A stretch of 36,451 nt of DNA from Pseudomonadota bacterium. Its GTDB lineage: Bacteria; Pseudomonadota; Alphaproteobacteria; CACIAM-22H2. The translations under genes and the position numbers were made by a program. This document shows, piece after piece, positions 1 to 36,451 of the stretch. Numbering within the stretch: position 1 is the stretch's first letter; each line of letters begins with the position of its first letter. The notes beneath the pieces were generated by a model that was given only the letters and a program-made list of their open reading frames with translations, made no database searches and was not told the DNA's origin. The stretch covers positions 1 to 36,451 of the forward strand of contig JACQDQ010000035.1 in NCBI GenBank assembly GCA_016201015.1. The letters are read 5' to 3'.

Positions 1-1
1 G

Positions 2-244
2 CTGGGAGCTGGTCTGTGGTGGATCACGCCGTTCACGGCATTGGAGGCCGCGGGGATGGCGTTCGTAATTACGTTGACCGGGTTTCTGGGCGGGCTCGTG
101 ATGTCGGCGATCAAGCGCGATCGCGGGGTCAAGGATTGGGGGCATATGATCGAGGGTCATGGCGGCATGCTCGATCGCCTCGATTCGGTGATCTTCGCCG
201 CCCCGATCTTCTTCCACATCGTCCGCTATTGGTGGACCCCCTGA
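2..244 (+). CDS. Phosphatidate cytidylyltransferase, C-terminal fragment (cut by window edge)
   Basis: This is the last 80 codons of a gene whose start lies outside the window. The frame is open from base 2 to the TGA at 242-244. The visible end carries the CdsA-family signature: a glycine-rich membrane helix, then KRDRGVKDWG, GHGG, LDRLDS and a final hydrophobic FFHIVRYWW. In this family these residues form the cytoplasmic active site that makes CDP-diacylglycerol from phosphatidic acid and CTP in the inner membrane. The GHGGxLDRxDS block is complete, so the fragment looks intact. It resembles the alternative cytidylyltransferases found in small phospholipid operons beside acyltransferase and CDP-alcohol phosphotransferase genes, but those would be upstream and cannot be seen. 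A fatty-acid desaturase follows on the same strand about 150 bases later under its own predicted promoter. Confidence 0.85.
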   Translation: MGAGLWWITPFTALEAAGMAFVITLTGFLGGLVMSAIKRDRGVKDWGHMIEGHGGMLDRLDSVIFAAPIFFHIVRYWWTP

Positions 245-347
245 GAACCTCCGGCGCGCGCTGGTCGGCGCGTCCCGATCCGACATGCCCTCCGGGATCG
301 CCTGTTGCGATCGTCGCTCGAAACGGAACGGGCATCGCCAGAAGTGA

Positions 348-364
348 TTGGCACAAAGTTTGCT
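348..364 (+). promoter_or_regulatory. Sigma-54 (-24/-12) promoter of the desaturase gene
   Basis: TTGGCAC (348-354), five bases, then TTGCT (360-364). The invariant GG and GC dinucleotides are 12 bases apart, as sigma-54 RNA polymerase requires, and every position of the core consensus is matched. Transcription would begin near 375, about 20 bases before the ATG at 396. This makes a TTG start at 348 for the downstream gene unlikely. The -12 element lies in otherwise non-coding DNA. Confidence 0.75.
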
Positions 365-395
365 GCGCATCGCAGGTGCGCTAGGATGCGCGGTC

Positions 396-1310
396 ATGAA
401 CGATCGAAATCGGCAAGGACGGACGACGTTGGCGCCCGAACCAGCCCGGCTCGAGCACCGGCTGTTCGCCCATTCGCGTTTGGACGTCATTCCGGTTGGG
501 CTTGCGGCGGCGCATCTCGCCGCCGTACTGGCACTCTTTGTCTCCTTCGAGCGCTTAAGCTGGGCCGGCTTCGCCGTTTTGGGCCTGCTCTATGCCATCA
601 GCATCTCATGGAGCATCAACAGCATCGCGCATAACTTCATACACAATCCGTATTTCGTTTCGCCGATACTCAATCGGTCGTTCAGCCTGATGCTGTCGCT
701 GACCATCGGCTTCTCGCAGGCCATGTATCACTACGTGCATCTCTGGCATCACGCCGGAAACTCGGACCGGCCGGCGCCGGACGGGACGACGATCGACTAT
801 TTGTCGATCTATCGGCACGGCCGGAACGGCCGCGCCGAGAGCCCGTGGGGCTATGTCTTCTTGAGCTACTTCCGCGACGATTTGAGTGAGATTCTGAGCA
901 AGATCGCCAGTCGACGGCCCGACGATGCGCGCTTTGGCAAGGTCGAGCTGGCCTGCGTCGCCGTGTTCTACGTGGCATTGCTGGTGATCGACTGGCGCGC
1001 ACTGATCTGCCTGGTGCCGTTCTATTATCTCGGCCACTGCCTGTCGTCCTTGAACGGCTATTACGAGCATTTCGGGGCGGATCCCGATCGGCCGATCGCC
1101 TGGGGCGTCAGCAGTTATGGTCGCTTCTACAACTGGACCTGGATGAACAACGGCTACCACGCCGAGCATCACTACCGGCCGAAGCAGCACTGGACGCAGA
1201 TGCCGGCGCTGCACAAGGAGATCGCCGCCGCGCAGCAGGCGGCCGGCGTACGCGTCATTCGCCGCGCCCACGCCCTGGGATTTCTCGATCCCTCACTGCC
1301 GGCTCGCTAG
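396..1310 (+). CDS. Membrane fatty-acid desaturase family protein
   Basis: A 304-aa integral membrane di-iron enzyme. The three histidine clusters of the family are present: HNFIH (about residue 79), HYVHLWHH (about 112-119) and HAEHH (about 255-259). An extra His sits in GYYEHFG (about 225). Hydrophobic segments flank the first two boxes and lie near 190-215. Such enzymes insert double bonds or hydroxyl groups into acyl chains or related lipids; the substrate cannot be read from sequence. I chose ATG 396 because the upstream in-frame TTG at 348 falls inside the predicted sigma-54 promoter, and AGGATG (383-388) provides a ribosome site. It lies between a CDP-diacylglycerol synthase and the sigma-54 operon starting at 2405, so a lipid-modifying role in the same regulon is plausible. 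Confidence 0.85.
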   Translation: MNDRNRQGRTTLAPEPARLEHRLFAHSRLDVIPVGLAAAHLAAVLALFVSFERLSWAGFAVLGLLYAISISWSINSIAHNFIHNPYFVSPILNRSFSLMLSLTIGFSQAMYHYVHLWHHAGNSDRPAPDGTTIDYLSIYRHGRNGRAESPWGYVFLSYFRDDLSEILSKIASRRPDDARFGKVELACVAVFYVALLVIDWRALICLVPFYYLGHCLSSLNGYYEHFGADPDRPIAWGVSSYGRFYNWTWMNNGYHAEHHYRPKQHWTQMPALHKEIAAAQQAAGVRVIRRAHALGFLDPSLPAR

Positions 1311-1315
1311 CCGGC
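1298..1315. terminator. Short stem-loop at the convergent ends of the desaturase and MipA genes
   Basis: GCCGGC (1298-1303), six-base loop, GCCGGC (1310-1315). It spans the desaturase stop codon and lies just before the convergent stop of the minus-strand gene. It could stop transcription in both directions. There is no T-tract on either side, so a classic intrinsic terminator is not shown. Confidence 0.3.
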
Positions 1316-1317
1316 GC

Positions 1318-2106
1318 TTAGAAATGGTAGTTCAGCAGCAATCCGACCGAGTACTGGTCCGCGTCTCCGCCGTTGCGGACCAGGGGGCTTTCGCTGACGG
1401 CCGATAGCAGCCGCCGATATCCACCGATGGCGCTCAACGACCAGTGCGCGTCGAGCGCATAGTTCAAGCTCGGCTCGAAGGTGAAGTCGCGAAACCCGGA
1501 CTCGGCGTTGAATATCGGCAGGCCGGACCGCGCCGATTGTGCCGCGCTCACGCCGTAAAAGGGCCGCAACGCGTCGGCATCGGACCACGATCCTGTTGCC
1601 CGCAATCGCAGCGCCATCCGCGCGCTCAAGGGCAGCATCAAGCTGCCGCCGACCTCAACCGTCGTACCGGAACGGTCGTGGCTCAGGTCCTCCCAGATTT
1701 TTGCGAAGATCTGCCAGCGATCGTCGTCGCCGTATCTGGCGAACAGCCCGCCCTGCAGCACGCCTTCGACGTCGCCGAGGCCATTGAGCCGCGGCGAGAC
1801 ACGCTGATTGCGGCCGTCGCTCCATTGCAGATAAGGGCCGGCGCTGAATTCGCCGTATTGCAGCGCATTGACGCCGAACCCATCCTCCGTGCTGAGGAAA
1901 ACGGTGTCGCGCCAGGAGATGTCGACGTTCGGCACGGCGAACGCCCGATAGCGCTTGCCGCTTTCGAAGCGCGGTCGATAGGCGGCTCCGGCACCCAGCG
2001 TGATGTCCCAGTCACTTGACGACGCCTTGGCCTGGTCCTCGGCCCGGGCCGGAACGAACAGCATCATCCAGATGCAGACCGCGTAAGCATAGCGTCGCGG
2101 CGTCAT
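1318..2106 (-). CDS. MipA/OmpV family outer-membrane protein
   Basis: A 262-aa protein with an N-terminal signal peptide (hydrophobic YAVCIWMMLFVPARA, cleavage near residue 22). A beta-barrel type sequence follows, with alternating hydrophobic residues, GAGAAYRPRFESGKRYRAFAVP and FGVNALQYGEFSAGPYL near the start, and a terminal aromatic (NYHF) typical of outer-membrane barrels. Members of this family are described as scaffold (MipA) or osmo-/antigen-type (OmpV) outer-membrane proteins, and some respond to drugs; molecular function is unclear. It is divergent from the operon at 2405 and convergent with the desaturase. A sigma-54-like promoter on the minus strand (2187-2203) lies about 80 bases upstream, suggesting co-regulation and a possible outer-membrane partner for the SMR exporter. 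Confidence 0.85.
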   Translation of the reverse strand: MTPRRYAYAVCIWMMLFVPARAEDQAKASSSDWDITLGAGAAYRPRFESGKRYRAFAVPNVDISWRDTVFLSTEDGFGVNALQYGEFSAGPYLQWSDGRNQRVSPRLNGLGDVEGVLQGGLFARYGDDDRWQIFAKIWEDLSHDRSGTTVEVGGSLMLPLSARMALRLRATGSWSDADALRPFYGVSAAQSARSGLPIFNAESGFRDFTFEPSLNYALDAHWSLSAIGGYRRLLSAVSESPLVRNGGDADQYSVGLLLNYHF

Positions 2107-2169
2107 GCTCCGTCGTCCAACCGGCAGTGCAGCGGCGAAAATCGGGGTCCCATCGGCGCGCTTTCATAG

Positions 2170-2207
2170 TCGGCCGGTTACCGGAAAGCAACCGCCGTGC
2201 CGGCCGA
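2170..2207. repeat. Inverted repeat between the MipA gene and the operon
   Basis: TCGGCCGG (2170-2177) and its exact complement CCGGCCGA (2200-2207), with a 22-base spacer. The left arm also belongs to a small CCGG-TTA-CCGG repeat (2174-2184). It lies about 150 bases upstream of the operon's -24 element, a usual distance for an enhancer bound by an NtrC-type activator. However, the right arm overlaps the putative minus-strand sigma-54 promoter, so it could instead be part of that promoter or a chance GC-rich repeat. Confidence 0.35.
2187..2203 (-). promoter_or_regulatory. Sigma-54-like promoter of the MipA gene
   Basis: Read on the minus strand: CCGGCAC, five bases, TTGCT, followed by TT. 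GG and GC are 12 bases apart. The only departure from the core consensus is C for T just before GG. Transcription would start near 2176, leaving a leader of about 70 bases before the ATG at 2106. Confidence 0.5.
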
Positions 2208-2331
2208 TAGACCCCGCGCGGACAAAGCCTTCCAGTTTTTCCGCCCCTACCATGGACGGAGCCCCCAACATAATTTGGAGCTTGGAGCGTCATTTTTGCG
2301 GCGCGCTGCCTGCATTTTGGGCCATATTGGG

Positions 2332-2348
2332 TTGGCACCGTTCTTGCC
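2332..2348 (+). promoter_or_regulatory. Sigma-54 (-24/-12) promoter of the nine-gene operon
   Basis: TTGGCAC (2332-2338), five bases, then TTGC (2344-2347). The GG/GC spacing is exactly 12 and the core consensus is fully matched. Transcription would start near 2359, leaving about 45 bases to the ATG at 2405. A tandem heptamer, TTGGAGC twice (2275-2288), lies just upstream. The last gene of the operon encodes a sigma-54 activator, so the promoter has an obvious local partner. Confidence 0.75.
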
Positions 2349-2404
2349 TTGAGGGGATGGCCCCTGCTGCGACCCGAGGGGAGAACAGGTTCGCGGGAGT
2401 GACT

Positions 2405-3115
2405 ATGCTTTGGCAAATTCTATGCGATTTCGACGGCACCATTGCGACGGAAGACGTTACTGACAGCTTGCTGCAGCGCTTTGCCGCCCCGGCTTGGCTG
2501 GAGATTGAAGCCGAGTGGAAGGCGGGGCGGATCGGGTCGCGTGAATGCATGACCCGCCAGATCGCCATGATCCGGGCGACGCCGGACGCGATCGACCGGC
2601 ATCTCGACGGGATTCACCTCGACCCTCATTTCTCCCGGTTCGTACGCCACTGCCGCCGCCATGCGATTCCGCTGACGGTGGTCAGCGACGGCATCGACTA
2701 CGTGATCCACCGCCTGCTTCGCCGTGACGGCCTGGACGATCTGGCGGTGGTGTCCAACCGACTGGAGCAGATCGCGCCGGACCGCTATCGGCTGCGGTTC
2801 CCCCATGCGCGCGAGGATTGCCGCTCTGCCAGCGGGACCTGCAAATGCGCTGCCGCGCAAATGTCAGCGCCCCGCCGGCGCACGCTGCTGATCGGCGACG
2901 GCGCGTCCGACCAGTGCGCCGCCGCCGCGGTCGACTTGGTGTTCGCCAAGGGCTCGCTGCTGACGCATTGCGCCCGGCTCGGCCTGCCGCACGTCGCCTG
3001 CACCAACTTCGCCGAAGCGCATCGCCTGCTGGCGGCGCTGATCAACATCGACGACGAGGCAGGCGACACGGCCGCTTCGCCGCCGGACAAGCTGGAGGAC
3101 CAAGCCTTTGAGTGA
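2405..3115 (+). CDS. MtnX-like HAD-IB family phosphatase
   Basis: A 236-aa cytoplasmic phosphatase of the haloacid dehalogenase superfamily, subclass IB. Motif I is DFDGT with the nucleophile D8 and acid D10. Motif II is the serine in VVSDG (S94). GTCKC (about 145-148) supplies the motif-III lysine and is typical of MtnX-like proteins. Motif IV is GDGASD (164-169). Relatives hydrolyse small phosphate esters such as the methionine-salvage enol phosphate, phosphoserine or phosphocholine; the substrate here is unknown, and no other salvage gene is nearby. The frame extends 100 codons upstream, but ATG 2405 is preceded by GGGAG and lies downstream of the sigma-54 promoter. It is the first gene of the operon; its stop overlaps the TTG start of the aminotransferase. 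Confidence 0.85.
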   Translation: MLWQILCDFDGTIATEDVTDSLLQRFAAPAWLEIEAEWKAGRIGSRECMTRQIAMIRATPDAIDRHLDGIHLDPHFSRFVRHCRRHAIPLTVVSDGIDYVIHRLLRRDGLDDLAVVSNRLEQIAPDRYRLRFPHAREDCRSASGTCKCAAAQMSAPRRRTLLIGDGASDQCAAAAVDLVFAKGSLLTHCARLGLPHVACTNFAEAHRLLAALINIDDEAGDTAASPPDKLEDQAFE

Positions 3116-4478
3116 AGCGTCCCTGCTCGCCGACGAAGCCAAATATTGCTCGTTCGGCGACACCGTCCACTATCTCGACCCGCCGAAACTGTTCAACCGC
3201 TGCGAGGGCTCGTTTCTGTATGACGCCGACGAGGTGCCGTTTCTCGACCTGCAGATGTGGTATTCCGCGGTCAATTTCGGCTACGCCAATCCGCGCCTGA
3301 ACGCGGCACTGAAGCGGCAGATCGACACGCTGCCGCAGCTCGCCTCGCAATATCTGCACCGCGAGAAGATCGAACTCGCCACGGCGCTCGCCAAGCGCAT
3401 GGAAAGCACGTTCGGCCTCAAGGGCCGCATTCATTTCAATGTCGGCGGCTCGCAGGCGATCGAGGACTCGCTGAAGCTGGTGCGCAACGCGACCGGGGGC
3501 AAGAGCCTGATGTTCGCCTTCGAGGGCGGCTATCACGGCCGCACGCTCGGCGCATCGGCCATCACGTCGTCCTATCGCTACCGCCGGCGCTACGGCCATT
3601 TCGGCGACCGCGCCCAGTTCGTGCCGTTTCCCTATTGCTTCCGCTGCCCCTATGGGCGCCAGCGCAACGATTGCGGGCTCTATTGCGTCGATCAGTTCGC
3701 GCGGTTGTTCGACACCGAGTATCACGGCGTCTGTGACGCCAAGGCCGGCGCTTCCGAATATGCGGCCTTTTACGTCGAGGCGATCCAGGGCACCGGCGGG
3801 TACGTGATTCCGCCGCCCGGCTATTTCGAGAAGCTGAAGACCATCCTCGAGGCGCGCAAAATCCTGCTGGTCGACGACGAGATCCAGATGGGGTTCTACC
3901 GCGCCGGCAAGTTCTGGGCGCTGGAGAATTTCAACGTGAAACCGGACATCATCGTCTTCGGCAAGGCGATGACCAACGGCCTCAACCCGCTGGCCGGCGT
4001 GTGGGCGCGCGAGGAGTTGATCAACCCCCAGACCTTCCCGCCCGGGTCGACGCATTCGACCTTCGCTAGCAATCCGCTCGGCACGGCAGTGGCGTTGGAG
4101 ACCGTCCGCATGCTCGAGGAGGACGATTACGAGTCGATGTCGTTCGCCAAGGGCGCCTACCTGCTCGAAGGCCTGACGGATCTGAAGCGCCGCTATCCGA
4201 TCATCGGCGATGTCGACGGGCTCGGCATGGCGCTGCGCATGGAGATCTGCGGCACCGACGGCTTCACACCCGACAAGGAGACGACCGACCGCATGGTCGC
4301 GGAGGCGATGAAGGGCGATCTCGAGGTCGGTGGCAGGCGCTACGGCCTGGTGCTCGACATCGGTGGCTACTACAAGAACGTCGTCACGCTCGCGCCGGCC
4401 CTCACCATCTCGCGCGAGGAGATGGATCTCGCCTTGACGCTGCTCGACCATGTGCTCGAGCGCGTGACGCGCCACTGA
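3108..4478 (+). CDS. Class-III PLP-dependent aminotransferase
   Basis: A 456-aa fold-type I PLP enzyme of the acetylornithine/omega-amino acid aminotransferase group. Visible marks are GSQAIEDSLKL (cofactor phosphate site, about 114-124), FEGGYHGRT (138-146), VDDEIQMGF (255-263, PLP-ring aspartate) and FGKAMTNG with the Schiff-base lysine K286. It would move an amino group between a terminal amine or amino acid and a keto acid. Four cysteines, C177, C180, C189 and C193 (pattern CxxC-N8-C-N3-C), form an unusual cluster resembling inserts in some archaeal and GABA-type members. The TTG start at 3108 is supported by GGAGG at 3094-3098 and by overlap with the preceding stop. The true substrate is not evident; the ureohydrolase-like neighbour makes an amine or guanidino compound plausible. 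Confidence 0.88.
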   Translation: MSEASLLADEAKYCSFGDTVHYLDPPKLFNRCEGSFLYDADEVPFLDLQMWYSAVNFGYANPRLNAALKRQIDTLPQLASQYLHREKIELATALAKRMESTFGLKGRIHFNVGGSQAIEDSLKLVRNATGGKSLMFAFEGGYHGRTLGASAITSSYRYRRRYGHFGDRAQFVPFPYCFRCPYGRQRNDCGLYCVDQFARLFDTEYHGVCDAKAGASEYAAFYVEAIQGTGGYVIPPPGYFEKLKTILEARKILLVDDEIQMGFYRAGKFWALENFNVKPDIIVFGKAMTNGLNPLAGVWAREELINPQTFPPGSTHSTFASNPLGTAVALETVRMLEEDDYESMSFAKGAYLLEGLTDLKRRYPIIGDVDGLGMALRMEICGTDGFTPDKETTDRMVAEAMKGDLEVGGRRYGLVLDIGGYYKNVVTLAPALTISREEMDLALTLLDHVLERVTRH

Positions 4479-4481
4479 CCC

Positions 4482-5399
4482 ATGCGGCTTCGTTTGCTCG
4501 ATCTCGATGGCAGTGCCGCGATGCAGGCGGCGGCGGCAGAGCTCGGCAGTCCAATCCAGAAGCTCGACTTCGTTGGACTCGGTCCGCAGCTTCGCCTGTG
4601 GGCCAGCCGACGCGCGATGGCGGAGTTCGCCGACCGGCTCCGCGGCGCCGCCGAGCCACCCGGTGATGGGCCGATCCTGACGCTGCTTGGCTCGGGCGAC
4701 TACCATCATCTGAGCGCCGCGCTGATTGCCGCGACCGAGACGCCGCTGACCGTCGTCCATTTCGACAATCATCCGGATTGGGTTCGGTTCGCGCCGGCAT
4801 TTCATTGCGGTTCCTGGATCAATCGCGTGCTGGAACTGCCAAACGTTCAGCGCGTGGTGACCATCGGGCCCTGTAGCGACGACCTGGTTCGGCCGCAATT
4901 CAAGGGCGGGAACCTGGCCGCCCTCTCCGCCGGCCGCCTCGAGCTTTACCCTTGGCGACATGCGCCATCGGCGGTGTGGGGTTGCATCGGCTCCGGCCCG
5001 AGTTTCAGCCAGCGCGATGGGCAGCTGATCTGGCGTAATGTCGGGTGCGAGGACTGGCAGGACTTTCTGGAGGAATTGTTGCCCCGCATTCCGACGGAAC
5101 GGATCTGGATCACAATCGACAAGGACGTATTGTCGATGGCGGATGCCGCCACCAACTGGGACCAGGGCGAGATGCCGCTCGCGGCCCTGCTCGTTGCGGT
5201 GCGCACGCTCGCACGCGGTAAATGCGTGCAAGCTGTTGATGTCTGTGGCGACTACTCGCCGCCGCGGTTCGATCGAAACCTGGTGAAGCGCTGGGAAGCC
5301 TGGCGCGACCACCCGCCCGCCCCGCCTGCGGCCGACCTGGCACGAAACGTCGCGACCAATCGGGCATTGATTGCAACCCTGCAGGATGCGTTGCGATGA
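4482..5399 (+). CDS. Divergent arginase/ureohydrolase-fold metalloenzyme
   Basis: A 305-aa protein with the metal-binding pattern of the arginase/agmatinase fold in an unusual form: GSGDYHH (70-76), HFDNHPD (93-99), TIDKDVL (211-217) and NWDQGEMP (225-232). All six ligands of a binuclear Mn site can be matched (H75, D95, H97, D99, D213, D215). The spacing and flanking residues differ from true arginases: GSGDYHH replaces GGDHS and HFDNHPDW replaces DAHxD. Members of this superfamily hydrolyse guanidino groups or deacetylate amines. Arginase itself is unlikely; the substrate is unknown. The start lies three bases after the aminotransferase stop, and its stop overlaps the next ATG by four bases, implying translational coupling. 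Confidence 0.7.
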   Translation: MRLRLLDLDGSAAMQAAAAELGSPIQKLDFVGLGPQLRLWASRRAMAEFADRLRGAAEPPGDGPILTLLGSGDYHHLSAALIAATETPLTVVHFDNHPDWVRFAPAFHCGSWINRVLELPNVQRVVTIGPCSDDLVRPQFKGGNLAALSAGRLELYPWRHAPSAVWGCIGSGPSFSQRDGQLIWRNVGCEDWQDFLEELLPRIPTERIWITIDKDVLSMADAATNWDQGEMPLAALLVAVRTLARGKCVQAVDVCGDYSPPRFDRNLVKRWEAWRDHPPAPPAADLARNVATNRALIATLQDALR

Positions 5400-5773
5400 G
5401 CTCGGCCATCATCGGACTATTTGCGCTCACCATCGTACTCGAGGTGACCGGCCAGCTCTGCTTCAAGATCGGCCTGGAGCGCCGGCCCGAGCCGAGCTCC
5501 CCTGCCGGTTTCGGACAATTCTGGCAACGCATTTTCTCGTCGTCCTGGCTGTGGGGCGGCATCGCCGCCTATTCTCTGGAAATCGGGTTGTGGCTGGCCG
5601 TGTTGGCGCACGCGCCGCTCAGCCTGGTGTTTCCGTTGGCCAGCCTCAGCTATTGCGGCGTGCTTCTGGCCAGCCGGATCGTCCTGAAGGAGGTCGTCTC
5701 TCCACGACGATGGGCTGGTGCCGCGCTGATCACTCTCGGCGTCGCGACGATCAGCGTCGGAACGCAATTTTGA
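5396..5773 (+). CDS. Small multidrug resistance (SMR/EmrE-like) transporter subunit
   Basis: A 125-aa protein with four hydrophobic helices (about 3-23, 50-72, 75-96, 103-122). The first helix carries the membrane glutamate in LEVTGQ (E16), which in EmrE-type transporters binds both proton and cationic substrate. WAGAALITLGV in helix 4 is typical of the family. The loop between helices 1 and 2 is longer and more polar than in EmrE. Such proteins exchange protons for organic cations, guanidinium or polyamines in the inner membrane, often as pairs of unlike subunits. A second, now broken SMR gene lies at 7760, so the original exporter may have been a heterodimer. It overlaps the preceding stop by ATGA, and its own stop overlaps an in-frame TTG of the next gene. 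Confidence 0.8.
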   Translation: MSSAIIGLFALTIVLEVTGQLCFKIGLERRPEPSSPAGFGQFWQRIFSSSWLWGGIAAYSLEIGLWLAVLAHAPLSLVFPLASLSYCGVLLASRIVLKEVVSPRRWAGAALITLGVATISVGTQF

Positions 5774-5790
5774 ACGGCTTGGACAAATCG

Positions 5791-6627
5791 ATGGATGCCG
5801 TGGACAACAGTTTCTTCTACCCCGGTGGGCACCACGGCGTGCTGCTGATACATGGTCTGGGCGGCACGCCGACGGAGATGAAGTATCTCGGCAAGGGGCT
5901 CGCGCGGGCCGGCTTCACCGTTTCCGGGATGCAGCTCGCCGGCCATTGCGGCAGCGAGGCCGATCTGCTGCGCACCGGTCGGCGTGATTGGTATGAGAGC
6001 GTCGAAGCAGCCTATGACTGGCTCCGCCCGCGTGTCGATGCGGTTTTTGTCGGCGGGCTATCGATGGGCGCGCTGCTGGCGATGGAACTTGCCACACGCA
6101 GGCCAACCGCCTGCGCCGGGCTCGCGCTCTATTCGACCACGCTTTGGTACGATGGCCGGAGCATTCCGCGCATTCACTTCCTCGTGCCGCTCATATTGAA
6201 GTTGCCGTTCGTCGATCGTTTTCGCTTCACCGAAGCCTATCCCTTCGGCATCAAGGACGATCGGCTGCGTAGCCGCGTCGTTTCGCAAATGCATGGTGGC
6301 GATAGCGGTGCCGCCGGCCTACCTGGACTCACCGCGACCAGCCTGCGCGAACTCACCAAGCTGATCGCGCAGGTGAAGCGCGATGTGGCCAAGGTGCGAG
6401 TGCCGACGCTGGTCATCCATGCCATCGATGACGACGTCACCAGTCCGCGCAATGCGCTGTTTCTCGCCCGCAATCTGGGCGGGCCGGTCCGCACCGTGCT
6501 GCTCAGCGACTGCTATCACATGATTACCGTCGATCGCCAGCGCGACGAGGTCGTGCGACTCAGCGCCGATTATTTCACCGAAGCCGCGACCACGGCCGGA
6601 ATCTCCGCATCGATTGCGGCGGAATGA
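5791..6627 (+). CDS. Alpha/beta-fold hydrolase (Est30-like carboxylesterase)
   Basis: A 278-aa alpha/beta hydrolase. Oxyanion loop LLIHGLGGTP (18-27), nucleophile elbow GGLSMG with S91, catalytic acid among D213-D215 in AIDDDVTSP, and catalytic H243 in CYHMITVD are all present. The pattern is closest to carboxylesterases of the Est30/monoacylglycerol-lipase type, so it could cleave ester or acyl bonds in a lipid-like or acylated intermediate. No signal peptide is visible; it should be cytoplasmic. ATG 5791 is used, but an in-frame TTG at 5770 overlapping the SMR stop (TTGA) would add seven residues and would fit the coupling seen elsewhere in the operon. The stop overlaps the ATG of the GNAT gene. 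Confidence 0.82.
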   Translation: MDAVDNSFFYPGGHHGVLLIHGLGGTPTEMKYLGKGLARAGFTVSGMQLAGHCGSEADLLRTGRRDWYESVEAAYDWLRPRVDAVFVGGLSMGALLAMELATRRPTACAGLALYSTTLWYDGRSIPRIHFLVPLILKLPFVDRFRFTEAYPFGIKDDRLRSRVVSQMHGGDSGAAGLPGLTATSLRELTKLIAQVKRDVAKVRVPTLVIHAIDDDVTSPRNALFLARNLGGPVRTVLLSDCYHMITVDRQRDEVVRLSADYFTEAATTAGISASIAAE

Positions 6628-7763
6628 GGCCCATGACGGTCGAAGTCGCCGTCTTTGACAGCATTGCCGCCATCCGCCGATCGGATTGGGAGCGTTGCTT
6701 TCCGGACGAGATCGAAAGCTGGGACTATTACCGCGCGGTCGAGGACGCCGGCATACCGGGGTTCGAATGGCGGTATTTTGCCGTGTGCGCCGACCAGCGC
6801 CCGCTGGCCGTCGTCCCCGGCTTCATCACCACCTACCGGCTGGACGCGTCGGTCCAGGGGCGTTGGAAGCGCGTCACGGAGCGGCTCGTCGAGTTGCTGC
6901 CGTGGTTGCTTTCGATCCGGTTGGCCTGCCTCGGATCGCCGGTCGCAGAGGTTTGCCATCTCGGCTTTGCGCCCGAGATCGCCGAGCGCCAGAAGCCGGA
7001 ACTGCTGCGCGATCTGATCGCCGAGCTGAAGCGCTTCGCCGAACGCGAGGGCATCGGCTTGATCGGCATCAAGGACGCTCCGAGCGAACAATGCGATCTA
7101 TGGTCGGGCTGTCTGCCGGACTTCAAGCGGCTGCCGGGCTTGGCAACCGCATTGTTGCCGCTGCCCTATGGCGACTTCGACGCATATCTGAAGAGCTTGA
7201 GTCGGGCCACGCGCAAGGACATGAAGCGCAAGTTGCGTGCCGGGGCAGGCATCCGTATGGAGCGGCGCACGAACATCGATGACGTGCTGCCACGCGTGCT
7301 GGCGCTCTACGAGGAAACCGTGGCGCGGAGCGATCTGCAATTCGAGCAGCTGCCAGGGACATATTTCGCCAATGTTCTCGCGAGCATGAAAGGGCGAGCC
7401 TACTGCCTGCTTTGCTGGTTGGATGCCGAGCTCCTGGCCTTCAACCTTGTCCTCGAATCTCCGGGGCGGCTGGTGGACAAGTTCGTCGGCCTGCACTACC
7501 CGGTCGTGCGGACGTACAATCTGTACTTCCTGACCTGGATGGCAAACGTGCGGTACTGCATCGAACAAGGCATCCCGGTATATCAAAGCGGGCAGGCTGC
7601 CTACGCGCCCAAGCTCCGCCTCGGCTGCCGGTTGCGGCCGAATTGGCAGTTTTTTCGTCACCGCAATCCATTGCTGAACGTGCTGCTGCGCTGGGTTAGC
7701 CACTTGGTGCGGATGGATCGCTTCGATCCCGAATTACAATCCATGCTGCGGGGCGTCAAGTGA
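6624..7763 (+). CDS. GNAT/FemAB-like acyltransferase (COG3146, peptidogalycan biosynthesis type)
   Basis: A 379-aa protein of the two-lobed GNAT class related to FemAB aminoacyl transferases and COG3146/DUF482 proteins. Indicators are the N-terminal SDWERCF...FEWRYFAV block, the basic RATRKDMKRKLR segment (about 192-203) before the C-terminal acetyltransferase-like lobe, FNLVLESPGRLVDKFVGLHY (about 273-292), and a tail YQSGQAAYAPKLRLG (about 318-332), which is characteristic of this group. Relatives transfer acyl or aminoacyl groups to amines. No signal peptide is visible. Within the operon it could acylate the amine made by the aminotransferase/ureohydrolase pair; that is inference. It overlaps the preceding stop by ATGA, and its own stop forms GTGA with the next, broken gene. 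Confidence 0.75.
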   Translation: MRPMTVEVAVFDSIAAIRRSDWERCFPDEIESWDYYRAVEDAGIPGFEWRYFAVCADQRPLAVVPGFITTYRLDASVQGRWKRVTERLVELLPWLLSIRLACLGSPVAEVCHLGFAPEIAERQKPELLRDLIAELKRFAEREGIGLIGIKDAPSEQCDLWSGCLPDFKRLPGLATALLPLPYGDFDAYLKSLSRATRKDMKRKLRAGAGIRMERRTNIDDVLPRVLALYEETVARSDLQFEQLPGTYFANVLASMKGRAYCLLCWLDAELLAFNLVLESPGRLVDKFVGLHYPVVRTYNLYFLTWMANVRYCIEQGIPVYQSGQAAYAPKLRLGCRLRPNWQFFRHRNPLLNVLLRWVSHLVRMDRFDPELQSMLRGVK

Positions 7764-7923
7764 GCACGGCATCCGTCCGAACGGCGGCAAGCGCGCCGAT
7801 GTTCGCGCTATGGGTCGTCGTGCTTGCGGTTGAAGCCGGGGCGCAGATCGGCCTGAAACTCGGCAGCGTGGCGTCGGCCTCATCATCGCCGGCGTATATG
7901 TGCTTGCGCGAGACGACTCGTGA
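7760..7923 (+). pseudogene. Second SMR transporter gene, internally deleted and frameshifted
   Basis: The GTG at 7760 opens a frame encoding a typical SMR first helix (ALWVVVLAVEAGAQIGLKLG, with the membrane glutamate). In another frame, bases 7870-7923 encode the typical SMR last helix and end (GVGLIIAGVYVLARDDS, then TGA). The two pieces join near 7860-7870. Helices 2 and 3, roughly 80 codons judged from the intact SMR at 5396, are missing, and the join shifts the frame. Both flanking couplings survive: GTGA with the GNAT stop and GTGA with the sensor kinase start. The loss is therefore either recent or an assembly error. The open frame continuing to 8179 is only readthrough over the kinase gene. 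Confidence 0.75.
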
Positions 7924-9680
7924 GGTGGCCAACGACATCGCTTCAGCTGCGGCTGGTCACCGCCTTCCTGCTCGTCAGCCTGCCGCCGATGTTGTTCGCC
8001 GCCCAACTCGCCAGCCAAGCCGTTGCCACCGCCTTCGAGCAGAACGTCGAAGGCTGGTTGCGGCAAAGCTCGGCCTATTTCGTCAGCAACATGCAGGAAG
8101 CACAGCAGGAGGCCGCCGGCGTCGCGCGATTTGTCGCCAGCGAGACAGAGGCGGTCGGCCGCTTGATCGACAGCGGTGAACCGCTTCCGGCGCCGATCGC
8201 TGAATTGGTCAAGTCGATCGGTTACGACCTGGTGGCGATCTACGATGCGGACCAGCGGCTCGTCTATATGTCACGGCCGGCCAATTCGATCGAGAACCTG
8301 CGGCTTGGGACCGATCACGCGCTCGCGCGGGTTCGCATCGATGATCAGATATACATCATGAATTTCGGCGTGCAGAGCTTTGCATATCGCGGCAAGCAGT
8401 ATTACCTGCTGATCGGGATCTGGCTCGACGAGGAATATCTGGGCGCCCTCGGCGCCGTAACCGATTTGGAGTTGCGGCTCTACTACCGCGAGACAAGCAG
8501 CTTTCGGGAGTTCTATTCGTCGCGCGCGCATGACACGGTGGGCGTCCTGCTCGATGAACGGATCACCGCGGCCGTCCTGCAAAGCAGCGCCGGCTATTAC
8601 GACCGCCGCGCGGAAGGCGGGCAATATGTCGGACTCTACAGCGCGCTGCGCAGCAGTGACGGAGAGGTGCTCGGAATCATATTCTGCGGATTGCGCTCTT
8701 ATGCCTCGCTGACCAGTTGGTTCAACCGGACCAACCTCTTTCTGATCATTCTATTGACCGGCGCAGTGCTCGCCGTATTGGCCGGGCTGATTGTTTCCCG
8801 CCGGCTCACGCGCCCGCTGCGGGCCCTGGTCACCGGCGTGCAAGCGATCACCCGCGGCGACTACCGCCAGCGCGTCGCCGCCACCGGTCAGGATGAGGTC
8901 GCGGAATTGGCTGGTGCGTTCAATGACATGGCCGAGCGCTTGGCCAGATCGCAGGAGCTGGAGACCCAACTGCGTCGGCGACAACGATTGTCGGCGTTGG
9001 GTGAGGTCGCCGTCGGCATCGCCCATGAGGTTCGCAATCCGCTCGGCGTGATCAAGACATCGGCGGAGCTGGTGCAAAAGCGCGACCACTTGCCGAGCAC
9101 CGATGCACGGCTCCTGGGCTACGTCGTCGACGAGGTTCGCCGGATCGATCAACTGATTCGGGACTTTCTGGAGTTCGCCAAGCCGCGCCCGCCCGTATTG
9201 CGGCCCCTCAATCCCGTCGAGGTCGTGCGCCGCGTGGCCAGTTTTTGCGTCCCCGAGCTTGATCGCACAGGCGTGCAAGTGTCGCTGCAAGACAGCACCG
9301 ATGGCGTCGAGATCGAAGCCGACGAGGATCAACTGTTCCAGGTCTTTCTCAACCTCTTTCTCAATGCGATCGAGGTCATGCCGAACGGGGGTCATCTCAC
9401 CGTCAGGTTTGATCTCGATCACAGCGGATTGATCATCGCCGTGCGAGATACCGGTAGCGGGATTCCGCCGGAAGTGCAGGAGAAGATTTTCAATCCGTTC
9501 TTCACGACCAAGGAACACGGCAGCGGATTGGGCTTGGCCAAAGTCTTCTCGATCATGGAAAGCCACGGCGGGCGGGTCGAATGCGCCAGTCAACCGGGCG
9601 CCGGCGCAACATTCACGCTATTCTTCCCTCTGCGAGCCAGGGCGGATACCGATGTCGCATACCATTCTGCTGGTCGATGA
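7920..9680 (+). CDS. Membrane sensor histidine kinase (NtrB/AtoS-like) of the sigma-54 two-component pair
   Basis: A 586-aa kinase. TM1 lies at about 10-33 and TM2 at about 272-292, enclosing a periplasmic sensor region of about 240 residues. Then come HAMP (about 293-345), HisKA with the phospho-acceptor H369 in IAHEVRNPLG, and HATPase with LFLNAIEVMPNGG (N box), DTGSG (510-514) and GSGLGL (534-539). The periplasmic region looks like a dCache-type fold (repeated YDADQRLVYMS and GLYSALRSSDGEVLG), but this was judged by eye. The GTG start at 7920 overlaps the broken SMR stop. It should phosphorylate the adjacent NtrC-like regulator, whose gene overlaps its last 29 bases. The ligand is unknown; a product or precursor of the operon's pathway is a reasonable guess. 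Confidence 0.9.
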   Translation: MRWPTTSLQLRLVTAFLLVSLPPMLFAAQLASQAVATAFEQNVEGWLRQSSAYFVSNMQEAQQEAAGVARFVASETEAVGRLIDSGEPLPAPIAELVKSIGYDLVAIYDADQRLVYMSRPANSIENLRLGTDHALARVRIDDQIYIMNFGVQSFAYRGKQYYLLIGIWLDEEYLGALGAVTDLELRLYYRETSSFREFYSSRAHDTVGVLLDERITAAVLQSSAGYYDRRAEGGQYVGLYSALRSSDGEVLGIIFCGLRSYASLTSWFNRTNLFLIILLTGAVLAVLAGLIVSRRLTRPLRALVTGVQAITRGDYRQRVAATGQDEVAELAGAFNDMAERLARSQELETQLRRRQRLSALGEVAVGIAHEVRNPLGVIKTSAELVQKRDHLPSTDARLLGYVVDEVRRIDQLIRDFLEFAKPRPPVLRPLNPVEVVRRVASFCVPELDRTGVQVSLQDSTDGVEIEADEDQLFQVFLNLFLNAIEVMPNGGHLTVRFDLDHSGLIIAVRDTGSGIPPEVQEKIFNPFFTTKEHGSGLGLAKVFSIMESHGGRVECASQPGAGATFTLFFPLRARADTDVAYHSAGR

Positions 9681-11028
9681 CGAACCGAAGCTGCGCGACG
9701 TTCTGACCGTTGCGTTGAACGACATGGGCTACCGCACCCTGTCGGCCCGCTCGGGGCATGAGGCGATCGACGTGCTGCAGCACGAAGATATTGACCTCGT
9801 TCTCACCGACCTCCGCATGTCGGAGATGGGCGGGCGGGAATTGCTGCGGGAGAGCAAGCGGCTGAAACCCGCCGTGCCGGTCGTCCTGATGACGGCCTAT
9901 AGCTCGGTGAAGGACGCGGTGCAGGCGATCAAGGAAGGCGCATTCGACTACATCGGCAAGCCGTTCGAAATGGACGAGCTGGGTGCCACGCTCGGCAATG
10001 CTCTCCGCCTTTACGACGCGATCCGAGACAACCAACGGCTCCGCCAGGCCTTGGAACAGGAGAACAGCTTCGACACTCTGGTCGGGAACAGCCCGACTTT
10101 CCGGGAGGTCATCCGGACGATCGCGGAAGTGTGCGAGAGCCGGGCGAACGTCCTGCTCACCGGTGAAAGCGGCACCGGAAAGGAAATGGTCGCTCGCGCG
10201 ATTCACTACGGTTCATCGCGTCGCGCTGGTCCATTCGTCGCTCTCAACTGCGCGGCCATCCCGGAAGGGCTGCTCGAGACCGAGCTATTCGGCCACGTGA
10301 AGGGCGCCTTCACCGGGGCGATCGCCAATCGCGTCGGCCGGTTCGCCCAAGCGGACAACGGGACGCTTTTCCTCGACGAAATCGGCGACATGCCGATGTC
10401 AGTCCAAGCCAAGATACTGCGCGTCCTGCAAGAGCGCGCGTTCGAGCCGGTTGGCAGCACGCAGAGACGGACCGTGGACGTGCGTATCATCGCGGCGACC
10501 AACAAAGACCTGTTGGAGGCGGTGCGGCAGAAGGCCTTCCGCGACGACCTCTACTACCGTCTGAACGTGTTTCCGATCCGACTGCCGCCGTTGCGGCAGC
10601 GAATCGAGGATATTCCGCTTCTCGCCGACCATTTCGGGCGGCAAGTCGCGGCGGAAATGGGCAAGCGCTTCGCCGGCTTCAGCGAGGCGGCGCTGCAGGC
10701 GATGACCGCATACGCCTGGCCGGGAAATATTCGCGAGCTGCAAAACTGCGTGGAGCGGGCCATCATCGTGGCGCGGCAAGATCGCATCGACGTGGTCGAT
10801 CTGCCGCACTACCTGTTCGAGCGCCCAAGCGGACCCGAGGCCAATGGTGGGCTGCCGGCCAAACTGGACGCGGAGATCGAGCGGGTCGAGCGCGATTATC
10901 TGATCGAGGCGTTGCGCCGCGCGGGTGGCGTTCAGGTGAAGGCGGCGGAATTGCTCGGCATCAGCGAGCGCAGCTTCTGGCATCGGGTCAAGAAGTATGG
11001 AATCAACATCGTGAAGCAAGCCGGCTGA
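9652..11028 (+). CDS. NtrC-family sigma-54-dependent response regulator
   Basis: A 458-aa activator. Receiver domain: acidic DD at 9-10, phospho-acceptor D53, K103. AAA+ domain: Walker A GESGTGKE (171-178), GAFTGA loop (218-223) that contacts sigma-54, Walker B LFLDEI (239-244), and arginine-finger region RDDLYYRLNVFPI. C-terminal Fis-type helix-turn-helix: KAAELLGISERSFWHRVKKY. All parts needed to activate sigma-54 promoters are intact. It is the last gene of an operon that itself starts with a sigma-54 promoter (2332), so autoregulation is likely. The desaturase (348) and MipA (2187, minus strand) promoters are probable further targets. The ATG at 9652 lies inside the kinase gene, a usual arrangement for such pairs. 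Confidence 0.93.
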   Translation: MSHTILLVDDEPKLRDVLTVALNDMGYRTLSARSGHEAIDVLQHEDIDLVLTDLRMSEMGGRELLRESKRLKPAVPVVLMTAYSSVKDAVQAIKEGAFDYIGKPFEMDELGATLGNALRLYDAIRDNQRLRQALEQENSFDTLVGNSPTFREVIRTIAEVCESRANVLLTGESGTGKEMVARAIHYGSSRRAGPFVALNCAAIPEGLLETELFGHVKGAFTGAIANRVGRFAQADNGTLFLDEIGDMPMSVQAKILRVLQERAFEPVGSTQRRTVDVRIIAATNKDLLEAVRQKAFRDDLYYRLNVFPIRLPPLRQRIEDIPLLADHFGRQVAAEMGKRFAGFSEAALQAMTAYAWPGNIRELQNCVERAIIVARQDRIDVVDLPHYLFERPSGPEANGGLPAKLDAEIERVERDYLIEALRRAGGVQVKAAELLGISERSFWHRVKKYGINIVKQAG

Positions 11029-11107
11029 CGCACGTCAAGCCCGCAGGCGATATGGCAAAAGCGGATCGCGCTCCGGCCAGGGCGCGTGCAAGCGGTGCTT
11101 CCCGGCT

Positions 11108-12325
11108 TCAATGCGCCTCGCAGATTTCGAGAATCGCCTGGATGTAGATGCGGATCATGTCGAGATAGTCGGGGATGTCGACCCGTTCGTCCGGCATGGT
11201 GTTGTAGCGACCGCCGGGCCCGCAGACGATGCCTTCCATGCCGAGCTCGCTATAGAAATGGCCGGCATCGGTTCCGTAGAACCCGGGCGGCGTGATGGCG
11301 CCCGTCGGTTGCTTGTGGCGGCGCGTCCGCTCATAGGCGGCGTTCATCGTTCTGACGATACGCGAATCCCGCGGCACCTCGAACGCCGGCATGATCGGCC
11401 GACCCGCCAAATGCTCGGGCGTGACCGTGGCCTTGAGGCCGGGGAATCGCCGCTCGAGATCCGCCAGCACGCGCCGCATGTCGGCGATGGCCTGGGTCTC
11501 GGTCTGGCCGGGCGCGTAGCGTCCCGAGCCCTTGATCCGGACGAAGTCCGCGACCTGGGGCGGGCGCCACTCGTGCAGCTCTTTGCCCAGCGCGCCATGC
11601 ACGACGCCGACATGGACGCGATTGATCGCGCGATGCTCGTCGCTCGCGGCCCCGGAGAAGGTCATGGCGTTGAGCCGCGGGATCAGGTCGCAGGCCGCGA
11701 CGACGGCATCGACCGCCTCCTCGCGCTTCGACAGATGCCGGGTGACGCCGGTCAGCTCGATGATGAAGGTGAAGGCGGCGGCGTGCATCGTCAGCGCCAT
11801 CAGATCCGTCGGCTCGCTGTTGATGAAATAGTCGGCCTTCGCGCCATGGCGGATCGCCGCCAGCGTGCCGACGCCGCCCTGCAGCTCGCCGACGACGTAG
11901 GTGAGGATCACGTCGCCCCTGAGCTTCACGCCGGCATCGATCAACGTCTTCACGGCGCAGTAGTAGGCGGCATCGCCCGCCTTCATGTTGGAAACGCCGA
12001 TGCCATAGATGAATTTATCATCGATGACGCCGCCCCAAGGGTCGACGGTCCAGCCTTCCGTTGCCGGATTGGTATCGAGATGCCCGTTGAACAGCAGGCT
12101 CTTGCCGCCGCCGGTGCCGCGCCAGCGGCCGATCGCATTGACGCGCACGCCTTCGACGGGCTGCAGCGCGGCTTCGAGACCCAGGGTGCGCATCCGCTCC
12201 GCCATGAAGGCGGCCAGATTGCGCTCGCCTTCGGTCTGCGAATAGCTTTTGTGGCGCACCATTTGCGCCAGAAAATCGAGGCTGGCCCGGTTGTCGATGC
12301 GGGCGAGAATTGCGTCGCGGTCCAT
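11108..12325 (-). CDS. M20-family peptidase-like protein with altered metal site
   Basis: A 405-aa protein of the M20/ArgE/DapE family by overall pattern: GHLDTN (81-86), GIGVSNMKAG (108-117), GELQGGVGT (146-154), NSEPTD (169-174), a His in GVTRH (197) and YNTMPDERV (374-382). Compared with the family pattern, the bridging aspartate of DMKGG is N113, the second Glu of the EE pair is L148, and the His of the usual NAHxPDE block is missing. H82, D84, E147 and E171 remain. It may therefore use a different metal arrangement, or bind rather than hydrolyse. The ATG at 12325 has GAGGAG nine bases upstream. It is the last gene of the minus-strand peptide-uptake unit, 31 bases after the ATPase gene. 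Confidence 0.8.
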   Translation of the reverse strand: MDRDAILARIDNRASLDFLAQMVRHKSYSQTEGERNLAAFMAERMRTLGLEAALQPVEGVRVNAIGRWRGTGGGKSLLFNGHLDTNPATEGWTVDPWGGVIDDKFIYGIGVSNMKAGDAAYYCAVKTLIDAGVKLRGDVILTYVVGELQGGVGTLAAIRHGAKADYFINSEPTDLMALTMHAAAFTFIIELTGVTRHLSKREEAVDAVVAACDLIPRLNAMTFSGAASDEHRAINRVHVGVVHGALGKELHEWRPPQVADFVRIKGSGRYAPGQTETQAIADMRRVLADLERRFPGLKATVTPEHLAGRPIMPAFEVPRDSRIVRTMNAAYERTRRHKQPTGAITPPGFYGTDAGHFYSELGMEGIVCGPGGRYNTMPDERVDIPDYLDMIRIYIQAILEICEAH

Positions 12326-12356
12326 GATATTTGCTCCTCGGTGGTCCGTGTGGGGT

Positions 12357-13970
12357 TCAGCCGGCCGGCGCCGGCACGGCGTCGATCAGCGATCGCGTGT
12401 AGGGGTGGCGGGGTCCGGCCGACAGCTCGTCGATTGTCAGCAGCTCGACCAGCTCGCCGCGGTACATCACGGCGACGCGATGGGCGATCTGGCGCACCAG
12501 ATTGAGGTCGTGCGTGATGAACATGTATGCCGTGCCGTAGCGGCGCTGCAGGTCGATGAGAAGCTCGACCACCGCGGCCTGAACCGACACGTCGAGCGAC
12601 GAGGTAATCTCGTCGCAGATGACCAGTTTGGGCCGTGAGGCGAAGGCGCGGGCGATCGCCACGCGCTGCTTCTCGCCGCCGGAGAGCTGATGCGGATAGC
12701 GCCGGACGAAATCGGCCGACAGGCGGACCTGGGCCAGCAGCTCGGCGATCAGCGTGTCGCGTCCGGGCGCGCCGCCCTCGCCGTAGAGCCGCAGCGGCCG
12801 GGACAGGATCTCGCCGACGCGCTGGCGCGGATTCAGCGAGGAATCGGGATGCTGGAACACGATCTGGACGTCGCGCCGGTACCGGCGGTCCATGTCGGCG
12901 ACGCCGACGATCCGGTGGCCGGCGAACACGACCTCGCCGTCGTAGCGGTTCAATCCGACGAGCGCGCGCGCCAATGTCGACTTGCCCGAGCCCGACTCCC
13001 CGACCACCCCCATGATCTCGCCCGGCAGGATCGACAGGTTCACCTCACGATTGCCGGTAACGCGTCGGCGGGATCGACCGAGCAGATCCGCGATCAGCGA
13101 TGGCCGGCCGTACTCGACGCTGATGCCACGCATTTCGATCAGCGGCGCCGCCGATGGTACGGCATGCGCACCCGCGAGCCGGCGGTCCGGTCGCGGCACG
13201 GCGGCGATCAGCCGCTTCGTGTACTCGTCGCGCGGCGCGGAGAAGACCTCGGCGATGACGCCTTCCTCGACCAGACGGCCCCGGTGAATCACCGCGACGC
13301 GGTCGGCGACGCTGGCGACCACCGCAAGATCGTGCGAGATGTAAAGAGAGGCGACCGCCGTTTCGCGCTGCAGGTTGGCGAACAGGTCCAGGATCTGGCG
13401 GGCGGTGATGACATCCAACGCGGTCGTCGGTTCGTCGAAGATGATGCATTCCGGCTGACAGGCGAAGGCGGTGGCGATGACCACCCGCTGCTTCTCGCCG
13501 CCCGACGCCTCGTGCGGATAACGATGCATCATGTCCGCCGGTCGCGCCAGGCCGACGCGATCCAGCATCGCCTCGCCCTCGGTCCAGGCCTGCTTGGGCG
13601 TGAGGCCGCGATGGCGCACCAGCACCTCGGCGAGTTGCTCGCCCAGCGGCAGCGTCGGGTTGAGCGAGGTGCTGGGATCCTGGAACACCATGCTGATGCG
13701 CCGGCCCCGGATGGCGGCGATCTCTGCCGGAGTCTTGGTCCGCAAGTCCTCGCCGGCCAGGCGGATCTCTCCGCTTATCTCGCGCGCATTCGCCGGCAGG
13801 TGGCGCATGATGGCCCAGGCCAGCGAGGTCTTGCCCGAGCCGGATTCGCCGACCAGGCCCAGCACCTGGCCGCGGTCGATGGCCAGGTCGATCGCCTCCA
13901 GTGCGCGAAACCTGTCCTTCGGCAGGGCGTAGTCGAGCGTGTAGCTGCGGATCTCGAGGACGGGCGTCAC
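12357..13970 (-). CDS. Peptide-type ABC transporter double ATP-binding protein (DppD-DppF/GsiA-like)
   Basis: A 537-aa cytoplasmic protein made of two fused ATPase domains. Domain 1 has Walker A GESGSGKT (41-48), signature ASGGEKQ (155-161) and Walker B CIIFDEP. Domain 2 has Walker A GESGSGKS (324-331), signature LSGGEKQ and Walker B LVICDEI. Each domain ends with the oligopeptide-family C-terminal extension (HPYTRSLIDAVP at the end of the second). Such fused proteins power dipeptide/oligopeptide or glutathione-type importers. The GTG start at 13970 lies 10 bases after the stop of the upstream permease gene. It would work with the permeases at 13,981-15,592, one of which is broken, so uptake by this system may be impaired unless the damage is an assembly error. 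Confidence 0.9.
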   Translation of the reverse strand: MTPVLEIRSYTLDYALPKDRFRALEAIDLAIDRGQVLGLVGESGSGKTSLAWAIMRHLPANAREISGEIRLAGEDLRTKTPAEIAAIRGRRISMVFQDPSTSLNPTLPLGEQLAEVLVRHRGLTPKQAWTEGEAMLDRVGLARPADMMHRYPHEASGGEKQRVVIATAFACQPECIIFDEPTTALDVITARQILDLFANLQRETAVASLYISHDLAVVASVADRVAVIHRGRLVEEGVIAEVFSAPRDEYTKRLIAAVPRPDRRLAGAHAVPSAAPLIEMRGISVEYGRPSLIADLLGRSRRRVTGNREVNLSILPGEIMGVVGESGSGKSTLARALVGLNRYDGEVVFAGHRIVGVADMDRRYRRDVQIVFQHPDSSLNPRQRVGEILSRPLRLYGEGGAPGRDTLIAELLAQVRLSADFVRRYPHQLSGGEKQRVAIARAFASRPKLVICDEITSSLDVSVQAAVVELLIDLQRRYGTAYMFITHDLNLVRQIAHRVAVMYRGELVELLTIDELSAGPRHPYTRSLIDAVPAPAG

Positions 13971-13980
13971 GGATGCCGAT

Positions 13981-14805
13981 TCATGTCCGTGGATTCAGGA
14001 CGTCGCGCAACCCGTCCCCCAGAAGATTGAATCCGATCGCGACGGTGGCGATGGCCAGGCTGGGCCAGATGATCATCCACGCGTTTAAATGCATGAAGCG
14101 CCGCCCTTCCGACACCATCAGCCCCCATTCCGGCGCGGGCGGCTGGGCGCCGAGGCCGAGGAAGCTCAATGTCGCGAACAGCATCACCGCGAAGGAAACG
14201 CGGATCGTCATCTCGACGATGATCGGCGCCACGACATTCGGCAACATCTCGCGCACGACGACATAGGCACTGCTCTCCCCCCGCGCGACAGCGGCGTTGA
14301 CGTAGTCCTGCTGCCGCACGGCAAGCGCAACGCTGCGCGTGACGCGGGCCATGCTCGGCGTGAAGGCGATGCCGACGGCGATCAGCGCGTTGAGGCTGCT
14401 CTTGCCCAACAGGTTGACGATGAGCAGCGCGAACAGCAGGCTGGGCACGGACATGATCGCATCGATCGTGCGCATGATCGCCTCGTCGGCGCGGCCGCCA
14501 AGGAAGGCCGAGGTGGTGCCGATGACGGCTCCGGCGGTCGTGCCCAGTGCCGTGGCCAGAAATGCCATGACCACGGTTGCGCGCGCACCGTAGAGCAGCC
14601 GGCTGAGGATGTCGCGGCCGTACTGATCCGTGCCGAACCAATGCCCGGCGCCCGGACCCTTGTAACGCAGCAGAGGATAGAGCCCCTCCGGGCTGTGCGG
14701 CGCCAGCAGCGGGCCGAGCACCACGATCATCAGCGCCAACGTAACGATCGCGACGCCGATCGCGCCTTGCGGCGAACGCGCCAGCCGGCGGAACAGCTCA
14801 ATCAT
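13981..14805 (-). CDS. Peptide-type ABC transporter permease (DppC-like)
   Basis: A 274-aa inner-membrane permease. It has an N-terminal helix (GAIGVAIVTLALMIVVLGPLL), the family-typical HWFGTDQYGRDILSRLLYGAR block, several further hydrophobic helices and the cytoplasmic EAA loop (YVNAAVARGESSAYVVVREM, then LPN), which contacts the ATPase. The C-terminal end GFNLLGDGLRDVLNPR is characteristic of DppC/OppC. ATG 14805 is chosen because the first nine residues of the longer frame read back into the upstream permease gene. The start overlaps the end of the upstream reading frame, indicating coupling. It appears intact, unlike its partner. Confidence 0.9.
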   Translation of the reverse strand: MIELFRRLARSPQGAIGVAIVTLALMIVVLGPLLAPHSPEGLYPLLRYKGPGAGHWFGTDQYGRDILSRLLYGARATVVMAFLATALGTTAGAVIGTTSAFLGGRADEAIMRTIDAIMSVPSLLFALLIVNLLGKSSLNALIAVGIAFTPSMARVTRSVALAVRQQDYVNAAVARGESSAYVVVREMLPNVVAPIIVEMTIRVSFAVMLFATLSFLGLGAQPPAPEWGLMVSEGRRFMHLNAWMIIWPSLAIATVAIGFNLLGDGLRDVLNPRT

Positions 14806-15592
14806 ACCGGATCCTCTTGTCGATCCAGGCATACGCCATGTCGGCCAGAAAATTCACGGCCGAATAGGTCGCCGCCATGATCAGCGCACCCGCCTGGATT
14901 GCCGGCAGGTCGCGGCTCTGTCGGCAGCAGCGCATTGCGTAGCGCGTGCTTGAACAGCACGGTGCGCCCGTCCAGGCCTTTCAGGCGGGCGGCGCGGATG
15001 TAGTCCGTGTGCAGCACGTCGACCAGCTCGGAACGCACCATGCGCGACACATGCGCGACCAGGATCACCGAAACCGTCATCACCGGCATCGCCAGGTGCT
15101 TCAGCGCCAGCCATAGATTCTCGGTCGGCGGCACATAGCCGGTCGCCGGCAAAAGCTGCAGCCAGTCCGCGAGGACCAGGACCACCAGAGTCGCAGTGAC
15201 GAACTCGGGAAACGAAACGCCGACATACGACATGACGCTGACGACAAGGTCCGCCATGCGGCCATGCCGAATGGCCGCGACGATGCCAAGCGGCACCGCG
15301 ACGAACAACATCAGGCCGATAGACAGGCCGGCGAGCAAGAGCGAACGGCCCAGTGCCTCGACCATCATGGCGGCGACCGCCTGGCCAGTACGCAGCGACA
15401 CGCCGAAATCGCCCTGCAGCACTCCGCCCAGCCAACGCCCGTATTGCAGCCAGACCGGCGCATCCAGGCCGAGCCGCTCGCGCAGCGCCGCGAGCGACTC
15501 CGGCGTGGCATTCTCGCCGAGCATCATGACCGCGGCGTCCGCCGGCAGCACCTGCGTGATGCCGAACACGACAAGAGACACCACGGCCAACC
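14798..15592 (-). pseudogene. DppB-like ABC permease gene, damaged at both ends
   Basis: Minus-strand remnant of the first permease gene. From about 15,592 down it encodes most of a DppB-type permease (LAVVSLVVFGITQVLPADAA, then MLGENATP, LQGDFGVSLRTGQ, and EAA loop DYIRAARLKGLDGRT). It has no start codon or N-terminus of its own, because it is joined in frame to the binding-protein gene. Near 14,915-14,918, after HALRNALLPT, about 30 residues normally found in DppB are missing and the frame shifts. The proper family ending (IQAGALIMAATYSAVN..., DMAYAWIDKRIRYD, stop at 14,798-14,800) is still readable in another frame. The proper stop would overlap the DppC start. Either the gene is truly dead or the sequence has lost bases here. 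Confidence 0.75.
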
Positions 15593-17060
15593 GCTGCGCC
15601 GCCAGCAGATCGAAGAACACCGGGATGATCGATGGCACCTGATCGTGCATCAACTGCTGTGCCTGGCCATAGAGCTCGCGGCGCTTGGCCTCGTCGATCG
15701 TCGTGCGCGCCGCGCTGACCACCTTGTCGAAATCGGGGTTGTTCCAGCGCGTCTCATTCCACGCGGCGTTCGAGGTGTAGAGCAGCGCGAAGATCGCATC
15801 GGCCGTCGGCTGCATGTTGTAGAAGCCGATATAGAACGATCCCTTCTTCCACACCTGATCGAGATAGGTGCTGTGCGGCATCGTCTCGACGTTGATGGTG
15901 AGGCCGGTTGGCTTCGCCATCTCGCGCACGGCGACTGCGAGTTGGGTGCGTACGGAAGGCCGGTCGGACGCAATCAGCGTCGCCGCCAATCCATTGGCAT
16001 GGCCGGCTTCGGCCAGCAGCATCTTCGCCTTGGCGATATCGGGCTTCTTCAGCGCCAGGTCGCGGTGGAACCGGTAGGCCGGGTTCAACGGCGTGTCGTT
16101 GCCGGGCGTGCCGTACCCCTCGGCCACGTAGTCGACCAGGGCGGCGCGGTCGATGGTCAGCGCCAAGGCCTGGCGCACGCGGATATCGTTGAAGGGCGGC
16201 TTGTCGCAGCCGAAATTGATGTTGCAGAACTGGCCCGAAGGCGTGCGCAACGCCTTCACGCCCGGCGCCTTCTGCAATCGGCCGAACTCGGTCGGTATCG
16301 TATTCAGCATCAGGTCGGTGTCGCCGGCCATCAAGGCCGAGACTTCGGCCGTCGGGTCGGGATAAATGACGACCTGCACGCGATCCAGGTAGGGCCGGTT
16401 CCGGTCGTAGTACGCCGGGTTGCGCTCAACGACGACCAGGCGCTCCGGCTCGAACGAAACCAGCTTGAAAGGACCGGTGCCGACCGCCTCGCGGTCGAGG
16501 CGGGCAAGCCCGGCTTTGATCACGGCAGCGGGCACGATCTTCGCGTTGGTGTAGGCGAGAGCGACCGGCAGGTCGGCATAGGGTGCGGTGGTTTTGATGA
16601 CGACTGTCACGCCGTCGGTTGCGGTCACTTTCTCGATCGGCCCGACATTCTGCCGCGCGGGGGAGGCGGTCTTCGGGTCGAGGATGGCCTCGAACGTCGC
16701 CACCACGTCGGCGGCGGTGCATTGGCTGTCATCATGGAAGGTCAGGCCCTGGCGCAGCTTGAAGGTCCATTCGGTCAGGTCCGCCGAGCTCGACCAGCTC
16801 TCCGCCAGGTCCGGCGCGGCGGCCATGTCGAGACCGAGCCGGGTGAGGCTGCTGTACAGCAGCTCCGCCACCAGGTACTCGGGATTCACTCGCACGAGCA
16901 GAGGATTGAGCTTGGCGACCGCTTGGTCGACGCTCATCCGCAAAGTGCCGCCGCGCTTCTGCGTCTGGGCGAATAGGGGAACGCTGGGTGCGGCAAGGCT
17001 GCCGAGCGCGGCGGCGCCGGCGAGGAAGCGGCGGCGATCGATGCTGAGGATCCCGGTCAT
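14802..17060 (-). CDS. Family-5 solute-binding protein running in frame into a DppB-like permease
   Basis: A 752-codon continuous frame. Residues 1-31 form a Tat-type signal (DRRRFLAGAAALGSLAAP). Residues about 35-490 are a peptide/nickel-type (family 5) substrate-binding protein (GGTLRMSVDQ; LTFHDDSQCTAADVV; GTGPFKLVSFEP; IRVRQALALTIDR). The C-terminal lobe ends abruptly at LLAAQR, about 30-40 residues early. Residue 491 onward is DppB permease lacking its first residues, and after about 714 the frame is nonsense until the TGA. A periplasmic binding domain ahead of a helix whose N-terminus should be cytoplasmic is topologically awkward, so I read this as a deletion fusing two genes rather than a designed fusion. 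ATG 17060 has GGGAGAG upstream and overlaps the M20 stop (ATGA). Confidence 0.75.
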   Translation of the reverse strand: MTGILSIDRRRFLAGAAALGSLAAPSVPLFAQTQKRGGTLRMSVDQAVAKLNPLLVRVNPEYLVAELLYSSLTRLGLDMAAAPDLAESWSSSADLTEWTFKLRQGLTFHDDSQCTAADVVATFEAILDPKTASPARQNVGPIEKVTATDGVTVVIKTTAPYADLPVALAYTNAKIVPAAVIKAGLARLDREAVGTGPFKLVSFEPERLVVVERNPAYYDRNRPYLDRVQVVIYPDPTAEVSALMAGDTDLMLNTIPTEFGRLQKAPGVKALRTPSGQFCNINFGCDKPPFNDIRVRQALALTIDRAALVDYVAEGYGTPGNDTPLNPAYRFHRDLALKKPDIAKAKMLLAEAGHANGLAATLIASDRPSVRTQLAVAVREMAKPTGLTINVETMPHSTYLDQVWKKGSFYIGFYNMQPTADAIFALLYTSNAAWNETRWNNPDFDKVVSAARTTIDEAKRRELYGQAQQLMHDQVPSIIPVFFDLLAAQRLAVVSLVVFGITQVLPADAAVMMLGENATPESLAALRERLGLDAPVWLQYGRWLGGVLQGDFGVSLRTGQAVAAMMVEALGRSLLLAGLSIGLMLFVAVPLGIVAAIRHGRMADLVVSVMSYVGVSFPEFVTATLVVLVLADWLQLLPATGYVPPTENLWLALKHLAMPVMTVSVILVAHVSRMVRSELVDVLHTDYIRAARLKGLDGRTVLFKHALRNALLPTEPRPAGNPGGCADHGGDLFGREFSGRHGVCLDRQEDPV

Positions 17061-18382
17061 GAAACTCTCCCTTCTAGCGGTGATGCGGTGAGATCCGCCG
17101 ATGCGACCTCTTCGTCGAAATCGGCGCTGAGATAGAGCAGGATCGCGCGGGCCAGCGCGATCACGTCGTCGACTGTCGTGAACTCGTCCGGCGCGTGCGC
17201 GTTGCTGTCGGGCCGGACCAGACCGCCCAGCAGGATCTCGCGGATGCCGGCGCGCTGCACCCAGCCCATGTCGGAACTGGTCGATGAGCCCCATGCGCGG
17301 AAACTTCGCGGCGCGAAGCCGAACCCGCGGGACAGCGCCGCCTGCCAGCGCGGCCAGTGCGGGCCGGTCGGATCGGACACCGGCGCGAGGTGCCCGATCA
17401 TCCGGGTTTCGACGGCAAGGGCGCGTGTGCCCTTCATCGCCTTGGCGATGATCGTTTCGATCTCGGCGCGGACCGCGGCGAAATCCTCCTCCGGAGCGTA
17501 GCGACGATTGAGCAATATGTCGAAGCGCGCCGGCAGCGACGATCCCTTCTGTCCGCCGTGTGCGGCGGCGATGGTCAGGCGCGCCGTCAGTTTCCGGCCG
17601 TCAAAATGCGGCGGCGCCGGGAGGGCGGAGATTCGACCCTCGACGTCAGCCTTGAGCGCCAGCAGCGCGTTGAGCAGCGGGACCGACTCCTCGACGGCAT
17701 TGATGCCTTGCCCGGGATCGCCCGAATGGCCGCCGCGGCCATGGACGCTGATGGTGAAATCAACGCTGCCGAAACAACCGGCCCAGATTCGCGGCGCCGC
17801 CCCGCCGTTGAAGTTGAGCAGGTGCCCCTCGATCAGGCCTTGTTCCGCCAAGTAGCGGATGCCCGGATAGAGTCCGCCTTCTTCGTCGGTGCAGAACAGC
17901 AGAAGCGGATCGAAGCGCAGCGCCAATCCGTGCCGATCGATTAGGCGCAGCGCCGCTAACGTCGCCGCGATCGTGCCTTTCATGTCGGCGACGCCGCGGC
18001 CAATGAGCCGCGCCCCATCGCGCGTCAGGGACAGCGGCGGGCGTGTCCAGCCCGCGCCCGGCGGAACCGTATCGACATGATAATAGAGACTGCAAACCGG
18101 CCGACCGGAAGAGCGCGCGGCGAGCAGATTGAGCCGCTCGCCTTCGCCGCTGCCATCGCCGGCAAACCAAAGGTCCCTGGGAACGGACACGCGGCTGAAA
18201 CGAAAGCCGAGCGGCGACAACAGCCGCTCCAGCAGATCGGCAAATGTCACGTAGCCGTCACCGGGCGGAAAGGACGTATCGATGGCGATCAGCCGCGACA
18301 GATCGGCAACGATCGCCGCTTCCTCGCCGGCGACGGCGGCGAAGGCTTTCTCGAGATTGGCCGACGGCGCTACGGGTGCCAC
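17057..18382 (-). CDS. M20/ArgE-family metallopeptidase
   Basis: A 441-aa cytoplasmic zinc hydrolase with an intact family pattern: YYHVDTVPPG (His and Asp ligands), GRGVADMKGT (bridging Asp), CTDEEGG (catalytic Glu and ligand Glu), GRGGHSGDPG (dimerisation-domain His) and SNAHAPDEF (C-terminal His). Relatives cleave N-acyl amino acids, dipeptides or succinyl-diaminopimelate. The frame opens far upstream, but GTG 18382 is preferred: it has GGGAAG upstream, and a start further up would run through the operator and into the divergent gene. It is the first gene of a minus-strand unit that continues with the binding protein (ATGA overlap), permeases, ATPase and a second M20-like protein. This suggests import and cleavage of peptides or acyl-amino acids. 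Control by the divergent GntR regulator is likely. Confidence 0.85.
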   Translation of the reverse strand: MAPVAPSANLEKAFAAVAGEEAAIVADLSRLIAIDTSFPPGDGYVTFADLLERLLSPLGFRFSRVSVPRDLWFAGDGSGEGERLNLLAARSSGRPVCSLYYHVDTVPPGAGWTRPPLSLTRDGARLIGRGVADMKGTIAATLAALRLIDRHGLALRFDPLLLFCTDEEGGLYPGIRYLAEQGLIEGHLLNFNGGAAPRIWAGCFGSVDFTISVHGRGGHSGDPGQGINAVEESVPLLNALLALKADVEGRISALPAPPHFDGRKLTARLTIAAAHGGQKGSSLPARFDILLNRRYAPEEDFAAVRAEIETIIAKAMKGTRALAVETRMIGHLAPVSDPTGPHWPRWQAALSRGFGFAPRSFRAWGSSTSSDMGWVQRAGIREILLGGLVRPDSNAHAPDEFTTVDDVIALARAILLYLSADFDEEVASADLTASPLEGRVS

Positions 18383-18408
18383 GATTTGACTGCTTCCCAG
18401 ATTCGCGT

Positions 18409-18433
18409 TATTTCTATAAACTATATAGAAATA
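18409..18433. promoter_or_regulatory. Palindromic operator between the M20/ABC unit and the GntR gene
   Basis: Perfect 10-base inverted repeat TATTTCTATA (18409-18418) and TATAGAAATA (18424-18433), five-base spacer, in a 64-base AT-rich gap between divergent starts (18382 minus, 18447 plus). An inner CTATATAG (18421-18428) is itself palindromic. TTGACT (18386-18391) lies 17 bases before the left arm and could be a -35 element for the regulator gene. Position and symmetry suit binding by the adjacent GntR/UTRA repressor, controlling both directions. Confidence 0.6.
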
Positions 18434-18446
18434 GAACCCTGACTCC

Positions 18447-19265
18447 ATGACCCCTGTCAATACCCCTCGTGAAACCGCCCCGACGACCCCAGCGACCGTC
18501 CCGTCTGGCGCGGCCGGCGCGATCAATGTGGGGCGCCTTGGCGAGCTTGCCGGAGTGCCGCTCTACGAGCTGGTCAAACGCCACGTCTCGGAAGCCATCC
18601 TGTTTGGACACTGGCCACCGGGCACGCTTCTGCCCAGCGAGGTCGCGCTCGCCCAGAATTTCGGCGTGGCGGTGGGTACGGTGCGGCGCGCGCTCGCCAA
18701 CTTGACCGCGGAGGGACTCCTCGCCCGCCGCCGCAAGACCGGCACGGTGGTCACCGGCCGCAGCCCGCATCACAGTCTGCGCTCGTTTTTTCAGTATTTT
18801 CGATTGCATGGGCTGGATGGATCGCTGGTGCGCTCGCATGCCAAAGTCATCCGCGTCGAACGCGACGCGGGGACGCCGATAGAACGGCGCCTGCTCGAGC
18901 TTCGCGACGGGGTCGAGGTGCTGCGCCTCCACCGCGTCAGGGGCGTCGGCGGCATTCCCATCATGCATGATCGGATGGTGGCGTCGGCGGATCGCCTACC
19001 CGGCTTTCCCGATACGCCTGGCGCCGTGCCCGAACTGATCTACCTGCATCTGCTCGAGCGCTACGGCATCCGCATATCCGCGGTCAGGGAGCAGCTGAGC
19101 GCAGGCTTGGCGGACGACGCGGATCTCAAACTGCTCGACCTGAAACCACCGGCGGCAGTCCTCATCATCGACGAGGTGGCATTCGATCAGGCTGGCGCGC
19201 CGACCATTCTCAGCAGCCACCGCGCCCGGACCGACCGCCACTGTTATGTGAACGAGGTGCAGTGA
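18447..19265 (+). CDS. GntR-family (HutC/UTRA) transcriptional regulator
   Basis: A 272-aa regulator. After a proline/threonine-rich tail of about 36 residues, a winged helix-turn-helix covers about 38-105 (PLYELVKRHVSEAILFG; LPSEVALAQNFGVAVGTVRR; LTAEGLLARRRKTGTVV). A UTRA ligand-binding domain follows at about 110-265, with the family-like LRLHRVRGVGGIPIMHDRMV and a final SSHRARTDRHCY. UTRA proteins bind small metabolites and usually repress uptake/catabolism operons. It is divergent from the M20-ABC unit and shares a 64-base gap containing a perfect palindrome, so it most likely represses that unit and itself. The ligand is unknown; peptides or amino-acid derivatives fit the neighbours. 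Confidence 0.88.
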   Translation: MTPVNTPRETAPTTPATVPSGAAGAINVGRLGELAGVPLYELVKRHVSEAILFGHWPPGTLLPSEVALAQNFGVAVGTVRRALANLTAEGLLARRRKTGTVVTGRSPHHSLRSFFQYFRLHGLDGSLVRSHAKVIRVERDAGTPIERRLLELRDGVEVLRLHRVRGVGGIPIMHDRMVASADRLPGFPDTPGAVPELIYLHLLERYGIRISAVREQLSAGLADDADLKLLDLKPPAAVLIIDEVAFDQAGAPTILSSHRARTDRHCYVNEVQ

Positions 19266-19305
19266 CTCGCGGAGTGCGCGGCTCCGTCGACTCGCGCGCG
19301 GCCGT

Positions 19306-20544
19306 TCAGAACGGGATGTAGCTGCTGTCGCGCTCCTCGAACGGCCCTTTGACGACGGCCTGGCCGCCGGCGACCATCACCTTGCCGCGGCAGATCACGG
19401 TGTCGACGGCCAACGCATCGGTCAGCAGCACGATGTCCGCGTCCATGCCCGGCCGTAAGGTGCCTTTGCGGTCGTCCAGCCGGAGCACGCGTGCCGGATT
19501 GGCGGTCACGAGCGGCAGCGCCTGAGCGAGCGTCAGCTTGTTGGTGTGCACGACGCGCTTCCATTCCCGATGCAGCACGCCAGGCGATGTATTGCGCAGC
19601 CCGATGACGTGATCCTCTGGACTCAGCACCGGCATCGACACGTTCGCATCCGACGACATGGTGATCTGCTCCAGACCGACCCCGGCGGCGATCACCTGCT
19701 GCACCGCTTCGTCGACGCCGATGCCGTTCACGCTGCCGGTGCGGCGCGTCAGAATGGCGCTGAAGTCGATGTTCCCGCCCAACTTCGCCCAGCGAATCGC
19801 GTGCTCGAGATAGGCCGGCGTGTGGCGGTTGAGATGCGTCGGCAGGATCTGGGCGATCGGCAGGTTCACCGCGTCCAGGAGATCGAACAGCGGCTGCATC
19901 CGCTTCGGGTTGCGCCCGGTATGGCAATGCATCACCGCCGCCTTGCCGCTGATGTTGGCGGCCAACCGAAGCTGGCCGGCGAGGCGCGCCAACTGTTCCA
20001 ACGACAGGTTCGGGTACGTGTCCTCGGCGATGGCAACCTTGACGCCGATCACCTTGTCGATGAGTACGATGTCGGCCCGCACGCTGCTCGTGAGATACGG
20101 CGACGGCACCTCGAATGCGCCGGTGTAGATATAGGTCGACAGGCCGAGGCGATCGAGCTCGCGCGCCTTCACCAGCAGGCCGTGCAGGCCCTTGTACTCC
20201 ATGTCGATGCCCATGATGCCGACCGCCGTCGTGACGCCGCCGGCGGTGATCCAGCTGACATGCAATTCCGGCACGCGGCCGAGCGGCCCCTCGCCATCGC
20301 CGCCGCCGAGGAAATGCATGTGCTGATCGATGAATCCAGGCACGACCGAGCGGCCCGTGGCGTCGATCACGTCGACGGGACCAAGCGCTTTTGCCTTGTC
20401 CGCGAAGCCTTCGCCGATGCCGAGGATGCGCTCGCCGGCCACCAGGATCTCCCGGCGGCCGAGCGGCGCGGGGCCGAACACCTCGCCACCGCGGATCACC
20501 TTGAAGAAGGCGCCGGATGATTGGTTAGGACTCGGAACAGACAT
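19306..20544 (-). CDS. Isoaspartyl dipeptidase-like amidohydrolase (IadA family)
   Basis: A 412-aa amidohydrolase-superfamily enzyme. Metal and active-site residues follow the IadA pattern: GFIDQHMH (H75, H77), a glycine-rich loop with E85, the carbamylated lysine K169 in GVKVAI, H208 in VMHCHTG, H237 in PTHLNR and D299 in SSDANVS. The YTGAFEVPSPYLTSSVRADI block matches the substrate loop of beta-aspartyl dipeptidases, which cut isoaspartyl bonds from damaged proteins or cyanophycin. The end GMDADIVLLTD, VDTVICRGKVMV is the usual beta-sandwich tail. ATG 20544 has GGGGAG eight bases upstream. It converges on the GntR gene and fits the peptide-degrading theme of this region. Confidence 0.85.
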   Translation of the reverse strand: MSVPSPNQSSGAFFKVIRGGEVFGPAPLGRREILVAGERILGIGEGFADKAKALGPVDVIDATGRSVVPGFIDQHMHFLGGGDGEGPLGRVPELHVSWITAGGVTTAVGIMGIDMEYKGLHGLLVKARELDRLGLSTYIYTGAFEVPSPYLTSSVRADIVLIDKVIGVKVAIAEDTYPNLSLEQLARLAGQLRLAANISGKAAVMHCHTGRNPKRMQPLFDLLDAVNLPIAQILPTHLNRHTPAYLEHAIRWAKLGGNIDFSAILTRRTGSVNGIGVDEAVQQVIAAGVGLEQITMSSDANVSMPVLSPEDHVIGLRNTSPGVLHREWKRVVHTNKLTLAQALPLVTANPARVLRLDDRKGTLRPGMDADIVLLTDALAVDTVICRGKVMVAGGQAVVKGPFEERDSSYIPF

Positions 20545-20689
20545 TGAGCCATCTCCCCTGCGGCAGCATCACAACGGTCCGCCACGCATCAACACCGCGC
20601 CGCCGCCTGGGCACGCGGCTCGCCCGCCATCACCTAGCAGGGAATCACGAACCGACGAAAGGCGGATTCCAATGTCGCCAGCCGCGTCG

Positions 20690-22345
20690 CTATACAGGCG
20701 CGGCGATCCTGGCCGTCGCTGCCGCCTGCCCACCGCGAACGCGATCGATCAGGGCCTCGGCGTCCGGCGGGATCTCGTTGCCGCGCCAAGCGACATGTTG
20801 GTCCGGGCGGACCAGCGCGAAGCGAGCGGCGTAGAGCTGGGCGAGCCGTGGCTCGGCGGGAGCGATGACCTTCAACGGAACGCCCCGGCGCGCGGCGGCA
20901 TCGGCGAGGCCGGAGGCTGCCGCGGACGCGTTCGGCTCCGTAACCAGGAGCGAGAACCCGGCACCGAAGTGGTCATAGAGCGATGATCCGTCGGCGAGCC
21001 AGAGATGCGGCGCCAGGCAGCCGGGATGCGCCGACGGCTCGTAGGTCATGACCCGCACCGGCGGCGGAGCGCTCCCGTCCGCGACGATGATCGGTGAATC
21101 GGCGTAGCGATAGCCAAGCACGACGCCGAGCGATTTGAACTCCCGGGCCTTGGCTGCCCGGATCGCCTCGCCGACCTCCTTGCGCACGCGGTCGCCCACG
21201 TCACCCGCCGCCTCGATCCCCGGCCGGACGAGCTGATTGCCGAGCACCGAATGGTTCTCGACCGCCTCGTTCATCACCCGCTCATGCACCGGGCGACGCT
21301 CCCGCTCATAGCTGTCGAGCAGCGCCGGGCCACCCCAGCCCTGCAGCGTCGCCGCGAGCTTCCAGCCGAGATCCACGGCATCACCGATACCCATGTTCAT
21401 GCCGTAGCCGCCGAAGGGCGGATGGAGATGGCAGGCATCGCCGGCGAGGTAGATCCGGCCGTCGCCATAGCGCGTGGCGATGAGGCGGTGCGCGACCCAC
21501 GGATCGGTGGTGACGATATCCAGGTCGAACTCGAGCCCGGTGGCACGATGAATGAGGCGGCGCGGATCGATGCTCGCGGGATCGACGCCGTCACGGAGCT
21601 GAGTCGCGAAGAAGAACCACAGCCCGGCGCCGTCCATCGGCCCCATCATCGACGGGACATCCGGGTTGACCAGCCAGTAATGCACCGCCGGGCCGTGGCG
21701 GTGCATATCGGCCAGACGCGGCGCACGAAAGATGATGTTGTAGTTTCGCGAGAAAGCGCCCTGGCCTTCCATCCTTATGCCGAGCAGCTCGCGAACCGTG
21801 CTGCGCGCCCCATCGGCGCCGACCAGGTAGGCGCTTCGCACCTTCCGGCGCCGAGCGGCCGCGTCGACGATCTCCGCCTCTACGCCACCGGGAGACTGGG
21901 CCGCCGATTCGAGCCGGCAACTGAAGCGGACCTCGACCGAAGGCAGCGTTTCGGCGTGCGCCCGCAGCACCTCCTCGAGCATGTATTGCGGCACCCATTG
22001 CGCCGATTCCGAAAAGAGCTCGTTCCGCTCGGGGGCGCAATAGAACGCATTCTCGAATCGCGCGAGAGGATAGCCGTTGAGCCTTGTGGCGAAAACGATG
22101 TTGGACGGGTAGTCGCGCGGCAGCGGCGACGCCTTGCGGAGATTCTCGGCGATTCCCCATCGCCGCAAATGCTCGCGCGACCGGACGTTGGTCAGCTTGG
22201 CGCGCGGATTGTAGCCGACGCGGTCGTTCTGCTCGACGACGAGGCAGGCGATGCCGCGATGCCCAAGCTCGATCGCCAGCGAGAGACCGACCGGCCCGGC
22301 GCCGACGATGAGGACATCGGCCCGCATCTTCTCGCTCCCCGCCAT
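20690..22345 (-). CDS. FAD-dependent monooxygenase (PheA/TfdB/UbiH-type)
   Basis: A 551-aa flavoprotein hydroxylase. It has the Rossmann GAGPVG motif (15-20), the DG motif YLVGADGARSTVR (about 174-186) and the GD motif YLAGDACHLHPPFGGYGMN (about 299-317), then a thioredoxin-like C-terminal domain as in phenol and dichlorophenol hydroxylases. Such enzymes use NAD(P)H and O2 to hydroxylate aromatic rings. The frame starts earlier, but ATG 22345 is preceded by GGGAGG and the FAD fold begins right after it. It is followed by the IadA-like gene and preceded by a CocE-like hydrolase on the same strand, with gaps of about 140 bases each, so co-transcription is uncertain. The aromatic substrate cannot be told. 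Confidence 0.88.
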   Translation of the reverse strand: MAGSEKMRADVLIVGAGPVGLSLAIELGHRGIACLVVEQNDRVGYNPRAKLTNVRSREHLRRWGIAENLRKASPLPRDYPSNIVFATRLNGYPLARFENAFYCAPERNELFSESAQWVPQYMLEEVLRAHAETLPSVEVRFSCRLESAAQSPGGVEAEIVDAAARRRKVRSAYLVGADGARSTVRELLGIRMEGQGAFSRNYNIIFRAPRLADMHRHGPAVHYWLVNPDVPSMMGPMDGAGLWFFFATQLRDGVDPASIDPRRLIHRATGLEFDLDIVTTDPWVAHRLIATRYGDGRIYLAGDACHLHPPFGGYGMNMGIGDAVDLGWKLAATLQGWGGPALLDSYERERRPVHERVMNEAVENHSVLGNQLVRPGIEAAGDVGDRVRKEVGEAIRAAKAREFKSLGVVLGYRYADSPIIVADGSAPPPVRVMTYEPSAHPGCLAPHLWLADGSSLYDHFGAGFSLLVTEPNASAAASGLADAAARRGVPLKVIAPAEPRLAQLYAARFALVRPDQHVAWRGNEIPPDAEALIDRVRGGQAAATARIAAPV

Positions 22346-22486
22346 TATTTCCTCCCTCACCCGGCGTGGACAAAGAGAAAAGCGTCCAAAAGATACTGGC
22401 GGTGCAAGCGGAGCTCGGCCCGACCTTTCGGCCAGGCTCACTCTAGCTCACGAAAAGCCTCGAAGCATTCGGCCGTTCGGTGCCGT

Positions 22487-24316
22487 TCACGAGAAGGGCA
22501 ACTCTATATTCGATGCGTGGCTGCTCGCTCGGTGGACGGTCAGGGTTGGCAAGCAGCCGTCCGGTATGCGTGCGAAGTGCCGGCGGTCGGCCGCGGCCAG
22601 GGCAAGGCGCAGCCGATGTCCTTTGCGGCAAAGCCAGGCCGTTGGTAGGAGCGCAAAGCGCAAGAGGTTGGGGCGCGCCATGTCCAGCAGCGCGGCATCG
22701 ACGCGGCGAAAGCTGCGCGCGGGCCCGACGACGTTCATGAACGGCAGCTTCGCGCCCTCGTTCCGGTGCAGGGCGCGCAGCACGCCTTCCGTGACGTAGC
22801 GGCACGTGCCGTCGGGCGCGACGTCCTCGAGATAGGAGTGGATGACTCCGTCGCGCTCCGTCGAATTGAGATGGACCGAGAGGATGGCGCTGCCGAGCAG
22901 CACCTTGTCATCCGGCATCGGCGCGCTGGTATAGCAGAGCATTGCCGCGTCGCGCCCCTGCCAGGTGGCGTAGTAGTCCTCGACGGCGAATGCGAAGAGC
23001 CGCTCGTAGCGCGTGTCGGCGCCGCTCTCGACGCGATAGTCGGCGCGATAGCTGTCGCTCGCCGCTATGGTCGGCGCCGCCGCATCGAGCGTCTGCCCGG
23101 CTGCGAGATAGAGGCGATGGGTGGTGGCGGACGGCGGCCAGTCTTCGGCCTCGGCCCAGCGCTCCTCACCTATGATGAAGTAATGCACCCGGTTCTCCGC
23201 GCGCAGCCCGGTCGTCTTGCCGGCGAGATGCTCGTCGAAGAAACGCCGGCATTCGGCGAGGAGCGCGAACTGGCTGCGCGCCGCCGTGCGAAACGGACTG
23301 ACATTGGTGCGGGCGCCGTGGTCCCACGGGCCGAGCAGCAGGTACTTGTCGGAGACGGGCAACGAACGGAAGCGATGGATGGCCCCGTTGGTGAAACCAC
23401 CGCCGTCCATCCAACCGGAGACGCAGTAATAGGCGACGTCTTCGCGGATGCCAGCGGCATAGTGATATGGACAGATCTTCTCCACCGAGAAATCGGGGTC
23501 GTAGCTCAACGTGTCGTCGCGGCATTCGAGCCGGCGTATGAAACTCGCCATCGCAAAATTGCCAGTGTGCTCGCCGAGCGCCGCGGCGAGCAGCGTGCCG
23601 TTCTGGTCTTCGTCGACCGGCGCCGGCCCGTCGAAATACGGGTCGGCGAAATAGGGAAAGTCCTTCAAGAGATCACGCCGATCTTGGTCAAGACCGATAA
23701 TCACCCGGTCATAGCCGTCGGCTAACGGCGCCATCAGGACGCCGCCAGGATAGTAGTGGTCGGCGTAGGTATCCCAGACGGCGAAGGTCGGAACCACCGC
23801 CTTGACGGCGGGATGACCAGTCGAGGCGAGAAAGCAGGCGGCAGCACCAACATAGGAAATGCCGATCGAGCCGATGCGCCCATTCGACCAGGGCTGCGCG
23901 ACGAGCCATTCGGCGACGTCGTAAGAATCGTCGCGCTCCGCCGGCGAGCGGAAGGCGTAGCGCGTGCCGAACGAGGCGCCGGTGCCGCGCACATCGACGA
24001 CCACCACGGCGTAGCCGCGCGCTACGAAGAAATCGCGGTATTGCGCGGTATTCGGCGCCGGCTCGGTGGTCGCCGGATGCCCGGCCTTCAGCTTGAAACG
24101 CCGGTAATAGGGCGTGAAGATCAGGATCGCCGGCAACCGCACATCTTCCGCAACGCCGGTCGGCAGCTGGACATCGACGGCGAGCCGCGTTCCGTCGCGC
24201 GTGGCGACATACAGCGAGCGTCGCTGGCAGCCAGGCGGGTAAGCCGGCGGATGTGCAGCCTCGTAGGCGTCGGGAGTGACCCGCCAGGCGGTGGACCCGA
24301 CTGCGCTATCGGTCAT
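22487..24316 (-). CDS. CocE/NonD-family alpha/beta hydrolase (X-Pro dipeptidyl-peptidase S15 type)
   Basis: A 609-aa hydrolase. The N-terminal catalytic domain begins with RDGTRLAVDVQLP (about 40-52), then VVVVDVRGTGAS, nucleophile S154 in GSIGISYVGA, acid in SGWMDGGGF and His in GPWDHGAR. A C-terminal jelly-roll typical of the S15/CocE group follows (VHLNSTERDGVIHSYLEDV; GHRLRLALAAADRRHF). Relatives cleave cocaine-like esters, glutaryl-cephalosporins or X-Pro peptides. No signal peptide is obvious. The ATG at 24316 has AGGAG ten bases upstream. Together with the monooxygenase it may serve catabolism of an ester or amide. Confidence 0.85.
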   Translation of the reverse strand: MTDSAVGSTAWRVTPDAYEAAHPPAYPPGCQRRSLYVATRDGTRLAVDVQLPTGVAEDVRLPAILIFTPYYRRFKLKAGHPATTEPAPNTAQYRDFFVARGYAVVVVDVRGTGASFGTRYAFRSPAERDDSYDVAEWLVAQPWSNGRIGSIGISYVGAAACFLASTGHPAVKAVVPTFAVWDTYADHYYPGGVLMAPLADGYDRVIIGLDQDRRDLLKDFPYFADPYFDGPAPVDEDQNGTLLAAALGEHTGNFAMASFIRRLECRDDTLSYDPDFSVEKICPYHYAAGIREDVAYYCVSGWMDGGGFTNGAIHRFRSLPVSDKYLLLGPWDHGARTNVSPFRTAARSQFALLAECRRFFDEHLAGKTTGLRAENRVHYFIIGEERWAEAEDWPPSATTHRLYLAAGQTLDAAAPTIAASDSYRADYRVESGADTRYERLFAFAVEDYYATWQGRDAAMLCYTSAPMPDDKVLLGSAILSVHLNSTERDGVIHSYLEDVAPDGTCRYVTEGVLRALHRNEGAKLPFMNVVGPARSFRRVDAALLDMARPNLLRFALLPTAWLCRKGHRLRLALAAADRRHFARIPDGCLPTLTVHRASSHASNIELPFS

Positions 24317-24346
24317 GAGATAGAGACTCCTGAGAAAGGAAATGGA

Positions 24347-24478
24347 TCAAGACGAAAGGTGCCATGGGAGAATCGCAGCCATCACGGTAACGATGATCGT
24401 CACCAGCGGCAAGAACACGGCCCGCACGGCATCGGCGACAGCTGGCGTCCCAATCCGGAACCGGTGAAGCGCCGCCAA
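24347..24478 (-). CDS. Possible small membrane protein (weak)
   Basis: A 43-codon frame starting at a TTG just after the stop of the 24,483-25,400 gene. It has one strong hydrophobic segment (VRAVFLPLVTIIVTVMAAIL) near the C-terminus. The ribosome site is poor (GAGG only a few bases before the TTG). It fills the gap between two same-strand genes. It may be real or a chance frame in GC-rich DNA. Confidence 0.2.
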   Translation of the reverse strand: MAALHRFRIGTPAVADAVRAVFLPLVTIIVTVMAAILPWHLSS

Positions 24479-24482
24479 TGCC

Positions 24483-25400
24483 TCAATCGCCGGCGCTCGG
24501 ATCGAGTTGCATCGCCACCAGCCGGCAAAGCTCAGCGAACGCCGCATCGCGATCGAAGGAACTGTTGTGCATCCCCAGCTTGATCAGCAGCGGCTGCAGG
24601 TCCACGTCGGATCGATCCTTGCCGACGCCGGCCAGCGACAGCAGCAGGTTCGCGCAATGCGGCGCGCATTCCGTGCAATTATAGCTGGCCCAAAGCAGCG
24701 CCTGCTTCACTGCTGCCGTAGGGTGGCGCTCGGCCAACCGCAGCGCGCGCGTGAGACCGTTTGCCGGGTAGGCCAGATTGCGGAGTTGTCGCGCCAGGAA
24801 CGCATCGAGGTCGGGCATACACCCTTGGCGGTGCATCACTTCGGCGGCGGCGAGGCGTGTATCGATCGACAGATGGTGCTTCGATGCCGCATCGACGGCA
24901 GCGCGCGCCGCCGGCGTGTCGATCACCGCCAGTGCCTCAACTTCCCGCCACGTCATGTCGCGTCCGGTCAGCAGGTCAATCAGCAACCGCCGTTCGCCCA
25001 CGGTCATGTCATGGATCGCCGCGACGTCATACATTTCATCGTCGCGCCACTGCCCGGAAATCGGCACGATGCTGGCGACGAAGCGGTCGAAAGCGGGACT
25101 GCGGACCACGTACAAATTGGCGATCAGCGATATCGTACCGCCGTCGAGATCGACGTCGAACCCGGCGTCCGATGCCTTCTGGCGGACCACGTCGGCGCCG
25201 ACAAAGTCAAAGATTTCCGCCTGCCGGCCGGCCGCCCATGGATAGCGGAGATCCCAAACCTGCGCGGTCGGTCCAAAGATGACGGCGATCGTCGGCGAGG
25301 CCGCAAACTCCCAGTCGAATACGGCGGTATTGCCGCCCTCGCGGTAATAGATCGAGCCGCCGCGCCCGGTTGACATGATATCGACGGTAGGGTTGGGCAT
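24483..25400 (-). CDS. Uncharacterised 305-aa protein with a C-terminal CxxCxxxC motif
   Basis: I do not recognise this family. ATG 25400 is chosen over the upstream ATG (25430) because AAGGAG lies seven bases before it. The N-terminal half (about 1-120) looks beta-rich (GGSIYYREGGNTAVFDWEF; IAVIFGPTAQVWDLRYPW). The C-terminal half is helical, with alternating Leu/Ala-rich segments (TPAARAAVDAASKHHLSID; NGLTRALRLAERHPTAAV) reminiscent of HEAT-type repeats. C242, C245 and C249 in YNCTECAPHCANLL could bind metal or form a disulfide. No signal peptide or membrane helix is seen. It is divergent from the secreted protein at 25,771 across a 370-base gap that holds repeated GTTTC sites, so it may share regulation with that gene. 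Confidence 0.65.
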   Translation of the reverse strand: MPNPTVDIMSTGRGGSIYYREGGNTAVFDWEFAASPTIAVIFGPTAQVWDLRYPWAAGRQAEIFDFVGADVVRQKASDAGFDVDLDGGTISLIANLYVVRSPAFDRFVASIVPISGQWRDDEMYDVAAIHDMTVGERRLLIDLLTGRDMTWREVEALAVIDTPAARAAVDAASKHHLSIDTRLAAAEVMHRQGCMPDLDAFLARQLRNLAYPANGLTRALRLAERHPTAAVKQALLWASYNCTECAPHCANLLLSLAGVGKDRSDVDLQPLLIKLGMHNSSFDRDAAFAELCRLVAMQLDPSAGD

Positions 25401-25569
25401 CTCAGACTCCTTGTGCGCGAACATCGTCACGGAGGTTTCGCGCCCGCGTGACGAAGAACACGACGCGCCGCGCCATCGCCGCTGCGTCAGTTCATGGCCG
25501 GCGAAGGCGCAGTTTCACGCACCTTAGCCACGGCATATTGCCGGCCCGCCTCGCGACCGGACAAAGGGC

Positions 25570-25656
25570 GTTTCGAAGGTTTCAGCCTGCCGATGCGGCA
25601 CTCCCTCGATGTCCCGTGTCCGCCGCCACGCCGCATCCATCCGAAACAATCGATAC
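25570..25656. promoter_or_regulatory. GTTTC/GAAAC repeat sites in the 25,401-25,770 intergenic region
   Basis: GTTTC-GAAG-GTTTC (25570-25583) and GAAAC-AATC-GATAC (25643-25656, one base off GAAAC in its second half). The first faces the 24,483 gene and the second the 25,771 gene. The same unit, two pentamers spaced by four bases, recurs at 27,397, 27,712 and 33,713. Single GTTTC copies also occur at about 25,436 and 25,511. The rest of this 370-base gap shows a small CGTTC-CA-GAACG repeat (25726-25737) and no convincing gene. Confidence 0.45.
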
Positions 25657-25770
25657 AAAAAGGCCCAGCTGGCGAAATCATCAGGCAACGGCGATCCATG
25701 ATGATGCCCGACGTAGCGTGCTGGACGTTCCAGAACGCCGACCTCTGAATCAGACGAATGGAGCCTTTGC

Positions 25771-26208
25771 ATGAGTATGCCACGCCACTCGATCCACCGG
25801 CCCCGCGGCCATGCGCCGATGCTGACCGTGCTGACCATCGCCGCCGCCTTGACCATCTGCGGAACTGCCGACGCCGCCGAACAACGACAGGAGACAATCG
25901 CCATGAAGCAAGAAACTTCAACCATGAAGCTATTCAAGATCGTGACGCCCCGCGACGACATCGTCATCGGCCTTGCCGACGACGAGCTGCGGTCATTCGG
26001 ACCGGCCGCGGATCTTGACAATCTCGCGCAGCAGCTCGCCGGCGCGAAGCAACTGACGGTTTGGCAATATGCCGTTCGCAAGGGAACCAATGGCGAGCTG
26101 CAGCAGGCGCCGATGCGCCGCATCGCCGTCTTCGCTTCCGACACCCTCCGCGTCGAGCCCTACACGACACCGCTGCCGGTGGTCATGCCGGCTACCGAGG
26201 CCCGCTAG
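25771..26208 (+). CDS. Small secreted protein, paralogue of the 35,609-35,974 protein
   Basis: A 145-aa protein with a long n-region and hydrophobic stretch (MLTVLTIAAALTICGTADAA, about 17-36), ending in an AxA-like cleavage site, so probably exported. The mature part, MKLFKIVTPRDDIVIGL... KQLTVWQYAVRKG... APMRRIAVFASDTLRVEPY, lines up clearly with the product of the minus-strand gene at 35,609 (LFKVVTAKDDVVVGW... QLSVWQFA... APLKRIVIFAPGTARIEPY). I do not know a named domain for it. The ATG at 25771 has TGGAG upstream; an internal ATG at 25903 would remove the signal. GTTTC/GAAAC sites lie 115-200 bases upstream. A small one-helix protein gene follows after eight bases. Confidence 0.7.
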   Translation: MSMPRHSIHRPRGHAPMLTVLTIAAALTICGTADAAEQRQETIAMKQETSTMKLFKIVTPRDDIVIGLADDELRSFGPAADLDNLAQQLAGAKQLTVWQYAVRKGTNGELQQAPMRRIAVFASDTLRVEPYTTPLPVVMPATEAR

Positions 26209-26216
26209 CGTCGTCG

Positions 26217-26540
26217 ATGGGAGTGCCGGTCATGCCATTTGGTAGACCAGCCCGCTGGCGGGCGCCAGGAGTTCGGCCCGCCAGCGGCTTCATCTTGCTC
26301 ATCGTCGCGCCGATCTTTCTATTGACCATGTTGACGCTTCGGTCGGAAGGGTCGGGTGCCGTCTTCGAGCCCGCGCCCGTCAGCAACGCCGACGGAGCGC
26401 GCCTTCTTCGGCCACGATCGTCTGACGGCGGCGCCAGTGACTCTGTGCCGGTAGTCGGCGCAGATCAGCTGCCAACACTTTCCATCCTACTTCAGAACCA
26501 TTTCAATCTCGAAGAAGTCGCCTGGCTGATCGAACGGTGA
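26217..26540 (+). CDS. Small single-helix membrane protein, uncharacterised
   Basis: A 107-aa frame eight bases downstream of the secreted-protein gene. A basic N-terminus (FGRPARWRAPGVR) precedes one hydrophobic helix (GFILLIVAPIFLLTMLTL, about 24-41). A low-complexity linker and a C-terminal helix (SILLQNHFNLEEVAWLIER) follow. The N-terminus should be cytoplasmic and the rest periplasmic. No family is recognised. The start could also be the ATG at 26232. It probably forms a two-gene unit with the preceding gene. Confidence 0.5.
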   Translation: MGVPVMPFGRPARWRAPGVRPASGFILLIVAPIFLLTMLTLRSEGSGAVFEPAPVSNADGARLLRPRSSDGGASDSVPVVGADQLPTLSILLQNHFNLEEVAWLIER

Positions 26541-26847
26541 TCACCTAGCCATCGACGGCGAAGGCTTGATCATCGGGACGTCCACGGCCGCGCAGGCCGT
26601 CGGCTTGCATGGCCCGCAATGCCGATGCGCAGCCGCCGCTACGCGTGCGGCCGATTGCCACGATCCCTGTTTGGCGCGGTGAAGCGACCATATGACCAGC
26701 CTGAAGCTGCTGCCCAGCCGAATGGTCGCTGCCCGCGGACGGCAGCGCGCAAATCAAGACCTAATTTTACCGGCTGCCGGGATTTGCAGCGGTCGTGGCT
26801 CATGCTTCTTCGGCAGGCCTCGCGAATGGTGCCGAAGCGCGTCGGCC
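26541..26847. other. Non-coding gap, nothing recognised
   Basis: A 307-base gap between convergent genes. Several frames cross it, but none has a ribosome site, family-like residues or balanced composition. No stem-loop with a T-tract was found by eye. Confidence 0.5.
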
Positions 26848-27240
26848 CTATAAGCTCTTGGTCAGTAGAGCGCGGATGTCGTTGTCGCTGAACATGCCGT
26901 CGGTGCGTTGCGCATAGGCGCAATGCATTTCGAGAATGCCGGCCTCGAATGTCATCTTCATGTCAGCCTTGTTCTTCACGTTCTTGAGCCGGATCTTCTT
27001 CAGACCCTGGCGCACGGCTTCTTTGCCGAGGTCGTCCTGGCAAATCACGCGCAGCGCCATGTTGAGGCGATGGCAGGAAATGTTATCGAGGAAATTCAGG
27101 CCTTCCATGTCGTCGGACAGGCTATCCCAGTCTATTTCGTAGGGAACCGGCGCCCCGCAGATCTCCTCGATCTCTTTGACCCGGGCCGGGATCGTGACCT
27201 CCAGAAGCGATTTGATTTTGCGTCTTTCATCGAGTGACAT
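26848..27240 (-). CDS. Uncharacterised 130-aa soluble protein
   Basis: The start at ATG 27240 is fixed by GGAGAAG seven bases upstream; the frame extends further, but that part is arginine-rich and unlike protein. The product is charged and helical (MSLDERRKIKSLLEVTIPAR; IDWDSLSDDMEGLNFLDNIS; KKIRLKNVKNKADMKMTFEA) with two cysteines (SCHRL, VICQDD) and a third in EMHCAY. No signal peptide, membrane helix or known motif is seen. It lies about 600 bases from the divergent globin gene, and a GTTTC-N4-GTTTC site lies about 157 bases upstream. Real by ribosome site and composition; function unknown. Confidence 0.65.
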   Translation of the reverse strand: MSLDERRKIKSLLEVTIPARVKEIEEICGAPVPYEIDWDSLSDDMEGLNFLDNISCHRLNMALRVICQDDLGKEAVRQGLKKIRLKNVKNKADMKMTFEAGILEMHCAYAQRTDGMFSDNDIRALLTKSL

Positions 27241-27395
27241 GTACTCTTCTCCGTAGGATTGGACCGCGCTCGCCCGTCCTCGAGCCAGGCCGGAGGACGA
27301 CGGCAAGCGGTCTTGGATTGCCGGCCAGCGGCGTTGCCGGTGGGCGGATGATGCGCGGACTCCGTTGCCCCAATATTTCGCCGGTAGCCGCAAAG

Positions 27396-27410
27396 TGTTT
27401 CATTTGTTTC
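27396..27410. promoter_or_regulatory. GTTTC-N4-GTTTC site upstream of the 26,848-27,240 gene
   Basis: TGTTTCATTTGTTTC at 27396-27410. It differs by one base from the left half of the 33,713 palindrome. It lies in the 599-base gap 27,241-27,839 and overlaps the end of the doubtful frame 27,400-27,627. Confidence 0.4.
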
Positions 27411-27627
27411 GCGATGATCCGCTTCCCGAAGGGGACGGCAATTCGCGATGCGCTCTGGCGAGCCAGGCGCCGTTCCCGATTTCGGACCGCAGCTGCGGCA
27501 GCGTCTCTGCGGGCAGATTGGCGATACGACGGGTCGACGAACTGCCAGCGACGCCGCGGACCAGAAGCATCAGCATGGTCAAGCCGCCATAGGTGTCGAA
27601 GCTACCCATCTCGGCGACCCTGCGCAA
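27400..27627 (-). CDS. Doubtful small reading frame in the globin upstream gap
   Basis: A 75-codon frame from TTG 27627 (ATG at 27609 possible). The middle reads like protein (GSFDTYGGLTMLMLLVRGV; TRRIANLPAETLPQLRSEI) and the frame is open upstream to about 27,727 with similar composition, but no ATG with a clear ribosome site is found. It could be a small gene, the decayed end of a longer one, or chance. Confidence 0.25.
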   Translation of the reverse strand: MRRVAEMGSFDTYGGLTMLMLLVRGVAGSSSTRRIANLPAETLPQLRSEIGNGAWLARAHRELPSPSGSGSSRNK

Positions 27628-27711
27628 GAGCCGGTGGTGTTCATCGTCTGTGTCTACCGGGCGGACGACCGTTTTGATTTCTCTGCGGAAACCCCTTGCA
27701 GCGTCCCGGCT

Positions 27712-27739
27712 GAAACATTGGAAACATTAATCCTGAAAC
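27712..27739. promoter_or_regulatory. GAAAC repeat sites upstream of the globin gene
   Basis: GAAAC-ATTG-GAAAC (27712-27725), then another GAAAC at 27735-27739. The paired unit starts exactly 128 bases before the globin ATG. The similar unit at 25643 starts 128 bases before the ATG of the secreted-protein gene at 25771. No sigma-54-type promoter was found between the site and the gene. Confidence 0.45.
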
Positions 27740-27839
27740 GAGGACATCGACCTGAAATCGGCATCCGGCATCTTCCCCTCCGAAAGGCGCGACCATGGAG
27801 GGAAATCACCTTCCGGCGCTTTAAAGGAGGTTTTCGATC

Positions 27840-28271
27840 ATGACGCCGAGCCAGATACAGTACCTGGAGACGAGCTTTACCCGGGTCGCGGCCATCAAGG
27901 ACCAGGCTGCGGCGCTATTCTACGCTCGCCTATTCGAGCTGGACCCCTCGCTGCGCCCGCTGTTCAAAAGCGAAATTGCCGCGCAGGGTCAGAAGTTGAT
28001 GGCCGCCATCGGCATGGTCATCGCCAACCTACGGCATCCGGAGCGGGTCGTGGCAGCTTGCCGCGAACTGGGCCGTCGTCACACCGGCTACGGCGTCAAG
28101 GCGCACCATTACGACACGGTCGGCGCGGCCCTGCTATGGACCCTCGAGCGCGGCCTGGGATCGGAATTCTCGGTGGAGGTCCGCGACGCGTGGACGCAGG
28201 CCTACGGCCTGGTTTCGGGGGCGATGATCTCGGCCGCGAATGACATGGAGCCGTTGGCGGTGGCCTCCTGA
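27840..28271 (+). CDS. Single-domain haemoglobin (Vgb/flavohaemoglobin-type globin)
   Basis: A 143-aa globin without a reductase domain. Proximal haem ligand H81 lies in GRRHTGYGVKAHHYDTV (F8 region of the bacterial haemoglobin pattern). B10 tyrosine is Y28 in LFYARLFELDP, CD1 phenylalanine is F42 in LRPLFK, and the C-terminal helix DAWTQAYGLVSGAMI is typical. Such proteins bind O2 and, with a partner reductase, detoxify NO or supply O2. A strong ribosome site (AGGAGG, 27825-27830) precedes the ATG at 27840. A GAAAC repeat site lies upstream. A GNAT gene and a response regulator follow on the same strand, suggesting a redox-related unit. Confidence 0.88.
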   Translation: MTPSQIQYLETSFTRVAAIKDQAAALFYARLFELDPSLRPLFKSEIAAQGQKLMAAIGMVIANLRHPERVVAACRELGRRHTGYGVKAHHYDTVGAALLWTLERGLGSEFSVEVRDAWTQAYGLVSGAMISAANDMEPLAVAS

Positions 28272-28323
28272 TTGGCGTTGCCGACGACGAAATATCGCGG
28301 ACCGCAATCGGAAGGACCAGGAC

Positions 28324-28833
28324 ATGTATTGTCGGCTTGGCAACACCCACCTCGCGCTCATTCGGCAACATTTGCTGTCGCTCTCGGCGCCGGATCGTCT
28401 GTTTCGCTTCAATTCGTCGCTTTGCGATATGGCGATCGGTCGCTACTGCGCGGAGATCGACTGGGATCGCTGCCTAAGGATGGGCTTCGTCGCGGACGGC
28501 ATCGTGCGCGGCATGATCCAGCTTGCACCGCCGACGGCCCGCTATTCGGGCCGGCGCGAGGCCGCATTGACTGTGGATCGCGGATGGCGCCGGCGTGGAA
28601 TCGGGACACGACTGGTGGCCGAGAGCGCGCAGCTTGCGGCATCTTCGGGGTGTCGCTGCCTGGTGTTCTATTGGCATCCGGAGAACGACAGATTCCTGAG
28701 CTTTCTGACCGCCTGCGGCGGCTTCATTGCCCAGCAACACCCACCGATCGGCTGGCTCCTGGTGCCATCGAACCAGGCGTCGCGCCGGACGCAAACGACG
28801 GCGCAGGGTTGCGCGGTCGCCGATGTCGCATGA
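28324..28833 (+). CDS. GNAT-family N-acetyltransferase
   Basis: A 169-aa acetyltransferase. The acetyl-CoA pyrophosphate loop is RGWRRRGIGTRLV (86-98, pattern R/Q-x-x-G-x-G). The N-terminal segment LLSLSAPDRLFRFNSSLCD is seen in many small GNATs that start with a 'sxxdrxxRF' block. ATG 28324 is chosen from the ribosome site AAGGACCAGG just upstream; the longer frame begins inside the globin gene. The substrate is unknown. It lies 52 bases downstream of the globin gene and 81 bases before the response regulator gene, all on the same strand, so co-transcription is likely. Confidence 0.75.
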   Translation: MYCRLGNTHLALIRQHLLSLSAPDRLFRFNSSLCDMAIGRYCAEIDWDRCLRMGFVADGIVRGMIQLAPPTARYSGRREAALTVDRGWRRRGIGTRLVAESAQLAASSGCRCLVFYWHPENDRFLSFLTACGGFIAQQHPPIGWLLVPSNQASRRTQTTAQGCAVADVA

Positions 28834-28914
28834 CTCGGCCGAACCCAAGACCGGGGGAATTGGATGTTGAATCGGGACCCTGTACCATACGCTAACGTGA
28901 CGCGAGGACACGCA

Positions 28915-29652
28915 ATGAAGCCGGAGCCAGTGACGATCGCCGTCGTCGACGACGAGGCTGAGATTCGTGAGACCGTGGCGGAATATCTGGAAAGCCACGG
29001 ATTCAAGATCATTCAAGCCGAGTCGGCGGCGGCCTTCCGGCGCGTGCTGGAAAGCCGGAGCGTCGATCTCGTGCTGCTCGATGTCAACATGCCGGGCCAA
29101 AGCGGACTCAGCCTGGCACGTTATCTTCGCGAGCAGGCCGATATCGGCATCATCATGCTGACCGCCGCCGCCGAGCCCGACGACCGCATCGCCGGTCTCG
29201 AGCTTGGCGCCGACGACTACATCGGCAAGCCGTTCAATCCGCAGGAGTTGCTGGCCCGCGTCCGCAGCGTCTTGCGCCGCCGCTCCGCCCGCTTCATGCG
29301 GACCGATGGCACCGCCCCCGGACGCGATCACCGCCTATTCAACGACTTCGTTCTCGATCTCGAGGCCCGCGAATTGCGCCGGCGCGACGGCGCCGTTGTT
29401 CCGCTGACCGCCATGGAGTTCGATCTGCTGCGCACCTTCGCGCTCAATCCGCTCAAGGTGATGACGCGCGACCAGCTCCTCAATCTTGCTCACAACCGCG
29501 ATGAAGAGCCGTTCGAACGCAGCATCGACATCCGCGTCGCTCGCCTCAGGCGCAAGATCGAAATCGATCCCGAGAAACCCCAGGTCATCAAGACCGTTCG
29601 CGGCGCCGGCTATATCTTTGTGCCCGACGGCAGCGACGGCGCGCCGGAGTAA
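28915..29652 (+). CDS. OmpR/PhoB-family response regulator
   Basis: A 245-aa regulator. Receiver domain: acidic VDDE (11-14), phospho-acceptor D56 in LVLLDVNMP, TAAAEPDDR switch region, and lysine in DDYIGKPF. The winged-helix DNA-binding domain covers about 140-240 (VPLTAMEFDLLRTFALNP; SIDIRVARLRRKIE; VIKTVRGAGYIF). The frame opens at 28864, but ATG 28915 has GAGG upstream and leaves no odd N-terminal tail. It converges on the hybrid kinase gene with only eight bases between stop codons; that kinase is the natural candidate partner. As the only DNA-binding protein in the 25-36 kb region, it is a candidate reader of the GTTTC sites, although the 9-base period is shorter than usual for this family. 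Confidence 0.9.
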   Translation: MKPEPVTIAVVDDEAEIRETVAEYLESHGFKIIQAESAAAFRRVLESRSVDLVLLDVNMPGQSGLSLARYLREQADIGIIMLTAAAEPDDRIAGLELGADDYIGKPFNPQELLARVRSVLRRRSARFMRTDGTAPGRDHRLFNDFVLDLEARELRRRDGAVVPLTAMEFDLLRTFALNPLKVMTRDQLLNLAHNRDEEPFERSIDIRVARLRRKIEIDPEKPQVIKTVRGAGYIFVPDGSDGAPE

Positions 29653-29660
29653 GCCTCGGA

Positions 29661-32600
29661 TCAGCCGGCAGCGGCGCGCAGCTCGTCGATCCGGCGTGCA
29701 ACCGTCTCGCGCACGGTTCTCGGGTTTAGCGGCTTTTCAATGCACGCGACCCTGGTTTCGATGAGAAACGTCGTGACATGGGGCGCGAGAGTATCGCCGG
29801 TGATGAACACCAGGCGATCGAGCATCTTGGGATGTTCCTTGGCCACGGCACGATAGAGCCCCGGCCCATCGAGCACCGGCATCCGCAGATCGCTGAGAAT
29901 CAGGTCGTAGCGTCGCTCCGCCAGGCGTGCGAGCGCCTGACGGCCATTGTCAGCGATGTCGACGCTGTGACCCGCCCTCTCCAGGATCTCCGCCAGCGTC
30001 TGGGCAGTCTCGATTTCGTCATCGACAACTAGAATCTCGGCTCCGCCCTGGCGCTTCTCAGAATCTGCCGGAAGGTCGGCGGGCGAAGCTGTCACCGCCC
30101 CTCTCTGCGGCAGGGTCACCGTGAATGTCGCCCCGCCGCCGGGCGTATCGCCGACCGTGATACGCCCGCCATGCGCCTCAACGACGCCCTGGCACATCGA
30201 CAACCCCACGCCGGTGCCGACGCCGGTCGGCTTGGTTGTGAAGAACGGCTCGAAAATGCGCGAGCGTATCTCCAGTGGAACTCCAGGGCCATTATCCGCC
30301 ACCGACAGGACCAGTTCGCGGCGATCGGCGCGATGGCTCGTCGCGATCACGATCCGCCGCGGCGGTGAACGTTCCATCAGCGCCTGCTGTGCATTGACGA
30401 TGAGATTGGTAAAGACCTGGTTGAGCTGGTCGGCGTCGGCCATCAGCCGCGGCAGATCGCGGGCAAGTTCGAGGTCGACCGTGATGTCGGTCGTCCGCAG
30501 ATTGTAGGCGAGCAAATCGAGTCCGGCCTCGACGACGCTGTTGATGTCCAATGCCGTGACTTCCGGTGGGCGCCGGCGCGCCATCGCGAGAAAAGTCTTG
30601 ACGATTCGCGCGCAGCGTTCGGCGGCGCGGCGAATCTTCTCGGCCCGCGCGGCCACCGCAGGATCGGCGGCCATATCGTGCAGCATCACGGCCTGGCCAA
30701 CCACCACCGAAAGAGGATTGTTGAGCTCATGGGCGACGCCGGCGAGGAGCGAGCCGAGCGCTGTCAATTTCTCGCTATGCGCCAAGGCTTCGCGCTGCCG
30801 AAGAATTTCCGCGTCCGCGCGCTTGGCCTCGGTTAGGTCGACGAAGCCCGAGACGATCGCCCCCTCGCCTTCCCACACGATTCTTCGCGACGACAGGGAC
30901 GCAGGAAATACCGAACCATCGCCCTTGCGCAGCATGACTTCGAAATTTTCGATATTCGGGGATTCCGAAAGCGCGGCGATCAGACGCTGGCGGTCCGCGG
31001 GATCGGCATAATAGACGGCGGAATTGGTGCCGACGCAGTCATCCACCTTGAACAATCGATGAGAGCCGGGGCTCGCGTAGACGATGACGCCGTCGGCAAG
31101 CCGGACGATGACGACCGGCACGGGATGAGCCTCGGCAATACCGCGAAATCGCTGTTCGCTTTCGCGCAAGGCCCGCTCCATCTGCTGGCGTTGCGAGATG
31201 TCGCGGACATAGGCCGTGAACGCCCGTGTTTCCGGTAGGCGCACTTCGGCGATCGACAGTTCGGCGGGAAAAGTCGAGCCGTCGGCACGCATGGCCTCGA
31301 CGTCCACGCGCCGGCCCAGCATCCGCCTCTCGGGATTCTGCTCGAGCTGCATCAAGCCTTCGTTATGGCGGTGGCGCAGATGCGGCGGGACGATGACGTC
31401 GACGACCCGCCGCCCGAGAACGTCGTCTCTGGCATATTTGAACGTCCGCTCGGCCGCCGGATTGAACTCGAGGATTTCCCCCTGATCGCTCATCGTGATG
31501 ATCGCATCGAGCGATGAATCGATCATCGCCGACTTCAGCGCCTCGCTCTCGCGCAAGATCGCCTGGACGCGCTTCTGGTCGGTGATGTCGGTTCGTACGA
31601 AGACGAAGCCGCCATCCGCCGTCGGATAGTGGGACACGACGGACCAGCGTCCATCCGCCCACTCGATTTCCAACGGCGCCGCGGACCGGTCGCGAAACCG
31701 CGCGAGCGAGCGCGCGATCAGTGCATCGCGATCCGTGATCGGCACGCCATCGACGGTGACCACCTGCGGCACCAGCCTGCGAAGCAGCCCCTCCGCCGAG
31801 GCGCCGATGATCGCATCCGGCCGGGCGTTGTAAACGGCCGCAAAGGCGGGATTGCACAGTTGCAGCCGCTGATCACGATCATAGACGCCGACGCCCTGCG
31901 GCAGCGTAGCCATCGTATCCGCGACCATCTGATCCAATCGCCGGCGCTGCGCATCGTCGCGGTCGCGGCTGATCGCGACGCCGACCAACCCGGCTACGGC
32001 GCGCAACGCCTCGATTTCGAGCGGTTGCCAGACGCGTTCTTCCGTACAATGGTCAAAGCCGATGGTTCCCCACCACTGGCCTTCGACCATGACCGGGACC
32101 CGGATCGCGGATTTCACCCCCTGCCTCTCGAACCACGCACGCTGCCCGTCAGGCAAATCGCGCGTCAGGCCGTAGACGACCATGCCGCGGGAACGTTGCG
32201 CCCGCCAGTCCTGGAAAGCGCCGTCCTTCAGGACAACGTCGCGTAAGGCCTCATCATCCATGACGCGACGAATGCCCGGCGCGTCCCACTCGAACAGGTC
32301 CTCCTGTAGATAGGCGCCGTCCGCCGTTATATCGTTGCGACTCAGGGTCACGCGGCTGACACCCGCCGCCGGGCCGAGTCTTACGATCATTTCCTCGACT
32401 TGATCGCGCCATCCGGCACTCGACAACAGGCGCGCAGCCGCGTCGTTGACGACCGAGAGTATCGCCTCGCGGCGCTTGATATCGGTGATGTCGACGCGAA
32501 CGGCGACGGTCCAATCCTCGGCGGTGCGCCGGTCGGTCACCCGGATCCAGCGGCCGCCTGGCTTCGGCACGTCGAGCGACCCGGTGGGATTGCGGTGAAA

Positions 32601-33332
32601 CGCCATACGGCGCGCGATATGCGCCTCCGCTTCTTCCGGCGGCACCATCGTATCGCTCGACATCGTCATCGCACGGACCAGGTGCTCGAAGCTCACGCCT
32701 TCCCGCAACTCACTGGCAATCGCCTGTTGCATCTCCCGGTATCGGGCGTTGCACAGGACCAGACGGTCCTCGTTGTCAAACAGCGCAAATCCTTCGGACG
32801 AACATTCGATGGCGTCGAGCAGGCGGCGATGCGTGGCGACGGCCCGCTTCTCGGCGGCAAGCCGCTGCGTGACATCGCCGCAGAATATGACGAAACCGCC
32901 CTTGCGCAGGGCAGTTCCCCTGATCTTGATCGTCCGTCCATCGGGCAAGGACCGCTGGCGCACGTAATCCTCATGCCGGCGGAAAACCTGGAGACGTGAA
33001 GCGACGGCTTCCTCCTCGGTCATGTCGCCATACGCGCCCTGGCGGGCGTTGTATCGGATCACTCCCTCAAGCGGGGCGCCGGGGCGAACCAACCGGGCCG
33101 GAAGGCCGAACAGCCGGCGGAAGGCCGAGTTGGCGACGCGAATATCAAGTTTCGCGTCGACGATGCACACGCCCTGGGGAACGTCTTGAACGATGATGTC
33201 GAGCAGCGACGTGTCGGTAGCGGCCCGACCCGCCCTTTCCGTTCGAGATCGGCGAGCGGGCCCAGTGGGCCGCTTCGGCGACGTTGCCGCGGCCTTAGGC
33301 CGAGGGACTCGCGGCCGATTGTTTCGTGCCAC
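29661..33332 (-). CDS. Multi-PAS/GAF hybrid sensor histidine kinase with C-terminal receiver
   Basis: A 1223-aa soluble kinase with no membrane helix. Order by eye: basic Pro-rich N-terminus (1-40); PAS-like modules at about 42-158 and 168-288; GAF at about 290-458; PAS at about 465-588, 597-718 and 722-840 (each ending in a DIT/DIS/DLT motif); HisKA with H868 in VAHELNNPLS; HATPase with N980, DNGPG (1013-1017) and GVGTGVGLSM; receiver with DD (1104-1105), D1148 and K1200. The GAF stretch FDHCTEERVWQPLEIEAL is typical. The GTG start at 33332 follows a weak GGGGTG. It should sense a cytoplasmic signal (redox, haem, flavin or small molecule; not determinable) and pass phosphate to its own receiver and possibly to the convergent OmpR-type regulator. 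Confidence 0.9.
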   Translation of the reverse strand: MARNNRPRVPRPKAAATSPKRPTGPARRSRTERAGRAATDTSLLDIIVQDVPQGVCIVDAKLDIRVANSAFRRLFGLPARLVRPGAPLEGVIRYNARQGAYGDMTEEEAVASRLQVFRRHEDYVRQRSLPDGRTIKIRGTALRKGGFVIFCGDVTQRLAAEKRAVATHRRLLDAIECSSEGFALFDNEDRLVLCNARYREMQQAIASELREGVSFEHLVRAMTMSSDTMVPPEEAEAHIARRMAFHRNPTGSLDVPKPGGRWIRVTDRRTAEDWTVAVRVDITDIKRREAILSVVNDAAARLLSSAGWRDQVEEMIVRLGPAAGVSRVTLSRNDITADGAYLQEDLFEWDAPGIRRVMDDEALRDVVLKDGAFQDWRAQRSRGMVVYGLTRDLPDGQRAWFERQGVKSAIRVPVMVEGQWWGTIGFDHCTEERVWQPLEIEALRAVAGLVGVAISRDRDDAQRRRLDQMVADTMATLPQGVGVYDRDQRLQLCNPAFAAVYNARPDAIIGASAEGLLRRLVPQVVTVDGVPITDRDALIARSLARFRDRSAAPLEIEWADGRWSVVSHYPTADGGFVFVRTDITDQKRVQAILRESEALKSAMIDSSLDAIITMSDQGEILEFNPAAERTFKYARDDVLGRRVVDVIVPPHLRHRHNEGLMQLEQNPERRMLGRRVDVEAMRADGSTFPAELSIAEVRLPETRAFTAYVRDISQRQQMERALRESEQRFRGIAEAHPVPVVIVRLADGVIVYASPGSHRLFKVDDCVGTNSAVYYADPADRQRLIAALSESPNIENFEVMLRKGDGSVFPASLSSRRIVWEGEGAIVSGFVDLTEAKRADAEILRQREALAHSEKLTALGSLLAGVAHELNNPLSVVVGQAVMLHDMAADPAVAARAEKIRRAAERCARIVKTFLAMARRRPPEVTALDINSVVEAGLDLLAYNLRTTDITVDLELARDLPRLMADADQLNQVFTNLIVNAQQALMERSPPRRIVIATSHRADRRELVLSVADNGPGVPLEIRSRIFEPFFTTKPTGVGTGVGLSMCQGVVEAHGGRITVGDTPGGGATFTVTLPQRGAVTASPADLPADSEKRQGGAEILVVDDEIETAQTLAEILERAGHSVDIADNGRQALARLAERRYDLILSDLRMPVLDGPGLYRAVAKEHPKMLDRLVFITGDTLAPHVTTFLIETRVACIEKPLNPRTVRETVARRIDELRAAAG

Positions 33333-33909
33333 CGCAGTTCACCCCGGATAATTCACTGATGCCGAATGATTTCGTCTCACAAAGCCCTCGCCGAACCGGC
33401 AGACCCGACGTTAATGTCTTCGACATGTCGCGCCCTCGCGGGCGAGCGGCGAAACCTTACGGTACGAACCGAACCGACCACAAGGGGCCGTTTCTCCCAT
33501 CCGCCGCGAGCCTTCACATGCACTCACCTTGGACGAGGCGCAGACCGTGAACAGGCCGACCACGCGGGCCCGCCGTCGGGCAACGCGCCGGCCGATGCAC
33601 GCCGCTCCATGGCCCTGCCCCCAGCCCGCACCCCAGCGCGCGGCGGAAGACGGAGGGACGCGAAGGATGCGCGGCGTACGTGTCCGTTGCATTGCGCCTT
33701 GTCACTTGAGTTGTTTCAATTGTTTCGGAAACTATTGAAACGGTTTTCGCTGCCGGCAACACGGGATCGACACAAACCGGGTTCATTGTCCAGTACTGGT
33801 AACGGCGCGAATCGGGAACAAAAAGTGTCATAGCAACTCGAATCCGTCGCCGTCCGATTTCTCGAGAGCCGACAAGATCCGAAAGGCCCAGCGGGCGGAG
33901 CAGTCGCAC
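33333..33909. other. 577-base intergenic region with repeat sites, no gene
   Basis: Lies between divergent genes (kinase, minus; small membrane protein, plus). Frames crossing it are Arg/Pro-rich and unlike proteins. Visible structure is the large GTTTC palindrome at 33,713-33,741 and a perfect CCAGTACTGG (33790-33799). No clear sigma-54 element was found. Confidence 0.5.
33713..33741. promoter_or_regulatory. Four-half-site GTTTC palindrome
   Basis: GTTTC-N4-GTTTC (33713-33726), one central G, GAAAC-N4-GAAAC (33728-33741). The two 14-base arms are complementary at 13 of 14 positions. It is the most complete copy of the repeat seen at 25570/25643, 27397 and 27712. It lies 169 bases upstream of the small membrane-protein gene (33910) and about 380 bases upstream of the divergent kinase. 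Confidence 0.6.
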
Positions 33910-34101
33910 ATGTCCGATATCAGTTTGAATTTCTCGCCCCTCGAACTGCTGCTGATCGCGATCGTGATCGGCTTGCCGGGTGCACTTGCTGGCCTGATTA
34001 TTGGCGCCATCTTGCTGCGCCGACGGCCGATGCTCGGCGCGCTGGCGGGTGCGGTCCTGGGCGATGCCGGCTGGACCGCGATGCTTCTGCTGTGGGGCTG
34101 A
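33910..34101 (+). CDS. Small two-helix membrane protein
   Basis: A 63-aa protein, mostly hydrophobic: PLELLLIAIVIGLPGALAGL running into IIGAILL (about 10-36), RRR turn, then LGALAGAVLGDAGWTAMLLLW (about 42-62). GGAG lies about ten bases before the ATG. The glycine-rich helices resemble small GlsB/YeaQ-like membrane proteins, but the match is not clear enough to name it. It is followed by a second membrane protein gene after 95 bases, and a strong repeat-type regulatory site lies upstream. Confidence 0.55.
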   Translation: MSDISLNFSPLELLLIAIVIGLPGALAGLIIGAILLRRRPMLGALAGAVLGDAGWTAMLLLWG

Positions 34102-34196
34102 CCGCAAGCGACGACGAATCGAACCAACAATCCTGTCGCAGACTCGATCGGGCCTTCGGGCCCAATATCAAACCCGCAGGCGAGAAAGATCCCCCG

Positions 34197-34586
34197 ATGT
34201 CGTTCTTGCTGAATTTCGTGAGCGCCGCGCTGATCCTTCCCAATCTTGCGCTGGCCTGCTTCTTTCTCGCCGTCGGCGTCGTCGCCGGGCAGACAATCGG
34301 CTCGCTGCTGAAATCCGTATGGTCTTTGCTCGACTATGTGCCTTACATGCCTTACGTGGTCATCCTGGCCCTTGCGGCGGCGGCCGCCATTGTCGTCGCC
34401 ATGGTCCGCTACGACTTTCTATTTCCGCTCACGCTCGTGCTGCTCGGTGGCGCAAGCGTGTTCTACGTCTGCTGGGTAGCCTGGGACCAAGACTTGCTGC
34501 AAAACCCCATCTTACTGGCCAGCTTGGTCGGCGTTGCCCTCAGCGGCCTGCAATTCTGGCGCGTGACGCAGGGCGTCGCGACATGA
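34197..34586 (+). CDS. Four-helix membrane protein, uncharacterised
   Basis: A 129-aa protein with hydrophobic segments at about 5-30 (FVSAALILPNLALACFFLAV), 44-66 (YMPYVVILALAAAAAIVVAM), 69-89 (FLFPLTLVLLGGASVFYVCW) and 98-115 (ILLASLVGVALSGLQFW). No motif is recognised. The frame is open earlier, but ATG 34197 begins the membrane pattern and has AGGCGAG upstream at a somewhat long distance. It probably forms a unit with the 63-aa membrane protein and converges on the secreted-protein gene at 34,671. Confidence 0.6.
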   Translation: MSFLLNFVSAALILPNLALACFFLAVGVVAGQTIGSLLKSVWSLLDYVPYMPYVVILALAAAAAIVVAMVRYDFLFPLTLVLLGGASVFYVCWVAWDQDLLQNPILLASLVGVALSGLQFWRVTQGVAT

Positions 34587-34670
34587 GACGCCGCAGCGTT
34601 GCTCGCTCCGTTCACAGGCAGCCGCCAGGCCAACCTGTGTCTCGACACCACCCGTCGCCTTCATTGCGAA

Positions 34671-35576
34671 TCAGGGGAGCGGCGCCTGCTCCAGCGTAAA
34701 ACCGGTCGGAACGACGGCATTCTTGAGATCGAGACGGTCGCCTTCGAGTGGCAATCGGATCTCAGTCTTGCCGTCGAGACGAAGGCGCAATGTAATGCCG
34801 CGCGCCGCCGAATTCGGATCGCCCTTTGTCTCGAGCACCATGTGGTCGGCGCCGCCAGGCTCCTTGTCGCTGGTCCAGCTTAGCGCCGCTATCCATTCGA
34901 GCGCCGCTTCACGCGTCAGATTCGGCGGCAGGCGAAGAAAGAGGCGCTGCAACGCCCGCGTCGGCCGGGCATAGGTAACGCTCAAGACCCGCGCCGAGTC
35001 GCTGCCGAGCTCCTCGTCATCCGCCGCGTTTTCGGCCATATAGGCCACGGCGACGCGCTGCGCCAAGTGATCGCCCTTCAAGAGCAGCGTCAGCCAGCGC
35101 TCGCCGGCCTCATTGCGGCTGTGGCGGAAAAGGAGCTTGCCGGTCTCCAGACTGAAGACGGTGTAGGCGGGACCGATGACGCAGCAGCCGTAGCTTGTCA
35201 CGGTGTAGTAGGGGCCCGACGCGCGGCCCTCGTCGCCGGCTACGACGAAGCGGAAGACAGGCGGGCCGATGCGGCCGCCATCGAGCGGCTGCGCAACGAT
35301 GGAGAGCCGCGCCGCCTGCCGATCAAGCTCCTCGCCGACCAGGGTCCGGTCGCTGGTTTGCTTGAGCAGCAGCGTGCGAATGCGCCGCGGCTCGGTCTCG
35401 GTGCCGAAACGCGCGACTTCAAACGTGCGGTTGACCAACCGCGCACGGAACGCGTCCGCATCGCCTCGAACCTGGACCTCGGAGTTGAGCGCCGCTTTCG
35501 TGCTGTCCGCGGCGGGGGCAGGCGTGACGGCGCCAATCAGCGCAATTCCGACGAGCGCAGCAGAGATGCGCATCAT
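34671..35576 (-). CDS. Secreted 301-aa protein, uncharacterised
   Basis: Start at ATG 35576, or the adjacent ATG 35573, with GGAGGGG just upstream. A clear signal peptide (RISAALVGIALIGAVTPAPAA, cleavage near residue 23) points to the periplasm. The mature part is rich in beta-type stretches (RIRTLLLKQTSDRTLVGEEL; SGPYYTVTSYGCCVIGPAY; SLETGKLLFRHSRNEAGE) with an adjacent Cys pair. No family is recognised. It lies 32 bases downstream of the paralogue gene at 35,609 on the same strand, so the two secreted proteins are probably made together. Confidence 0.65.
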   Translation of the reverse strand: MMRISAALVGIALIGAVTPAPAADSTKAALNSEVQVRGDADAFRARLVNRTFEVARFGTETEPRRIRTLLLKQTSDRTLVGEELDRQAARLSIVAQPLDGGRIGPPVFRFVVAGDEGRASGPYYTVTSYGCCVIGPAYTVFSLETGKLLFRHSRNEAGERWLTLLLKGDHLAQRVAVAYMAENAADDEELGSDSARVLSVTYARPTRALQRLFLRLPPNLTREAALEWIAALSWTSDKEPGGADHMVLETKGDPNSAARGITLRLRLDGKTEIRLPLEGDRLDLKNAVVPTGFTLEQAPLP

Positions 35577-35608
35577 GCTCCCCTCCGACCGGAAATCACG
35601 CGTTCGAC

Positions 35609-35974
35609 CTAGTTGGGCGGCAAGACATCGTAGGCGGAGACATAGGGTTCGATGCGCGCCGTACCGGGCGCGAAGATGACGATACGCTTCAGCGGCGCCG
35701 TCTTGAGCTGGCCGTCCTTGTCCCTGAGGGTCGCGAACTGCCAAACCGATAGCTGACCGGCGCGTTGCAACTCGCCGGCAACGACATCGATCAGCGCGCC
35801 GCGCCCCATGGCCTCGACCTCGGCCTTGGTCCAGCCGACCACGACATCATCCTTTGCCGTGACGACTTTGAACAAGGCGATCTGGTTTGGATTGGCCTGT
35901 GCCAAGGCCGGTCCGGCCAGTGCCAAGGCGACGGCGGATGCCGCAACGGTACCGCGCAAAACTGGTTTCAGCAT
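35609..35974 (-). CDS. Small secreted protein, paralogue of the 25,771-26,208 protein
   Basis: A 121-aa protein with a textbook signal peptide (MLKPVLRGTVAASAVALALA, then GPALAQA). The mature part of about 95 residues has LFKVVTAKDDVVVGWTKAEV, GQLSVWQFATLRDKDG and LKRIVIFAPGTARIEPY. Positions and conserved blocks match the plus-strand protein at 25,771. ATG 35974 has AAGGAGAG upstream; the longer frame adds a non-signal stretch. No known domain is recognised. It is the first gene of a two-gene unit with the 301-aa secreted protein. The 25,771 copy is also followed by a membrane-anchored partner. Confidence 0.72.
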   Translation of the reverse strand: MLKPVLRGTVAASAVALALAGPALAQANPNQIALFKVVTAKDDVVVGWTKAEVEAMGRGALIDVVAGELQRAGQLSVWQFATLRDKDGQLKTAPLKRIVIFAPGTARIEPYVSAYDVLPPN

Positions 35975-36318
35975 GTTCTCTCCTTGGGTTCGAACGGACC
36001 GGAATATCGAGGACATCATGTTTCAGGTCAATGCGTCGTGCGCCGCAATCGCGCTTCAATCGTTTCCGTCGTCACTTGGCCGCGTTGCTGCCCTGCTCAT
36101 ATTTGCGATGTCACATCGCCAAGATGTCCGAATTTTGGTGTCGGGTAGAGACATCGCGTTCGGACTAAGTCCGCTCCGGAGTTGGCTTTCCGGTCGCCAT
36201 CTGCCCCTGAAGCAATCGAAACGAGAATCCTGCCTTCGCGATATCCCGGCGAAACGGACAATCCACATCATTGGGTCGACGCTTAGATTGATCGCCGCAA
36301 GCCGTGGGAGCAAACAGA
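35975..36318. other. Non-coding gap with one short palindrome
   Basis: A 344-base gap between divergent genes. CGGACT-A-AGTCCG (36161-36173) is a small perfect inverted repeat. A poor sigma-54-like GG-N10-GC element lies near 36,183-36,200, but its flanks fit badly. No gene or other repeat was recognised. Confidence 0.45.
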
Positions 36319-36451
36319 TGCACACCGTCGAGGATTTTGCCGGCATGCGTCGCCTCGTGATCCGGTTGTTGGCCGGTTGCCTGCTGTGTGCCGCATTCCT
36401 CGTCGCAGCGCTCGCCAACGGCAATTCTGTTTCGACGGAATACCATGCCCC
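36319..36451 (+). CDS. N-terminus of an exported protein (cut by window edge)
   Basis: ATG 36319 follows GGGAG at eight bases; ATG 36346 in the same frame would give a cleaner signal peptide (MRRLVIRLLAGCLLCAAFLV, then AALANG). Only 44 codons are visible, ending NGNSVSTEYHAP. The exported N-terminus is clear, but the family cannot be told. It is divergent from the secreted-protein pair at 34,671-35,974. Confidence 0.55.

Follow-up and report, generated by a model that had tools for sequence, protein, structure and literature searches.

Sigma-54 systems of the NtrC family, such as AtoS-AtoC, consist of a sensor kinase and an activator in which receiver, AAA+ and HTH domains are combined with a GAFTGA motif. 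A pair of this type ends an operon at 2405-11028 in the DNA analyzed here, which is the whole 36,451-nt stretch of contig JACQDQ010000035.1 (assembly GCA_016201015.1, forward strand) and is referred to below as the window. The best NCBIfam matches of the window pair were AtoS and AtoC, but both proteins fell short of the equivalog cut-offs (AtoS, 239.2 of 646; AtoC, 507.9 of 714) and the genes linked to them are not those of acetoacetate catabolism. The same genes as in the window, encoding a HAD phosphatase, a class-III aminotransferase, an arginase, an EamA protein, a desaturase, a hydrolase, a GNAT protein and MipA, make up a cluster carried by rhizobial and agrobacterial plasmids, the desaturase of which is 52-59% identical to that of the window. 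In the plasmid clusters, in contrast, an OmpR-type regulator comes first, the desaturase gene lies within the operon, and no sigma-54 site was found.

Two envelope-modifying systems share further features with the operon. The product of its gnat gene resembles in fold MprF, other aminoacyl-phosphatidylglycerol (A-PG) synthases and FemX, although at only ~10-14% identity and without a membrane domain of the MprF type. In the A-PG system of Pseudomonas aeruginosa the hydrolase gene adjoins the synthase gene, and gnat likewise lies beside a hydrolase gene (abh). Aminoarabinose (Arn) modification of lipid A also relies on small EamA flippase-like subunits and an aminotransferase; the small transporter of the window (smr), however, scored below both equivalog cut-offs (ArnE, 43.7 of 92; ArnF, 50.8 of 99), and nothing resembling ArnT was noticed among the operon genes.

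Gene content of the desaturase locus

The features on which the analysis rests are as follows.

348-364, + strand: putative -24/-12 (sigma-54) promoter of the desaturase gene, TTGGCAC-AAAGT-TTGCT, exact match, predicted start 375
396-1310, + strand: putative membrane fatty-acid desaturase, 304 aa (PF00487, 104.6 bits, cut-off 29.7; three His boxes)
1318-2106, - strand: MipA/OmpV-family outer-membrane protein, mipA (PF06629, 140.9 bits)
2187-2202, - strand: weak candidate for a -24/-12 site before mipA, CGGCAC-N5-TTGCT, one mismatch
2255-2281, + strand: candidate activator (enhancer) site, six mismatches to TTTGKAGCNNCCTACAAAAATTGKAGC
2332-2348, + strand: putative -24/-12 promoter of the had...ntrC operon, TTGGCAC-CGTTC-TTGCC
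2405-3115, + strand: MtnX-like HAD-IB phosphatase, had (TIGR01489, 100.6 bits, cut-off 81.55)
3108-4478, + strand: class-III PLP aminotransferase, amt3 (PF00202)
4482-5399, + strand: arginase-fold protein, arg (PF00491, 25 bits, cut-off 22)
5396-5773, + strand: EamA/ArnE-ArnF-like small transporter, smr (ArnF model, 50.8 bits, below the cut-off of 99)
5773-6627, + strand: alpha/beta hydrolase, abh (PF12146, 82.1 bits)
6624-7763, + strand: FemX/MprF-fold acyltransferase of the GNAT/FemAB type, gnat (AF2 pLDDT 91; Foldseek)
7781-7923, + strand: apparent remnant of a second EamA subunit, a first helix followed in another frame by a last-helix-like stretch
7920-9680, + strand: sensor histidine kinase, AtoS-like (HAMP, HisKA, HATPase; Cache-like domain below cut-off)
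9652-11028, + strand: sigma-54-activating response regulator, AtoC-like (PF00072, PF00158, PF02954; alignment)

The 396-1310 product exceeds the Pfam cut-off and carries the three His boxes HNFIH, HYVHLWHH and HAEHH, which together identify it as a putative membrane fatty-acid desaturase. Its AF2 model was weak (pLDDT 66.7) and gave no informative fold match (best Foldseek E 0.012), and searches of solved structures with the desaturase and with arg returned no relative. No second copy of the desaturase was found in the same genome at E<=0.001, and at E<=1e-60 a phylum-wide sample of 398 genomes yielded it in its own genome only. The arginase-like protein occurred in 3 of 385 sampled alphaproteobacterial genomes, the same three in which desaturases were found at E<=1e-60; since one of these is the genome of the window, the independent part of this co-occurrence is 2/2.

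Within the operon, had fell below the MtnX equivalog cut-off (102.9 of 292) and passed the broader MtnX-like subfamily model, no match listed for amt3 reached an NCBIfam equivalog cut-off, and arg retains the metal-ligand-like motifs GDYHH, DNHPD and TIDKD. The 379-residue gnat product was modeled as a mixed alpha/beta protein over its full length, with no MprF flippase (membrane) domain, and its best solved structures in Foldseek were Sbb17, FemX, FemA and MprF (3e-13 to 1e-9), Sba18 being matched as well; Sbb17 and Sba18 are aminoacyl-tRNA-dependent, and the match to MprF is to its synthase part. The regulator encoded from 9652 comprises a receiver, an AAA+ domain with GAFTGA and a Fis-type HTH, and is by these domains and this motif a predicted NtrC-type sigma-54 activator.

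Between gnat and the kinase, 7781-7923 looks like a second EamA gene apparently missing its middle. The first helix of this stretch was matched by the L023 copy at 8.9e-4, its C-terminal part having been judged by eye, and the loss may reflect either a real deletion or an assembly collapse. A second EamA match adjoins gnat on the far side in L029, L051, L088-L092, L095 and L096, and lies between abh and gnat in L013, L023 and L037. Elsewhere in the window, a 1223-aa open reading frame on the minus strand (29661-33332) resembles, by eye, a hybrid histidine kinase with several PAS domains and a receiver at its C terminus.

A putative sigma-54 promoter upstream of the desaturase

The initial annotation had described a perfect TTGGCAC-N5-TTGCT at 348-364, and the scans agree. 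The site fits 11 of 11 informative positions of TGGCAC-N5-TTGCW, with GG and GC 10 bases apart, and is the only exact occurrence of this 16-base pattern on either strand of the window, where 0.02 would be expected (2 of 100 dinucleotide-preserving shuffles contained one). The fuller sigma-54 consensus has a G after TGGCAC; the base at this position in 348-364 is an A. Sites with up to two mismatches were as frequent in the window as expected (15 vs 14.8), so that only exact or near-exact sites carry weight. Across the 5.33-Mb genome, which encodes RpoN (PF04552, 4.1e-65), six exact sites were counted vs four for a reversed-pattern control, while the looser TGGCAC-N5-YTGCH form gave 19 matches, two of them at the desaturase locus, vs 45 for its reversed control and is thus of little weight alone. 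The five other exact matches lie on contigs C68, C369, C453, C490 and C491 (L097-L101). Two of them lie upstream of a flagellin-like and a TRAP-type solute-binding-like open reading frame, whose starts follow the first base of the site by 106 and 68 nt, respectively; flagellin and TRAP-type binding-protein genes are frequent sigma-54 targets.

The GC of the site, at 362-363, places the predicted transcript start at ~375, 21 nt before ATG 396. The spacing of about 20 bases to this ATG that had been claimed for the box therefore applies to the predicted start, but not to the box itself, the 3′ end of which is 31 nt away. Although the first start codon of the mechanically called open reading frame is TTG 348, this codon is part of the -24 box and would precede the transcript. 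In the Pseudomonas homologues of the desaturase, moreover, the first residue corresponds to residue 16 after ATG 396. ATG 396 is thus the better start, and TTG 348 was rejected, as the initial annotation had anticipated.

Conservation of the site was assessed in relatives. Among the matches listed, 25 Pseudomonas desaturase loci were found, and a GG-N10-GC site precedes the desaturase ATG in all 24 that were readable, L071 having been left out for its 54 nt of upstream sequence; such a site occurred in 416 of 8000 random 110-bp stretches. The Pseudomonas sites read TGGTCYG-N3-TTTGCA or a near form with two to three mismatches to the consensus, an invariant core (GG and GC, 10 apart), the C at -12 falling 35-40 nt before the ATG, and little information in the columns upstream. 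As these 24 loci are akin to each other, the count speaks for conservation rather than for 24 independent events. In L095, from another alphaproteobacterium (G286), had and the desaturase gene are divergent and each is preceded by TGGCAC-N5-TTGCG. In the five rhizobial plasmid clusters and in G334 (L096), all of which are headed by an OmpR-type regulator and hold the desaturase gene within the operon, the best sigma-54 match before the desaturase had four mismatches in 6/6 cases. Sequence comparison thus supports a sigma-54 promoter before the desaturase that is conserved in relatives and absent where an OmpR-type regulator governs the same cluster, in keeping with what had been proposed for the window.

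These results bear on the idea that 348-364 matches by chance and that transcription of the desaturase gene starts from a sigma-70-type promoter that escaped detection. A lone 11-position match may arise in a GC-rich genome, the reversed control came close to the exact pattern in its genomic count (4 vs 6), and the search for sigma-70-like promoters, none of which was found at positions 1-2600, belongs to a type of scan that is weak in GC-rich genomes. With so low an expectation in the window, the correct strand and distance, and the same type of site before the desaturase in every readable Pseudomonas locus and in L095, we nevertheless regard a chance origin as very improbable and have set it aside. 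The one-mismatch candidate before mipA (2187-2202), 80-odd nt upstream of the gene, fared differently. It is not conserved in relatives and is not significant alone, 7 of 100 shuffles likewise containing three sites at <=1 mismatch, and a sigma-54 promoter of mipA was accordingly rejected beyond candidate status.

The cluster and its regulator class in relatives

A contig scan with the arginase-like protein found at least 335 relatives, and 80 loci, chiefly from Pseudomonas, were retained. Loci under scripted identity or position limits were left out of the motif and gene-order counts, as were matches of <25% identity and the L014 mipA row from the promoter counts before had, arg and mipA. Among the matches listed, arg, smr and had lie in one stretch and in order in 68 of the 80 loci; mipA accompanies them in 67/68 and the desaturase in 24/68, making the latter accessory to the cluster. 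A sigma-54 site with at most one mismatch precedes had in 66 of 74 loci and arg in 73 of 80 (again among the matches listed).

The loci of Roseomonas and Aureimonas, L110, L089 and L096 were scanned once the promoter pattern had been seen. The NtrC-type clusters on Roseomonas and Aureimonas plasmids both carry a had site with one mismatch, as did 191 of 10,000 random 400-bp stretches, and no sigma-54 core site was found before had in the OmpR-type loci L089, L096 and L110. Before had in the five rhizobial plasmid clusters, the best sigma-54 match had three to four mismatches. No had site with fewer than four mismatches was found in L013, L023, L029 and L051, which are alphaproteobacterial or from MAGs and either lack a nearby NtrC-type pair or have a distant one; L037 has one with two mismatches that lacks the core.

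The surroundings of the cluster vary. In 45 of the 77 loci with enough flank (among the matches listed), the 3 kb preceding arg contain a second kinase/NtrC-type pair, L008, L010, L016, L042 and L052 being examples; this pair could serve arg or the desaturase in those loci. In Bosea (L055, 7434-7860), a CFA-synthase gene is divergent from had and preceded by a two-mismatch sigma-54-like site, CTGGCACGTTTCCTGCGG, so that CFA synthase is perhaps another acyl-chain enzyme under the same control. CFA synthase is found near the cluster in several relatives, and other neighbors include genes for a lipid A phosphoethanolamine transferase (EptA) and diacylglycerol kinase, for MacB-type efflux and TolC, and for undecaprenyl-diphosphate phosphatase and a DegT-type aminotransferase.

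A candidate activator site and the proposed regulon

Upstream of had, the Pseudomonas loci have in common TTTGKAGC-NN-CCTACAAAAATTGKAGC, a motif made up of the dyad CTACAA-N3-TTGTAG and one additional half site. In 65 of 66 NtrC-type loci (among the matches listed) it was found, at up to six mismatches, no more than 330 bp from had, and it occurred nowhere else in 1.35 Mb, a count that holds partly by construction since the motif was read from these same Pseudomonas loci. It is single in each of the three Pseudomonas genomes searched. The best match in the window is 2255-2281, with six mismatches (6e-5 expected by chance in the mipA-had intergenic stretch), followed by one with nine; the corresponding figures are four mismatches in Bosea (1e-6) and seven in L095 (3e-4). 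Scored as a dyad, the motif is exact in Roseomonas and Aureimonas, L095 deviates from it at one position and the window at two, and a further dyad with two mismatches is present in the window at 8979; the dyad pattern was drawn up after the Roseomonas, Aureimonas and L095 loci had been seen. A TGCATTTTG block common to the window and Bosea was also considered as the enhancer, and was dropped in favor of the conserved dyad because a genome scan gave two weak matches elsewhere.

Near the arg promoters, motif and dyad scored like random DNA. The 320 bp preceding the desaturase gene in 22 NtrC-type loci likewise held no more enhancer-like sequence, whether motif or dyad, than random DNA, and in the window no match stood out upstream of 348. 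The idea of an activator site adjoining the desaturase promoter was thus rejected, and activation of this promoter would have to act over some distance (~0.9 kb in one Pseudomonas locus, 1.9 kb in the window) or come from another activator. The latter reading, in which a real sigma-54 promoter is driven not by the 9652 regulator but by another enhancer-binding protein (e.g. NtrC, or a cold- or nitrogen-responsive one), draws on this missing match and on the second kinase/NtrC-type pair beside arg in 45/77 of the loci (matches listed). We consider it unlikely but a serious contender, given that the sole enhancer candidate of L095 is flanked by the had and desaturase promoters, which are divergent, that the desaturase adjoins the operon in the window, in L095 and in Pseudomonas, and that no other regulator pair was noted between desaturase and operon in the window.

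The initial annotation had also tied the desaturase to the neighboring two-component system. Conservation of the cluster, co-occurrence of desaturase and arg, and the sigma-54 site and candidate activator site of the operon all lend support to this tie at the sequence level; its last step, control of the desaturase promoter by the 9652 regulator, is our inference. On balance, we think it fairly likely that this system runs a sigma-54 regulon for the alteration of envelope lipids, of which the desaturase is a dedicated part. In such a regulon, the membrane sensor kinase (7920-9680) would respond to a signal by phosphorylating the NtrC/AtoC-type regulator (9652-11028), which would bind the enhancer at 2255-2281 between mipA and the operon and switch on RpoN-RNA polymerase at the operon promoter (2332-2348). 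The same enhancer would probably also activate the desaturase promoter at 348-364 by DNA looping. The operon, with its FemX/MprF-fold transferase, ArnE/F-like transporter, aminotransferase, phosphatase and hydrolase, probably serves envelope-lipid modification: its enzymes would make an amino-group-bearing unit, the FemX/MprF-fold enzyme would transfer this unit to a lipid or lipid carrier, and the ArnE/F-like transporter would flip the modified lipid, while the desaturase would change acyl chains in the same response.

From the fold of gnat, the ArnE/F-like transporter, MipA/OmpV, CFA synthase and the neighbor genes of relatives, the likeliest role of the cluster would appear to be to place an amino modification on an envelope lipid, perhaps as protection from cationic compounds. 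Names and folds could also be read as those of a pathway to a small secreted or lipid-tailed metabolite, on whose tail the desaturase would act, rather than of membrane remodeling. The antibiotic-biosynthesis peptide synthases Sbb17 and Sba18 are among the closest solved structures of the gnat model, and aminotransferase, phosphatase and arginase-like enzymes suit small-molecule synthesis; we find this quite unlikely, however, as the FemX/MprF relatives, the ArnE/F-like transporters, MipA/OmpV and the CFA synthase and EptA neighbors all point to the envelope.

An envelope-lipid regulon fits the argument, made in passages of PMC3162934 (Francke et al. 2011), that sigma-54 controls the bacterial exterior; the word desaturase is absent from those portions of its text. 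In Pseudomonas syringae pv. phaseolicola, the desaturase gene desI and rpoN are both raised at 18°C, with no link drawn between them in the relevant passages (PMC3639832). Among the entries listed in searches of the open-access literature there was neither a case of sigma-54 control of a desaturase, which had been called unusual from the outset, nor a description of the cluster, which is conserved and apparently uncharacterized. The wider regulon is a more interesting find than the desaturase promoter alone. We tentatively suggest, with somewhat less than even confidence, that it represents an undescribed envelope-lipid system, widespread in Pseudomonas and scattered in alphaproteobacteria, that produces and exports an amino-modified lipid, includes a dedicated desaturase answering to RpoN, and has had NtrC- and OmpR-type control swapped, the desaturase promoter tracking the regulator class.

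With a conserved desaturase driven by RpoN next to an envelope operon of aminoacyltransferase-like type, changes of acyl chains and of headgroup or charge would be joined in one response. The link between desaturase and operon is testable in tractable Pseudomonas strains, and the exchange of regulator class over one gene set would offer a natural experiment on how promoters follow regulators.

Follow-up and report, generated by a model that had tools for sequence, protein, structure and literature searches.

A spaced GAAAC repeat, the predicted operator of an OmpR-family regulator and a PAS-rich hybrid kinase, occurs upstream of globin genes in Alphaproteobacteria

Introduction

OmpR-type response regulators bind direct repeats as head-to-tail dimers, and the sites of TorR are likewise direct repeats. 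VirA, the sensor of the VirA/VirG system, is a hybrid kinase with a C-terminal receiver domain. Bacterial globins are controlled in response to NO or oxygen by NsrR, NorR and Fnr; to our knowledge, how alphaproteobacterial single-domain and truncated globins are controlled outside these routes is largely open. The sites of OmpR-family regulators differ in number and spacer (PMC7380067), with a repeat period of 11 bp in one studied case (PMC5253667), and the vir-box hexamer of VirG is TG(A/T)AA(C/T) (PMC10432156).

An earlier note on a contig of an alphaproteobacterial genome, made from the sequence alone, pointed out a recurrent GTTTC-N4-GTTTC motif, proposed that it marks a local regulon and named a nearby OmpR-type regulator as a candidate reader. 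Here, we report that this putative operator accompanies one clade of OmpR-family regulators together with PAS-rich hybrid kinases, keeps a fixed spacing and lies upstream of globin genes in several lineages.

Results

The window analyzed is the whole of contig C52 (JACQDQ010000035.1; 36,451 nucleotides) of assembly G000 (GCA_016201015.1; 5.33 Mb in 551 contigs). A pattern search of the window recovered all exact GTTTC-N4-GTTTC copies previously listed (25570+, 27397+, 27712−, 33713+ and 33728−), as well as the copy at 25643, which carries one mismatch and lies on the minus strand. The statement that no equal pair occurs elsewhere in the window holds for exact copies, but two one-mismatch copies (36053+ and 36209−), outside the span then considered, had been overlooked. 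In total, the window contains eight matches with at most one mismatch against 1.4 expected, and eight were reached in 1 of 100 shuffles. An Rfam scan of the window gave zero matches.

When read on the opposite strand, as GAAAC-N4-GAAAC, every site in the window is directed at a gene start. The copies form convergent-looking pairs because, in this reading, the pairs mark divergent promoters. In agreement with the flanking genes first described, the secreted protein, the 130-aa protein, the globin and the small membrane protein each have an upstream site. The predicted operator at 25643–25656 (+; sense GAAACAATCGATAC, one mismatch) is 114 bp upstream of the gene for a secreted 145-aa protein (25771–26208, +), for which a Pfam search returned no match, and that at 25570–25583 (−; GAAACCTTCGAAAC), the weakest exact copy with a centre that departs from the consensus, is ~145 bp upstream of the gene at 24483–25424 (−). 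The predicted operator at 27397–27410 (−; GAAACAAATGAAAC) lies 156 bp upstream of its predicted target, the gene for an uncharacterised 130-aa protein (26848–27240, −). A further one, at 27712–27725 (+; GAAACATTGGAAAC), is 114 bp upstream of the ATG of a single-domain globin gene (27840–28271, +; Pfam PF00042, E = 1e-19), and a third GAAAC occurs 9 bp further downstream. Between the globin gene and the gene for the OmpR-family response regulator (28915–29652, +), the proposed reader of the motif, a GNAT acetyltransferase is encoded on the same strand (28324–28833, +).

The remaining exact copies are arranged head-to-head. The predicted operator at 33713–33726 (−; sense GAAACAATTGAAAC, or GTTTCAATTGTTTC when the same bases are read on the plus strand) points towards the gene for a PAS/GAF hybrid histidine kinase with a C-terminal receiver domain (29661–33332, −), the proposed cognate sensor, and lies ~380 bp upstream of its annotated GTG, if that start is correct. 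Its neighbour at 33728–33741 (+; GAAACTATTGAAAC) is predicted to serve a gene for a 63-aa membrane protein (33910–34101, +) that begins 168 bp downstream, and a 129-aa membrane protein is encoded further on in the same direction (34197–34586, +). Of the one-mismatch copies near the contig end, both predicted to be weaker operators, that at 36053–36066 (−; GAAACGATTGAAGC) is 78 bp upstream of the gene for a secreted 121-aa paralog (35609–35974, −; 41% identity, no Pfam match) of the protein encoded at 25771, and that at 36209–36222 (+; GAAGCAATCGAAAC) is ~95 bp upstream of an ORF that starts near 36318 and runs off the contig. Homologs of this secreted family were found in just 4 of the 384 other genomes searched; as all of those in the four genomes lack a site, the family is not a conserved target.

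The copies had been described as all intergenic, which is true with one reservation: the 27712 copy falls within a 131-aa ORF (27448–27843) that overlaps the globin promoter region. This ORF is probably not a gene: its GC3 is 0.57, compared with 0.75–0.83 in real neighbours, and it has no homologs in the searched loci. Elsewhere in the window, a single 830-aa frame (14802–17294, −) fuses a family 5 solute-binding domain to a transporter permease domain, an unusual combination.

The genome-wide count that the earlier note had proposed as a check places the motif above chance, with 13 exact pairs in the 5.33 Mb compared with 6 for a backwards control, and finds its A/T-centred form at promoters. 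Extended patterns that include flanking letters gave 13 versus 2 and 15 versus 3 matches; G/C-centred copies are about as frequent as the backwards control. Of the 13 exact copies, five are in the 8.2 kb from 25570 to 33741 of the window, and contigs C404 (GTTTCAATTGTTTC) and C406 (GTTTCAGTTGTTTC) each have one with the same A/T centre. Another three (GTTTCGTCCGTTTC), found on C37, C100 and C460, are part of an unrelated 9-bp repeat that is dispersed in the genome. A dispersed element on C1, C37, C67, C100, C101, C120, C169 and other contigs (L217–L228) consists of an invariant lead, CACGCACCCCCCTGTTCCGTTTCGTCC, a run of 9-bp units (GTCCGTTTC, GTCCGATTG or GTCCGATAGG) that varies, and a tail (for example GGAAACAGGG) with the potential to base-pair with the lead; a 17-mer of this element is present in 27 exact copies.

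The term local regulon captures the clustering in the window but understates the distribution, since at least five more contigs of the genome carry sites, as do related systems across Alphaproteobacteria. Beyond the window, genes for membrane proteins on C373, C47, C404 (two sites) and C406 have sites 42–96 bp upstream, and a site on C524 is 108 bp upstream of the gene for a 73-aa secreted protein. A profile search for paralogs of the C404 membrane protein returned exactly six genes, which form five transcription units. Each of these units has a site in the sense direction at this 42–96 bp distance; the sixth gene follows 60 bp behind another paralog. Members of this family are ~370 aa long, start with MRYLLNLPL and are encoded on C47, C373, C404 (three genes) and C406; a Pfam scan of two of the six gave no match above cut-off. 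The upstream regions have no obvious common sequence outside the site itself. When genome contigs were searched with the window kinase, only remote matches were found.

Scanning the class for the exact 14-mer, with no use of protein information, brought up several loci at which relatives of the window regulator and kinase are encoded. Conversely, we collected relatives of the regulator by protein similarity alone (including one from Aminobacter), scored the motif in their loci, mostly of 13 kb, and built a tree. The tree separates clade A, 20 regulators that include the one in the window, from clade B, 30 OmpR-like regulators, with 97% SH-aLRT support. An exact motif is present within 5 kb of 17 of the 20 clade A regulators and of none of the 30 in clade B; with the window left out, the counts are 16 of 19 and 0 of 30 (Fisher p = 3e-10, a value made optimistic by the relatedness of the loci). 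The clade A loci with no exact site within 5 kb are L165, L176 and L185. Clade A regulators mostly adjoin a homolog of the PAS-rich kinase of the window. Counted per genome, the exact 14-mer is present in 11 of the 15 that encode a clade A regulator and in 21 of 370 others (p = 2e-10, with significance again inflated by relatedness).

The spacing is equally specific. The 19 clade A loci outside the window (249 kb) contain 23 pentamer pairs with a 4-base spacer and zero to two at each other spacing from 0 to 15, and the backwards control gives no match at spacing 4. In the 30 clade B loci (393 kb), the pair occurs once at spacing 4. Thirty-four sites yield the consensus cTGAAACAAWTGAAACa, that is, in the sense direction, a cTGAAAC-AAWT-GAAACa unit with two GAAAC half-sites as a direct repeat 9 bp apart. 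At L104 (G307), three tandem 9-bp units (GTTTCAGTTGTTTCAATTGTTTC, 5217–5239) lie upstream of a methyltransferase gene. The recognition helix carries arginine at position 207 in all 20 clade A regulators, including R207 of the window protein, and glutamine in 28 of the 30 clade B proteins, as also in E. coli OmpR, making Arg207 a plausible specificity determinant.

Loci in named organisms extend this pattern. A search of plasmids with only the catalytic and receiver part of the kinase identified loci in Skermanella, Rhizobium, Neorhizobium, Novosphingobium, Pleomorphomonas and Ruegeria; an Aminobacter plasmid was found through the regulator instead. In Rhizobium sp. RCAM05350, an exact site lies 82 bp before a globin gene that comes after the regulator and kinase genes, and in Neorhizobium sp. 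EC2-8 an exact site lies 81 bp before a globin gene. Novosphingobium pLA3 has three exact sites: one precedes, by 77 bp, a gene row reaching the kinase and regulator via a truncated haemoglobin, and the others precede an OsmC gene (129 bp) and the gene for a PLP enzyme (95 bp). On this plasmid of N. pentaromativorans (L233), the operators lie between an arsenic-resistance cluster and the kinase/regulator gene row, in which FAD oxidoreductases, the truncated haemoglobin and a nucleotide cyclase precede the kinase and regulator. Skermanella rosea has one exact site, 103 bp before a small ORF, and the Aminobacter plasmid has two, 97 bp before a DUF1344 gene and 88 bp before a DUF1127 gene. The Ruegeria and Pleomorphomonas loci contain no exact site; the regulators of both are not part of the tree. 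The proposal that the regulator at 28915 is the reader is thus strongly supported by co-occurrence of protein and site, from the two clades, from the enrichment at N4 only and from the plasmid loci. The copies are real and, judged from these comparisons of sequence, the 28915 regulator very probably reads them.

Globins recur among the genes that carry a site. In seven genomes, a site is located 73–134 bp upstream of a globin gene, always in the same orientation. For single-domain globins, the distances are 114 bp in the window, 86 bp at L112, 82 bp at L113, 73 bp at L153, 82 bp at L231 and 81 bp at L232; truncated globins are represented by L105 (134 bp) and the pLA3 gene row. At the globins of G012 and G018 there is neither a site nor, in the vicinity, a clade A regulator. 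Other genes with a site encode a peroxiredoxin (L107), a DsbD-like protein (L115, 238 bp) and methyltransferases (L101, L104).

Discussion

We consider it highly probable that the motif serves as operator for the two-component pair encoded among its copies, the kinase at 29661–33332 and the regulator at 28915–29652. The hybrid kinase would phosphorylate the regulator, which would then bind both half-sites as a head-to-tail dimer, usually ~75–170 bp upstream of the start codon. The placement of the sites upstream of genes favours activation, which is probably the mode of control. The most likely targets of activation would be the globin–GNAT–regulator unit, amounting to autoregulation, the kinase gene and the genes for secreted and membrane proteins, both here and on other contigs. 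Because sites are found at both the globin–GNAT–regulator unit and the kinase gene, the system would feed back on its own genes. Some observations count against this explanation: three clade A loci and those of Ruegeria and Pleomorphomonas lack an exact site, the 9-bp period is shorter than the 10–11 bp usual for the OmpR family, and the content of the regulon differs between genomes.

Could another protein read the motif and merely share targets with the regulator? Candidates would be a CRP/FNR-type regulator or a sigma factor with a TGAAAC −35 element, as some ECF −35 elements resemble TGAAAC and the distances from site to start codon are compatible with promoter elements. We think this unlikely, since the motif tracks one regulator clade and is absent from its sister clade. 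Two tandem units whose 9-bp period is fixed typify a dimeric regulator rather than a −35 box, the genome of L104 has three such units, and in our unsystematic reading of the loci no sigma factor was noticed to recur.

It is far less probable that the copies are left over from a dispersed repeat or a mobile element and have no regulatory meaning. Although the 9-bp repeat family of this genome yields 3 of the 13 exact matches, the A/T-centred copies have no obvious flanks in common, are directed at gene starts and are found again at loci of this kind in further alphaproteobacterial orders. The unshared flanks led us to reject a mobile element, and a dispersed repeat is already largely refuted for the A/T-centred copies. 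A chance cluster, to which we give next to no weight, could draw on the similar frequencies of G/C-centred copies and the backwards control, but is refuted by the spacing scan, with 23 pairs at N4 in other loci against 0–2 at other spacings and none in the control.

If the kinase and regulator described here do act through this operator, what might they sense? As the recurrent targets are globins, and single cases are a peroxiredoxin, an OsmC-family protein and a DsbD-like protein, our guess is that the signal is oxygen, NO or redox state. A broader reading, possible but somewhat doubtful, is that these loci belong to a widespread and undescribed alphaproteobacterial regulon. Its multi-PAS/GAF hybrid kinase would respond to oxygen, NO or redox state, and its OmpR-type regulator, with a distinctive arginine in the recognition helix, would bind an unusually tight direct repeat of 9-bp period to switch on haemoglobins and families of uncharacterised membrane and secreted proteins. 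Literature searches, made with the letters of the motif and for globins with OmpR-type regulators among open-licence papers, returned at most unrelated two-component systems and no description of the motif or the system, which is apparently a normal kind of gene switch that has so far not been described.

The same regulator, its predicted site and often a haemoglobin-like gene are found together in many alphaproteobacteria. As the regulator, the kinase and the 14-bp operator can be searched for in any genome, the proposal is directly testable in culturable Rhizobium, Aminobacter and Novosphingobium. For several protein families with no Pfam match, the operator also offers a first clue to function.

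How does the system compare with those already described? The regulator scores 102.8 bits with PF00072 (receiver domain) and 76.8 bits with PF00486 (the DNA-binding domain Trans_reg_C), both above cut-off, as for an OmpR-family winged-helix protein, and the spacing-specific GAAAC-N4-GAAAC repeat to which co-occurrence links it is a tandem direct-repeat operator of the kind this family uses. Since its scores fall below the NCBIfam equivalog cut-offs for OmpR (NF007005, 241 versus 331 bits), TorR (NF008034, 204 versus 275 bits) and VirG (NF010430, 192 versus 344 bits, this model being our yardstick for VirG), we file it under none of these. NsrR, NorR and Fnr resemble it in controlling globin genes but use other operators and belong to other regulator families. 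TorS/TorR likewise pairs a hybrid kinase with an OmpR-family regulator, but E. coli TorR groups, on a long branch, with clade B members, and no TMAO genes were found in the examined stretch of the window. EnvZ/OmpR shares the regulator family, the best NCBIfam model, a near-identical recognition helix and tandem direct-repeat binding, which is predicted here; unlike OmpR, the regulator forms a separate clade from the alphaproteobacterial OmpR-like proteins (97% SH-aLRT), has arginine in place of glutamine in the recognition helix and is paired with a different kinase, and the loci of the OmpR-like clade lack the motif.

In architecture, the system is like VirA/VirG of Agrobacterium, which also combines an OmpR-type regulator, a hybrid kinase with a C-terminal receiver and a TGAAAC box. 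The first description held that the motif matches no known site; this stands except that its TGAAAC unit, present in most sites, fits the VirG vir-box hexamer TG(A/T)AA(C/T) (PMC10432156). In contrast to VirA/VirG, the predicted targets here are globins, redox proteins or membrane and secreted proteins of unknown function, and the kinase has many PAS and GAF domains; in our untargeted reading of the loci, no vir type IV secretion genes came up. As predicted from its genes and sites, the system resembles VirA/VirG without belonging to the VirG family, and it joins a known kind of regulatory system as a new, well-supported case.
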